From Straminergon stramineum (Eukaryota; Streptophyta; Bryopsida; Hypnales; Calliergonaceae), in NCBI GenBank assembly GCA_963920665.1, contig OY987263.1, forward strand, positions 42,505,218 to 42,569,217: a stretch of 64,000 nucleotides of DNA, in the 5' to 3' direction. The notes under the pieces were generated by a model. That model saw nothing but the letters and a program-made list of their open reading frames with translations. It was not told the origin of the DNA and searched no databases. Within the stretch, counting starts at the first letter, position 1, and each line of letters begins with the position of its first letter. Shown here piece by piece: positions 1-64,000 of the stretch. The position numbers and the translations under genes are program-made.

Positions 1-241
1 ATGGTTTAGATGGTGCTAATGTGCATGGGTAATGTGCTAAACTCTAGAAGGTCTATGTGATTGAGATTTGTCTTCTTTTGGTGTGCTATGGTCATGGCAT
101 GTTAGAACTTATGAAAAGCAAACCATTTTTATGATTCTTTTAAGTAGTCTCCACTTTTGGTTTGCTTTGTATCTATATAGTTGCCTCTATTCGGATTTAA
201 TCATCTTGTTTTGAAAGAGGTTTTGGTGATGTGGGTGTAGC

Positions 242-859
242 AGTGAAGGCTCCAACGATGGTCCTATTTTGGAACCTAAACACAAGATCTTTTTAAGTCA
301 TAGTGGAGCTCAAAAAGAGTTTGTTGAACACTTGTGCAAAGCTTTTGAAGATCGGTGGCATTATCCTTTCTTTGATAGACGTCATGATAGCTTGCCTAAG
401 GGTGAAAGATTTCCAGAGTTGATTGTTCAAGCTACTGAACAATGTGAAATGTTGATTGTGGTTGTGTCAAACGAGTATTTTATGTCCAAATGGCCCATGA
501 TTGAATTGAGTGCCTTTGTTCAAGCTCACAAGTTACATAATGGGTCCAACAAGATGACCAAGATATTACCCCTATTTTATGGACTTTCAGTGAGTGAATT
601 AGATAACGAAGAAATGCAAAAGAAATGGTTTCAAGCATGGAAGACATTGGCGGAGGCTGATCCAAAGAAGCGAATTAATGTGAATGATTGGAAGTATGCA
701 TTCGATGTCTTGAGGTCTTTCAATGGCCTCTCGTATGATAAGAATTTGAAGGAGGTTGTGGCTTATGAAGAGGACATTGTTTCACAAGTTTGCAAGTCAA
801 TTGCTCCAGATATAAAGTGGGATGATTCACATGTGCAAGGAAAACCAAGAATTTGTAAG
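242..859 (+). CDS. TNL exon: TIR domain
   Basis: Encodes about 205 residues of TIR domain (FLSHSGAQK near the start, then FFDRR and SKWPMIEL). The glutamate of the WxxxEL motif sits where the catalytic glutamate of NAD-cleaving TIR domains is found, so NADase activity is plausible. Exon end is AAG|GTATTC at 859/860, chosen because the alternative GTAAGG donor at 855 brings a stop directly after splicing. The TIR part ends with a WDDSHVQGKPR linker typical of bryophyte-like TNLs (recalled, not searched). Confidence 0.85.
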
Positions 860-3800
860 GTATTCATTTGAAGGCTTCTCTTAAGCTTGTATTTATCTTT
901 GACTTTAGGATATGAGATTCTATGATTGGCCTTGATTGTTCTGAAGTGGATTTGTTGCATTTGAAGGGTTTATAGAAATGTTTAGTTTGTGTCTACATCA
1001 AGTTTTAGAAGTTAGGGGTTTTCAATTGATTGGATGGTTGTTTGGTTGTGCTCAATAGGTCATTCGTGAGAAGATTGAAGGGATCGGAGCTTCAAGAAAA
1101 TACAATGTAAAAGTGGTTGGTATATATGGTTTTGGAGGCATGGGCAAGACCACCACTTGTAAAACCTTGTGTAATGAACTTTCAAGCAAGTATGAAGGGA
1201 GGGTTTGCCATATTGAATTTCCAAGTGTTCCTTTGAATGAATCTAGAGAGTTGTTTCAAAAGGTCTTGAGAGACTTGACAAGGAAAAGCGTGGAGGTCAT
1301 TCAACAATTGAATGAAGGAGAGGTGAGATTTTGGTTTCTATGCTTAAGATTTGTTTACAAGTGCTTCCAGTATTGGAAGTTAATAATATCCAATAATACA
1401 TTTTGAAGACTTGATAGAGTGTAATTCTTGTCCTCATTTGTAGCTTTGTGTTCCTATTTGTACTATTTATTTTTAATTTTGAGTGTTTCTTATGCATAAT
1501 TGGGTTGATTGAGTCATGCACACTTATATGAGATAGTGTGAAGATACATTTCAACTTTCAAATCTTGAATGCATGTGATTGAAATCATTCTTGGCTCAAT
1601 TATTGTGGCTTATAGGTTTTGTGGTGAATGTGTTTCTAGTGCAAGGACATTTTGCGTAAAAGTCTTTTCAAACAAAGAACCTTTTTGGTGATTGATAATA
1701 TTTCAGACAACTACCGATCCATCCAACATGCAAAGACTCTTTTGGAGGTTCCGTATCACATGGATAGTTTGGTGGTTGTGACAGCTCGCTCTCGAGCTCT
1801 TCTTGAGCTTTTGGGGTTAGATAGAGATGCATGTCTTGAGATGCCTGATTTAGAGGAATCAGATGCAGTGAGTTTATTTTTGCACCACGCAGCTAGTGGT
1901 AAGCAATTTTCTGAAGATGAAGAGATGCATGATGTAATGACTTGCGTTAGGAGGTGTTATGTCTCCAAGGGTAATAGACAAGGCCATCACTATCATCCAT
2001 TGGCATTGCAATCTTTGGGATTGCAATTGGGTTGCCATGGAGAGCGTCCTTCATTATGGGTGAGAAATTTGCAACAGGTGCGAACTTTCAATTTTTTCTC
2101 AGGAGGAAATCCCGTGTTTGATATTTTGAGGAGTAGTTTTGACTTGCTACCTCCAAGGGATCAAACTTTGTTTATGGATGTGGGACGCTTTTGCAAATGG
2201 ATATATTTTTCTAGACTCCCAAAACGTATTGAATGGTTGTGCGCTGTATACAATGAAGATAAAGATAAACTACTACTTCGGGTATAAATCATGTTTCCAT
2301 CCTTTGCAAGTTTGAGATGTGACATTTTTTATTTTTTGCACAAAGTTTTTTGTAATCTCTTAAAGATGTAGTTATACTAAGATTGTCAAGGAGTGCTAAT
2401 TTTTTGTTTAGTCTTGTTTGTTCCATTTGTATTAAATTAGTTTTCTTGATAAATTACTTGCATTCAAAATGTTTGGCTAATTGGGGCTATGGAATGTTTA
2501 GGAAGTTGCAATATAGACAAATAAAAATTTCTTACAAAATTCATTTGTATTGTTGTTGGAATGGTAGTTGGAGCATCTTAAGCGAAAAGGATTGTTGCAG
2601 GATGTGGATTTAAGATCTGGTAGAATTTGCATGCATGATTTGTACTTGGAGTTTGCCGAGCTTGAAGCGATGGGATCTTTCAATAAATTTACCAAGTTGC
2701 AGGAGCGGATGTGGGTGTATATGAAGAACAATGATCTCACAGAACTTTTACGTAAACCAAAGGGTGGATGTTGGCACAAGTTGATACGACTTTCTATTAT
2801 ACAAAGCTCTTTGGGCCATGAAAATCATGGTCGGATTGGAGGTATGGAGGGCATCAAATGGGATTATTTTTCCAATGTCGAAGTATTGCAGCTTTCTGGA
2901 TTGCATTGGGGACATGGAGCTCTAAATTTGGCAGGCTTGCTACACTTAAGAGTTTTGGAACTACTTGATGTAAGTGGGATTGATAAAGTTGAGGGCTTGG
3001 TAAAACTTAATCACCTCACTTATATTGGATGGTGGTTTTCATTACCTATTTCCCGTAATGGTATGGGTGCTTATATTGTGGGACAACTTCCTTCATCCCT
3101 AAAGCGATTAATCATTTGGAGAGTACAAGTGGTATTGGAGTCAAACCTACTTGCCCAATGCCGTAATTTATTGAGACTAGAGCTTTATTTGGTTGAAGCT
3201 TGTTCATTAGATCTGAGCAATTGTTGGTCCTTGAATATTGTGCGCCTTAGAGAAATTAGGGAGTTGCAAACCTTGCTGGGACTTGGTGCAAGTCATCCAT
3301 CCAACCTACACTCTCTTGTCATTCATGACTGCAAGGATTTGGTTGATATTCCGGGGATAGATCATCTTATCGACCTAAAGAAGCTACGCATACAAAATTG
3401 TCCAAACTGTAAGATGCCTAGTTTGTGTGATCTTACAGAATTACAAGTCTTGAGTATTTCAAGTGAGCAAAGACTTGTGGTACATGCAATGGATTGCTTT
3501 CCTAGCCAGCTTCATGAGCTTCATTTGCGCTTGAGCCAATTGAACAAGGGATTGAATCTCACTGGATTCAAGCAATTGGAAGTTCTAGACTTAAGTGAGA
3601 GTAGTGGATTAACATCCTTGGTAGAAGTGGGAGATTTGCCTGCATTGCAATGCCTCAATCTTAGATGTTGCGAACATCTATTACGATTGCCTGACTTGAG
3701 TATGTCTAGGAAACTCCAAGAACTTGACCTTGAGGGATGTTCTACCCTAGAGCTTCATGAGAAAGATATTCAAATTCTCTCTAAGTTGCCTTTATTGCAA

Positions 3801-4022
3801 CCAGTGCTCTTTTCAGGAGTGAAGGAGCGAGGGATGTTCAGGTTGGATCTTGTTCATGGGAAGGTGCTTGTTCATTCATCATCGTTTTGGGCTCCAAGGT
3901 GGGAATTTTGGAAGGCAGGTGAATGGGAGGAACGAGATCTAGGCACACCTCCAATCAAAATTGGAATGCGTGGCACTTGTGAATTAGATATAGTGGACAA
4001 CAAAGATTGGGATTCAGATTGA
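242..4022 (+). CDS. TIR-NB-LRR (TNL) immune receptor, 5' partial, four visible exons
   Basis: Intracellular immune receptor of the TNL class. Exon model: ~242-859, 1059-1322, 1646-2281, 2568-4022, every junction phase 0 with GT..AG introns. The spliced frame runs TIR, NB-ARC, MHD, LRR without a stop until TGA at 4020-4022. Seen: TIR motif SKWPMIEL, P-loop GFGGMGKTT, kinase-2 FLVIDNIS, RNBS-B VVTARSRA, a GLPL-type HPLAL, and CMHDL. These are the full set of NB-ARC landmarks, so the protein could be functional. The reading frame is open upstream only to about 230 and has no ATG there; exon 1 seems to begin at an acceptor near 240-243, so the first coding exon lies before or outside the window. 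Family assignment is firm; ligand and pathway are unknown. Confidence 0.9.
1059..1322 (+). CDS. TNL exon: P-loop of NB-ARC
   Basis: 88 codons, acceptor AATAG at 1054-1058, donor GAG|GTGAGA at 1322/1323. Contains VVGIYGFGGMGKTTTCK, the Walker A nucleotide-binding loop. Continues the TIR exon in phase 0. Confidence 0.88.
1646..2281 (+). CDS. TNL exon: kinase-2 to ARC region
   Basis: 212 codons, acceptor GCAAG at 1641-1645, donor CGG|GTATAA at 2281/2282. Contains kinase-2 FLVIDNIS with the Walker B acidic residue, RNBS-B VVTARSRALLELLG, the acidic EMPDLEESDAVSLFLHHA block and a GLPL-like HPLALQSLG. The stretch between RNBS-C and GLPL (CVRRCYVSKGNRQG) is short and a little unusual. Confidence 0.87.
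2568..4022 (+). CDS. TNL exon: MHD motif and leucine-rich repeats
   Basis: 485 codons from acceptor GGTAG (2563-2567) to TGA. Starts LEHLKRKGLLQD, then CMHDLYLEFA (MHD regulatory motif), then about a dozen leucine-rich repeats (for example LNLAGLLHLRVLELLDVS and LPALQCLNLRCC), and a C-terminal post-LRR tail of about 90 residues with RGMFRLDLVHGKVLVHSSSF. The LRR part is the presumed ligand or self-inhibitory surface. Confidence 0.9.
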   Translation: MEHLKRKGLLQDVDLRSGRICMHDLYLEFAELEAMGSFNKFTKLQERMWVYMKNNDLTELLRKPKGGCWHKLIRLSIIQSSLGHENHGRIGGMEGIKWDYFSNVEVLQLSGLHWGHGALNLAGLLHLRVLELLDVSGIDKVEGLVKLNHLTYIGWWFSLPISRNGMGAYIVGQLPSSLKRLIIWRVQVVLESNLLAQCRNLLRLELYLVEACSLDLSNCWSLNIVRLREIRELQTLLGLGASHPSNLHSLVIHDCKDLVDIPGIDHLIDLKKLRIQNCPNCKMPSLCDLTELQVLSISSEQRLVVHAMDCFPSQLHELHLRLSQLNKGLNLTGFKQLEVLDLSESSGLTSLVEVGDLPALQCLNLRCCEHLLRLPDLSMSRKLQELDLEGCSTLELHEKDIQILSKLPLLQPVLFSGVKERGMFRLDLVHGKVLVHSSSFWAPRWEFWKAGEWEERDLGTPPIKIGMRGTCELDIVDNKDWDSD

Positions 4023-5504
4023 GAGCATGTTGGCATAGTTTATGGAAAATGTTTTAGTTATAATCTAGGCAATCACAATGAGTTGGCCCAATTAAAGCAT
4101 ATGTAGGTGTTGGTTGGTGCCTTCTTTGAATGTATTTACAACATCACCAAGTTTGTGACTTGATTTGGTAGGAGATGATGGTCTTTTGGGGTTGAACTTT
4201 GTTTCAAGGAAGTAGTGGATTTTTTCTTAAGGAATAGTTGGTTGGAATGTCAAGTGAGTTGTAGATTGTTTGAATTCCACTTGGTGAATGAATGAGGCTA
4301 CTTAATAATACCTTGTACCTCATTGGCACCTTTGCATGGTGCATTGATGACAATTCTTTTGTTCTTGTTGGAGATGATAGAAGTGAGGGTGTTGTGAGTT
4401 TCACACATGAGGTGGTTTGGCCATTCCAAGTTTTCTTTTCTTATTGGGGTTTCTCTGTCATTGTTGATGGGTGGAATTGTAGTTGCTATTTAGATAGAAA
4501 CATGATTGTTAGAGGATGGGTGTTAGAACTTCTGCTTGTCACTTCTAATGAGGAGCACTCTAAATGTGGATTCCAATTCCATATTTATCTTAGTAAGAAG
4601 CGTTTGCTAGTATAGTTCATGCCAGTCTCTCATTGAATGTGTGCTACCCCATTATTCAATGTGACCTTCATTGTGTGGACTCAAATGCTATTTTTTTTCT
4701 CTCTCTCTCTCTTAAAACAAAACAAATGCCATATAGATTTATATGTGAGGTGCAACTCACAACATAGACATAGTTGATAAATGTAAAGTGTAATAAAGAT
4801 GATTACCTATAACACTACTAGAATACAAAGAGAACGCACAACTTGATTCAGGACTATATTACCCAATAGTACTATAACCAACAAATAAGCTTAGACAATG
4901 GCCGTGGGTATACACCGTGGAAGCAAGCCGTTGGGAGATGGGAGGTTCTAGGTATCAACTTGACCCTCACCTTGAAGGATGGCAAGATGCCTGACGAAAA
5001 GTCTTTTTTTCAATGTGGCCCTTCCCACACGTCCTGTAGATGCACTACGCTTGTAGTTTGGACCATCTCTTTGCATGCATAGTTTACGTTAATAACCACT
5101 TTTGAAAAAAGTGTGTCCAAATTAACAAAAAAAAAAAAAAAAGTGTTGATTTTTTTGTTAATTTGGACTTGTTGACCTAGACAATGCAAAATAAAAAAGT
5201 GTTGATATGGTTTTTATTTGTAACACTTTTTTGTTATTCATGAATACAAAAATGTTCATTTTGTTGTTACTTTCCACATGTTAATGTTGGTCTTCAACAA
5301 AGAAGTATTCACGAATCTGTTGTTTGCAACATTTTTTGGGTGCTTGCTAATAGGGGGTAGTGCAAGTGGAGTAGCCCATACAAAGTTATTTGTATACCTC
5401 CATGATAGTTTAGTTATATTTTAAACTAACATAAAGTGCAATGCTAACCTTCATTGCCATTCAATTCTATGTGTTACAATGCCAAGTAGGTAGGTAGCTA
5501 GCAA
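4023..5504. other. TNL 3' flank and AT-rich spacer, no gene recognised
   Basis: Contains the likely 3' UTR, a CT microsatellite near 4698-4713 and a hairpin at 5115-5168. An open frame at 4292-4615 has no recognisable domain and lies where the 3' UTR is expected, so it is not called. Confidence 0.6.
5115..5168. repeat. Poly(A)/poly(T) hairpin
   Basis: GTCCAAATTAACAAAAAA is followed after an A-run and a short loop by its complement TTTTTTGTTAATTTGGAC. Looks like a small foldback or a relic of a MITE; no target duplication was identified. Confidence 0.7.
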
Positions 5505-6010
5505 CGACACTAGTGTACAAGCTTAGAGCTGTGAGCATGGAGCTTGTGAGCCTGGAGTCCCCCCAATTTTTTTTTGGAATTTTTTGCCCAAAAATAGAGA
5601 AAAACTTTATATTTATAGTAAGTTTTGTGACCTATGATTGCGTCCCCTATAATTGTGGATTGTGTTAAATTTTACACTTTAATGTATTGAAATTTTTATT
5701 TGCTATGTGGTTAGGCTTTCAAATTTCTTTGCAAAGTTTCAGCATTTTGTTTATCTAGAACAATACATAACATGTCAAATGCTTCAAATCTAGTAGCTCT
5801 ATATCATTTTTGGAAAACTTTGTGGTGTTATTCTAACTAGCTAAATTGAATTCGAAGAACCATGACTCTTGAATATCCCATAACAATTGGGATTTAGAAC
5901 ATGAAGTAGTATAAGAAGACATATGGAGGGTGAGTTGATAACCTGAAGATTAGGGTGAGATGATGACCACAAGCCAATATAGATTTGTGGTGGACATTCC
6001 ACTTAAGCTT
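5505..6010 (+). repeat. Relic of the 5' flank of the ParB/methyltransferase element
   Basis: Matches 41,520-42,060 in order: repeated GAGCTTGTGAGC-type words, a TTTATAGTAAGTTTTGTGA block (ATTTATGGTAAATTTTGTGA at 41.67 kb), a CCCCTATAA..GTGGATTGTG block, an ACTAGCTAAATTGAAT block and a final GGATTTGT..GTGGACATT block. Diverged and truncated: none of the coding exons follow. It shows that the 41-47 kb element belongs to a repeated family. Confidence 0.75.
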
Positions 6011-8009
6011 TAGGTATTTTACTTTATATAATTTTCAATTTCAAAATTGATTTTTCATGATGATTGAATTATATTGCCAAATGGTGGATCTCAGAATTTC
6101 TTTTATAATGACTAATCCAAAATTAATTAGAAAGAAAAAAAGAGGAAAGAAATAGAATGGGAAAAAAAAAAAAACTTTTCTAGTACACCTCTTTTTGAAA
6201 AAGAGCATTGGTCTAATTCAATCCTCTCCGATGCATAGTGTTTTCTAAACCCATTTTTGGATTTAATTTTAAGAGAAGTATACATGCATAAATAACTATA
6301 GTAATATAAGATGCTATTCAACATGTTTGAAGTAAACAACAGTTATATCTAGTGATCCATCACCCAAAATACTGAATGAAGAAAAGTGTAATAGTGTTTG
6401 AAACTACATGAATCTTAATAAAACATGCACATCCATAGGCTCAAAGGATTGAAATATATTGGTTCCTAAAGAGGACCTAGAATATTTAGAGAACTATCAA
6501 TACTATTCTATACCCTCTTTTTTCTTGGTAGGACAAATAGTGGTTTAAGAAAGAGAATCCATGTTCATAAATCCGTCAAAGTTTCATGAGGACTAGGACC
6601 TCACTTGCACCCATGCACCAAAACAGACAATTAGTATGTTTAAAGTACGTATGTGAGGTATCTTAAGTTGTAGTCACTTGTTATCGTTTTCACATCAAAC
6701 ATCCTAGAATGAAAATAGCTCTACAAAGTCCAAACCCAATATACCCAGAGAAATGAAAACCAATGCAAAACCTAATTGTTTAAAGATGATAGTGTGGAAG
6801 TCATTTTGGGTAGCAAAGCTCTGTTCCTGGCCAAATCTCTCAAAAATGGAAGTGCTTGTATGAACCACAAGAAAAACCAGACAATAAAGCTCTATTTGAG
6901 AGGATCAAAATGGTAGAAACAAGAGGTTTAGAGCAACTGAAGGTGCCAAGGGCAACAAAATAACATCACTTTCCTATGAAGTACCAAGCTCAAGGAAAAA
7001 CCAACAATACAAACCATCAAGCCTTGTGGTTATTGTTGTACCAGTTATTAGGCACTATTAGCATATCACCATTGGGTCATGCTAATGTACAAACATGGCT
7101 AATTACAAGCCTATCTAGGTCATTACCACATATGGCCTCCAAATCAGGAACTAGTTGGAGAAGAAGTCCTTGGGATTTAATAAGTGGTGTAGTTGTAAGT
7201 CAAATACTACATTGTCAGTAAATGGAGGCTAATTATTATACACAATTAGGATGTTAGACATGCCATACTAGTTGGCAAATCAAGCCCATCCATTACTACA
7301 CATACTGCGATTAATAAAAGAAATTGTCACTAAATACCATCAAAGGTAGTTAGCATGTAACTAAAGGAATAAAGCTAAATATCATTCATATAATTCCTAA
7401 TAGGACAAAAGACTAAAGCACATAAGCATATCTAAAATGTAGAAATTGGGATTTCTACTAGTGGATCATAATTGTAAGAAATGCCATTGAATGTGTCAAT
7501 ACAGTCAAAGTTTGCAATCTTTTGCTTCCAAATCAACACACAAATTGTGTGACATGATGGGATACTAGATAATCTCATCAAGTAAATCTCTCAAAAATGA
7601 GCTTGAAATAGAATCTAGAAAGAAAAAAATGGGGAAAGAAAAAAAATGGCAAAGAATAACAAGAAAGAAAGGAGAATGAAAAAACCTAGAAACAAATGGG
7701 GAAATTCAAGAGAAAACAATGGAATTAAAAAGTCAATGAAGAAGTATACAAATGGAACAAATCTAGGAAAAAAGGGAAAGAATTTTTTTATATTCATATA
7801 TGCTTTATAGAAATAGGTTTATGGGTTGTACAGAATTATAGTCATTTATATGAATTAACTTCAAAACAATTGACTAATGAGACTTGCTTCCATATTCCAA
7901 AAATGCATTCACTAGACAATTCCATAAGCTTCAAATAATTTCAATCATAATATATGTGAATGAATATAATATGAGTGAAGTACACCAATAAATGCAGCCA
8001 TGCCTATTC
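6011..8009. other. AT-rich spacer, no gene recognised
   Basis: Low-complexity AT-rich sequence with a purine-rich tract at about 7610-7790. The short open frames here are compositional (poly-Phe/Lys) or without any recognisable motif. Confidence 0.6.
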
Positions 8010-11000
8010 TAAGACTATGATGATTCTCGCTCGAACTAGAAGTAGCTTCAACTTATTGAAGCTATAACTTGGTGCATGAATAAATTTGTCATCATGGATG
8101 TCCATCTTGCAGAAGTATCAGTATAGGTAGTACAAGTGTTTGTAATTCACGTACTGTTGACGACCTCCAATAGCAAAAATAGTCATATTCATGAAGTCTG
8201 GACATGTGCATGTAGGGAATATACCCACAATAATTCGATACACATTTTTAGTAGGGTCTACCCCAGTCTCTAGTGATACAATTGTGCCTAGTCCAAGAAA
8301 AGGAAGCAATGTCACTCTGACTATTTGTCCTCTCACGTTGCCGACACTTTCCCACTTGTTCCGCTACTCTATAGTTGGTGCATTTGTAATTTGCCATATG
8401 GTTAGATTGTTCCTAACCGTTGGATATGCATCTCCATTTTGTGGAGGAGGGTGATCATACAAAACACTCTTGAATACGTTAGACATGTTGAAGAGTCGAC
8501 ATGGCAATAATGTTGGACGCTCCTGGAGATGGAAGCCTGCATGTTGCAACAACATCTCCTCGCGACTGAGATTACTCCTAGTTAAAATAGGCCATACTTT
8601 CGACAACTAAACTGATCTATAACCCACTTACCCACTTGTGCTTTGTACCTTTTACACATCTTTCAATGTCATCCCTACAGAACCAAAAGTCCACCACCAC
8701 TTCATACTTATTCCGGTAATCTTCCTTTCTCTTGCAATAGGTGGGAGATGGGGTTCCCTTCTATCCTCTTGCAATTTTGGCAATGCACTTCATATTTGAC
8801 CCCCATTGTTGAGCTTGACATTTTGCATTTGATTTGTGGCTAATTCTCACATGTGCCATCATGATGTGTCACAATTGCTTTCAAATGCAATTGTAACATG
8901 ATGGGAAGTAGTCACTTCAGGTTCTCTTCCCTTGCCATCCAAACAATCGAGATTTGCCATAGTAGACCTAGTTTGGACACGAGGTTGAGAAAAATTGACT
9001 TTATCTGGTTGATGGGAGATTCTTTTACTGTGGATGGGAATATCCTATTTCCTTTTTGTGCTTCCAAAGATTTCTTCTCCTTCTAGATGAGGTATGCGAG
9101 TTCCAACACCTTTAGATCCAAGTAATGTGTTCAAGGCCTCCGCCATCTTCTTTAGATCTCCACTTCGTCTTGCAGCTCTCAACTTCAACTCCCCCTTTGA
9201 TGGACCAAATCCACATGCATGTCCTTTCAAGTAAGCACGGTAGTTTATCATTTGTATCCATGCATGGATACTATCATTGCAAGTGGCATCAAACAAATTG
9301 TTTCCCCAATTTCCGGACATTTGAAGCCACTCGTTGTGAACTATTTTCGACAAATTGCATGAAGGCATGTCCGCCATCTCCTCCAAACTCAAATCCTATA
9401 ATTAATTCAAGAAACAAAACATCACTTCATATGTTAAATTTCATACACAACCATCTATATTTCAAAACTCTAATATATGAACACCTTGTACTATTTAAAT
9501 GAGTTGAAATACATTTGAAGAGAACAAAAATAAATAAATTTACTACTCCTCTATAGATGAACCTTACAACTTTTATATTATTTCACGAGTTATGATTTGT
9601 CAACTTCTTCCCTCTACCGCCTCTTTCATAATTTGTTTTTCTTTCTAGTAACCCAAAATAGGGGTATTGCAAGGCAACTCCTAAACCTAACTGAGTTTTT
9701 GTATTACTTCATGGTACCCCCTTTTTTGGTTACTATATAGAAAAAAGAAAAGTAAAATTTAAAGTCATTGGTATTCATGAACCCTTATTTGGAACTCAAG
9801 TATGCTTATCTCAAATCATAAACAAACATATTTATTTTGCCAAGGTAAAATTTGACAAGTGCAAATAAGATGTATATATTTAATGAAAACGTGCACTTAT
9901 CACTTGCATGAAGCCTCCCCACTACTAGTACCCAAAATGCCAAAATGCTAGCCAATGATCCAAGTGATGAAGTGCATCTTTGGTAGTAGCACCAGATGAT
10001 AACCACCATGACAAAATCACAAGGTAACGCGTCTCTGCCTCCTCCATAGTCTTTGAATCTTTGTACTACTTACGTAAGATATTGTGTTGTTGTTGAAATG
10101 TTTCCTTGATGTGCTTTTGGAGAGAATACTCCAATGCAATAAACATGTCCTCTCACATTTATCCATTATCTCATCTAGAGAACCACTTTTGTAGACGATA
10201 CGAACCACATTCCAATTGGCCATAGCACTATCTACCATAAACCCCTTGAAGTTTGGGTGATTCACTTTGTATTATGACATGATAACATTCAAGCACCTCC
10301 AAAATTGAATTTGTATCTTTGTATCTTCAGATTGCATATCACATGTTGAAATGGTCATGACCTTTTTATACTAAGGATCATACATGTGGCAAGCCATCAT
10401 GGTCCACTCTTTCACATGCTTCACGTGGTCAAACATCATCCATCCATTTTGTAGATTACTTTTGGGTTGCATGCCCTTACAAGGTCCACTCCACTTCCAA
10501 GTCCTTTTGTTAGTATCTTAAAAATGTACACCTTCTCCTTGCCTGGTCCTAGGAAGACACTATCATGTATGAATTTGAACTTCGACTCTTTCTTCATAGT
10601 CATGATGTTCTCAATCACACCTCCTCGATTGGTTGAGCGAAATGAAGAGATGACATTATGTATATTTGGACTGCTTAAATATTGGAAGCGAACCATAACC
10701 TCCTCAAGTTCTTCACCCTTCAACATCTCCTTCTCTCCATCTCCATTGTGAAACAAAAAGTTTGTTACGAAGTCCTTACTAGCAAATAAAGCAATTTCAA
10801 AGTTGGTAGCGGTGGGAGTCTTGGCCACTTTTTCCACTATGAGTCTACAAATCGTTTCCGCGGAATCTCTATACATACCCTTTGCTACTTAGTGAGCATG
10901 ATCACCAAAGTGAATAGCGGCCCCACTCATTTTTGGATTGTCACTATAGCAGTAGTAAATCCTAGCATCACATGTGCTGAGGCACCTAGGTATTATTCTA

Positions 11001-12212
11001 TAGAGCTTGCAAACTAGAGTACAATCCTTGGGAGGATTGTCCCCGACTACAAAAGGAAAGCTCGTATAACCAATCCACTTAGTTTTGTTTGGTTTAGAAG
11101 CCCTCTGTAAGTAATCACATTCTGGATTTTCACAAGAAAGATGACCAACACAATATAACTTACAGAACTTCAAGTGGTCGGAGTTGTGAATGTTTGTCAT
11201 CATCAACTTGCACCACGGGTGTCCGTCATAACACTTGTCCATTCCTTCTAAGTTCTTGGCTGCTGATAAAGAAGAAAATGACTAGCATGGAGGCAATTCA
11301 AAGATCACAACCCCATTGAATAGGGGTGGAAGAAATTGCACTCGATGGTGCTTCATACACTTTAGATCTATTGTTGACAACTCATTCTAAGAATGATGCA
11401 TAGTGGCTAATCTTTGCAAACACTCCATTATACTCACTCGGTCGACTACATTAGGATGCAACAGAGGACAGGATAATGAGGACAAGGATTGACTATTTGA
11501 TGGGGTGCCAAATTTTGAGTTCAAAATACTCTTTCCATCCAATGGGGCTAGTGTAAAGCATAATTGCTTTTGTAGCATTATGTCTGGGGGCACTCTTTCT
11601 AATTGACTGATTTGCTAAACAACTCTATGATAGGATTGAGTTTTTCAACTTTCATTGCTTGGAGAACAATATTATTATGGAGAACAAGGAACACTCGTAA
11701 GAAGGACTAGGAAATATTGTATATGTGATGTATGGTATATCCACAATGGATGCATCTGATTGGTGACTTAGAATCTCAATTGATGTAGCTACCATAGCTA
11801 GAGGGAGGCCATAGGCTCTTTAGTTTCCAATAGATAAGTTCTAACAATGACCTGTTTCTTCCATAGACTTCACTATAAGAACTAACTCTTGTACTTCTCC
11901 TAATTCTGACTTCCGCTCTTCTTCAACATAGATAGAGGACTTCAGCAATCTAAAACGCATGTGAAGTAGATGGCTCGGAACTTTGGCCCTCCCTCCTTCA
12001 TCTATTGGAAAGACAAGGGGAATCTCATGACCATCTACACGTATAGAAGCCATGCTACAAAGAACATGGACAAAGAATATTGAAAACGAAAGAAGTTGCT
12101 CTTTGGTGTGAAGCATAGGACAATTTGTCTTTGCAAAGCCCTTTACCCTATATGACACCTTTGCCATCAATTGAAGTGGAAGATAGGACAATAAAAGCAA
12201 GTTTTTCAACAT
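8010..12212 (-). pseudogene. Decayed MULE-like transposase gene with SWIM zinc finger
   Basis: Read on the minus strand from 12,212 to about 8,010. Pieces in order: an N-terminal block (12,212-11,841; IPLVFPIDEGG, KSELGEVQELV); a Cys-rich block (11,593-10,889; GHPWCKL, LYCVGHLSCENPECDYL, IYYCYS, HFGDHAH); a block at 10,876-10,436 (TPTATNFEIAL, LSSPNIHNVISSFR, GSGVDLVR); then MMFDHVKHVKEW and CDMQSEDT, matching the first acidic part and E-box of MULE DDE domains; then FMVDSAMANWNVVRIVY with ERTCLLHW (10,265-10,017), the second acidic part plus C..H; GGHUP-like linker blocks are missing; 9,392-9,045; and last CTCPDF...YVNYKHLYYLY (8,336-8,118), a SWIM CxCx(n)CxH finger with its third Cys changed to Tyr. 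Stops (for example at 10,889) and frameshifts (for example between 10,436 and 10,265) disable it. No terminal repeats were found. The MULE assignment rests on motif order, not a search. Confidence 0.72.
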
Positions 12213-12653
12213 TTAGTGTTCATTAAGATACAGATTGTCATGCCAAATTCTAATCACTGTATTAGCACTGTCTTTTAGGAAGACATTTAATGATTATGGT
12301 AGTAGTGTCAGTTACCTTCTAAATGCATGCACTAGAAAGAGTGGTGCAACAATTCAAATTAATAGTCTCCTTAATTGGAATGCGGTAGTATGGGAAATGT
12401 GAGGGTCGAAGTGTCCTTAAAAATTGCTAGTGCATTACATTCATCATTGACGGCGTATTCAAGAAGATGTTGGATGCCATTTTTTTTAAATTGTAGAAGA
12501 GGTGCGTGTCAAAAACCTACTCAACTTTGGCACAATTAAGAAGTTTCTAGGTAGGTGTCATGGTTTTCAAAATCTGATAGAGGCATGTATCAGAAACCTA
12601 TTCTACGATGGCACTTATAGGTTATGTTGCGATGGCTTCTAAGTGCATATAAG
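12213..12653. other. Spacer with a short imperfect duplication
   Basis: Between the transposase relic and the LTR-like element. Two imperfect copies of a GAGG..TGTCA.AAACCTA..TGGCAC pattern stand about 85 bp apart near 12,500-12,620. No gene seen. Confidence 0.5.
12649..12653. repeat. Target-site duplication ATAAG, left
   Basis: ATAAG directly before TGTTGC at 12,654 is repeated directly after ..GTCACA at 16,018-16,022. This fixes both ends of the first TG..CA element. Confidence 0.9.
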
Positions 12654-13934
12654 TGTTGCAACACAAAGCAAGTAAATTCCCTATTATACTCACAAAAATC
12701 ACCCTCGAGCATAACAAAGTGACTCTAAAGATCGAACCCACGAGATTCTGCGAAGTATTTACTTTAATTAAGCGAGTAAGCTTTTCTATCCTCTAAATCT
12801 TCCTTTCCGGTCCTAGATCTAAAACTAGAACCCAACAACCACCAGATCATTTTGGATTGGATTACTTCCTTCTCGATTCCAGAACTACCCAGTTTCCACA
12901 ATTACTCCAATTCCAGGACTTTACCTACTTCCAGTCTTGGCACTCCTCTGGACCAATCCGTTCGGGATTGTCCTTCTATCTCCTCACTCCTATTCTGGTT
13001 TAATTTTGCCTCTGTTGGACCATCAGAGGGATTGCCACTTGAGTTTGTGAGTGGTAGGCCGACCACTCCTTTCGTGGATTATAGTGGCTGAAAGACCACT
13101 AGTCTATCTCCCCTATTCCTACTCTAACTCAGATCCGGTTTGATCCCTCACAACAACCCAGACACCAATTCGGTTTGCAGGTCACACAGAGATCCCCCAT
13201 ACGATGCGTTCTTACTACAACAACCTCAATGCCAGCTTCTACCTATGCGAAGCTAGGTGGTTACAAGTGTACTCGTCCGTTCCAACAGAAACTAGAATTA
13301 TTCCGTTTACCAACTAAGGTAGTGAGACTTCTTAGAAGATCAGACACTCGACTGGATTTCCCATCCAAGAGTTCTAGCGTGACTAAGGATACCCTCCCTA
13401 TCCGCCTAGCCTAACAGCGACTATTTCACCCGGAACTCACAACCCTAAATCTGTTGAGGCACTGAAGCCCACTCCCAACACTTACACAACCCGCTCACAC
13501 ACTAAGGATCAGAAACTATCTCACCAAGGGGAGAGATCAAGTCACAAATCTACCCTACACCTTCCTAACTCCACATAATGCACACCTGCCAATCTTGGGA
13601 GACACACACAAAACAAGAGCGCATACAAGGTACAAGGAATTTGCAAAAAGAAGACTCCCAATACCCTTCGCGGGCTTGACTTAAATACAAGTCAAAAAGT
13701 ACAAGTGGGCGAAATTGCCTGCAAAAGTTCCACCATGACTTGGGTCGGATTTTTCGCTTTCTACCTACTCCTAACCGGATTGGAACAGGATCTGTATCTA
13801 TTCCTAACCTACCTACTATTTACAAACTAGACCCCCACCCGAGATCCGATGGTGGCACTATCCGCTCCTAGATCCATCTGCTCAAACATCTCGTTCAAGT
13901 TTCGATTCCACTCCCCCTCTTGAGGATTTGGAAC

Positions 13935-15508
13935 CTATTCGCCTTCTGTGGATCCTGGAGTTGAGTCTAAATCGATGGCGGTTCCGGGTGTATTGGCCTG
14001 AGTCGCCCTAACCTCCGATCTCTTAGACTTGAAGGTCGCATCCTTCCGCTCTCCTACTGTGATGTCCGGAAACGAATCCGGAAGAAATAGTTCCGAGAGT
14101 CGAATACCGCGAGAACAAGTTGCTCTCGATAGTATCCGGGTACTCTCCTCCATCTGGTCCGCTGCCTTCCACGCTTCCATCATTGCCGCTTCTACCTGCT
14201 TGACAAAGTCTATGAGAATCCTCACCATCCGAGAATTGGATGGCTTCTTCTCTTTGTGTACCTTCTCATCAAACAGCTTCGCTTGGGCGGCAGCCATTCC
14301 GGTCTCCCCGAATGTGGCCTTCACTTGCTCCACCATCTTCTGAGACTCTTCCGCCATGGATCAACCGGCTACAAAGTTGTCCTTGAGGACAAGGAGTTCC
14401 GCTTTTGTTCGATCCAACTCCTCCTGCAGTCTTCGGATTTCCGCTTCTTGTTTCCGGGACTCAATCAGATTGGAAATGCAGTTGGCTACCTTCTTTGGTA
14501 GCTCTCTGTCGGGTGCTGCTCCTACCAACTTTCCGATCGAGAGCAAGATCCTCCTCTTCAGCTCCTAATCCACCCTCACGTCGCACAGGATCTTGACGAG
14601 AGGGTTGAACAGGTCGTCGGGATCCGATTCTTCCAACACTGTCTTCTCAACTTCCGGTTTCTCTTCCGGGGCTGAGGTATCACGAGCAGGTGGCGTCCCC
14701 CGCTTATTGGGAGAGGTCGTCTTCTGTTGCTTGATGAGCGGCATAGCCGGTTCCTCCTCCTCTAACTCGTTGTTCTCCTTAGGCTCGGAACCGGATTCCA
14801 TCTCCTCATCCGTTTCCGATTCTCCATACCTAAGGAGAACTTCCTGAGCCTTCCACACCTTCTCCTCACCTGCACTCAGGAATTAGTGGAAATGGTAGAG
14901 ATGGATAAGGTAAGGACACACCGAAGTGGCCCTACTCTTCCCCACTCTACCTACGAGTTGGGCGACTAGATCAGAAATGATCTGGGCCTAGTCAACTCTC
15001 CGGTCTCCTCGTAGAGCGCCGAAGATAGTGTTGGCAAGGGAGATAGTCACCCTCGTCGGCTTTTCCGGATGTAGGACCGGAACTAAAAACTGCAACAGCC
15101 GGCGCTGTCGCTCATTGATGCAGTCCTCCACCGCATATCCGTCCTTCGGGTTGACAGCACCCTAGAACTTCCCGCGGACAAACTCATCCTTCCGGCTCGC
15201 CATTCCTAGCCCTCCTGACCGGAAACTATAGATTGCTCTCCAAACATCCTCCGTCTAGAAATGAAGAACCGCTCTTAGAGCGTTATCAAACTCATTGGAT
15301 AGTTTGCCCAAGAGTTCTCTTACTATAGAATCCTCTCTGAAGCCCCAGGGTTTCTCTGCAAACCCCAAGCAACCCATGAAACTTAAATCCTCCATGAGTT
15401 GGGACTTGGTTGGTTCAGTGGAGGGAAAACCAAAATTACCTTCCAGAGCTTTACCTCCACTGAGGACGTACTAGCATGTCCGCCTCTACTTCTCCTAAGC
15501 TGCGGCAT
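13935..15508 (-). pseudogene. LTR-embedded ORF, copy 1, broken
   Basis: Reading frame of about 520 codons starting MPQLRRSRGGHAST at 15,508, about 255 bp downstream of the TATA box. Parts: KPWGFREDSIVRELLG; RVTISLANTIFGALRG followed by GKSRATSVCPYLIHLYHF; an acidic region (SETDEEMESGSEP); KKTTSPNKR-like basic stretch; and a coiled coil (EIRRLQEELDRTKAELLVLK). A one-base deletion near 15,430 and several stops break it (W to TAG before ELKR near 14,565; TGA just before MAEESQK near 14,358). I recognise the SLANTIFGALRG block as recurring in plant transposon-linked proteins of unknown function; role in the element is not known. Function is not assigned. Confidence 0.68.
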
Positions 15509-15762
15509 GGACACGGATGAGCGCTCGGAACCCTTTCCGATTCTACCTCACTCTCTCCTAGCCGCACGTCTTGTTCTCAGTTTCTCTCTCCGATCTCAAC
15601 TGGAAATCAAAGCTGTAACACCAAAAACCACAACTCTCGCAACAGACACTCACACAAAAGACTGATAGGGAAAGCTAAGTGACAGGCGTAGACTGCAAAC
15701 TCAGAGCACAGAGAGCGATGGAAAACGAAAATGAAAAAGAGTTTGATCTGGGCAAGCTAGTC

Positions 15763-15770
15763 CTTATATA
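15763..15770 (-). promoter_or_regulatory. TATA box of LTR-like copy 1
   Basis: Minus-strand TATATAAG within CAACGACTATATAAGGAC, 247 bp inside the element end and about 255 bp before the ORF start. Conserved in copy 2 at the same relative place. Confidence 0.6.
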
Positions 15771-16017
15771 GTCGTTGGACCTTCTGCCACCTCATCATGA
15801 CCTCCTATTCTAGATCCGTTCCTATATGGTATCCGGTCAAACATCCATTCCTATCCGTTTAGTTCCAAGGACCGGATTGAGCAAATCCCTCACTATCTCA
15901 TTTTCCTTCCTTATTTTAGCCCTAAATGGTTCCTTAGCTAAATCCGGATACCTATTCTTTAGTTTCCGGTTAGCTTTACTAGGTAAACCAAAAAAATGAC
16001 AGTTTCACATCGTCACA

Positions 16018-16022
16018 ATAAG
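16018..16022. repeat. Target-site duplication ATAAG, right
   Basis: Right partner of 12,649-12,653. Confidence 0.9.
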
Positions 16023-16041
16023 TGAAGCTTGTTTTACAATA

Positions 16042-16428
16042 TTGGAGTCCTCTTTTGCACTTCTATGTCAAGTATTGTTTGCACTTTGTAGTGATAGTGT
16101 GGATGTAGTTCTCTCTCACCTCGTGCTCATAGGTAGCAATAGTTCTCCGATTGTAGTTTTGAATCATATGAAGAAGCATAGGAGGCATCTCTCTCTTTAT
16201 TTCTCATCATCTAAGGCACTTAAAAGATCTAGGATGAATCAAGGAAAGAGATCTATGTCGAAGACAAGTCAAGCAACACCTAGGAGGCCCCGCAAAGTCT
16301 TTAGCTATGGAGGAGGAAATATTGTTGGAGAGGAGGATGTTGAAGTGCAGAACTTGGAATCTTTGCAAGAGATGACGGAGGATACCATCAGCGTACCAAA
16401 TATTTCAAGAGAAGACCCAAATGTAAGT
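16042..16428 (+). CDS. Possible coding exon of unknown product
   Basis: Open frame with a basic-then-acidic layout (MKKHRRHLS, RRPRKVFSYGGGNIVGEEDVE, EDTISVPNISREDPN) ending at a good donor, AAT|GTAAGT. Composition looks more protein-like than its surroundings, but no family is recognised and no downstream exon could be joined. It follows the right end of the solo LTR directly. It may equally be chance. Confidence 0.25.
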
Positions 16429-16439
16429 AAGTTTTGATC

Positions 16440-17909
16440 CTATAGCTTTGCTTTGAACCACTTGTCCTTCATTGAAGTATTATATTGGGCAATGCAATAT
16501 CGTATATGACAATCAGTTTCATTTTTTGCACATACTTGCATGTGTCCCTTCTTTAGATTTAATGTGTCACTTCAATATGTTCATGAGGATGCCATGAGCT
16601 TTAAAGAATGGAGACTACAATTCAAAGAAGTGAGTCACATCTATAATGAGCTACATTTTGAAAAAGCAGTAATAGTAGCACAACACAACAAAAGTTGGCA
16701 GTGACATCCTAATTACTATTATAATATGTGTTTCCTCTTTTCAATGATTTTTATGTTTTGCATTCATGGACTTATAGCAGATAATTCAACAATTTCTTAA
16801 ATGAAATATACAAAGTTCAATTTCTCAATGAAACCTTTAGAAATGCTTATAATTCTATACTATTCTCAATATTACAATTAATAATCCATTTTTCCATTGT
16901 CTAAAAATCAGTTCTTTTATAAATCTAAGAGATGCCACTAAATACTCTTCTTCACTATCAAAGGATTATGTGGTAAATATCAAGATTCTACCTATCAAGT
17001 TCAGAATAGAGAACCATTAATTTCATAGTGAAATGAGGCTTATAGATCCTTACTAGGGGTCCTGATTGGAAATATATTAGCAACTACTATAATCATTTCT
17101 GCAAAACAAACAATTTTTATTATTACTCCATAAAGTAATTTTAATCTAATTTCAAAATAATTTACAATACATTAATTTTTTTTGACCTTTTAGTTGCAAT
17201 CAATATAATCACTAATGTAGGAAGGAACAAAGTGAAACGTTCGACCTTCATTGTTAATGGTAGTATTCCAAAAGTACAATAGGGAATTTATAATTGGATA
17301 TAATTTAAAAGAGATAATTTAGCTCAAACAAGTTCTAATATTTCAAAATTGGTAAAATGCCTTCGGGGGTCAACAACATAGAAGTTATGATGAATTTAGC
17401 AAAAATGTTTTCACTTTTTCAACGCTTATAGGGCTTTCAATTACGATTACTTAGGATAAATGAAGGAGTCATATCCCACTGAAATGATAGTTGTCTCAAT
17501 ATTATATGTGTCAACCATGTCCATAAATATGTCATTTTATCCTATAAGTACAAAACACCTCTTTCCCGCATTGATTTTTTAAAATATATACAAGGAAGTT
17601 GGGCTATGTTTTGAGAATTGCATTAGAAGTGATAATTCTTTTGTTATCAACACTATGTCTTGAAGAATATGCATTTCAATAATCTCCAGTAGTGAGAGAC
17701 TGAAAAAATATTGAAGATTAGAAAAGAAGACATCCATTAGTTAAATATTAGCAATTCGTACTAATACTTATTTTATAATATTATCATCTAAATTGACTTC
17801 TTTAATAAAGTGTTTCTTTCACTACTTAAACATGAATGTATACAAAGGTCATGCAAGATCCAAAGTAGAAATGACCATACACCTATATCGTATGATGTTT
17901 TTAGGATTA
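16440..17909. other. AT-rich spacer, no gene recognised
   Basis: About 70% AT by eye with many short stop-rich frames; nothing recognisable. Confidence 0.6.
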
Positions 17910-17917
17910 AGTCCAAG
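17910..17917. repeat. 8-bp target-site duplication AGTCCAAG, left
   Basis: AGTCCAAG precedes CAGGGTTGAC at 17,918 and recurs after GTCAACCCTG at 24,453-24,460. Eight base pairs is the hAT-superfamily duplication length. Confidence 0.92.
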
Positions 17918-18180
17918 CAGGGTTGACGAAAGTAAGCGTCCCAGGCAAAATTGCGTCCAAAAATTGGATGTCCGGACATCTACACTCCGCAGACGCTGCG
18001 TCTTCGGTGGGTAAAAAACATTGTCCGCAAATTTACCTTGGGTAAATGCAGTCGGGCGGATGGGCAGTCGGGCGAACGGGTGGTCAGGCGGTCACACGGA
18101 CGGGCGGTCAGGTGGTCACGCGGACAGGCAGTCAGGCAAACGGAAGATGGACAGTCGGGTGGATGGGTAATCAGTTGGGG

Positions 18181-18990
18181 GACGCTCCCTATGTAGTTGC
18201 AGCAAATTTCAGTTACAATTTCCAAATTCGTTTTTTGGAATTTTGGGGCACGTAATATACTGTTCAAAAGGTCTTGGAAATACCTTTCCAATGGTATATC
18301 ACACGCCCCCAAACACCAAAATCTCTAATCGGAAATGCCAAAAGAAGTATGGTGCTTCAAAAAGTGAGTGTCTGCCATGGTGTCCGCCCTCCCATCCGCC
18401 CTCCCGTCCACACACCCCGTCCACTTGGCGGACGGGCGGACGGGCGATCGGTTGGGCGGACGCTCACTATGTAGTCGCAGCAAATTTCAGTTGCAATTTC
18501 CGAATTCGTTTTTTGGATTTTTGGGGCCCATAATATATAGTTGGAAAGGTGTTGGAAATACCTTTCCAATGGTATATCACACGCCCTTAAACACCAAAAT
18601 CTCCAATTGGAAATGGCGAAAGAAGTATGATGCTTCAAAAAGTGAGTGTCCGCCTTGGTGTCCGCCCTTCCATCCGCCCTCCCGTCCACACACCCTGTCC
18701 ACTTGGCAGACGGGCGGACGGGCGATCGGTTGGGCGGACACTCACTATGTAGTCGCAGCAAATTTCAGTTGCAATTTCCGAATTCATTTTTTGGAGTTTT
18801 GGGGCCCATAATATATCGTTCGAAAGGTGTTGGAAATACCCTTCTAATGGTATATCACATGCCCCCAAACACCAAAATCTCGAATTGGAAATGGAGAGAG
18901 AAGTATGATGCTTCAAAAAGTGAGTGTCCGCCTTGGTGTCCACTCATCTGCCCTCCCGTCCGCCACAAGCCTTTTCCGTCCAATTAGTCC
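18181..18990 (+). repeat. 278-bp tandem repeat, three copies
   Basis: The word ATGTAGT(T/C)GCAGCAAATTTCAG begins at 18,191, 18,469 and 18,747, an exact 278-bp period. Each unit holds a self-complementary part, GGTGTTGGAAATACCTTTCC with AATGGTATATCACACGCCC, and a GGACGGGCGG-rich edge. The overlapping open frames on both strands here follow from the repeat and are not genes. Confidence 0.9.
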
Positions 18991-19029
18991 GCCTGCCATT
19001 GCCGACCACCCTGACCTTCCAAGCCAAAG

Positions 19030-20760
19030 TAACGCCGTCCACCTCTTTGTCTAACGTACTTCATCTCTGTCCACCGGTAGTTTTATTACATTTAATTTAG
19101 AAAAGTGCAGAACTGTAGCTTCATTTCCAAAAAGAAACTCTTTAATGCGACAAGTATCTAATGCAATATTAATGTAAGAAAAGGATAATTCCAGGTTTTC
19201 CACCCCACATTTAAACATGCTTTTCAAACCCTATACCCTAAACCCTACAAAAAAAATCTGAATTGTAGAACCCTCAATTGTACATATTAACTTATAACGT
19301 TGCTTGAGTTTTCAAAAGTAGTGGTGTGATGTGTGAAATATGTTTTATTTTTTAATATTTGAAGTTTAGAATGCAATCATGACAATGTGATGCATATGTA
19401 GATCTTACTATCTTTGTCATTTAGGTTTCAATTGTTCTTAAGATTTACTTTATTATAGGCTACTACACAAATGTAGATCATTGGATTATAACCTAGAGTA
19501 TTTCTTCAATTTTTGTTGTAGAATGCATTGATAGTGCAAAACACCAACGTAAATATCCTAAAAGAATTTATATTATCTCATTATTCTATTAGAACATTTA
19601 TGGGATGATGCTCAAAATGATTTAAGTACTTTAATGTAATTTTATGTGATATGATGTAGACTACATTAAAGTAAGCATTTACACAATAAAAATGAAATGG
19701 AGGTTCTTATCATATATGCTTATACTTATATATACGTGTGTGCACCCTAAATTGTAAACCATCAATAAATTTATCACAACCCTAAAATATTAGAGCTTAG
19801 GTAGTGTAAAATGTGATTGACCTTCAAATATGATGAGCTTTCAAAATTCAAATACAACAATTGAGATAAGTAGGTCATACTCCAATGATTACAAGTCTAT
19901 TTCATCTCAAGACTTTTTTGCAAATGATTTTACGAGAAGGTTCATAATATCATATCTTGTAGATTATAAATTTACAATATTGATTTAATTGCTTATGTAG
20001 TTGTGTAGGCCTAGGATTTTTTTAAATCTTGAACCCCCAAAGTCCTAAGCCTTTTTTTTCTATCGAATATCATTCAAAATTGCCATTTCTATTGTGAAGA
20101 GCAAAAACTTTATAAATTAACTTTATATCCAACCATAGGAATTTGTACTAGATTAGTATAAAAATGTATGGGAGTAATGTTATCATTTTGATAACATTAA
20201 GTGCATACATTGCATGATATTTGTATTTAAAGTAAGAAAAAAAATCTTTTCTTTTGTCTTGCTATACTTGATTCTTGGGCTTTTCATTTTCTTCACTTTA
20301 AATTTTGGCACTAACGACTTTAATTTTATAATATTTTCTATTGAAGAATCTAGCTAATAAGCGAAGAATCTTGGATAAAAATTCAAAAATAAATCATTTC
20401 ATTGAGATCATATTTCACAAGAATCCTCTATAAGAGTGTAGGGCCTTTGAGACTTTAGGAATTAATTACTTTCCTTCAAAGGCATAGAAATCAATTAGAA
20501 ATTGAAACCAATTAAATTGTTACAATTTTGACTTTGAATATTTTTTGCTATTAGCCAAAAAGTATTGTTGATATGACAAACTTGTAAAAAACCACCAATG
20601 TAAAACTAAATTCCTTTTAATTACACATCCATTTGAATTCTTTGTTTACAAATCAAATGATTTTCCAAAGAAGAGGCTATTTGGTGACACTTTTCATAGT
20701 TGTATTGATTTAGTGCCTCACTATATAACATATTGAAGACATAATTTCTATAGCTTTCTT
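19030..20760. other. AT-rich interior of element 1, no gene recognised
   Basis: Stop-rich AT-rich sequence between the left tandem repeats and the right GC-richer block; no coding signal seen. Confidence 0.55.
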
Positions 20761-20769
20761 CATCCACCA

Positions 20770-21420
20770 TGCATTGCATGCTCTACCCGTCCGCTCATCC
20801 GCCTACCTCTACAAAGTTAAAAACACCTCTCCCTTTCACCCTCTCCCTTGTCCGCCTGTCCACCGTAGGCCGACCTCCTCCAAATTGAAAACACTTCACT
20901 CTCGCGCCCAACTCTTGCTCCCGCCTTCTTCCCCATCCGCTCATCCGCCTATTTGCCCGTCCGGTAGTCCACCCTAGGCTGAATTCCACCAAATTGAAAA
21001 TACATCATCCTTGGCCCTTTGCGCCCGCCTCTCCCTCCTGCCTTCCTCCCTATCCACCGTCCGCCCATCCGCATTCACCGTCCGCCTGTCCACATTCGCC
21101 AGTTGCCTGTCCGCCCGTCCGCCTAGCGAACAAGAGGGCGAATACCAAAGCATACGCTCACTTTTTGAAGCAATAAACTTCTTTTGACATTTCCGATTGG
21201 AGATTTTGGTGTTTGGGGGCATGTGATATACCATTGGAAAGGTATTTCCAAGACCTTTCCAACAGTATATTACACGCCCCAAAAATCCGAAAAACGAATT
21301 CGAAAATTGCAAGTGAAGGTTGCTGCAACTACATAGTGAGCGTCCGCCTAGCTGATCGCCTGTCCGGTTGTCCGCTAAGCGGACAGGAGGGGGGCAGACG
21401 GGAGGGTGGTGTAGTCTAGT
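20770..21420 (-). repeat. Inverted copy of the 278-bp unit with CCGTCCGCC-rich flank
   Basis: 21,128-21,420 is the reverse complement of the 18.2-18.99 kb unit (TGATATACCATTGGAAAGGTA, GCAACTACATAGTGAGCGTCCGCC). The sequence before it, 20,770-21,120, is a run of TCCGCCCGTCCGCC-type words. Long open frames on both strands are by-products of this composition. Confidence 0.85.
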
Positions 21421-21589
21421 TTTTCTTTTTATATAGAACTTTTTCGATTTTTTATGACATTATATACATTATTTATATATATATTAGAATTTTAGTGTAA
21501 AAGTAGCTTCTAAATGCATTAAAGTGTCCAAAAAGAAAAAAAAAAAAAAAATACTTTAGTAAATAGCTACAAACTAATAGAAAAGGGCA

Positions 21590-21690
21590 AAAAGTAAAAG
21601 TAAAAGTAAAAGTAGAAGTTGATAAAAGAAAAAGTCAAAAAGTAAAAGAAAAAGGAGAAAGATAAAGAAAATGATGAGGTTAAAGAAAAA
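21590..21690 (+). repeat. AAAGTA / AAAGAA simple repeat
   Basis: Tandem AAAGTA units (AAAGTAAAAGTAAAAGTA) followed by AAAGAAAAAG runs; purine-rich, low complexity. Confidence 0.8.
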
Positions 21691-21699
21691 GAAAATGCG

Positions 21700-22385
21700 A
21701 ATTAGGGATTTGGAGGTGCAAGCAAGAACGTCGTGCCGGTCACGACGAGTTGCAACCTTTCCGATCACCCCCGGATTCCTAATTTAATCCTTCTTTCTCC
21801 TTCCATTTTCCCTCCATGTTGTGACAATCTTTGGTGCTATTGTTCTCGTCTTTCAAGCGCTAAATCGTAAATTGTGTTATTGTGCTGATTTTTTTTGTGC
21901 TGGATATTTTCGCGCAATTTGCGCAGTGAATAAAATTACTGTACTTTGAATTGTGTGTAAATTGTGTACTTGTGATGTAATTGTACTGGAATGTTGTTGG
22001 GTCGTTGCAATTGCGCGTAATAAACATGAGGTTTGGTGGAGCATGGATGAATTGAAGGCGCTGGTTTAGTTCGGCCAGTTGCTTGAGGATTCAGCATCTT
22101 TCGAATTCAATACTGCAACAGCACACACCACAAGGAGATTGTGAATCTCCTGAAGCGTGAAGAGTGGCGTCAGTACTGGAACTTGATAAGATTGAAATTC
22201 TGTAGACGTTTGTGCAAGCGACAATTCAGTTGTATGGGAGTCATCTCAACACTTGGAAATTGTCATCCAGTGTGTGAATTGTAGACATGTAGTCCCTGTG
22301 AACGGCCGATTTTTGAAGCTTCAACCGGTTTGAAATGCATCTGTGAAGATTTCGTGTTCCAAAGTGAAGTTTGCTGGAAGTGTAA
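21700..22385 (+). other. GC-richer segment inside element 1, possible captured host sequence
   Basis: Composition differs from the AT-rich surroundings (GGTGCAAGCAAGAACGTCGT, GAAGCGTGAAGAGTGGCGTC). It resembles a promoter or 5' UTR region of a plant gene, but no open frame or family can be named. Confidence 0.3.
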
Positions 22386-22389
22386 AAAT

Positions 22390-23240
22390 CAGGGTATTTG
22401 ATTGGATGTTTTAAATTATTATTAATAATTATTTGATTAAATTATCATGTCAATTGATAGAATATAGAATATATTTTCGGTGAGTTTTTAAATCACTGAA
22501 TTCGGACATCGCATGCATAAGTTGATAATTTCCAAACTTGTTTTATTGCTACAGTCGGAAAGTCCACTTGTCACCATTGAAGTTAAAGGATCCAGCTGTA
22601 AATTAAGGGTTTTTGGCTTTGCGTTTTGAATTCTTATAATTAGTAATTTGATTAAATTTTGACTATTTATTATAAATTACAGAATATATCGTTGCCTGGA
22701 TTTAAAACAATTGACTTTGGGAAATTCATTAAAAAGTTATTAGTTTTTGAAGTTAACTAAGTTTTACAGTCAAGACTTATTGTCCCAAGAGTTAGGGATT
22801 CAGCTGAGAAATTAGGGTATTCGAACTTGAGTTCTAAAATTATTGTTACACATTATTTGATTAGAATTCAGTTATTTAAAATACATTATAGAGTATTTTA
22901 CTATTTGATCTTTGAATAATTGGAATGGGTGGCTTCATTATCAAGTTATTAATTTCCGAACTTGATCAACTTGCACAGCCTTAAAAGACTTATTGTCACA
23001 ATTAAGATTAGGGAATTGGCTGTGAACTGAGGGTATTTGGTAATGCATTTTCAAATTCTTATTATAAATAATTTAATTAAAGTTTGATTATTTATAATAA
23101 AGCACAGAATATTTCGTTCATTAGCTTTGAAATTATTGTAATTAGGAATTTTATAAAAAAGTTATGAATTTTCAAATACCTCTAATTTATACAAAACTAA
23201 AGGAACCTATTGACCAAACAATTAAGGGTTTGAGTTAGAG
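22390..23240 (+). repeat. About 213-bp tandem repeat, four diverged copies
   Basis: AGGGTATTT-like starts at about 22,393, 22,608, 22,828 and 23,033. Each unit has an AATTCTTATTAT..AATAATTTGATTAAA block, an ACAGAATAT block, and a CAGCTGTAAATTAGGG-like end. Spacing 204-221 bp. Confidence 0.75.
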
Positions 23241-23934
23241 TTTTCAGTTTTGGATTAGGGTATCTTAGGGTTTGGTAATAGATGTAAGGTTATAGGTTAA
23301 GGTTAATTGTGTGTGGTAATAAGGTTGTATTTGGAGACTTAGAAGAAACTTACTAGTTAATGGTACTAGTGTTTGATTGGGAATATTTATCGAGCACTTT
23401 TAGATGCATGAAGCTTTATTACATATGTTGAAATAGTTTTCTTTTGAAATGATCTGTAGGTAGAGCATGCTAACTTACCAAGTGATTGGCCCTATTGTCC
23501 TTGTGTGTTGCTTGTGACTGCAATTTTTTGTAAGTATATCCTAAACTTTTAAACACTAAATCTTTTTGAAATATTAAAAAAAAGTATATTTGTACTATGT
23601 TCAAAGTACTATAGTGGGTTGTACTGAGGTCAAGTCCTGCATTGCATCCATACACAAGTCAGTCCACCCTGAACTATTGTCAAGAACTATTGTCACAAGC
23701 CCTAGAATACTAGATAGGACAGAGACGTGCATGCTGAGTCTTTTATCTTATAATGGACTGTTGAGTGTTTCTTGGGGTATTTAGTGGAAATAAGAATGAA
23801 TTTTTATCCTATCTTCAAAACTTAAGTACATAGTGACATTTGAACACGCTACACTAACCTTACATAGATCATTCCTTGGTGTTCGAACTTGGTAACGTCT
23901 GGAATAGGGATTCCAAAAACCTAACTACAGGCGG

Positions 23935-24452
23935 ACACCAAGGCGGATGCTTATGTTTTGAAGCAACAAACTTCTTTTGACATTTCCGATTACAGATTTT
24001 TTATTTTTGGGGCATGTGATATACCATTGGAAAGGTATTTCCAAGACCTTTTCAACGGTATATTACACGCCCCAAAATTCTAGAAAACAAATTCGAAAAT
24101 TGCAAGTGAAAGTTGCTGTGACTACATAGTGAGCGTCCACCCGTCCGCTTGGCGGATGGAGTGGGCGGATGTGCTCTAGAATCCATGGACGGGGGCACAG
24201 ACGGGGTCGGGGATGGGCAGACAAGATGGCAGACGGGCTGTAGAAACCGCAGACAGGGTCGCAGACGAGGTTGTGGACGGGTGGACGAGTTGTAGAAACC
24301 GCGGATGGCGATGCGGACGTGGTCGCGGCCGGGAAATTACCCAGGGTAAAAAACAAATTTTCGAAATGTCACAGGACGTCCAGGGGGGTCGTGGATGCTG
24401 ACGCTGGATGTTCAAACGCTGGCGGCTGCGTCAGGACGCCCTGTCAACCCTG
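23935..24452 (-). repeat. Terminal inverted copy of the 278-bp unit and right end of element 1
   Basis: 23,935-24,180 repeats the inverted unit seen at 21.13-21.42 kb; it is followed by GGACGGG-rich words and the right terminus at 24,452. Confidence 0.82.
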
Positions 24453-24460
24453 AGTCCAAG
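24453..24460. repeat. 8-bp target-site duplication AGTCCAAG, right
   Basis: Right partner of 17,910-17,917. Confidence 0.92.
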
Positions 24461-25352
24461 TGCTAATCAAGTATTATATTTGCCACCATAGCTATAGCTT
24501 AGGTAGGATTAACGAAGTTATAGAGACTATCAAAGTTATATACCTGTAGTCCAACATTTAATCTCATCATTAGTTAAAGGCTTTCAAGATAATTATCATG
24601 AGATATTTGGACTAGGAACTTCAACATTATCTTAAGGCAAACGAGTTATGTATGCCAGAACTCATCAATCTTCTCAATGATTTCTTCAGAATCAAAGATG
24701 AATGTCAAATATATACTGAAGAATTCATATAGTTTAATCTTATTAATTAATGACGTGATTTAATTTGATTTGAAACAAATGCGATCTTACCAACCAATCA
24801 CATTGCTCGATTGCCGAGTCACTTGATTGTCATCTGGGCTAATCTGAGAGCACTGAGATTTGTTACGTGGACTTCCTACCTTCCATGCCATTCCTTAATT
24901 TTGGCGATTGTTTTGGCATTTCTAAAAATTCACAAGTGTTCATTAATTTTAGCATAATATTGCATGCTTTAAAACTATTGGCCCATATTTCAACGAGTTA
25001 TGTAAATTTCGGATCCCACACTAGGCACCAATGCTTCAAACTTTGAGGTCGAGCAATTCAGTTTGTGCATGCAATTATGGGTTGCATTCGGAGGAGTTGA
25101 GATCTCTCTATCGTTGCATTCGCAGTTGTTGCTTGCTTAGATCTGAAAACTAAGATTCTTTTAGGTTCAACTTGAAGGAGTGATGGAGATAGCTCAATTC
25201 ACAAGGAGTTGAACATGTGAAGAAAATCAAGCACGTGGAGATTTGCCCAAGGACAGAGAGCATCGCCCAAATTTGCCTCCAACAACCGAGGTCTGATTCT
25301 TTTGCATTTGAATCTTCCATGTGTTAGTATTCCATGAGAGAAGATCATGAAA

Positions 25353-25453
25353 GAGAACTATTTTGTGGGGTATCGCAAGCTACCCTGAAAAACCCCCATC
25401 GGACCCAACGATGGTTTTCAAGGTAGCTCGCGCTACCCCAAAAAACAGTTCTC
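25353..25453. repeat. Palindromic module A (GGGGTA type), 101 bp
   Basis: Two arms of about 48 bp: GAGAACTATTTTGTGGGGTA.. on the left and its complement ..ACCCCAAAAAACAGTTCTC on the right, closing on a core CCATCGGACCCAACGATGG. Arms differ at few positions. Could be a miniature foldback element. Confidence 0.85.
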
Positions 25454-26501
25454 AACGACCAAATTTGTAGGTAGCGGTAGTCTAGGGGCCTTCCAATTTT
25501 CGGGTGGCAGAATTCCTTCTTGATCTTCTTGCTATAGCTCAGATTGTCAATGTAGCTATCTTCTTGCTAGAGCTGATCCTGTCGTTTGAATCGATCCTCT
25601 CATTGGAGCTCATCTTATCGCTAGAATTTCTTCCTGGATTTTATAGTTGGTTCTTCTCGCCAAATCTCTGGAGCTCACATTCTTATTAGATCTCTCTCGG
25701 TTGTTTGAACTGAGCAAACCAAGAATCTGGTTATGAAACTTCTGGTTACATAAGAGTCTGGTTAAATTTTGTACCATAAGTTGAAAGCGACGATTAAATT
25801 TTAGAATTTTTCTTTGGGTGTGGAAATTCATGACGGTGGATCTTTGGATTTGACCAGGTCGAGTCTTGATATTGCAACATACAAAAAATTTTTTGCTCAA
25901 TTAGCATTATGGATTCGTGTTTTTTTTCATTACAGACCAACTAGAATGTTGTCAAGTATTCAAAGGTTCTGGACTCGTGGTTCTAATCGATTTCCAATTT
26001 CTAACACCATTGATTATTTGGACTATTTGTATAAGTTAAAAATATTTGATTTGCGAACAAGATTCTTGAAATAGATTGGGGGTGTCCTTATTTTATGTAA
26101 TATTGAAATTGAAATTACTAGCCATGACTGGATGCTGCGCCCCTGTAGCCTTAGGAGATTGAGCGATTCTTTTTTTATAATAAATGTGTCAGGATTGTAG
26201 ATAGATTTAGTCAACACATTTCTCTCCCTCTCGAAATTAGCTATATACATTCAATGTTGAATTTCTATGTGTTGGAAGCATGTTCAATTTGGACATTTGA
26301 TACTCTCACAAATAAGTGCTTCAAGAAATGCCAGCGCTTCTTGATTGTAGCTCTTTCTAAGTTAGTTCCTTCACTTCATTATATTATTTGTCTTCTCTGC
26401 TTATGAAGGTAGCTTTATTACTTTGATAATTTAAAGTCCATTTAATAATACGTATGGCTGAATTGAATACTCGTATGTTTCTATCAAATGGTTCCATTTT
26501 A

Positions 26502-26559
26502 TTCTTAAAAACCGATTCTGGGGGTAGCGTGAGGTACCCCCAAAATCGTTTTTTAAGAA
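26502..26559. repeat. Palindromic module B (GGGGGTA type), 58 bp
   Basis: TTCTTAAAAACCGATTCTGG..GGGTA faces TACCCCCAAAATCGTTTTTT..AAGAA across the loop GCGTGAGG. Same GGGGTA..TACCCC head as modules A, C and D. Confidence 0.82.
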
Positions 26560-26988
26560 AAGTTAAATACAAGATGGAGTCAAATAAGGTTCTTCCTGTC
26601 ACATTGGCGTTGGTAATGTGGCGCTCATGGTGAATGTGGCAACTGTGGCTCCCAATTTTCAACTTTGTGGCATTAGAGAGTAGCATCATGGATTATTGGC
26701 CTTACAATAATTATGAGGGACTATTTTTGTTACAAACATCACAAAAAGCTGGAATTTAGTTCTAAATCTATTGAAGATTTTAGCATAGACTTTACATTAA
26801 AACATGTTTAATTTGTCAAGTGGTTAAAGAGAATAGAATTTGAGTGTTAGAGATCTACATACAACTGAAATCGATGCGCACACAATGAAAAGACCTCATA
26901 TCCAACAAAATATACAAGTATGAGAATTAATAGACAACAAAAAGTTATTAGAAGTAGTAAATGTGACCAATTATACCAATATTGGAAG

Positions 26989-27060
26989 GTACTCCCAAAA
27001 CCATCATTGGATCTGACGATAGTTTAGGGGGTACCTTTATGTACCCCTGAAATCAGTTCC
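26989..27060. repeat. Palindromic module C (GGGGGTACC type)
   Basis: GGTACTCCCAAAACCATC..GGGGGTACC with an inner GGGGTACCTTTATGTACCCC. Core CCATCATTGGATCTGACGAT matches the core of modules A and D. Confidence 0.75.
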
Positions 27061-27570
27061 CCACCTTAGAGTATGTCAAATAATTTAGAATTTATTCAAA
27101 GTTAGTTCTTAGATTCTACTTTCTTATAGATCCAGATAAAGTTTTTCTAACCAAAACTTCTTATCTTAATATTTGTTGTGTCTTAATAGAATCTCATACC
27201 ACTTTCTAATGTGCATGATGTTTTGAATTTATTATTCATAATTCTAGTAGGAAAGACATTTGAATTCTAGTCAATGCATGTTGACATCTTGAATTTTGTA
27301 CCATGACTGAGAATGTACAGTCATTTGACGTACAAAATATAGTTTAATATGAAAATTGATTATTATTTGATATTCAAAAGCTTTTTATAGCATTCATTTT
27401 TTGTTGAAGGTATTTCATATTTATTCTTATGATTAGGGGTGACTTCCATCTAGCACGTCTTGTTCCTATTTTGGAATCTACTATTGTAATTGGATAATTT
27501 CCTTCCTATTTGTTTATTTGAAACTTTATTTTTATTTTAGAAGTTGACATCATTGTTTTGGCATTTCTAG

Positions 27571-27879
27571 ATGGAGGTTATTGAGGGAAACACTACACTT
27601 GCTTCCTCATCAACGATACCGACAGAACAAGAGGTTGCAAAAGTAGAGGTTCAAGTAGTGCTAGTGACTCTGAGACCTATGGATAATGAGATGATGAGCC
27701 ATGATTGCTATCTAGAAGAAGATGCGGATTTGGTAAGCCTTGGTGACATTTTGGATGCTTGGGATCATGCTACGGACCGTTTGGAACAACCATGTCTTAG
27801 TATTTTCTCTGGACCGAAGATTTGTAAATGCAAGCCAGTATTTTCTCCAAAGAGTTCTAGTACTGAGTATAGTTCTTAG
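27571..27879 (+). CDS. Possible upstream exon of ParB/methyltransferase copy 1
   Basis: Open frame beginning ATGGAGG directly after a TTTCTAG acceptor, acidic and protein-like (EEDADLVSLGDILDAWDH). Copy 2 also has an exon starting ATGGATG after TTGGTAG. The frame ends at a stop rather than a clear donor and is not matched in copy 2, so its membership in the gene is a guess. Confidence 0.3.
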   Translation: MEVIEGNTTLASSSTIPTEQEVAKVEVQVVLVTLRPMDNEMMSHDCYLEEDADLVSLGDILDAWDHATDRLEQPCLSIFSGPKICKCKPVFSPKSSSTEYSS

Positions 27880-28246
27880 TGTCATTTTTCAATCTTAGTA
27901 TCTAGTCCTCAATTTGAGGAGTTTTGCGATTGTGCATGTAGTGGGATTGTGGGCAAGCAAGAGGTGGTTCTTATTCACCTGAGTTCTAACTCAAATGATA
28001 GTTTTGAGCTTCACTCCATTAGAATGGAATTTGAATGCTTTCATAGTTAATGTAGTTGAGGTTATAAATCATGTATTTAGATCCAAGTGTATTTTGTTAT
28101 ATGCCTTATATAAACCGTTTACCAAGACTTATTAAGTTTGTTAAAGTAAAGATTTTGTTCTTGTACTTCAACATTGACTTCTTGTTGTATAATATGAATT
28201 GGTTTTTATCATATCCTGAAGATTTTAAAGAATGTGATGGCTGATG

Positions 28247-29382
28247 CAGATGGATGAAACACCTTTTACTCTAACACAAGTTGCACAAGGTGCAAGCTCT
28301 TGTGACTCCAACAACAGATGACACAATTCAATCAGAGATTGGCAATGAAGAAGAAGGCGATTTATCAATGGATGACGTTGATGATGATGATGAAGAAAAA
28401 GAGTTACTTGAAGATGAGTTATGGCGATTGCAAAAGGTTGATTCTATGGCCACTATTGTGACTTTGAGGTTGAAGCCTAAAAAACACCCGCGAATGCGCA
28501 TTCCACTTTGTAGGCTAGTGGCAATGCCAATGGTAAGGCCTACTCTTTCGTTAGATCTATTGAAATTAGAGCAAGAGTTCATTTTTGAGTTCCAGGAAGG
28601 AGCATGGGTATTTTATATTTCAACGACAAATGAGGTTGGGGAAAGCTCCGTGTTTACTGCGGATGAAATAAATGGATGGGACTCATTGTGGAGGGAATCA
28701 AATGACGATTTCAACGACTATATTCAGTCAGTGCTAGAGTTGAGGTTCATGAAGAACTTGAAGTTCTTCATTTGCGATGGGAATCACCGACTTTAGGCCT
28801 GGGTGAATCACATTTCCAAACTTCACATGGCAAACCTAGTTTTCCACTACACAGTTGATTGTATTGTATTGGATACAAAAGGGAGGATTGAGTTGGTCAT
28901 GCAAGTGATGCACGATGTGAATAAGTGAGTACTTCTTTGACATTTGATTTGCATTTATTCATTTCAAATTAAGACATTGATCTAATGTATTTGTTGTATG
29001 TATTAGTTTTAGATTTATTACTAAAAGCATTAATTAAATTGCAGATCCACGGAGGACTCTCACGTAAAAACAAACTTGGTACATACTTTGCATCAGGTGT
29101 AGAAATATGGGCGTCTACCTATGGAGCATTTCAATGAAATGTTGAGACCTTCGGAAAGGAAACGGTGCATCGCCTAGATTGGAAGGAAGACATGGTATTC
29201 TATGCCTATTGAAGTGTTCATGACATTTCTTTTCCAGGTAAAATGTATAGTTGATCATAATTTGTATATGTGTCATTTCATTTGATGATGTTGCATAGGT
29301 TGTTTTTACTTTATGACATGTTTTTTAATTGAAATGTATTTGAGATTTTCCAGCAAGAGATAGCCCAAGCAGCAGATGTAGC
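28247..29382 (+). pseudogene. ParB-like/methyltransferase-like gene, copy 1, 5' half
   Basis: Exons about 28,247-28,924, 29,045-29,237 and 29,354-29,382, homologous to 42,354-43,460 (copy 2). Shared blocks: acidic DDDDEEKELLEDELWRLQKVD; RIPLCRLVAMPMVRPTLS; FYISTTNEVGESS; KNLKFFICDGNHR; MHDVNK; TEDSHVKTNLVHTL. DGNHR at 28,776-28,790 resembles the motif of ParB/sulfiredoxin-fold proteins. Stops TAG at 28,794, 29,100 and 29,175 and a frame change near 28,270 disable it. The third exon is cut after 29,382 by the 29,383-37,100 insertion and resumes at 37,109. ParB likeness is by motif only. Confidence 0.7.
29375..29382. repeat. 8-bp target-site duplication GATGTAGC, left
   Basis: GATGTAGC stands directly before CAAGGTTTTC and again directly after CAACCTTG at 37,101-37,108. 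Removing the insertion and one copy restores the exon of the ParB/methyltransferase family as seen in copy 2. Confidence 0.93.
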
Positions 29383-29559
29383 CAAGGTTTTCTTCACGAA
29401 CACCATGACATCATGACAATCAGATGTTACACAACGTCTAGTAGAACCCCCGAGACATCCAATAGAGTCAAATTTTCCTTTGACTTCCAAAAACGTTAAC
29501 CCCCTTTTACCTAGGCCACCTAGATGCCATCTAGCGTTTGCATGGCACATGAAAGGGTG

Positions 29560-30025
29560 CATGTGGATATAGCGTGGACGGGTGACTTTGGGTTTGGGGC
29601 GACCGCATCAAGGGGCAATTATGAGTGTCCAACAAGCAACTGTGGGTAAGGCGATCTCAGATGTCAAGGAACAAGTGTAGGTCTCAAGGGGACACCTCGA
29701 GTGTCATGGGGCAAATGTATATCTCCAAAGGGCAACTGCAGGTAGGACAACTGCAAGTAAGGTGACCATGTGTGTCTAAAAGGCGACCTTGGGTGTCTAA
29801 GGGGTAACCGCAAATGGCAAAAGGGCAACTGGGGATGGTAGAGGAGCGACCACAGATGGTAAGAGGGACAATTGTCGATGGTAAGAAGGTCAAAGGGTGA
29901 CCGTGGATGGCCAAGTAGCCAAGGGGTAATTGCAAGTTGGCAAAGGGCAATTGTGAATTAGGCAATGGGAAAATGCAATTATGGGTGGATAAAAGACAAC
30001 TACAAGTGGACAAAAGGGCACTTGT
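29560..30025 (+). repeat. 15-bp GGGCGACCGTGGGTA-like array, left arm
   Basis: Successive units such as GGGCAACTGCAGGTA, GGACAACTGCAAGTA, AGGTGACCATGTGTG, AGGGGTAACCGCAAATGG. Complementary words occur at 36.55-36.9 kb. Confidence 0.75.
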
Positions 30026-30139
30026 GGATAAAACATACTTGTAAGGTCATATGCAAAGGGACATCCATGGACAAAAGAAAGCCCAATCTTGTTTAAAAAA
30101 TTGTGAAAAATAGAAAGGGATGTTTTTTCCACCTTTAAT

Positions 30140-31480
30140 TATTATCTTTAAATCAACATGACAAGTAATACATAATTAGGATGAATCTTTGTAAATTAAA
30201 AATTAAAAATTAAAAAAAATTTATGTACTTAAAATCTCTATCCTTTACTTTTTATTTTAAACATCAATATGACAAGTAATTCATGATTAGGATGAATCTT
30301 TGAGATTCCAAAAAGTAAATGGAAAGAAAAATTTTTACTTAAAATATCTACCTATTATTTTTTATCTATAATGTCAAAGTGAAAAATTATTCATTATTAG
30401 GAAGACTTTTGGAAAATTGTCAATAATAAATTAAAAAGTTCACTTAAATCTCCACCCTTTGTTTTTATAGTTTTAGTCAAAGTGACAAGAATATTTATAT
30501 AAGTAGGATAACTCTTTAAAAATTGCAAAAGTAAAGCGAATAAAGAAGTTCTTACTTAAATCTCTATCTATTATTTTTTATTTATAAAATCAAATTACTA
30601 AATCATTCATTCTTAGGAAGACTCTTTGTGAACTGGAAAAAAATGAATGAAACAATTTTTACTTAAATTTCCATTGAATATTTTTATTTTTAAAATTTAA
30701 AGTAGAAAATAATACTTGATTAGGTTGAATTTTTTGAAATGGAGAAAAAATGGGGAGTTTCTTACTTAAATCTCTACCATTTATTTTTTATTTACAAAAT
30801 TAAAGTGACAAACAATTCATGATTCGAAGGAGTTTGGAGAATTGCAAAAATAAATGGAAAAGTTCACCACCCTTTATTTTTAATTTATATAATAATATAA
30901 TAATAATAATAATAAATTCATGATAAGGGCAGATAAGGAGTCTTGGAGAATTGCAAATATTAAATAGAAAAATTTGTACTTAAATCTCTTTTCTTTATTT
31001 TAATTTTACAAATCAATACAAGAAATGATTCATAGTTATAAAGGTTTTTTTTAAAATAGACAAAAATTACGAGGGAAATTTCTTACTTAAAATCACTACC
31101 ATCTATTAATTTTTTATTTTTAAATAAACATGATAAATAATACATGAGTAGGATGATTCTTCAAAAATTGTAAAAAATAAATGGGTAAAAAGAAAACTTA
31201 AGTATCAATCCAATATTTTTATTTTTTAATCAAAGTTACGAAGAATTCATAAATAGGAAGAATCTTGGAGAATTCCAAAAATTAAAAGGAGAAGTTATCA
31301 ATTAAATCTCCACCCACTATTTGTTCTTTTTAAATCAACATTGCAAGTAGTAAATGAGTAAGATGAATCTTTGAAAACTACAATAAATGATAAAAAGAAG
31401 CTCTTTTTAAAATCATCAAACTTTGTTTAATATATTTAAAATCAACATGACAAATCATTCATGATTGATTACTATAGAAG
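30140..31480 (+). repeat. 107-bp AT-rich satellite, left arm, about 13 copies
   Basis: Recurring GACAAGTAATTCATGATTAGG, then AATCTTTGAGAATT.CAAAA.TAAATG, then TTACTTAAATCTCTACC. Starts near 30,161, 30,268, 30,380, 30,490, 30,593, 30,700, 30,808 and so on. Includes an (AAT)n run at about 30,888-30,915. Confidence 0.8.
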
Positions 31481-31599
31481 ACTGGTCCTTTGTTTATTTA
31501 TTTATAATTATCTAAAAAAATTAAATGGGTTTTCATTGCAAAAATAAAAAAAAGTACAAGCCTACCATCCATAGTGGCTTGGCAAGGGGTCCTTTGCAC

Positions 31600-32880
31600 T
31601 TTCAAAAGAATTTTGTTGTCTTAAAGAAAAGCATGTTGGAGGAGTGACCTCAAGAAGCCAAGAAGGCTATCATAGTTAGAAGAAAAGTCAATTTCCTTGA
31701 ACAAATAATTTTTCTCCCTCAAAGGGTGAGTAAAGGTGACCATGGCCGTAGAAAACTTCATCTCTTTGAATAAACAATTTTTCTAATCAAGAGGTGCATG
31801 TAGGAAAGAGTGACTGCAAGTGTAAAAAGGTCACTTCATTTAGTATACAATTTTCTCTTCTAAAGAGGTGCATGTTGAAAAGGATGATCACATGTAAAGC
31901 AACCAGACATCATGTCCTTGAATACACAACTTCATCGTTTGAAAAGGCACATGCGGGAAAGGGAAACCATGGGTAAGACAACAATGGATAGAGAAAGGCC
32001 ATTTGCTTGAACAAACAATTTTTCTCCCTCAAAAGGTGCATGCAAGAAGGGCGATTGCATGTGGGGCAAGTGTGCATAAGGCAACTACAAGTGTAAGAAA
32101 GGCCATTTGTTTAAACAAAAAAAATTCTTCCTCATAGGGTGCGTGGAGGAAGGGTGACTACATGTAAGGCGACTGTAGGTGTAAGAAAGGCCATTAGCTT
32201 GAACAAACATTTTTTCTTCCTCAAAGGGCGCATGCAAGAAGATCGACCACGTGTGGGGCGATCGTGGGTGTAAGAAAGGCCATTAGCTTGAATAAACAAT
32301 TTTTCTTCCTCAAAGGGCGCATGCAAGAAGAGCGACCACGTGTGGGGCGATCGTGGGTGTAAGAAAGGCCATTAGCTTGAATAAACAATTTTTCTTCCTC
32401 AAAGGGCGCATGCAGGAAGGGTGATTGCATGTAGGGCAACTGTATGTAAGGCGAGTGCATGTGAGGTGACAACGGGTGTAAGAAAGGCCATCAGCTTGAA
32501 CAAACAATTTTTCTTCCTCAAAGAGTGCATGCAAGAAGAGCAAATGCATGTGGGACGACTGCATGTAAGGCGACTATGGGTGTAAGATAGGCCATTAGCT
32601 TGAACAAACAATTTTTCTTCCTCAAAGGGTGCATGTAGAAAGGGCGACCACGGGTAAGGCAACTGCGGGTGTAAGAAAGGCCATTAGCTTCAACAAACAA
32701 TTTTTCTTCCTCAAAAGGCACATGCAGAAAGGGCGACCGCGGATACAAGAAAGGTCATTTGCTTATATAAACAATTTTTTCTTTTCAAGAGGCGCATGTG
32801 GGAAAAAGGCAACCGTAGGTGGGGTGACCACAGGTGTAGCAGATGTAAGAAGGAGAAAGGTCATAAAACCAAAACCTAAA
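31600..32880 (+). repeat. Central 89-bp satellite with internal 15-bp steps
   Basis: TTTTCTTCCTCAAAG starts at 32,212, 32,301, 32,390, 32,509, 32,613 and 32,702: spacings 89, 89, 119, 104, 89. The extra lengths are 30 and 15 bp, matching added GCATGTAGGGCAACT-type 15-bp units. Because 89 is not divisible by three, the repeated minus-strand open frames (RKKNCLFKLMAFLTP) shift frame at every unit and are not a gene. Confidence 0.85.
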
Positions 32881-33199
32881 GAATCAACTGTCAATCAATT
32901 TTAATAATGTGAGGAAGTGGTTGAATGGCATCTTGGGGATTCTTTGAATAGAACTGTACTTGTCAAGAATGGATATATAGACAATTTTAGGGTTTTTTAT
33001 AGGATGGATAGAGGAGAACATTGGTAGGGTGACATTGATAGAAGAAAAATTAAATCTTCTTTAAGAGATTTTTTCTCCTTCAAGAAGCATATGCAAGTGG
33101 GTAAACCATATGAGTAGCAACCAAAGAAGAAGCTACACAAAGTAGACAGAAGCCAATCTCCTTCAAAAATAAAGCATAGAGATTTAAGTGAGAATTCAC

Positions 33200-36100
33200 T
33201 CATTTATTTTTGCTATTCTCAAAGAATTGTCCAATTCATGTATTAATTGTCATGTAAATTTTACAAATTAAGAAGATATAAGATAGAGGGTTTAGATAAA
33301 AACTTTTCTATTTATTCTTTGAAATTCCTTGAGAGTCTTCCTAACAAGAGTGATTTGTCACTTTGAATATACAAATAAAAAATATGTGTGGTGATTTAGA
33401 TAAAAGCTTCCCCTATTAATTTTTGCAATTTTTGCCTTGTTCTACTAATTATTTTCTTTTGTCTTGTTGATCTTAAAAGTGAAAAATAAAGACCAAAGAT
33501 TTAGTAATTAAGATCTTTCCTATTATATTTTCAGAATTTGCAAGGAATCATCCTATTCATGTATTAATCGCCACATTGATTTTAAAAGAAAAAATGAAGG
33601 ATGAAAATTGAAGTTAGAATGCACCAATTTATTTTTTTAATTCTCAAAGAATCATACTATTCATACATTATTTGTGACTTTCATTATAAAAATAAAAAAT
33701 AAAAGGAAGAGATTTAAGTAACAATTTTCCTATTTAATTTTGTAATTCTCTAAGAGTCCTTACATTTTTGAATTATTTGTCACATTGATCTAAAATAAAA
33801 AGAAAGGGTAGAGATTGAAATAAGAACTTCACTATTTAATTTTTGAAGTTCTCCTACATTCATTCTAATCATGAATCATTTTTCTCTTTGATTTTATGAA
33901 TAAAAAATAAAGGATGGAGATTGAAATAGAAATTCCCCTATTTATGTTTTACAACTCTCCAATATTCCTTCTAATCTTGAATTATTTGTCACTATAATTT
34001 TATATATACAATGAAAAGAGTGGAAATGTAAGTAAAAACTCTCTTTTCCAGTTTTTTCAATTTTCATAGAGTCCTCATTATGAATTATTTGTCATGTTGA
34101 ATTCAAAAGTGAGAAGTAAAGGATGAAGATTTAAATAAAGACTTCCCTATTTACTTTTTGCAATTCTTCTAGAGTCCTTAATATAATACAATAAAGTGTT
34201 TGTCATTTTGATTATATAAATAATAAGCAAAAAGTGGAAACAAACTTTTCTACTTTTTTTGGCAATTCTCAAAGAGTTTTCCTCACTACAAATTCTTTAA
34301 TTGTCATGTTGATTTTAAAGTTTTAAAATTTAGGGTGTAGATTTTAGTAAGAGCTTATCCATTTAAGTTTTGCATTTCTTAAAGAATCATCCTACTCATG
34401 AATCATTTGTCATTTTTCAAGTTGATCTAAAAATAAAAATTAAATGGTGGAGAATTAAGTAAGACCTTCTTTTTACTATTTGCAATTCTCAAAGAGTCTT
34501 TCTAATCATAAATAAATTGTCGCATTGATTAAATGTAAAAAATAGAAAGTAGTGATTTGAATAAAAAAAATTCTTTGTAATTTTGAACTATTCTCTAAGA
34601 TCCCTAATAATCATAAATCATATATCATGTTGATAATAAAAATGAAAAATAAAGGGTGGAGATTAAGTAAGACCTTTTGATTTATTTTTTGACAATTCAC
34701 CAAAATTCTTCCTAATAATGAATTATTTGTCACTTTGATTTTATAGATAAAAAATAATGGGTGGAAGTTTTAGGTAAGATCTCCTCCATTTATTTTTGGA
34801 ATCTTCAAAGAATCATTCTATTCATATATTATTATTCACATCGATTTAAAAATAAAAACAAATAGTGTCCAATTAATTAAGAACTTGTCCATGTATTTTT
34901 TGCAATTCTTAAAGAATCCTTTCAATTTTGAATAGATTATCATGTTCCTTTTTTAAAGAGAAATAAAAGGTAGAGGTTTTAGTAAGAATTTTCCTATTCA
35001 TTTTTCACAATTCTCAAAGAATAATTCTACTCTAGCATGTATTTTTTGTCACTTTCATTTTAAAATAAAATATATAGGGTGGAAATTGAAATAAGAACAT
35101 GCCCAATTCTGTTTTGCAATCCACAAAGAATCATCCTTCCCACATATTATATGTCATGCTAAATTAAAAATAAATAAATAAATGATGAATATTTAAATAA
35201 AAAACTTTCTATTTACTTCTTGAAATTTTCCTAGACTCCTTCTAATCATGAATTATTTTTCACTTTTAAATTCAAAATAAATGATGATGATTTAAGTACC
35301 AGTAGTAACTTTTCTTTTTCTTTTTGCAAATTTTAATTACTTTTCATGTTGATTTTGAAAATAAAAAATGAAGGGTGGAGATTGAAGTAGGAATGTACTA
35401 ATTATTTTTTGTAATCCTCAAAGAATCAACCTACTCATGTATTATTTGTCACATTGATCTAATAATAAAAATAAAGAGTGGAGATTTAAGAAAAAACTTT
35501 TGATTTATATTTGACAATTCTCCAAAATTCTTCCTAACAATGAATTATTTGTCACTTTGATTTTATAGATAAATTTTTTGGAATCTTCAAAGAGTCATCC
35601 TATTCATATATTATTATTCACATTGATTTAAAAATAAAAATAAATGGTGGCCAATTAATTAAGAATTTGTCCATGTATTTTTTGCAATTTTTAAAGAACC
35701 CTTTAATTTTGAATAATTTGTCATATTGAGTTTAAAAATAAGAAATAATAGACAAAGATTTCAGTAAAAGTTTGAGAATTCCCCTATTTATTTTTTGCAA
35801 TTTTCAATTAAAAACACTACTCATGTATTATTTTGTCCCTTTGATTATTTTTTAATATACATGGAAGAGATTGAAGTAAGAACATATCAAATTATATTTT
35901 GCAATTCACAAAGAATCATCCTTTTGAGGTATTATTTGTCTCTATATTGAATCTAGAAAAAAAATAAAGGGTCGATATTTAAATAAGAACTTTCCATCTA
36001 TTTCTTGCAATTTTCCTAAACTCCTTCTAATCATGAATTATTTGTCAATTTGATTTTATAAATAAAAACTAACAAGTGGAGATTTAAGTTAAAACTTCTT

Positions 36101-36450
36101 CATTTATTTTTATTCAATTTAATGGCTCATTCCACTCAAGTAATATTTGTACATTGATTTAAAAATTGGAAATAAAGGATGGAGAATTAAGTAAAAACTT
36201 TAACTTTTCATTTTTGCAATTTTCCAAAACTCCTCATAATTTTATTTATTTTTCATGTTTATTTTTAAAATGAAAAATAACAAGTGCAGACTTAGATAAG
36301 GACTTCACCTTTTATATTTTGTAATTCTCAAAGATTCTTTGTAATTATGTATTATTTATCACTTGAATATTCTAAAATAAAAAATAAAGTACAAAGATTT
36401 AAATAAATACTTTCCTTATATTAATTTCAATTTGCAAAATCTCATCCTAA
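33200..36450 (-). repeat. 107-bp AT-rich satellite, right arm, about 30 inverted copies
   Basis: Reverse complement of the left-arm satellite: GGTGGAGATTTAAGTAAGAA, CTATTTATTTTTTGCAATTC, AAAGAGTC.TCCTAATCATGA, ATTATTTGTCACTTTGATTT. About 105-115 bp per unit, well diverged. Confidence 0.78.
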
Positions 36451-36539
36451 ATAAATAAATTTTTTACCTAATTTTCATAATTATTGCCTTTTTGAAGAAG
36501 ATTGGATCTGAAAGAGATTGGATTTGAAGAAGATTGGAT

Positions 36540-36905
36540 CTTTTTCTTTCCACAACTATCCTTTCACCCACTCACGGTCGCCCACTTGTACTTGCCCCTT
36601 CACCCACGGTTGGCCCTTTAGCCATCCGTGGTCGCTCCTTCGACCACCCGAGGTTGCCCTTTCATCTGCGGTTGTCTACCTACACTCGCCCCTTCACCCA
36701 CAGTTGCTCCTTTAGCCACCTGTGGTCGCTTCTTCAACCATTCGAGGTCGCCCTTTCACTCGCAGTCACCCACCTACATTCCTTCAACCACCTGAGGTCG
36801 CCTTTTCTCTCGAGGTCGCCCCTTCACCTACCTGCAATCACTTCTTTATCCGCATACACCTCCACTCGAGGTTGCCCTTTCACCCACCTGCACGCACCTC
36901 CAAAC
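36540..36905 (-). repeat. 15-bp array, right arm (inverted)
   Basis: CACTCACGGTCGCCCACTTG, CACGGTTGGCCCTTTAGCC, GTGGTCGCTCCTTCGACCAC: complements of the left-arm 15-bp units. Open frames here come from the repeat. Confidence 0.75.
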
Positions 36906-37100
36906 TAATGTGGTTTTAGCTTTCCATGTCAATCTGTAAATCTTGCCACATAGGCCAAAGTCGTTTATTGTGGGGTAAATTTTTTTACCCTTATGTGACG
37001 GGATGCAACACCTTATCGACATGTTGTTTAATACAACACACAACGTCAAACGTCTTACACGACACCAAAACCCCAAAATATGTTCGACTAAACAACCTTG

Positions 37101-37108
37101 GATGTAGC
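37101..37108. repeat. 8-bp target-site duplication GATGTAGC, right
   Basis: Right partner of 29,375-29,382. Confidence 0.93.
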
Positions 37109-37975
37109 AGTGCAAAAGTTCAATGAGGTAACTCCATTTGAGGAAAAGAGTGACCTAGGGGTGGCCAATGCCATGAGGTCAGAGCAAGAGAGAAGGCCTC
37201 GAAGTTGATAGTCAAAACCGGGAAGTTGCTAGCTGTGGCAAACCTAGCACATGGACCTGGATTTCTTGAGGAGGTATGATTGTCTAGTTTTGACACCATT
37301 TATTATATGTTTCCGTGGTTGTCTACATAATATATTTAGTAGTAATTATTAATTATTAATTTTTTCATTTTGCAGATTGAAAAGCACTACACAACCAATG
37401 AAATCCCAGAAATGACTCTAGAGAAACTCCAAATGATTGCAACATGCAATACATCTCCATTGCAGAAGATCAAATTGTTGAAGTGGTGGAACTCCTCAAC
37501 TCCTTCTCGTAATATTAGGTGGTTCCCTACAAAACCTGTTTCAAAAGAGAAGTTGCTGCCATTCCTTAACAAATGCATTTAGTAGGTTGGTGTAAGAATT
37601 TTTGGATGTCTTGATTCTCATATCATATATGTGAATGTCTTCTCTTGAATGTCCGTGAGTCTGAATTTAATTGCATGAATTACCTTATCATTTCTCAGAA
37701 AGTAAATCAATGGAGTCTTCACGTAGGTTAAGGACGCTGTTCAAAAGTACTTTGAGAATGTGGTGTAAAAAGACAACCTTCAAATCAATATAGCAACTCC
37801 GCTTGAGCTAGAGACTCTTCCAGAGTATATTGAAGGGTGGAGGAGGAAGATATGGGAGCATGGCTTTGGTCCGGCTCTGAAAGGAGCGAATGCTTTCAAG
37901 AAGTTTGACTCCTTCTCTACATATGACAGATCAAACTTGGTAGTTTGAAGAGTTCTTTTCCGGTGTGTATGTGAA
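37109..37975 (+). pseudogene. ParB-like/methyltransferase-like gene, copy 1, continuation
   Basis: Resumes the exon cut at 29,382. Exons 37,109-37,273 (ends AHGPGFLEE|GT), 37,376-37,594 (KHYTTNEIPEMTLEKLQMIA, KWWNSSTPSRN, FLNKCI) and about 37,731-37,971 (YIEGWRRKIWEHGFGPALKG, SNLVV). Each matches copy 2 at 43.46-43.63, 43.72-43.94 and 44.08-44.31 kb. Stops: a one-base loss near 37,200, TAG at 37,579 and 37,582, TAA near 37,767, TGA before RVLF. No homology to later copy 2 exons follows, so the methyltransferase-like part is missing from this copy. Confidence 0.72.
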
Positions 37976-39470
37976 GCTACACAATATGTACTTACTTCAT
38001 TCATTAAGATGTTTTGCACATGAATTTGTAGTTCATAATGGGTAAGTGCAAGATAGATTGAAGAATTATGTGATAGCAAAATAATTATAGTGGTTCTTCC
38101 ATTTTTTAGTATATGGCCTAATTATTTTCTAAATTGTTGTTTACAATGTCTTCACACTATGACTAAGAAATAGAAGAATGCATACAATTCATATTCTTCA
38201 TGTGTGTATTTGTAAAATTATGTTTTGGGCTTATATCATATTTTTATGTAATCAAATATATTATAAAATTGATATGAAAGAAAGATTAATCTTATTACTA
38301 GAAGTTTGGCAATACTTTGAACAATTGATTATAAACAATTTGATATGATTGCTTTGTTATATATTAGTTAATATTAGTGTATAAGAGCTCAAAAAATCAT
38401 TATTATTTAATATATGTAATGATACAAAGAAGCCTTTTATTCAAAATGTTTAGAATATTTCTATTAAAACATCTTATAATACCTTGTACAAATACAAAAA
38501 TTAATTTGAGAAAGTTAATGGATTGTAACATTCTATAGGCTCATCTATAGGTTGAAATTTAACATGCTATATTATCTGAATTATACACAATTTATTGCAT
38601 GCATTAAAGCATGGTTTTCAAGGTTGAAATATAGAATATGTGATTGAGTCCACATCATTTTAACCATAACATTTTGTTTTAATAGAACAAATGTATGTAT
38701 AATTAACAAAAGATTTACTTAGACGGACCCTTCAGTTGTAGTTGACCTTTCTAATGCCCTATTAGCTTCACTTTTATTTTTGATATAATTAATTAGATGA
38801 CAATGACAATAGTGGGGGTACAAAGAGCTTCCAGTGATACCTCTGTTGGGTCTGACAAAGGTTTTTTGGGTACCTCAAGGTACCCCCACTTTTGGTTAGT
38901 AGAGGAACATTATATATAATTTGCATTTTGTTTTCACGATTCTGTGATGTATTTTGCATAGTGTTGCATTTAATGTTACCTTAAGGGTTCCATTCAATGG
39001 AAGTTCAATTTGTAGATTTGTATAATATATAACAAAGGAGAAAAAGATTTTGCTTTTGTTATTATTTACAATATTATCACTTATGACATTAGGGGACATT
39101 TGAGGGCTCCAAGAGCCTGTTTCAAGGCTGTTCCCTACATTGTTCCCTGTGTTGCCATAAATTGGAAACCAGCCCATAATGGATTGAATTTCGAAATTTT
39201 TGGAAAAAATAAAATAAAGTTTTGTTTCTCCCAAAATTTCTAAGAAGTCCTAACAAACTTAAAACTGAATTAAAAAAAAAATTGAAAATAATTTAATTTT
39301 TTTTAAATATATTATTTTCTGATGTGGCAGTGACTGTGCCATGTTATAATGATGCTGTGGCAAGTTCCCACAACTAGGGAACTCAAGATAACTCACGGGC
39401 TCTTGGAGCCCTCGAATTTCATCTAATGCTCCTTTTGTATTCTATTGTAGTTATTTGAAGCATGAGCTTC
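37976..39470. other. AT-rich spacer, no gene recognised
   Basis: Holds palindromic module D at 38,811-38,890; otherwise nothing recognisable. Confidence 0.55.
38811..38890. repeat. Palindromic module D (GGGGGTAC type), 80 bp
   Basis: AGTGGGGGTA at the left end faces TACCCCCACT at the right end; inside are TTGGGTCTGACAAAGG, like the core of modules A and C, and a small GGGTACCTCAAGGTACCC palindrome. Confidence 0.78.
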
Positions 39471-39473
39471 TAA

Positions 39474-39690
39474 CAGGGTTGTCCTGGATGCACGTCTGTG
39501 GTGAAATCACATTCGAAAATCGGACGTCCAGTTTCATCAGACGTGGGTGATAGAGTCGAATGCTGCCCAGTTGTTGTCCGAGGGGTGGACGGGCCGACAA
39601 GGTAGATGGGCACGAGGGGGGAGTGCATTTGGGGGGGTGGGCTAGGGTGATGCCCAAGTGCTTGCAAAAAAAATGGGCAGCTTCAAGCAT
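39474..39690 (+). repeat. Fragment related to the end of foldback element 1
   Basis: CAGGGTTGTCCTGGATGCAC.. followed by ATTCGAAAATCGGACGTCCAG and GTGGACGGGCCGAC. Similar words occur near the right end of element 1 read in reverse. The left edge is sharp (CTTCTAA|CAGGG) but no right end or 8-bp duplication was found, so it is taken as a truncated copy. Confidence 0.5.
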
Positions 39691-39699
39691 GTAGAGAAA

Positions 39700-41134
39700 A
39701 AGAGGAAGTAAATGTGTTGAAGAAGGATAATGACCAAATTGGAAACTATCCTATTAGTATAATAAGTTCATTCCAAGGGAGATTGTCAAGTAGGGAATCT
39801 ATGCTAATTGGTTCGATAATCCAATTTGAAAATCCATAGCCAAAAATATATCTACAATGACATTGCATATATAATTCACTCACAAATAGTTTGACTAATA
39901 CCATTGTACTCCATTCTCAAGTAACTCTATAACACACGTGTGCACATTAAACCATTCATCAAATCATATACAACAAAGACACCCAATTCAACTTGAACAT
40001 GTTTCTTATTTTTGAATTGGTGAATACATCACCATTTAACATTTATCATAGTTTAATCTCACACAAACTTATAATTTATTATCTTTACTCCGAATAATAT
40101 TTTGGAAATATCTACTCAATCACCATCACAACAACTAACTCTCCAACTTGTACTTCATAGATTTAACTTTCTACTCCAATTGGGAACTTCCACTACATCT
40201 CACACATTCTCATTATCACCCATTAACACCGATTCCTTCTTCATAAATTTCACTTCTAATCAAATACACTCTTGGATTCCATCTCTCCAAAGTGAATCAA
40301 CACAAATTCCTTAGCCACACACATAACATCACACATCCAATTAGGGACTCAATAACTCAATCAAGACACTCAAATTCACATTCATAGACACACAATCAAA
40401 TTAAAACAAATTACACAGTACAACTTGGCTGGGACTCACAGTGGACACTTCAACACTAGGTGCCTTCCAAATCGAGAGAGACAACCTAATAGGGACCCCA
40501 TAGCGGTTACCAAACCGCTCCCACTTCAAACTTAACCACCAAAAGAACTATCAAATTAGAACCACAAAACATAACTTCCATTAAACTCCAACTAGGACAC
40601 AAATACCCTTATCCTCCAACTTGGAAACTTACTTAATCAATATCTAACTTCCAACTCGGCTCACTCCAAACACAATTTGACATGACAATAGTGTACTCCT
40701 ATTTGGACTAGACATCTCAAAAATTAACTCCAAAAATCACATTCCAAATTAATAAAAATATACACAAAAACACCAAATTAGAATCCAAATACACAAACAA
40801 AATACAAATGACACACAAAAACTTCAAAAATACCCACATAAAGGTAAACAATTAAGTCAAAAACAATAAAAGACACCTCAAAATCAGCCAAAAATTGACA
40901 ACAAAAAATCCTAATTGGCATTCTACAAAATGTGTTAAAAAATGCCATGAAGTATTACAGTCATCACATACAAAAATTGCATATTGAAAATTGCATACTC
41001 AATGTTGACCTCCTTTGATACAAGTATGCAAGTCCCCAAATTGAAGGAGCTAAAAAACTCATAACCTTATTGAAAGAAAGGCCACATAACCATTGGTCCA
41101 AAAAAAAACACGGGGACATGGGGTGAGTGTGACA
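39700..41134. other. A/C-rich, G-poor spacer, no gene recognised
   Basis: From about 39,880 to 40,920 the plus strand is strikingly poor in G and rich in A and C (runs such as ACACAAAAACACCAAATTAG), with recurring AACTAGGACAC / AATTAGGGACTC words. Open frame 40,102-40,314 follows from this composition. Confidence 0.6.
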
Positions 41135-41515
41135 CAGGGTTGCTAGCGTGCGAGCTTGTGAGTGTGAGCTTGTGAGCTTGTGAGCGGGAAAAAAAGAAGT
41201 GGAAAAAACCACTAAGGTACCCATGACCGTGGATATACCTATGATTGTGAATGCATAGAATATGGAACTCCATATTAGTGAATTAATTTTTTTCTCAATT
41301 TTTTATTGACTTGTGAATTAAAGGAAAAAAAACATGGTTTGACATTTGCATTCGGTTTAGGGTTTGTTTGAAATGCAAACATTTGTCACTTGCTCATAGA
41401 GATTTAGGGTTGGGTTTAAGGTCTTTGATTCCTTATACTCTTCATCTTGGTTATTCTAATTTTTTTAAACCCCATTGCTTATTGTAATTTTTTTGCCACA
41501 CCCTATTTTTTTTAT

Positions 41516-41740
41516 CAACAACGCTAGCATGCGAGCTTGGAGCGGCGAGCTTGTGAGCTGCGAATATGGAGCTTGTGAGCATGGAGCCTCGAAAACATTA
41601 TTTTAATAAAAAAATTCCTTTCATTTTGGTTTAGGGTTGAAAAAACCAAAAAAAGAAAAAATTTTACTATTTATGGTAAATTTTGTGATCTATGACCATG
41701 TCCCCTATAACCGTGGATTGTGATATGAGTCATTTTCCAT
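41516..41740 (+). repeat. Second terminal-like module inside the left end
   Basis: GCTAGCATGCGAGCTTGGAG and GAGCTTGTGAGC words, an AAAAAATTTTACT block and CTATAACCGTGGATTGTG, repeating the order of words at 41,135-41,240. Probably a duplicated or nested end. Confidence 0.55.
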
Positions 41741-42353
41741 GGTCTTGAAATTATTAATTACGACGGGAAAAGACCTTCAAACTTTGTTGAAATGTTTGAG
41801 CATTTGGTTCAATGACTACAACAGAAAATATGGTAGACGTTGTAGGTATGCCAAATAGATGTCATTTGGAAGTAACTCTATTGTATTATTTTGACTAGCT
41901 AGATTGAATACAAAGAGTAAAGACTTCTAAATATCTCATTGCGATTGGAATTTCCAACATGCACTAGTATAAGTGGACACGTATAGGATGAGTTCCCAAC
42001 CTAAAGGTCAAGGTTACCTTATGAGCATAAGCTATTGTGGATTTGTATAGTAGACATTATTGGAGAGGTCATCATTCTTCTGAGCTCGGATTCAGAGAGT
42101 GATGTTGAGATTCTTGAGGGTTGACCAGACTTGATGTCATTTATAATTACAAATTATGCTGTATGCTAGGTGTGACCTTTGAGGAAACCATATTTTGAAC
42201 ATCTTCAGAAATTTTATTACAAGTGTTGTTTCAATTGGTCATTGAAGTGATGCGTTGGGTCCATTGCCGTGGAGTTTGGCCTTGGTATATCTCATGTACA
42301 TTTATTCTTATCCATGCCTATTTGGTCATCCTCTTTCGTGGTTGTCTTGGTAG

Positions 42354-43018
42354 ATGGATGTCTCGCCTCTGAATGTAACTCAAGATGATAGAATTGTAGA
42401 AACACCAGGGATTGATGATACTACCCAACCTGAAATCGGAGTAGAGGAAGAAGGACACCCAATGGAGGAGGATATGCTGGATGAAGAGGAGAAAGACTTG
42501 TTGGAGGATGACCTACGGAGGTTGTAGAAAGTTGACTCCGTCTCCACCATCAATGCATTGAGGATGAAGCCGGAACACATGTTCCGATTTCCGATTCCTC
42601 TTTGCCGACTTGTCGCTATGCCAATGGTGCGGCCGACTCTCTCATGCGACGTGCAATTTCTTGAGCAAGAGTTTGCATGTGGATACCGTGATGGGGCAGC
42701 AATCTTCTACGTTTCCACCACGAATGAGGCGGGCAAGACGTCACAATTCACAACACAAGAGATGGATGAATGGGACCCTCTCTGGAAGGAAAAGAATGCT
42801 ACATTCGAGGAGTACGTGGACTCACAGCCCACATTGAAATTCCTCAAGAACTTGAAGTTCTTTGTGTGGGACAGAAACCACCGACACCTGGCCTGGATGA
42901 ATGTCATCTCCAGAATGTATTCCACAAATCCCGATTGGCACTTTGCGGTAGACAACATTGTTTTGGACACCAAAGACAAAATTGAGATTGTCACGTAGGT
43001 CATGCACGACATCAACAA
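42354..43018 (+). pseudogene. Copy 2 exon 1: acidic leader and ParB-like part
   Basis: Starts ATGGATGTCTCGCC after a TTGGTAG acceptor and ends AACAA|GTGAGG. Stops TAG at 42,525 and 42,996 stand where copy 1 has CAA. Contains the DRNHR motif followed by HLAWM. Confidence 0.7.
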
Positions 43019-44534
43019 GTGAGGTCACTATTCCCACTATCATTTCATTCTCAGTTTTATACCTGAATCTCATGTTCCGGTAAACTTGCAAAATGATGTA
43101 CTCAAAGCGTGAACTTCTGACCACTATGCAGATCTATAGAGGACTCCCACGTGAAGACGAACCTGGTACATACTCTATACCGGGTGCAAAAGTATGGCTT
43201 GCTACCGATGGAAAGGTTCAATGACATGCTCAAGCCATCGGAGAAGAAAAAATGTGTGGCAATGCCATCGAGGAAGACATGGTACACCATGCCGGCTGAG
43301 GTCTTCACCTCATTCGTCTTCAGGGTGAGATACACATTCTTTATATACGTGAAGTACTCAATTGGAATCTTCTTTGGTGTTCTTGTGCTTCTTGCCCATC
43401 CAATTTCCTCACAATATACTCTTGGGACTCCACAACAAGAGATTGCACAAGCAGCAGATGCGGCGCTTCGAAGATACCACGAGACAACACCAGCTGATGA
43501 AAAGAGTGCTGAAGGAGCAGCTCATGCCATGAGGGTAGGGGCCAAGGAAAAAAACATGAAGTTGTACGTGAAAATGATCAAGTTCCTGATAGTGGCCAAT
43601 CCTGCTCACGGGGCGGGCTTCCTTGAAGAGGTGAGTCCTCATGTTCATGAAATCATGCCAATAAAGTATCTAGGTTCGGATCTACCTATACAATCATGAC
43701 TCAATTCATTCATGGTAATGCAGGTGGAGAGGCATTAGAGCTCCAATGAGGTGTCAGAGATGACACTCGAAAAATTGCAAATGGTGGCCACGTGCAACAC
43801 TACGGCAGAGCACAAGGTGAAGTTCTTGCAGTGGTGGAACTCCTCCATCCCATCTCGTGATGCGAGGAAGTTCCCAACCAGGCCAGTCTCCGAAACACAC
43901 CTTGGCCCTTTCTTGAACAAGTGTGTCTAGTTTGCGGGGGTAAGTGCCTCAGCCGACTTCATTTGTTGATTTCCACGGTTTCGTTATGACAATCGATTAT
44001 AACATGTCTCAATTCGTAATGTCTCTTTATTCTTCATAGTGGACTGAAACTAATTATTGGGATCATCAATTCGTGTAGCTCGAAGATGCCGCAGTGGAAT
44101 ACTTCGAGGCGGTCGTCAAACAAGACAACATCAAGATCGACATGAAGGTCTCGCTCCAACCGGAAACCTTGCAAGAGTACATCGAGGGATGGAGGAGGAA
44201 GATCTGGGACCAAGGATTCCATCCTTACTTGAAAGGAGGAAATTATTTCAAGAAGGGGGATTCCTTTACGAATTCTGAGGGGTCCAACTTGGTGGTTAGG
44301 AGGGTTCTCTACTGGTATGTTCTTAGACCTATGAGATTGGAATTAGTTTGGCAACAACTCATTTCTTCAAATTCTGATGTGTGCATGATAAAACCCTTCA
44401 AAACATCTACTTCTGTCACATTGAATGAGATGGAATGTGGATGGTTGTGAAACTCCATTGTATGTGATGAGCTCGTAGACGTTGTTGTAGTCATGTCTCT
44501 AATTGCCTAGAATGATTGATTCTGCTTTCCACAG

Positions 44535-45261
44535 CTATTTCAAGTATGAGCTCAAAGTAAAGGGTGCCATTGAAAAGAAAGACTTGCCTCCCTTCCTAGC
44601 GTCATGGTTGGACCGTAGCTCAGGGGACTGCATGTTCTCATCAAACCAACTACGCACTTTTACCACGGCTCACCTCAGTGGAGGAGCATGGTACTTGGAC
44701 TGTGCACCGGCATTCACTCATCCGTCCGAGGTGCAATTGCGAGCATCGTTGGATGGCAAAGGGGCCATAGACTTGAATGTGGATGAGTTCACAGGAATGA
44801 CGGACAGGCAAAAGAGGAAGGCCATTGCCAGGAGGGAAGCCAATGACCAAAAAAAAGAGGCCCGTTTTCAAGCCCTTCTCACCGCCAAGGAGAAGAAGGA
44901 AGCTGAAAGACTTGCCAAGATGGCGGAGAAGGAGAAGGAGAAGGAGATGGAGAAAAAAGAAAAGGTCAAGGCCAAAGGGAAGAAAAAGGCCTCGGGTGAT
45001 GGCTAAGTCCCAACATCCTCCATGGTGGATCAAGGCTCCGAGCTACAAGTCGGATCGCAAAGTGGAGTGAAGAGGAAGGCCACCCTCTCACAACTCACGG
45101 AGGAGGTCATCACTCATGTGACAAAGGCAATCGTTCTCAGTGACAACGAGTTGGACACGTCTGAGAATCTCATTCTGAACATCTCCATTGACGACCTTGT
45201 GGATGACATGGAGTCCAAGACAAAGACATGGTACAAAGAAGTCATGGACTTCTTGAACAAG
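44535..45261 (+). pseudogene. Copy 2 exon 6: conserved block and Lys/Glu-rich helix
   Basis: YFKYELKVKGAIEKKDLPPF, then SSNQLRTFTTAHLSGGAWYL, DEFTGMTDRQKRKAIARREA, and a long charged segment that would form a coiled coil. TAA at 45,004 interrupts the frame and sits where CAA is likely ancestral. Ends AACAAG|GTATGC. Confidence 0.68.
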
Positions 45262-45367
45262 GTATGCATGTCTCTTGGGATTTGAAAATACGGTCATAAG
45301 TTCTCATTCAAATGGTTGTACTTTGAGTTCATTTATTGTCATTATAGGTTGCACTATGCCTTTGCAG

Positions 45368-46397
45368 GTGTCGGCGGGGAGACCATCCATGTTCCATGGT
45401 GTCCCTAAAGCTAGGCCAGGGGTGGATGTCATGTTCTTTGACTGTCCGGAGAACTTGCCCATGCCTGGGCTGTCTTCTCCGCCACATGTGGTGCCAGATT
45501 GGAACGAGGACGTGGGAGTTGAAGCTCTATAGTCAGCCTTTAGCTTTGCTTCCAATCATCTCCAAGACCACGGCTGCATCATAGACTTCCATTCGTGGAG
45601 TGCCAAAGCAAAGTCGGATATTGCAGGGTTGTGTGAAACATATGACATGGTCAAGAAGAAGGAGTGGATGGGGATGAACCGCATGCACTTGACCTCGGCC
45701 ATTGACAAAACCAAGATGGTAAATTACATTCCATTTCTGCAATTCCAAATGGCAATTTCACATGCATTACTTTCATCGCATTGCTCATGATTCTACACCT
45801 ATTTTGGATGATTGTGTAGGCATAGAAATTTGGAATCACCTTGGTGGTGAAGGACTTGGGCACGAAAGGGAAATCCAATTTCTCTTTCAAGCGCACTACC
45901 ACGATGGTGAAGGCTGGTGTCGACATCGCACGGGACGACATACTAATGAACTACACCCATCCAGATGACATGGCCATGGATGACAGGAAGCCTTGGTGTG
46001 GGGCTCACGAAAAAGATCCATGGTTCTTTCAAATCCTCCTTGAAGCTACCAACGTCCCAGGAGATCTGATTCTTGACTGCACCACATCTACAGGTCAATA
46101 TTCAATTATACTACTCTACCTCCCAATTGTAACCAAACTACAATTTCAGTCTCTCATATTATATTTTTAAATTTCTGTACCTACAGGTGCATCCATTGTC
46201 GCTTGTCATGGCACGGGCCACCACATTGTGGCTTTGGAGGAGAACAAGGACATCTTTGAGGCCATCCTCAAACCCATGTGGAAGTCCACTACTGCCAAGG
46301 AAGTGACGCTATAGCCTCCAATATTTGCAATTTCGCAAGATCCAAATACTATGCCCGTGGTGCCTCGCAAATTCATTCGGAAGGGAAAATTGAGTAA
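45368..46397 (+). pseudogene. Copy 2 exons 7-9: methyltransferase-like core
   Basis: Three exons (45,368-45,718; 45,820-46,093; 46,187-46,397) with motif-IV-like DCPE and motif-I-like DCTTSTGAS, the latter split by an intron after its ACAG. The usual DPPY/SPPW is not kept, so catalysis is doubtful even before the TAG stops at 45,530, 45,823 and 46,312. Confidence 0.66.
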
Positions 46398-47155
46398 GTA
46401 AGTAGGCACTTTTTTAATTCTCTGTATACATGATGCCTTCTACCTTTCAAAACTCTAACGTGGTGACATTTCTATTTGCAGTCATCGAAGATTGATGTCA
46501 CCTGATCCAATGATGAAGAAACAAAGTCTTCTATGTAGTCCAGAGAAGACATACGAGCTTCCAATCTATGCCAACCAAATGGCAACAACCTTTGTGGATT
46601 TTGGTTGCTCCAAACCAAAACGCCGTAAAGACACGTACGCTCTAAATGTCTTACAGTTCATAGATGGGTTTGCATCTGAGGGTAGAGAATCTTTAGATTC
46701 GTCCAAGTCCTCCAAATCCGCGACCGACTGTACTACGACTTAGACTCATGAAATTGACATATCTCATGAGTCGTGCTATTGTGTATTGTTTTCTATTATG
46801 ATTGGATTTGTGTGTTTTATGGCTATATCTTGGACATGCGTTCTTCTAATTCTTATTTCCTACTATAAGAATTTCATCTATGTGAAATACATTTTGTTCT
46901 AGAAAACCCTTCAATCAAATAAAGGGGTAAGCGCTTTGAATTTTGCGGAAAAAACTCTACATTCTTTGCACTTTTTACTTTCTCATGTCCACGGTCATAG
47001 GTCCTTCAGCCATTTTTTCGCGCAAAAAAATTTCTTACTCACAGGCTCACATGCTAGCAACCCTGCCATTTGCTCCACGGAGGCAATCCTTTCTTGACTG
47101 AAGATGAGCATCCACGTGTGGACACCCCTCGACATCCCGTTCTTGGAAACCTTCC

Positions 47156-50000
47156 TCAGCTATTCGAGGACCATTGTGTGCCCGTGATTGACCTCCATCT
47201 TTTCCAATCTCGGGAACAATCGGAAGTCCATGATTCCGACCTCGCAATATTTGATAGAGGCCGGTCCCGACTCATAGAGGGTCCACCTCTCCCTTTGGAA
47301 GATGTACAACTGCGGGTCGAATGTCGAACTCTTGTGAACCCACTTGCACATTGACCCCGCAAACATTTGCGACAGTTTTGGAACCGTTGAGTATTGTCCA
47401 TGACGCGGTCCAAGGCCTCCAAGAGCTTATTAGGCATGTCCATGGGTTTCTTCCTCGACTCGCACTCGTTCCTCAACCACTTCTGATCAACTTGCATGAG
47501 GTGCCACATGTAGAACCTGGTAATGCACAACTCTATCTTCAAATCTTGCGAAGCTGTCGGAACAAAGTCCCTGTCGTCAAAAATGTCCGCCGCCTCAATG
47601 ATCCCATCCTTGATCCCCCTCTCCGTAATTTCCTTCACCAGAACAATCTTGTGTTTCTTGTTCGTGGTCCACATGGCGAACGGAATGGCCTCGGTCCAAC
47701 TTGTAGGCCTTTTGATGTAGACCTTCGGTAGAATCTCGAGGATTTTGTTGCCAAGCTCACCCACTACAGCATCGTCCAGTCTGGCCAGAGTCTTCATCTA
47801 GTTCAAATTGATGGGCGTGAAATTGTAGACCTTCGTGGTGCCCGCCTTATCTGTTATTTTGTTGAATGGATGGCTGAAGTTGATGTCATATAGACCACCA
47901 GACTCATGCTTCATGAAAACCTCCTCCCAAATAGACCACATTCAATCATAGGTCATTATGATCTTCCTCTCCCCCATCTTGTCAAAATCGATGACCTTCC
48001 TCGAACCGCCAGCCCCCTTCGCAGTAATCATCAATTCGAAGCTCTGTTTGACCTTCATTTTGAAATCTTGTGCACAATTCGGGAACATCATAATTCATCT
48101 TCATATAAAGGTTCAGACCACGCGGTCTGAATCAAGAAATTCTAGTGCAAGTCCTTCATGACAACGAACTGGACTATTACCACAACAACAATGAGGTGAA
48201 CTTCAGACTGCGCGGTCTAAAACAAGAAACTCTAGTACAAGTCCATCACAACTAACTGGGCTATTAGAACAACAACAATGAGGTGAACTTCAGACCGCGC
48301 GGTCTAAAACAAGAAACTCTAGTACAAGTCCACAATGAACTGGGCTATTAGAACGACAATGAGGTGAACTTTAGACCGCGCAGTCTGAAGTGGTTAAGGA
48401 ACATACCTCGTAGGATTTGTGCATCTCTTCTTGTTGGGATGCTCTTATGTTCTTCCGATGTTGCGAAGGTCTATTGGCGTTCTCCCAGAGATGGCAGCAA
48501 TGCATTATGGTTGTGGGCAGCGATGATAAATATGGACCGGTGACATTCCTGTCGTTGCATTTGCATGATAATGCATGTAAGTAGTCTTTATTGTCAGACC
48601 ACACAATCTCGCATGTCCACTTCTGCATCTTCTCGATGATCGCCACATCATCAACTGACGTCTCGCCCAAAATGATTTCCTTGGCTACCATCCACGTGTG
48701 TTGACCATTGATGATTTTCAAAGCCCCGACCGCAGTGCACTCCTTCCGGCAGATTGGCCTTGTTTTCTTATCGGGCATGACTGTCAGAATCTACTTGGTG
48801 AAGTTGACCTTCACCATTCAATCAAGTACAGCAATGACCCCAACCTTCTCCAACGGCCGAAAAATGATTCCCGACTTTTTGTCCGCGTTTATCATGTCCC
48901 CGACGTCCAACTCGAAACATCAGCCTCATCCAAAGATGTACATGTACGACGATGCTTCTTTGAACTTCCGATTGGCTATCGCTTCGGCCTTTAGGCACCG
49001 TCGCGTTTCAACTTCCTCACTACGTTTCGGGTTCGGCTTGAACTCGATTACTATGGATAGCTTGTCTGGTACGTCCGCGGAGTTAAATGGTGCGGTCGTT
49101 GGGTTGTCCACCCATTTTCCGTTCACTTTTTTGAAGGCCAGCTTTTGTGCCTCTTCCTCCGACACCTCGGTGGTTTCAGTGAATGCCAACTGATTTGAGG
49201 GGCTTGGCACACCTTGTGAGCCCGAGGGCTCCATGGGATTACACTGTTGTCTAACCCATCTCTTCACCCCTTCCTCTTCAGTGGCCAGCGAATTCCCAGC
49301 GGTTGATGATGGCTTCCTCTTTCTTGTCTTCATCTTATCTCTTGCTTTCATTCGGACAGGTTGCATTGGTGCTACACGAGTAGTCGGTGTCGTGATTTGG
49401 GGATTGGCCTGCCACCCTCCTCGTGGCTACATTGTTGACTATTGGGGGGCTCCGATGTCTGCAGCACCTACAACAGTTGACACAGGCGATGGATGACTGC
49501 GCGTCGAGACCCCGAGCTGGAGCCTTCGACCCCTTTCTGCTTTCGAGCACTCTCTTCTGCGTCCATTCCTTTTTTCCCCTTCAACTATGAAATGTTCAAT
49601 TTCCCCATGGTCAGTCTTGCGGTATGGAGAGTGCTTGCATCAGTTAGGTACATGCTTACCACTTTTCCAGTCTCATAAAATTCATCAGCTGTACTTTCAC
49701 ACTTCGCTTGGATGTCGAGCATGAGGATTTGGAAGGTGTGGGGAACATGATCGTAGTTTTTCATAATGCGCTGGTGACAGAAAGTCATTTGGTCTTCAAC
49801 TTGGATGACGATGACTCCGAACGCATTATTACTGGAGTTTATAACATCCACTAGAATAGCTTCTCGTAGTGCATAAATATTAACTACTACTAAATTCTTG
49901 AACGATTTCCATCGTGGGTCGCCGGCTTTTGTAAAACCTATTTCTAGACTAAAGACGGGAGAGTTGTGAAGATAACTCATTTCTATTGACCACAACGGCT
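47156..50000 (-). pseudogene. Second ParB-like (NGQHT) decayed gene, tail-to-tail with copy 2
   Basis: Minus-strand pieces in order: 49,995-49,585 (PVFSLEIGFTKAGDPRWKSF, FGVIVIQVEDQMTF); 49,366-48,890 (Lys/Arg-rich start, then WVDNPTTAPFNSADVPDKLS); 48,890-48,371 (FELDVGDMINADKKSGIIFR, MPDKKTRPIC, GALKIINGQHTWMVAKEIIL); 48,090-47,156 (MKVKQSFELMITAKGAGGSR, MWSIWEEVF, LDDAVVGELGNKILEILPKV). The order 'conserved I..P block, then V.P, then INGQHT..A' resembles ParB/DGQHR-type domains. Stops: TGA and TGA near 48,920, TGA near 48,820, TAG near 48,795, TAG before MKTLARL at 47,798. The gap 48,105-48,395 holds the palindrome array and is likely intronic. Family assignment is tentative. Confidence 0.55.
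48105..48395. repeat. About 87-bp tandem repeat carrying a 20-bp palindrome, four palindromes
   Basis: Palindromes at 48,112-48,131, 48,202-48,221, 48,289-48,308 and 48,370-48,389; consensus TTCAGACCGCGCGGTCTGAA. Spacers are nearly identical (AACAAGAAACTCTAGTACAA, AACTGGGCTATTAGAACAAC, AATGAGGTGAAC). Lies in the presumed intron of the minus-strand ParB-like gene. Confidence 0.92.
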
Positions 50001-50845
50001 TTGATGCGATGAATTCTAATGGAACCTTGTCATCGATGTGGGACGACCAGGATTCGTGAATTCTCTCTCGCGAAATCCTTCGGATGTATCCTGTTAGAGG
50101 CTATGAGGCTTTTCCACCGCAAGGTGAAGAAACCCCCTAGAGTTGGCCGGCGGGGAGTGTATGAGACACCTACCTAGATTGCCTTCCAAGCAATGGACTC
50201 CTAAATGTTTTTTTATCAATTTTTTAAAATTAAACTACTCTAAGTGAAATGAGGGTAGTACCCTTACACCATCCTAAGATGCACCCTAAAATCCTCCAAT
50301 GACCCTAATACCTACTTTGGGAGATTAGGGCAACCTACTAGGCCTAATTTTGCCTAAAATTAACCCTTCGGGCACCAAATGGGTCAATTTGGTGTCCTAA
50401 AATTAAATTCCAGCACACCACAACCACCCCAATTCCTAACTAACTTCCTACATTGATGCCCAAGACTTCCCTAATTCCATAGATCCCATCCCTAACATAT
50501 TCACCCATTCTTTTTAGGCCAATTAGTTTCTTCCTTCAATTTCCTAATCCATATCCTAACCCTAATTTTACCCCCAATTTGGGCAGCGCTTCCGCGCTTC
50601 CGTGCTTGCCCTAAAACCCTAAAAAATCCTTATAAACCCTCTACACATTCACACCCCACAAGAACATTGCATGCAAGTCATTGAACTATTGCTTCAATAT
50701 GGATAAGAAAGTATTATATTGTAATTAACATTACATTTGGATTAAGCTGAATCACAAGGAAAAAAAAAGATGAAATACCCAAAATCAACTGCCGCTAGAT
50801 GGGCAGTAGACCTTTTCCCACTAAAATGATCGACCTGACTTTGTC
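50001..50845. other. Spacer, no gene recognised
   Basis: Starts with a GC-richer strip (CCGCAAGGTGAAGAAACCCC) and passes into C/T-rich sequence with CCCTAA words. A TTGCCTTCCAAGCAATGG word near 50,180 recurs near 63,085. No coding signal. Confidence 0.5.
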
Positions 50846-50846
50846 C

Positions 50847-51150
50847 TTACTCCAAATTAGGTGAGACTTGTCTCATTGAAAAGCTGACTTTGCCATCTTT
50901 CTCCTCCCCAAAATTCACGTTGATCCGCTTTGCCGAACTCCTATAGTCGCTCGCCAAAGTTGTCAGTCTTCTGTGGTGGAGGCAGCTTGACCTCCTCGCA
51001 CTAAATCGGCCGCTTCGTCCTCGTCCTTTCTCGGAATTGGTCGAGATTGGTCTTGTTGGAAAGCTGACTTTCCCCTCTCCATCCTCCCCAAAATTCAGTT
51101 CATTCCGCTCTTTCAATCTCCCGTAATCAATCACCAAAGTTGGCAATCCC
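50847..51150 (-). repeat. Two-copy tandem duplication of about 185 bp with an open frame
   Basis: Minus-strand open frame of 99 codons has two related halves: LNFGEDGEGKVSFPTRPIS and VNFGEEKDGKVSFSMRQVS, each after an (A/V)xDYxxxxxRxN block. At DNA level AAAGCTGACTTT..CCTCCCCAAAATTCA occurs twice about 185 bp apart. Not recognised; may be a duplicated fragment of a host gene. Confidence 0.6.
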
Positions 51151-52157
51151 CTCTCAATTCAACAAAAACCTAATTCTCTCCACTCCAATTCCCATTTGAC
51201 CTCACTCCCATCAATCCTTCACCACTTTTTCTCAAAAAATGGTGACCTACTCGACAAATTGTCCTACTTTGGTTCCCTCATCTTAGTCTCTAGCTTCTCA
51301 TGCTTTCAAAACGCCCTTCATCACCAAGAATGCTCTCTAACACACATGCACACCAAGTTGGGAAAATTTGAGAGAGTTGAGAGAGAGAGGGCTCTAAACC
51401 CTAACTTTACCTACATCTAACTTTCTAACAGATTACTTTTCTAAACTACTTTCATCCTACACTACTTCACTGTTAATCCACTAATTTGGTGCAAAATGCG
51501 CCAAATTAGTGCAAATCGCGCTAGGTTACTGTAAATCCGCTAATTTAGTGTAAATTGCTCTATTTTAGTGTTCCCCCCCTTAAATTACTGTAACATCCTC
51601 TAACTTACTGTAAAATCCTATTTTTGTGTTTTTAGCACTATTTTAGTGTTTTATCCACTACGCTAGTGTTTTAGTCATAGTTTAAGTTTAACTAACCTCT
51701 TTTGTGTTTTTTCTTATTTATTATTTTTGTGGTTTTTAATTTACTTTTAGTTTCATTTCCTATTTCTAGTCTTTTGTTTTCATTTTCATTTTTTCATTTT
51801 TTGTTTTCATTTTCTCATCATTTTACCGTTAGCCTAATTTGGTTACTCTACCAAATCTTGCTTAACCTCTTTTTAATTTTAACTCCCCATTTTTTCCCTA
51901 GAATTTCCCCTAATTTCCTCCCTATTGCATTTTCTAGAATCTTGCCCTAACCTCTTGAAGTTTCCATTACTATCTAGCGGAAAACTCCTTAATTGATGGT
52001 TATGGCTTAATCCGGAGTACTAACACTTCTGGATTTGCAAATTCATGCCTAATGTTTATATTTTGAGGTTTTTTAATAGTGAACCAATATAGTGGTTCAC
52101 AAAGGCGGCTTGCTCTCCAGGAAGGACTCCATGGCACTATCCACAGTAATGGATTTG
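51151..52157. other. Pyrimidine-rich spacer, no gene recognised
   Basis: A GA-repeat near 51,370-51,392, a stretch of TTAGTGTAAAT / TTACTGTAAAT words (51,460-51,690) and a CT/T-rich tract (51,700-51,960). No coding signal. Confidence 0.5.
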
Positions 52158-52249
52158 ATCAGACCGTGCGATCTAAAGCAATGTTTACAATGTTCAATAT
52201 GTAAGCTTCTTGAGCAGATATAGCATTGTTTCAGACCACGCGATTTGAA
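52158..52249. repeat. Spaced palindrome array, left part (two palindromes)
   Basis: ATCAGACCGTGCGATCTAAA at 52,158 and TTCAGACCACGCGATTTGAA at 52,230. Continues at 58,751 beyond the CACTA insertion. Confidence 0.85.
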
Positions 52250-52328
52250 CTTCACTTGAGATGATTGTCATTCCACACCTCATTTCTTTTCCTGCAATGT
52301 GTATGAAGACCCTATTCTTCTCGTTTAA

Positions 52329-52331
52329 GTC
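52329..52331. repeat. 3-bp target-site duplication GTC, left
   Basis: GTC before CACTACAAG and again after CTTGTAGTG (58,750-58,752). Confidence 0.85.
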
Positions 52332-52359
52332 CACTACAAGAAAATGGCCAAATATGTGA

Positions 52360-54490
52360 CTGTAGAAGAATGACTGCAATACAGTTGTTTTGGAGTCATT
52401 CGACTCAGAAATGACTTCACAGCTCTGGAGTCATTGTTGTTCAGTCGTTTACGTAAATGACTGCGGGTGTATTATCACCATCCATTTTTGCCTTGGATGA
52501 AAAAAGGATGATAGAAATACATGTGGAGGCTGAGTTAGAGAGGGCGTGTGTTCGGCACATGCCCAAATTGGATGATGTGGCAATCGCTGATTGGTTGTGG
52601 TCGGCCACGTGTCCAGTCATTTACTAGTCATTCTTCAATGACATGGCTTTGTTGGCAGTCATGAAGAAGTCATTTTCTAGTTGCAACAGACCCATTAGAA
52701 ATCTGACGTGGACAGCCACGTCAAAAGTCATCATGCAGTCGTTTAGAAGTTGTGATGAAGTGATTGTATCATTTTGGTGCACTAGCACGTGGCAAATTAT
52801 ACGATATTCTTTCTTAAGTGACATGTATTTAGGATTCAATACCCTCCCTTAGATGTGGGAAGTCATTTTCTTGTTATTTACAAGTTACAATGTGTGTAAA
52901 AAACAATATAATGACAATTGGGCAAAAAGTAGTCATTCAACAATCACATATTAATACATTCAAAGTTCCAAAGAAATACACTATACACCATACAATACAC
53001 CAAACATAGAATACCATACACTAAACACCATACTTGGCACAAGTGTCACTAAGCTTGTCAGGCCAAGTAGTGGGTTGGCATGGAATGGTCAAGTGACAAG
53101 ACTTTTATATATTTTGGGTGGTAGGAAGCAAGACAAACCATGTGGGATTTGTAAAACGCAAGAATTGTGTTACAAGTAATATTTCAAACCTCATTTAGGC
53201 ATAAAAGATTAATTTTTTTCAAAATACTCTGAACATATAAAAGTTGGAAAATCAATGTCACTTTCATCTCCAAAAATTTGTTTTAGATTTTGATCCTCTA
53301 ATCAAAAGTTATGGACAAATTTGGGATAGGTATTAGAAAAGACATTTTCTTTGACATTTTTTAACATCCTTTTTGAATTTTGTCCATCCTTGTCATATGT
53401 GTCAAATATGAAAACGTGCTATAGATGTAGAGTAAGTGTAATGAAAGGTATGCAAGATGTTTGGAAATTGTGTAGTGCATCACAATAGACAAGGCATTGA
53501 AGTGGTAGTAGAGTAGGTGTGTAGTAGTCTGAGACATTTTGAACTCATTCTGTAGTCCTAGGTAGTCATTTTGCAGTCTTAGGAAGTCATATTGAAGTGA
53601 CAACGAAGAAGCAAAATTATTGTCTATGTAAAGGGGAAACGGGACTTAATGATTGCCTTTAGCTCATTAAAATACCTTCATGTAAGTATGTTGGAACCTC
53701 TAAATGTTAATTTTCATTCACTTTAACTATCCGGAAGTAGTATATAGATAATGACAAAAATGGATAGAAATTATTGCTTCCATACTAGTAGGAATTTAAA
53801 TGAACCTTAAAGTTTACCCTAACTAAGAAAATAATATACACCGACAAAGCAAAGAGGTCATTCAAAATGCATGATTTCAAAGAAAATGAAAAAATAATTT
53901 TTTTTTAAAGATAAACAAAGAGTAGAGAATTTAGAAAGATAAAAAAGCTTCAAAGAAATGAAGATGACAAGAGAAGAGGAAAAAAGGAAGAAAAATTCAT
54001 AAGAAGTAAAAGAAAAAAAGCTTAAAGAATATAAAATACAAAAAAGGGAGAAATAATAATAATTTTTTTAAATAAGTTGAAGAAAATTACAATTAATGAA
54101 ATAGATAAGTGAAGAATTAAAAAAAAGAGGATAAAACAGAAGAAAAGGGAGAAGAAGAGAAAAACAAGGGTAGTGGTTAGCTTGGGCCTTGGGGTACCTC
54201 AAAAGGTTGTCTTAACTACAATGTTAGCCCACTCCCATGTGTTAAACGACCTCATCTTTTAAATATAATAAAGTATAATTTTACAAAATGAGGTTTGAAC
54301 TACCTAGATTGATAATGTATCAAGGGAAAAAATTCATCTCAATCAAAAAATTTTTAAAACTTTTAATGAATTTTTTAGTTGAAAAAGTAAGTTTCGTCTT
54401 ATATACATAAAATCTTCAATAATAGGCATTTGGGAATATCAAATAATTTTATTTTTATATGATTTTTGGATATGACTTATATTTAGTGGT
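52360..54490. other. CACTA left part, no gene recognised
   Basis: Subterminal repeats followed by AT-rich sequence with purine-rich A/G tracts at 53,880-54,180. No transposase motifs. Confidence 0.55.
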
Positions 54491-54495
54491 TCAAT
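54491..54495. repeat. Target-site duplication TCAAT, left
   Basis: TCAAT before TGTCGCAGCAT and again at 57,879-57,883 after CGTCACA. Confidence 0.92.
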
Positions 54496-55753
54496 TGTCG
54501 CAGCATAGAGCAAGTAAATTCCCTGTTATACTCACAAAAATCACCCTAGAGCATAACAAAGTGACTCTAAAGATCGAACCCACAAGATTCTGTGAAGTAT
54601 TTACTTTAATTAAGCGAGTAAGCTTTTCTATCCTCTAAATCTTCCTTTCCGGTCCTAGATCTAAAACCGGAACCCAACAACCACTAGATCGTTTTGGACA
54701 GGATTACTTCCTTCCCGATTCCAAAACTACCCGGTTTCCACAATTACTCCAATTCCAGGACTTTATCTACTTCTGGTCCTGGCACTCCTCTGGACCAATC
54801 CGTTTGGGATTGTCCTTTTGTCTCCTCACTCCTATTCCGGTTTAATTTTGCCTTCGTTGGACCATTAGAGGGGTTGCCACTTGAGTTTGTGAGTGGTAGG
54901 CCCACCATTCCTTCCCTGGATTATAGTGGCTAAAGGACCACTGGTCTATCTCCCCTATTCCTACTCTAACTCAGATCCGGTTTGATCCCTCACAACAACC
55001 TAGACATCAATCCCGTTTGTAAGTCACACAGAGATCCCCCGTATGATCCGTTCTTACTACAACGACCTCAATGCCAGCTCCTACCTATGCGAAGCTAGGT
55101 GGTTACAAGTGTACTCATCCGTTCCAACAAAAACTAGAATTATTCCATTTACCAACTAAGGTAGTGAGACCTCTTAGAAGATCAGACACTCGACCGGATT
55201 TCCCATCCAGGAGTTCTAGCGCGACTAAGGATACCCTCCCTATCCGCCTAGCCTAACAAAGGCTATCTCACCCGGAACTCACAACCCTAGATCTGTTGAG
55301 GCACTGAAGTCCATTCCCAACACTTACACAACCCACTTACACACTAAGGATCGGAAACTATCGCACCAAGGGGAGAGATCAAGTCACAAATCTACCCTAC
55401 ACCTTCCTAACTCTACATCATGCACACTTGCCAAGCTTGGAAGACACACACAAAACAAGAACACATACAAGGTAGTTACAAGGAATTTGCAAAAAGAAGA
55501 CTCCCAGTACCCCTCGCGGGCCTGACTTAAATACAAGTCAAAAAGTACAAGTGGGCGAAATTGCCTGCAAAAGTTCCGCCATGATTTGGGTCGGATTTTT
55601 CGCTTCCTACCTACTCCTAACCGGATCGAAACAGGATCCGTATCTGTTCCTAACCTACCTACTATTTACAAACTAGACCCCCACCCGAGATCCGATGGTA
55701 GCACTATCCGCTCCTAGATCCATCTGCTCAAATATCTCGTTCAAGTTCCAATT

Positions 55754-56566
55754 CTACTCCCCCTCTTGAGGATTTGGAATCTGTTCGCCTTCTGTGGATC
55801 CTGGAGTTGAATCTAAGTCGATGGCGGTTCCGAGCATATTGGCCTGAGTCATCCTAACCTCCGATCTCTTAGACTTGGGGGTCACATCCTTCCCCTCTCC
55901 TACTGTGACGTCCGGAAACAAATCCGGAAGAGATAGTTCCGAGAGTCGAATACCGTGAGAACAAGTTGCTCCTGACAGTATCCAGGTACTCTCCTCCATC
56001 CAGTCCGCTGCCTTCCGCGCTTCCATCATTGCCGCTTCTACCTGCTCGACAAAGTCTGTGAGAATCCTCACCATCCGGGAACTGGATGGCTTCTTCTCTT
56101 TGTGTACCTTCTCATCAAACAGCTTCGCTTGGGCGGCAGCCATTCCGGTCTCCCCGAATGTGGCCTTCACCCCCTCCACCATCTTCTGAGACTCTTCCAC
56201 CATAGATCGACCGGTTGCAAAGTTGTCCTTGAGGACAAGGAGTTCCGCTTTTGTTTGATCCAACTCCTCCTGCAGTCTTCGGATTTCCGCTTCTTGTTTC
56301 CGGGACTCAATTGGATTGGAAATGCAGTTGGCTACCTTCTCCGGTAGCTCTCTGTCGGGGGCTGCTCCTACCAACTTTCTGATCGAGAGCAGGATCCTCC
56401 TCTTCAGCTCCCAATTCGTCCTCACGTCGCACAAGATTTTGACGAGAGGGTTGAACGGGTCGTCAGGATCCGATTCTTTCGACACTGTCTTTTCAACTTC
56501 TGGTTTTTCTTCCGGGGCTGAGGTATCACGAGCGGGTGGCGTCCCCCGCTTGTTGGGAGAGGTCAT
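55754..56566 (-). CDS. LTR-embedded coiled-coil ORF, copy 2, C-terminal part (270 aa)
   Basis: Continuous 270-codon frame: basic KRGTPPARDTSAPEEKPEVE region, PLVKILCDVRTNWELKRRIL, KLVGAAPDRELPEKVANCIS, coiled coil EAEIRRLQEELDQTKAELLV, then an acidic tail DLDSTPGSTEGEQIPNPQEG. It is the part of the longer ORF between a TAG at about 56,574 (Q in copy 1) and the end. Copy 1 has two stops inside this stretch that copy 2 lacks. Family unknown; a gag-like or accessory structural protein is one possibility. Confidence 0.55.
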   Translation of the reverse strand: MTSPNKRGTPPARDTSAPEEKPEVEKTVSKESDPDDPFNPLVKILCDVRTNWELKRRILLSIRKLVGAAPDRELPEKVANCISNPIESRKQEAEIRRLQEELDQTKAELLVLKDNFATGRSMVEESQKMVEGVKATFGETGMAAAQAKLFDEKVHKEKKPSSSRMVRILTDFVEQVEAAMMEARKAADWMEESTWILSGATCSHGIRLSELSLPDLFPDVTVGEGKDVTPKSKRSEVRMTQANMLGTAIDLDSTPGSTEGEQIPNPQEGE

Positions 56567-56936
56567 CTTCTATTGCTTGATGAGCAGCATAGCCAGTTCC
56601 TCCTCCTCTAACTCGTTGTTCTCCTCAAGCTCGGAACCAGATTCCATCTCCTCATTTGTTTCCGATTCTCCGTACTTGAGGAGAACTTCCTGAGCCTTCC
56701 ACGCCTTCTCCTCACCTGCACTCAGGAATTAGTGGAAATGGTAGAGATGGATAAGGTAGGGACACACCGAAGTGGCCCTACTCTTCCCCACTCTACCTAT
56801 GAGTTGGGCGACTAGATCGAAAATGATCTGGGCCTAGTCGACTCTCCGGTCTCCTTGCAGAGTGCCGAAGATAGTATTGGCGAGGGAGATAGTCACCCTC
56901 ATCGACTTTTTCTGGATGTAGGATCGGAACTAAAAA

Positions 56937-57362
56937 CTACAGCAGCCAGCGCTGTTGCTCATCGATGTAGTCCTCCACCGCATATCCGTCCTTCGGGTTG
57001 ACAGCACCCTGGATCTTCCCGCGGACAAACTCATCCTTCCAGCTCGCCATTCCTAGCCCTCCTGACTGGAAACTATAGACTGCTCTCCAAACATTCTCCA
57101 TCCAAAGATGAGGAACCGCTTTTAGAGTGTTATCAAACTCATTGGACAGTTTGCCCAAGAGTTCTCTTACTATAGAATCCTCTCTGAAGCCCCAGGGTTT
57201 CTCTGCAAATCCTAGGCAGCTCATGGAACTTAAATCCTCCATGAGTTGGGACTTGGTTGGTTCAGTCGAGGGAACAACTGGAATTACCTTCCGAAGCTTT
57301 ACCTCCACTAAGGACGTACTAGCATGTCCACCTCTACTTCTCCTAAGCTGTGGCATGGACAT
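56937..57362 (-). CDS. LTR-embedded ORF, copy 2, N-terminal part (141 aa)
   Basis: Starts MSMPQLRRSRGGHASTSLVE about 250 bp after the TATA box; contains GFAEKPWGFREDSIVRELLG and GGLGMASWKDEFVRGKIQGA. It ends QQRWLL at a TAG where copy 1 has CAG. An extra base near 56,907 then shifts the frame relative to the C-terminal part. So in copy 2 the ORF is in two pieces. Confidence 0.55.
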   Translation of the reverse strand: MSMPQLRRSRGGHASTSLVEVKLRKVIPVVPSTEPTKSQLMEDLSSMSCLGFAEKPWGFREDSIVRELLGKLSNEFDNTLKAVPHLWMENVWRAVYSFQSGGLGMASWKDEFVRGKIQGAVNPKDGYAVEDYIDEQQRWLL

Positions 57363-57610
57363 GGACGAGCGCTCAGAACCCTTTCCGATTCTACATCACT
57401 CTCTCCTAGCTGCACGTCTCGTTCTCACTTTCTCTCTCCGATCTCAACCGGAAATCAAAGCTGTAATACTAAAAACCACAACTCTCGCAACAAACACTCA
57501 CACAAAAGACTGACAAGGAAAGCTAAGTGACAAGCGCAAACTGCAAACTTAGAGCATAGAGAGTGCTAGAAAACGAAAATGAAAAAGAGTTTGATCTGGG
57601 CAAGCTAGTC

Positions 57611-57618
57611 CTTATATA
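57611..57618 (-). promoter_or_regulatory. TATA box of LTR-like copy 2
   Basis: Minus-strand TATATAAG, same context as at 15,763-15,770, upstream of the ORF start at 57,362. Confidence 0.6.
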
Positions 57619-57878
57619 GTCGTTGGACCTTCTGCCACCTCATCATGACCTATTCCTGATCCGTTCCTATATGGTATCTGGTCCATCACCTATCCGATCA
57701 AACATCCACTCCTATCCGTTCAGTCCCAAGGACCGGATTGAGCAAATCCCTCACTATCTCATTTTCCTTCCTTATTTTAGCCCTAAATGGTTCCTTAGCT
57801 AAATCCGGATACCTATTCTTTAGTTTCCGGTTAGCTTTACTAGGTAAACCAAAAAAATGACAATTTCACGTCGTCACA

Positions 57879-57883
57879 TCAAT
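57879..57883. repeat. Target-site duplication TCAAT, right
   Basis: Right partner of 54,491-54,495. Confidence 0.92.
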
Positions 57884-58700
57884 ACATAAAAGAATTAATT
57901 TTTTCAATTCAAATTTAATAATTGTGCATTATGATGCCTACAAATCTCCAAATTTTAGCATTTTTTCTCACTTCTATGAATAGGTCCAAAAATTTTTAAT
58001 TTAAAAAAAAACTCATTAGGAATATACATTTTGATCCCATTGAGGTGCAAGAATTCTTTTTTTTTTCTTGTTAATTAGGGTCTTCTTAATTGATCAAAAT
58101 GAATGAATTAGACAAACTTTGGAGGTTTTAGACCAAAATCACCTAATTAGTGTATCCAAAAAGTGATACCCCAAGCTGACCATTGCCCATAAGATTAAAA
58201 AATATATATTTTTTAAATTAAGAAGAAATAAAAAAGATAATCAAAAATAATAGAGAAAGAAGAAGCATTTTTGTATGCATCATTTTCCTAATTTGTGATG
58301 AATGACTTCAAATCCCAAGTGAAACACACTTTGAATTTCTTGTTACTACCAACGCCTAATTGCCACGTATACACTTGCTTGTGAAAAGGATATTTAGTCC
58401 TTCAACTCTGTTGCATGTCCAAGTATCCCTTAAGTCATCTTGTAGTCGTGCCGAAGTCAAGGTATGTTACAGTCTATGACAACTACAAACTCGTTCATGA
58501 CTATGTGTCCACAGTGGAATTTTGTCCTGCCACATTAGAACATCTCTGACGCTGTGAACAGAATGAGGTGGATGAAATTGCCCCCCTATCAGTGGGGTCA
58601 TCCTACAGTTGGGAACACAACTGCACCCTGACTTGGATGCTATAGACACACCCACGATGGTGCAATTAAGGAGTTGTAGTCACTTTGAAGTCACATTTTC
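57884..58700. other. CACTA right part, no gene recognised
   Basis: AT-rich sequence followed by subterminal GTCATT/AATGAC words from about 58,430 to the end. Confidence 0.55.
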
Positions 58701-58749
58701 CGTGGAGTCATTCTTTCGCAGCCACATATTTGGCCATTTTCTTGTAGTG

Positions 58750-58752
58750 GTC
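58750..58752. repeat. 3-bp target-site duplication GTC, right
   Basis: Right partner of 52,329-52,331. Confidence 0.85.
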
Positions 58753-60102
58753 TAGACTACGAGATGTGAATTTATTCGGCTCAAGGACTTCAGACTGCGC
58801 AGTCTGAACATGTTTATGAGAATTCCCTACTTGTATATTCATTGCTCGACCTCAATGAGATTAATCTTAGAGCTTTAGATAGTGCAGTTTGAACAAGGCT
58901 TAATTATTAGGCTAAGCATATTATTTGATGACATTGATAACTACATTACTCGTTATCAATTTCACCACATGGTCAGCCTCTCGGTTGGACTTCTCCAAAT
59001 CAATAGATTTCCACAGATTTTTAGACGACAATATGTACTCATATTTCGGATCAGACCGCACCATCTAAACCTCTTCACTTATTGTTGTACTCATACTTTG
59101 GGTTCTAGATTACTTTGACAGTAGAGGTCAAAACGCACGGTTTGAATCCATTGAAATTATACTCTAGATATGATTTTATATTGAGTTGGAGGTTCAAACC
59201 GCACAGTCTGAACCCATCCAAGGGACATTCTATAATCTACTGACATTAAATTCTATGCTGAAGAGATTCAGACCGCACGTTCGAAATCTATTTGTTAGAC
59301 CTCTTGGGATGAGTATCTATTTTTTGAGGTTAATTTATTTCCCACCGGACATTGTAGAATCGCGTGGTTGAAGTCCAATAGCAGATTCATTTTTCTATGT
59401 TTTGGTTGACATTTTTACTCTAGGATTATAGTTCAGACCGTGTAGTCTGAACCCATTCGATTGATATTCTCTTCGTGGACATCTTGTCCTTAGATCAAGG
59501 GAATCAAACCACGTGGTCTGAACCCATTTAAATGACGTTTGATAATATAGTGACATTCAAGACTACAGAAGAGGTTTAGACCAATGGTCAAATCCTATTC
59601 GGTAGACTTTCCTGGTTGATTAGTTGCTTTTTATGGTTAGTTCATTTTTAAGTGGACATTGTCTATTGCCTGGTCGATGATTGAATAGCAGATTCATTTC
59701 TGATATCTGGGTTGATGTTTTTATTCTTCTAGTGTTAATGGTTTAGATCGCGCGGTTGAACTTTTGGTCTGAACTTCAATATTGGACTTCTCGGTTATTT
59801 CGTTTCTTGATTTAAGTTTAGTGACCTGGAGAAGTTTAGACCACACGGTCTGAACCTCAGTAGTGTATTAGGCACGACTTTATGTCGAGACCTTTTCTTC
59901 TTGTTGGCGGAGGATTCAAATGGCGTGGTTTTAAACATTTTTTTGACCAGGCCTACATACGCCTTTTCTTTATGTATTCTCTACTGGGGAGGTTTCAGAC
60001 CGGGCAGTTTGATGTTTTCAAATTCAGTTCGAGAGCAAAATATTGTCTAGCAGAACTCTAATATTCTTTTGGGAACGACAAGGTTCAAACCACACGGTCT
60101 AA
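58753..60102. repeat. Spaced palindrome array, right part, about 15 palindromes
   Basis: Decayed and intact forms of TTCAGACCGCGCGGTCTGAA at about 58,789, 58,874, 59,050, 59,128, 59,193, 59,268, 59,432, 59,503, 59,575, 59,740, 59,835, 59,912, 59,995 and 60,083. Most intervals are 65-95 bp; three (about 138 across the CACTA, 176, 165) fit a lost copy. Spacers are much less conserved than the palindromes, though three share GAACCCAT..GACATT..GAAGAG. Variation is mostly C-to-T or G-to-A at the central CG pairs. Confidence 0.9.
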
Positions 60103-61230
60103 ACATGATAGCGGACTGTAATCTATTTAGTCTACTCTAACTACGTGGTCATAGGGTACATATTAAAATTGCAAAGCATGCAGACATTGAGGATTGCTTA
60201 CTTGGACATGCGTGTAAGACAGCTGCAACTTGGAATTTGTATCTCCAAAACAATGCTACTCGGATCCACTCCTAAGGAAAATTTGTTTACTATGCACTCT
60301 ATCTGCAACAAGTCCAACCAATGTGCATTATCAACAACTAAGTAGACGGCATTCTGTAGAAATCTGGCAAGAGACTAAACCTCTTGTCTCATAAAGATCC
60401 ATCAGTGATTGTTGCGTTACAAACTCAAAGAGTGAACCACATGAATTGCAGAGTTATAAGAAACTACTATGCGGTTTACAAACAAGAAATTCATTGGTAC
60501 TATGATCTACAAGCACTACTATACGGACTCAAAACCAACACCCTAGTTTGAAACTAGGAATCACGCTCCTTGAGCAATTACTAGATTGCAAGAAAACACA
60601 CTGAATTGAACAAGCACGTTGAAGCGTGATCTCTAGATTGGAAGAAATGTAGCAAGCGCTGCAAACCATACAGTAACTATTGAGAAAATCAAATCAAATG
60701 ACAAAAAAACGTGGTTTGTAGTGGTAGTGCAAAGTACCTAAATGGATCCAATGGATTTCCGCTTTCCAACCCGAAACTCTGCTCTCTCGAGAATTGCAAG
60801 TTCAAGTCCAATCAAACCGCCACCCGAAAAAGTTTGCAAGAAAAGAAAATGCTACTCGTCAAGGACATGGACAAGGCCGCGGGTAATGGAGAAAGAAAGT
60901 AGAAGCGGAAAATAGCGACACTCAAAGTCAGAACAAGGCGCGCAGAAACCTAGAAAGCACTGGAAACAACAATGGAAGGATATGTGACAAGACGAAGAAG
61001 AGGAACGGCAAAATTTCCACAATGACGGAGCAACAAAATGGAAAAAGGAAGTCAAGGAAACCCTATAAGTGGGGATGACGACCAGCTGAGGCTAGAGGTC
61101 CGGACCCAAACCTCAACTGAATCTATTCCGAACCTGAACTATCCCCAGAGGTCTCCCAAGCCTCTACCAAACCTACACGTGGTGCCTAGACTTGCGTTGG
61201 AGCACTCAAGTGTTATTCAGTAATAGACAA
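60103..61230. other. Mixed-composition segment, no gene recognised
   Basis: GC-richer than its surroundings near 60,770-61,200 (AAGGACATGGACAAGGCCGC, AAGCCTCTACCAAACCTACA). Short open frames only; may belong to the same repeat family that holds the palindrome array. Confidence 0.4.
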
Positions 61231-64000
61231 ATTGTGGAGGGACCCCCTTTTTGCAGCAAATTTGTATTTTACTAACTCACTCAAATCGTTAGAATTCATT
61301 GTAAACTAATCCCTAGTTTAACCCCTAAATGTCCAAGGCCATTTCAAGGCCTAAAGGAATTCACTCCAAATTGGAAAAAAATCCATGAATTTCATAGGTT
61401 GTATTAATGTTTTTTATAAGTTCCATGCATAGTTTTTGAAAAATTATAGTATAAATGCAAAGAAGACATGTTTGGGTGACGTAGGCCTACAAAATATACA
61501 ACAATATTATTTGTGGAGTGAAAGATTACAAAGTTCAACAAGGAGGGTGATAAACCTACGAAAGTGATTCGAGGTCCTTCAATGCTCCTTTCACATGTCA
61601 CATCCCAAAAGGCCCTAAACCAAAAAGGTTTGAGGTAAAAGGGCATGATACGTTAAAATCCCATTTATTAGTGGCTTCTAAAAATGTATTGTATAATTTG
61701 AGGACATTAATTTTCAATGTGACTCTTCCTCCAAGATGTAGTATACTTCAACCTTGCTCCCAAGAGCCACCTACACTATGGAAAGTTAGGAGAGCAATGG
61801 CCACCTCTACACAATATTGTGAATAGAAAAATCTTGATCCATCATTTTATGAATTCGTTGGTTAATGGGAAGACTAGACTTCAAATTAAAATTTATTTGT
61901 CAAAATACAAAACTAATATAAATAGCAACTTGGTTGGGTTTTATGTAACTCCAAAGAATTGTGGACTCCAAAATTTCATACTTCCAACGTTTAGGAGTTA
62001 TAAAGCAATTCAAATTTTCAATTTTCTTTTCAAATCATTCAAGTGAAACCCAAACTTATATTTCTAAGCCTTTCCTAATGTGTTTTTCCCAAGTAAATTG
62101 AACATGGGCTTACAATTATCTCCAATGAAGAAAAAAACAATTTGGATAAATGTAAGCATATACATGTTCAAAGACCTCAAACACTTATTACAATGTTGTA
62201 GTTTTCAATGTGTGGATTGTATAACAAGTGTGAGATTACAGCATTAATCTCGAGGAATGTATGTTGTCCATGCCCACAATGTTTAAGATATTTGCATAGA
62301 CTTCTATAGCATTAAAGGTATCATTAACACGTACAAATTATGGTTTTACACTAAAATGTATGTCCAATATGCTTTTGTTATAATGAAACCTTGTGAAACT
62401 CATTACACCATTTTCTTTGGAAGCCTTCAAATTCTATAATTATTTTCAAATAAATACAAATTATTAATAAGTTGAACTCTAAATCAGCACTTGCATATTG
62501 TAATTTACAATCGTGGAATTCATGTGAACATTGAAATCTTTCCATAGTGACTCTAATATAAACAAATGTATGAGTTCAATGCTTTGATTTGGAAGTAGGT
62601 CAAATACTCAAATTGATGGTCTTTGCTGAAAGCACAATAATCAAGTGAAGAGCATAACCTCCCCTCATTTAATAATGTTACATATATCCTATTCAGGAAC
62701 ATTTTAAAATGAAACATTCATTTCATCAAATTAAAATTTAGGATATGACTTGTAGATGTAAAAATTAAAAAGTGAGATTGTGAAGGTGAAGATCAAAGTT
62801 CAAAAGTTATTTCAATCCTCTTTTATCATGTGCACAGTAAGAAATAGCTCCCCACAAATGTATGAGGTGAACATTCCAAGCTTCTTGACCCCGATGAATT
62901 TACAACTTCTTATAATGTATTGTATAATTTTTAGCATTTAATTTGGGTGGGAGTTGTTATTCAATTCCTAATGCATTGAAAAGGCACTCAATAAGCCGCT
63001 TCTAGTTATTAGACATATACAAGTGGGTTTTGATTTTCTATAAATTCTAAGACGAAATCAATGCCTAAATGTAGGTTTATTGTGCCTTCCAAGCAATGGG
63101 TCCTTTCTAACTTCTACCCATACTCCTATTTGCAAGAGAACTAATGAATAGTGACCCGATTTGTAAGAATTAACCTAACCAATGCCTACTATAAAGCCAT
63201 TCTACATTTCGAATGCACTTGGTGACGATCTAAATTTAAGAATTGGAAATTCTACATGATTTCATACTCATTTCAACAAAACAAAATTCATCAAATGAAG
63301 ATACTCCTAGCAACAGCTATGACTACATGAAGTTTAATAGGTAATTGGTGACTCAAAATTCATTCATGAATTTCTCTATGCTCCTGCTTCTAATTTTATC
63401 CAAAATTTTAATGTAATACTAGAAATATTTGGATCTTCCAAAAATCCTAATTTGGAACCGGTGGGATGGGCTCTACCTAACTTCATCCATTCCTTAGTGA
63501 CAACTCTATCTCCTTGGTTCTTCTAGGTCTTCGTATGTTTCTTCTAACTTTCAATGATTATGGGTTTAGAGTCATGATAATTTGGGACTTCATGGCTCCT
63601 TGTAGCTGCAACACAAAAATAGGAAAAACATTGTAACAATGTTTTGTTTATTTTGAAGAATTCAATTTCAAATGTAAACAAAATACCAAAATCTCTATGA
63701 CAATCAAAGGACTTTCATTTTTTAAAATACATGAAAATAGAAGATGGTATGTAAGAGAAGGAAGAACACAGTCATGTAAAACTTTGAGTATGATTAAAAG
63801 ACTTCAATTTTAGTAGTCAAACATTTGGATTTTCACATACGTATCAATTTTAATTTAAAATTCAAAATTAACAATTGCATTATAAATGAAACAATTTAAG
63901 GCTTGGTCATGGGTAGAAGCACACTTTGCCCCCCTACAAAAGTGCATCAAAAAAGTACTTTGGGGGGATTGGAGACCAAAATCTTTTGGGTTCCTATGCA
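61231..64000. other. AT-rich spacer, no gene recognised
   Basis: Stop-rich AT-rich sequence. TGCCTTCCAAGCAATGGG near 63,085 recurs near 50,180. A weak CCCCCC..GGGGGG hairpin lies at about 63,929-63,967. Nothing else recognised. Confidence 0.55.

Follow-up and report, generated by a model that had tools for sequence, protein, structure and literature searches.

The window (the whole stretch of DNA analysed, 64,000 nucleotides) contains a ten-exon gene (gene A), parts of a further copy of it (copy 1) and a second repeated gene (gene B) with arrays of palindromes, one of which is split by a CACTA-type element; the coordinates are compiled in Table 1.

Table 1. Features of the window, in order of position
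Feature	Position	Strand	Remarks
Third related piece	5526–5998	+	similar to portions of the left module
Copy 1 of gene A, exons 1–2 and start of exon 3	28275–29400	+	
Copy 1 of gene A, exons 3–5	37101–37968	+	other DNA, containing tandem repeats, lies between these and the rest
Module left of gene A	41135–42060	+	opens with the right end in inverted orientation (29 nt 90%, 35 nt 77%)
Upstream exon remnant of gene A (GEVIILLSSDSESDVEILEG)	42062–42121	+	read by eye
Gene A	42354–46743	+	ten exons, spliced frame 1,122 aa, nine internal stops
Gene A, exons 1–4	42354–43018, 43132–43324, 43436–43630, 43724–43939	+	spliced frame
DRNHR motif	42870–42884	+	residues 173–177; ParB/Srx-like box by motif only
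Gene A, exons 5–7	44040–44314, 44535–45261, 45368–45718	+	spliced frame
Methyltransferase-like domain, exons 7–9	45368–46311	+	DCPE at motif IV place, DCTTSTGAS at motif I place
Gene A, exons 8–10	45820–46093, 46187–46397, 46482–46743	+	spliced frame
Right end of gene A unit (...GCTAGCAACCCT)	46985–47065	+	shared stop of similarity
Gene B, second repeated gene	47066–52132	-	broken; interrupted by gene A unit
Gene B, exon 2	~48060–47066	-	frameshift; cut by gene A unit
Four 20-bp palindromes, gene B intron	48112–48389		spacing 90, 87, 81
Gene B, exon 1	50100–48407	-	NGQH at 48698–48709
Gene B, start piece	52103–52132	-	read by eye; inserted DNA after it
Upstream palindrome array of gene B	52158–60103		at 52158, 52230, then 58789 to 60103
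CACTA-type element (ends CACTACAAGAAAA)	52332–58749		3-bp target duplication GTC

Splicing of gene A yielded one reading frame over ten exons, as an earlier note on this DNA had stated; all nine introns have GT..AG ends except at the acceptor of exon 3 (AA), and the exon order is the same in copies elsewhere in the host genome. The internal stops are eight TAG and one TAA, beside 3 CAG and 29 CAA codons, and the frame is closed by a TAG (46741–46743). A reassigned code (TAG = Gln) was ruled out by three exons of the window's resistance-type gene, which contain 30 CAA, 5 CAG and no TAG. Across the whole window CAG is scarcer than expected (observed/expected 0.51), and the TAG excess in gene A is attributed to C-to-T decay at CAG. 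A TIR domain of the resistance-type gene is also present in the window. A protein database search with gene A gave no match at E ≤ 10 among 7,990 scored candidates. Judged from its sequence, gene A in the window is a decayed, 5′-truncated copy of a transposable-element gene. Three genomic copies (L047, L048 and L050) have an open stretch upstream of the gene; in L048 it ends with EVIILLSSDSESDVEILEG, and its last residues are still present in the window as the upstream exon remnant. The similarity of L047 and L048 to the window copy starts at 42061 (left cut of gene A), and right-hand similarity ends at 47065 (L047), 47064 (L048) and 47066 (L049); left of L047 and L048 lies a common repeat, arranged in different orders. 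Terminal inverted repeats had been considered as the ends of a single 5.9-kb element; this reading was abandoned since the similarity of L047 and L048 breaks off at 42061, and a target duplication for this supposed element was looked for and not found. Part of the left module (41646–42058) is seen again at 5588–5998. Alongside gene A no transposase was found.

Copy 1 retains exons 1–2 (28275–28924 and 29045–29237) and, about 8 kb beyond them, exons 3–5; exons 6–10 were not found within the window. Over exons 1–2, 162 of 280 residues are identical to gene A and pN/pS is 0.31 (bootstrap 0.25–0.37); over exons 3–5 pN/pS is 0.27. Searches of the host genome (326 Mb) with exons 7–9 returned at least 247 matches at E ≤ 0.01, a lower bound with 150 of 1608 candidates scored; exon 7 was counted by hand at ~120 places among the matches listed and was free of stops in 22 of the 30 best matches. 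Over five overlapping pairs of copies, pN/pS was 0.17–0.36 in exons 7–9 and 0.18–0.32 in exons 1–5. Gene A thus stands beyond chance, given the low pN/pS between the window copies and the 247 exon matches in the genome. It belongs to a large, very abundant family of transposable-element genes, on which purifying selection acts, also in the methyltransferase part. None of the five copies compared exon by exon is free of stops.

In the C-terminal part, DCPE lies in exon 7 and DCTTSTGAS spans exons 8 and 9. The domain was aligned by hhalign to a methyltransferase profile that had been selected independently of gene A (92%, E = 6.9e-7; score reached by 0 of 100 shuffles), with residues 14–241 collinear to columns 18–223 and motif IV before motif I, in the order read earlier from the letters; with a profile built from YhdJ relatives only, the value was 3.7%. 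A tblastn search with the domain at E ≤ 10 hit 226 phage records (best 0.007) vs 5 for the reversed domain, and 17 of the 20 listed phage records are named DNA methylase or methyltransferase. All six PHROGs matches were methyltransferases (reversed sequence, 0), and conservation against the profiles was best in the motif I half. PF01555 (N6_N4_Mtase), which the earlier note had proposed as a check, was not matched above the Pfam cut-off by the window and gave 0 matches in the host genome, the best score being that of L052 (13.5 bits vs a cut-off of 26.7). Sequence comparison relates the C-terminal part to beta-class N4/N6 DNA methyltransferases; this relation and the 247 exon matches agree with the eukaryotic, intron-bearing, element-borne relative that had been proposed. 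Like the bacterial and phage PF01555 enzymes (YhdJ among them), the domain is collinear, with DCPE in place of their DPPY and DCTASTGAS or DCTTSTGAS in place of DPFxGSGTT.

Members with DPPY, which were to be sought, were not seen in the host genome: neither DPPY nor an aromatic residue at the last place of motif IV occurs in any of 34 copies. Among the 30 best copies (window copy included) motif IV reads DCPEN in 18, with D in 30 and E in 28. Because DPPY is absent from all 34, DCPE is read as a family trait and not as a defect of the window copy, and decay of this copy is set aside as its source. An altered motif IV alone is no proof of lost catalysis. Protein A may instead still methylate, with motif IV altered, and mark its own element, as would suit the purifying selection on the domain, the retained D (30/30) and E (28/30), the well-conserved motif I half and the suggestion of the Ectocarpus authors that proteins of this type bind the transposon encoding them and modify it (PMC12477816). 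We consider this doubtful, given DPPY and a last-place aromatic residue in 0/34 copies, a family motif I without the usual GxG (DCTASTGAS) and the bdelloid N4CMT, in which a change of SPPY to APPA is described as abolishing methylation (PMC8885841).

Near the N-terminus the (D/R)NHR motif was found where it had been noticed, with DGNHR instead of DRNHR in copy 1, as had been read, and in L047, L050 and L051. NHR is invariant in five aligned copies, L048 and L052 being omitted from this alignment (exon 1 broken, or its match ending before the motif). DGNHR fits the GxxR-type box of the ParB/Srx domain. No ParBc match was obtained in Pfam for gene A of the window or other copies. PDB searches with the N-terminal part gave no match for a five-sequence profile and unrelated matches only for a two-sequence profile, with no ParB among the profile matches, and the fold model of exon 1 was of poor quality (pLDDT 38). 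The best hint was DUF1015, for copy 1 alone (E 0.0044, 16.4 bits vs a cut-off of 25.8); for the N-terminal piece of gene A in the window Pfam returned a HisK-N-like hit at 0.045 instead. The ParB-like region claimed earlier was thus confirmed neither by a profile nor by the fold model, and the putative ParB assignment comes from the NHR motif.

The Ectocarpus transposon Sola1-1_Ec32 is described as carrying a 1,104-aa ParB-methyltransferase protein (PMC12477816), so element-borne proteins of this kind are already known. By description, gene A resembles it in being element-borne, in its ParB-like part, in its C-terminal N4/N6 methyltransferase-like part and in size (1,122 aa, truncated). Sola1-1_Ec32 belongs to a brown alga and bears a transposase on the other strand, whereas gene A is of a land plant, is labelled ParB by motif only and has no transposase found with it. 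A Marchantia 4mC methyltransferase, active and with no added domains as cited in PMC8885841, likewise shows a bacterial-type N4 methyltransferase relation in a land plant; unlike it, gene A is element-borne and has an altered motif. Novel are the substitution in motif IV, the number of copies reached in a plant and the palindromes. As far as the searches show, element-borne ParB/methyltransferase-type proteins extend from algae to a land plant, at >100 places, and selection is indicated to keep the fold while the catalytic motif is replaced, by which the role of such domains in transposons becomes testable.

Overall, the best explanation (probability about 0.5) is that gene A is a decayed accessory gene of an abundant element, whose NHR part and non-methylating fold serve that element. 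What gene A is by identity is highly probable; its role in anti-silencing or element maintenance is proposed tentatively. The NHR part would be a ParB/Srx-type domain and, with the long middle part, would read DNA or partner proteins; the methyltransferase fold, with the aromatic residue of DPPY gone, would no longer methylate and would serve as a platform binding DNA or a cofactor. Protein A would then act for its own element, in trans on its copies, by sequence-specific protection (anti-silencing) or maintenance. That it is transposition machinery (a recombinase partner or unusual transposase) and not an epigenetic factor is unlikely: the high copy number, the many open exons and the absence of a known transposase domain from the protein (Pfam, PHROGs) would fit, but we know of no methyltransferase fold that cuts DNA, and a transposase may lie in the undelimited left part of the element. 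A domesticated host gene, which the earlier note had allowed and which the nine stops and the high-copy family do not support, or an arrival with an endogenous giant virus is very improbable, since despite introns of eukaryotic kind and the bacterial-type domains that large DNA viruses also carry, there are the ~120 exon-7 places, no hit for any of six peptide patterns among 2.9 million viral contigs and 0 of 9 window pieces viral-looking in a Pfam scan.

Beside this accessory gene, gene B offers a possible target sequence. The 20-bp palindrome of gene B copies (TTCAGACCGCGCGGTCTGAA) is present upstream and in the intron, is perfect in 8 of 10 gene B loci and is kept between copies that share only about half of their protein residues; the CACTA-type element is inserted in the upstream array. 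Gene A loci yielded no repeated palindrome. Gene B was rejected as a methyltransferase (hhalign of its parts 14.2 to 19.3, C-terminal shuffles reaching 18.9) and, for want of any match, as a gene A paralog; against ParB it matched only phrog_723, for 2 of 10 members (best E 0.013; reversed-sequence noise 0.0094). In Arabidopsis VANDAL elements, which code for the anti-silencing VANC proteins, tandemly repeated short motifs are described from the upstream regions and introns of element genes (PMC5735166). The gene B palindromes are similarly placed, and here too the protein is coded by an element. The palindromes belong to gene B and not to gene A. VANC, to our knowledge, has no methyltransferase fold. 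The palindromes are a concrete candidate binding site for bacterial-type DNA-binding proteins that may guard or maintain plant elements, and the pair of genes may show self-recognition by jumping DNA. As a speculation that we rate below the proposed role of gene A, prokaryote-type DNA-marking proteins of plant elements may have become readers, A as a fold lacking its catalytic motif and B by binding the palindrome, in a parS-like self-recognition serving anti-silencing independently of VANC. A variant form of the palindrome also occurs within a long open frame, where it is read as repeats of D-Q-T-A-R-S-D.

The ten exons of gene A (the gene joining a ParB-like motif to a methyltransferase-like region) could be spliced into a single frame, as named in the earlier note; this frame is 1,122 residues long and interrupted by nine stops. 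Exon 3 has an AA acceptor, the sole one of this kind; the stops are mostly CAG to TAG changes, and the genetic code is standard. CAG was depleted window-wide (0.51 of expected) and likewise (0.34) in the resistance-type gene, a pattern suggestive of prolonged decay at CHG sites. Within the DNA that parts the second copy of gene A (copy 1), tandem repeats spaced about 89 nt and about 105 nt apart lie at 31992–36380.

Positions of genes and gene fragments in the window
Feature	Position	Strand	Remarks
Resistance-type gene	230–4022		TIR match exceeds its Pfam cut-off, those to NB-ARC and LRR do not reach theirs; these matches are the basis for reading the host as a land plant
Third piece	5526–5998		Similar to the module left of gene A
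Second gene A copy (copy 1)	28275–29400 and 37101–37968		Split by other DNA; exons 6–10 missing
Gene A	42354–46743	+	Ten exons
Gene B	47066–52132	−	Decayed; breaks off at the start of the gene A unit; carries IINGQHTWMVAKEI

Single-sequence searches of gene A against Pfam and PDB gave no match, and none was found among 5.8 billion proteins; more sensitive comparisons of its methyltransferase part were mutually consistent. With this domain as query, 226 phage records scored E≤10, the best of them 0.007, and 17 of the 20 listed were named DNA methylase or methyltransferase; the reversed domain gave 5 records. Of 37 plasmid records 25 were listed, and 23 of these bear the name DNA methyltransferase. 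In PHROGs six families were matched, all six methyltransferases (E 0.0013 to 0.055), and zero with the reversed domain; the same region of two copies elsewhere in the genome matched six families (L047, best E 0.00065) and three methyltransferase families plus one of unknown function (L052). NCBIfam gave CcrM (0.089). For profile comparison, YhdJ, the phage enzyme Twil51 and nine phage enzymes found by Twil51 were combined, picked independently of gene A; in the source phage of Twil51 the adjacent gene had matched gene A. Against this profile the domain scored 49.0 (probability 91.9%, E 6.9e-7); the reversed domain scored 13.0, no other part of gene A exceeded 14.9, and 0 of 100 shuffles reached the score (maximum 27.1). 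A profile from YhdJ relatives only gave 3.7%, its score of 24.5 being reached by none of 60 shuffles (maximum 22.9). A mixed profile, which included members that had themselves matched gene A, gave 94%. At the position of DPPY gene A reads DCPE. A protein of the same kind is described from Ectocarpus in an excerpt of PMC12477816, where green and red algal cases are cited; no land-plant report was found in the literature searched, which does not prove that none exists.

The PF01555 profile had zero matches in the host genome (326 Mb, 59 contigs). Exons 7–9 of gene A gave at least 247 exon matches there, a lower bound because 150 of 1608 candidates were scored, with several matches possible per copy; about 120 exon-7 places were counted by hand among the matches listed, and the matched exon was stop-free in 22 of the best 30. 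Motif IV in the 30 best copies, the window copy included, read DCPEN (18), DYPEN (3), DCLEN (2), DYLEN (2) and, once each, DCSEN, DCLVN, DFPEN, DSPEN and DCPKN, so that D was kept in 30/30 and E in 28/30. From a later set of six stretches, two duplicated copies already counted and four were new (DYLEN, DFQEN, DCQEN, DCPQN); as all 30 best copies and the four new ones read otherwise, DPPY was present in 0 of 34. NHR was invariant in five aligned N-terminal sequences. In five overlapping pairs pN/pS was 0.18–0.32 for exons 1–5, 0.20–0.38 for exon 6, 0.17–0.36 for exons 7–9 and 0.40–0.56 for exon 10. Given these low ratios and the 0/34 count for DPPY, selection maintains the methyltransferase-like domain of gene A without the canonical motif. 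None of the five copies compared was wholly intact over the matched exons; each held at least one stop.

By sequence comparison the right end of the gene A unit is placed at 47064–47066, because the similarity of three close copies stops there; in L047 the bases past this end, read by eye, look like leucine-rich repeats. On the left the window copy is cut at 42061, and in L047 and L048 (a further copy) similarity continues past this point into an upstream open stretch, then tandem repeats and other repeats in differing orders. Neither a left end of the element nor a transposase was found. Repeat blocks at 12651–16017 and 54493–57878 are 90–97% alike and about 41.8 kb apart, and related blocks lie near L047 and L048 in differing orders. 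The upstream exon of L048 and window 42062–42121 carry VIILLSSDSESDVE, which we take to resemble a SUMO-interacting motif; a similar stretch is present in the copy L050.

For gene B, scoring 140 of the 296 candidates in the genome gave at least 142 matches, and stop-free open stretches of 620 aa occur in three loci (L056, L057, L060). Distant relatives share 21–34% identity; seven of eight fetched were used, and INGQH was invariant in their alignment with three gene B copies, which is partly built in because open frames were chosen by the [ND]GxH motif. No ParB was detected in gene B by Pfam or PDB. The family phrog_723 was matched by the window piece (E 0.0014), the open exon (0.027) and two of ten members (best 0.013); the reversed window piece reached 0.0094, as noise, against a family of unknown function. 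These comparisons weakly suggest that gene B may be a ParB. Among the matches listed, distant relatives look crowded on contig C11 (17.4 Mb), possibly, as a guess, a repeat-rich or sex chromosome.

A 14-bp palindrome core had 16 matches in the window at ≤3 mismatches versus 0.24 expected. In ten gene B loci the 20-bp palindrome had 4 to 11 sites each at ≤4 mismatches (mononucleotide shuffles, 0 to 0.05), upstream and in an intron, and was perfect in eight. L066 (47–53% protein identity) had 11 sites, two of them perfect, and L065 (L057 with longer flanks) had 20; four sites of L066 and three of L065 are variants such as ATCAGACCGCGCGGTCTGAT within long open frames, presumably exons, reading D-Q-T-A-R-S-D or near. 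The perfect 20-mer occurred 209 times in the genome (backward-read control, 0). The core at two mismatches was found in 0 of 8 2-kb stretches of distant gene B relatives, and no palindrome was found in the gene A loci examined. Common descent accounts for part of the recurrence; that diverged copies hold the palindrome in several types of position suggests a binding site. Its placement is similar to that of the targets of VANC, the anti-silencing proteins of VANDAL elements, which in Arabidopsis sit in introns and upstream according to an excerpt of PMC5735166.
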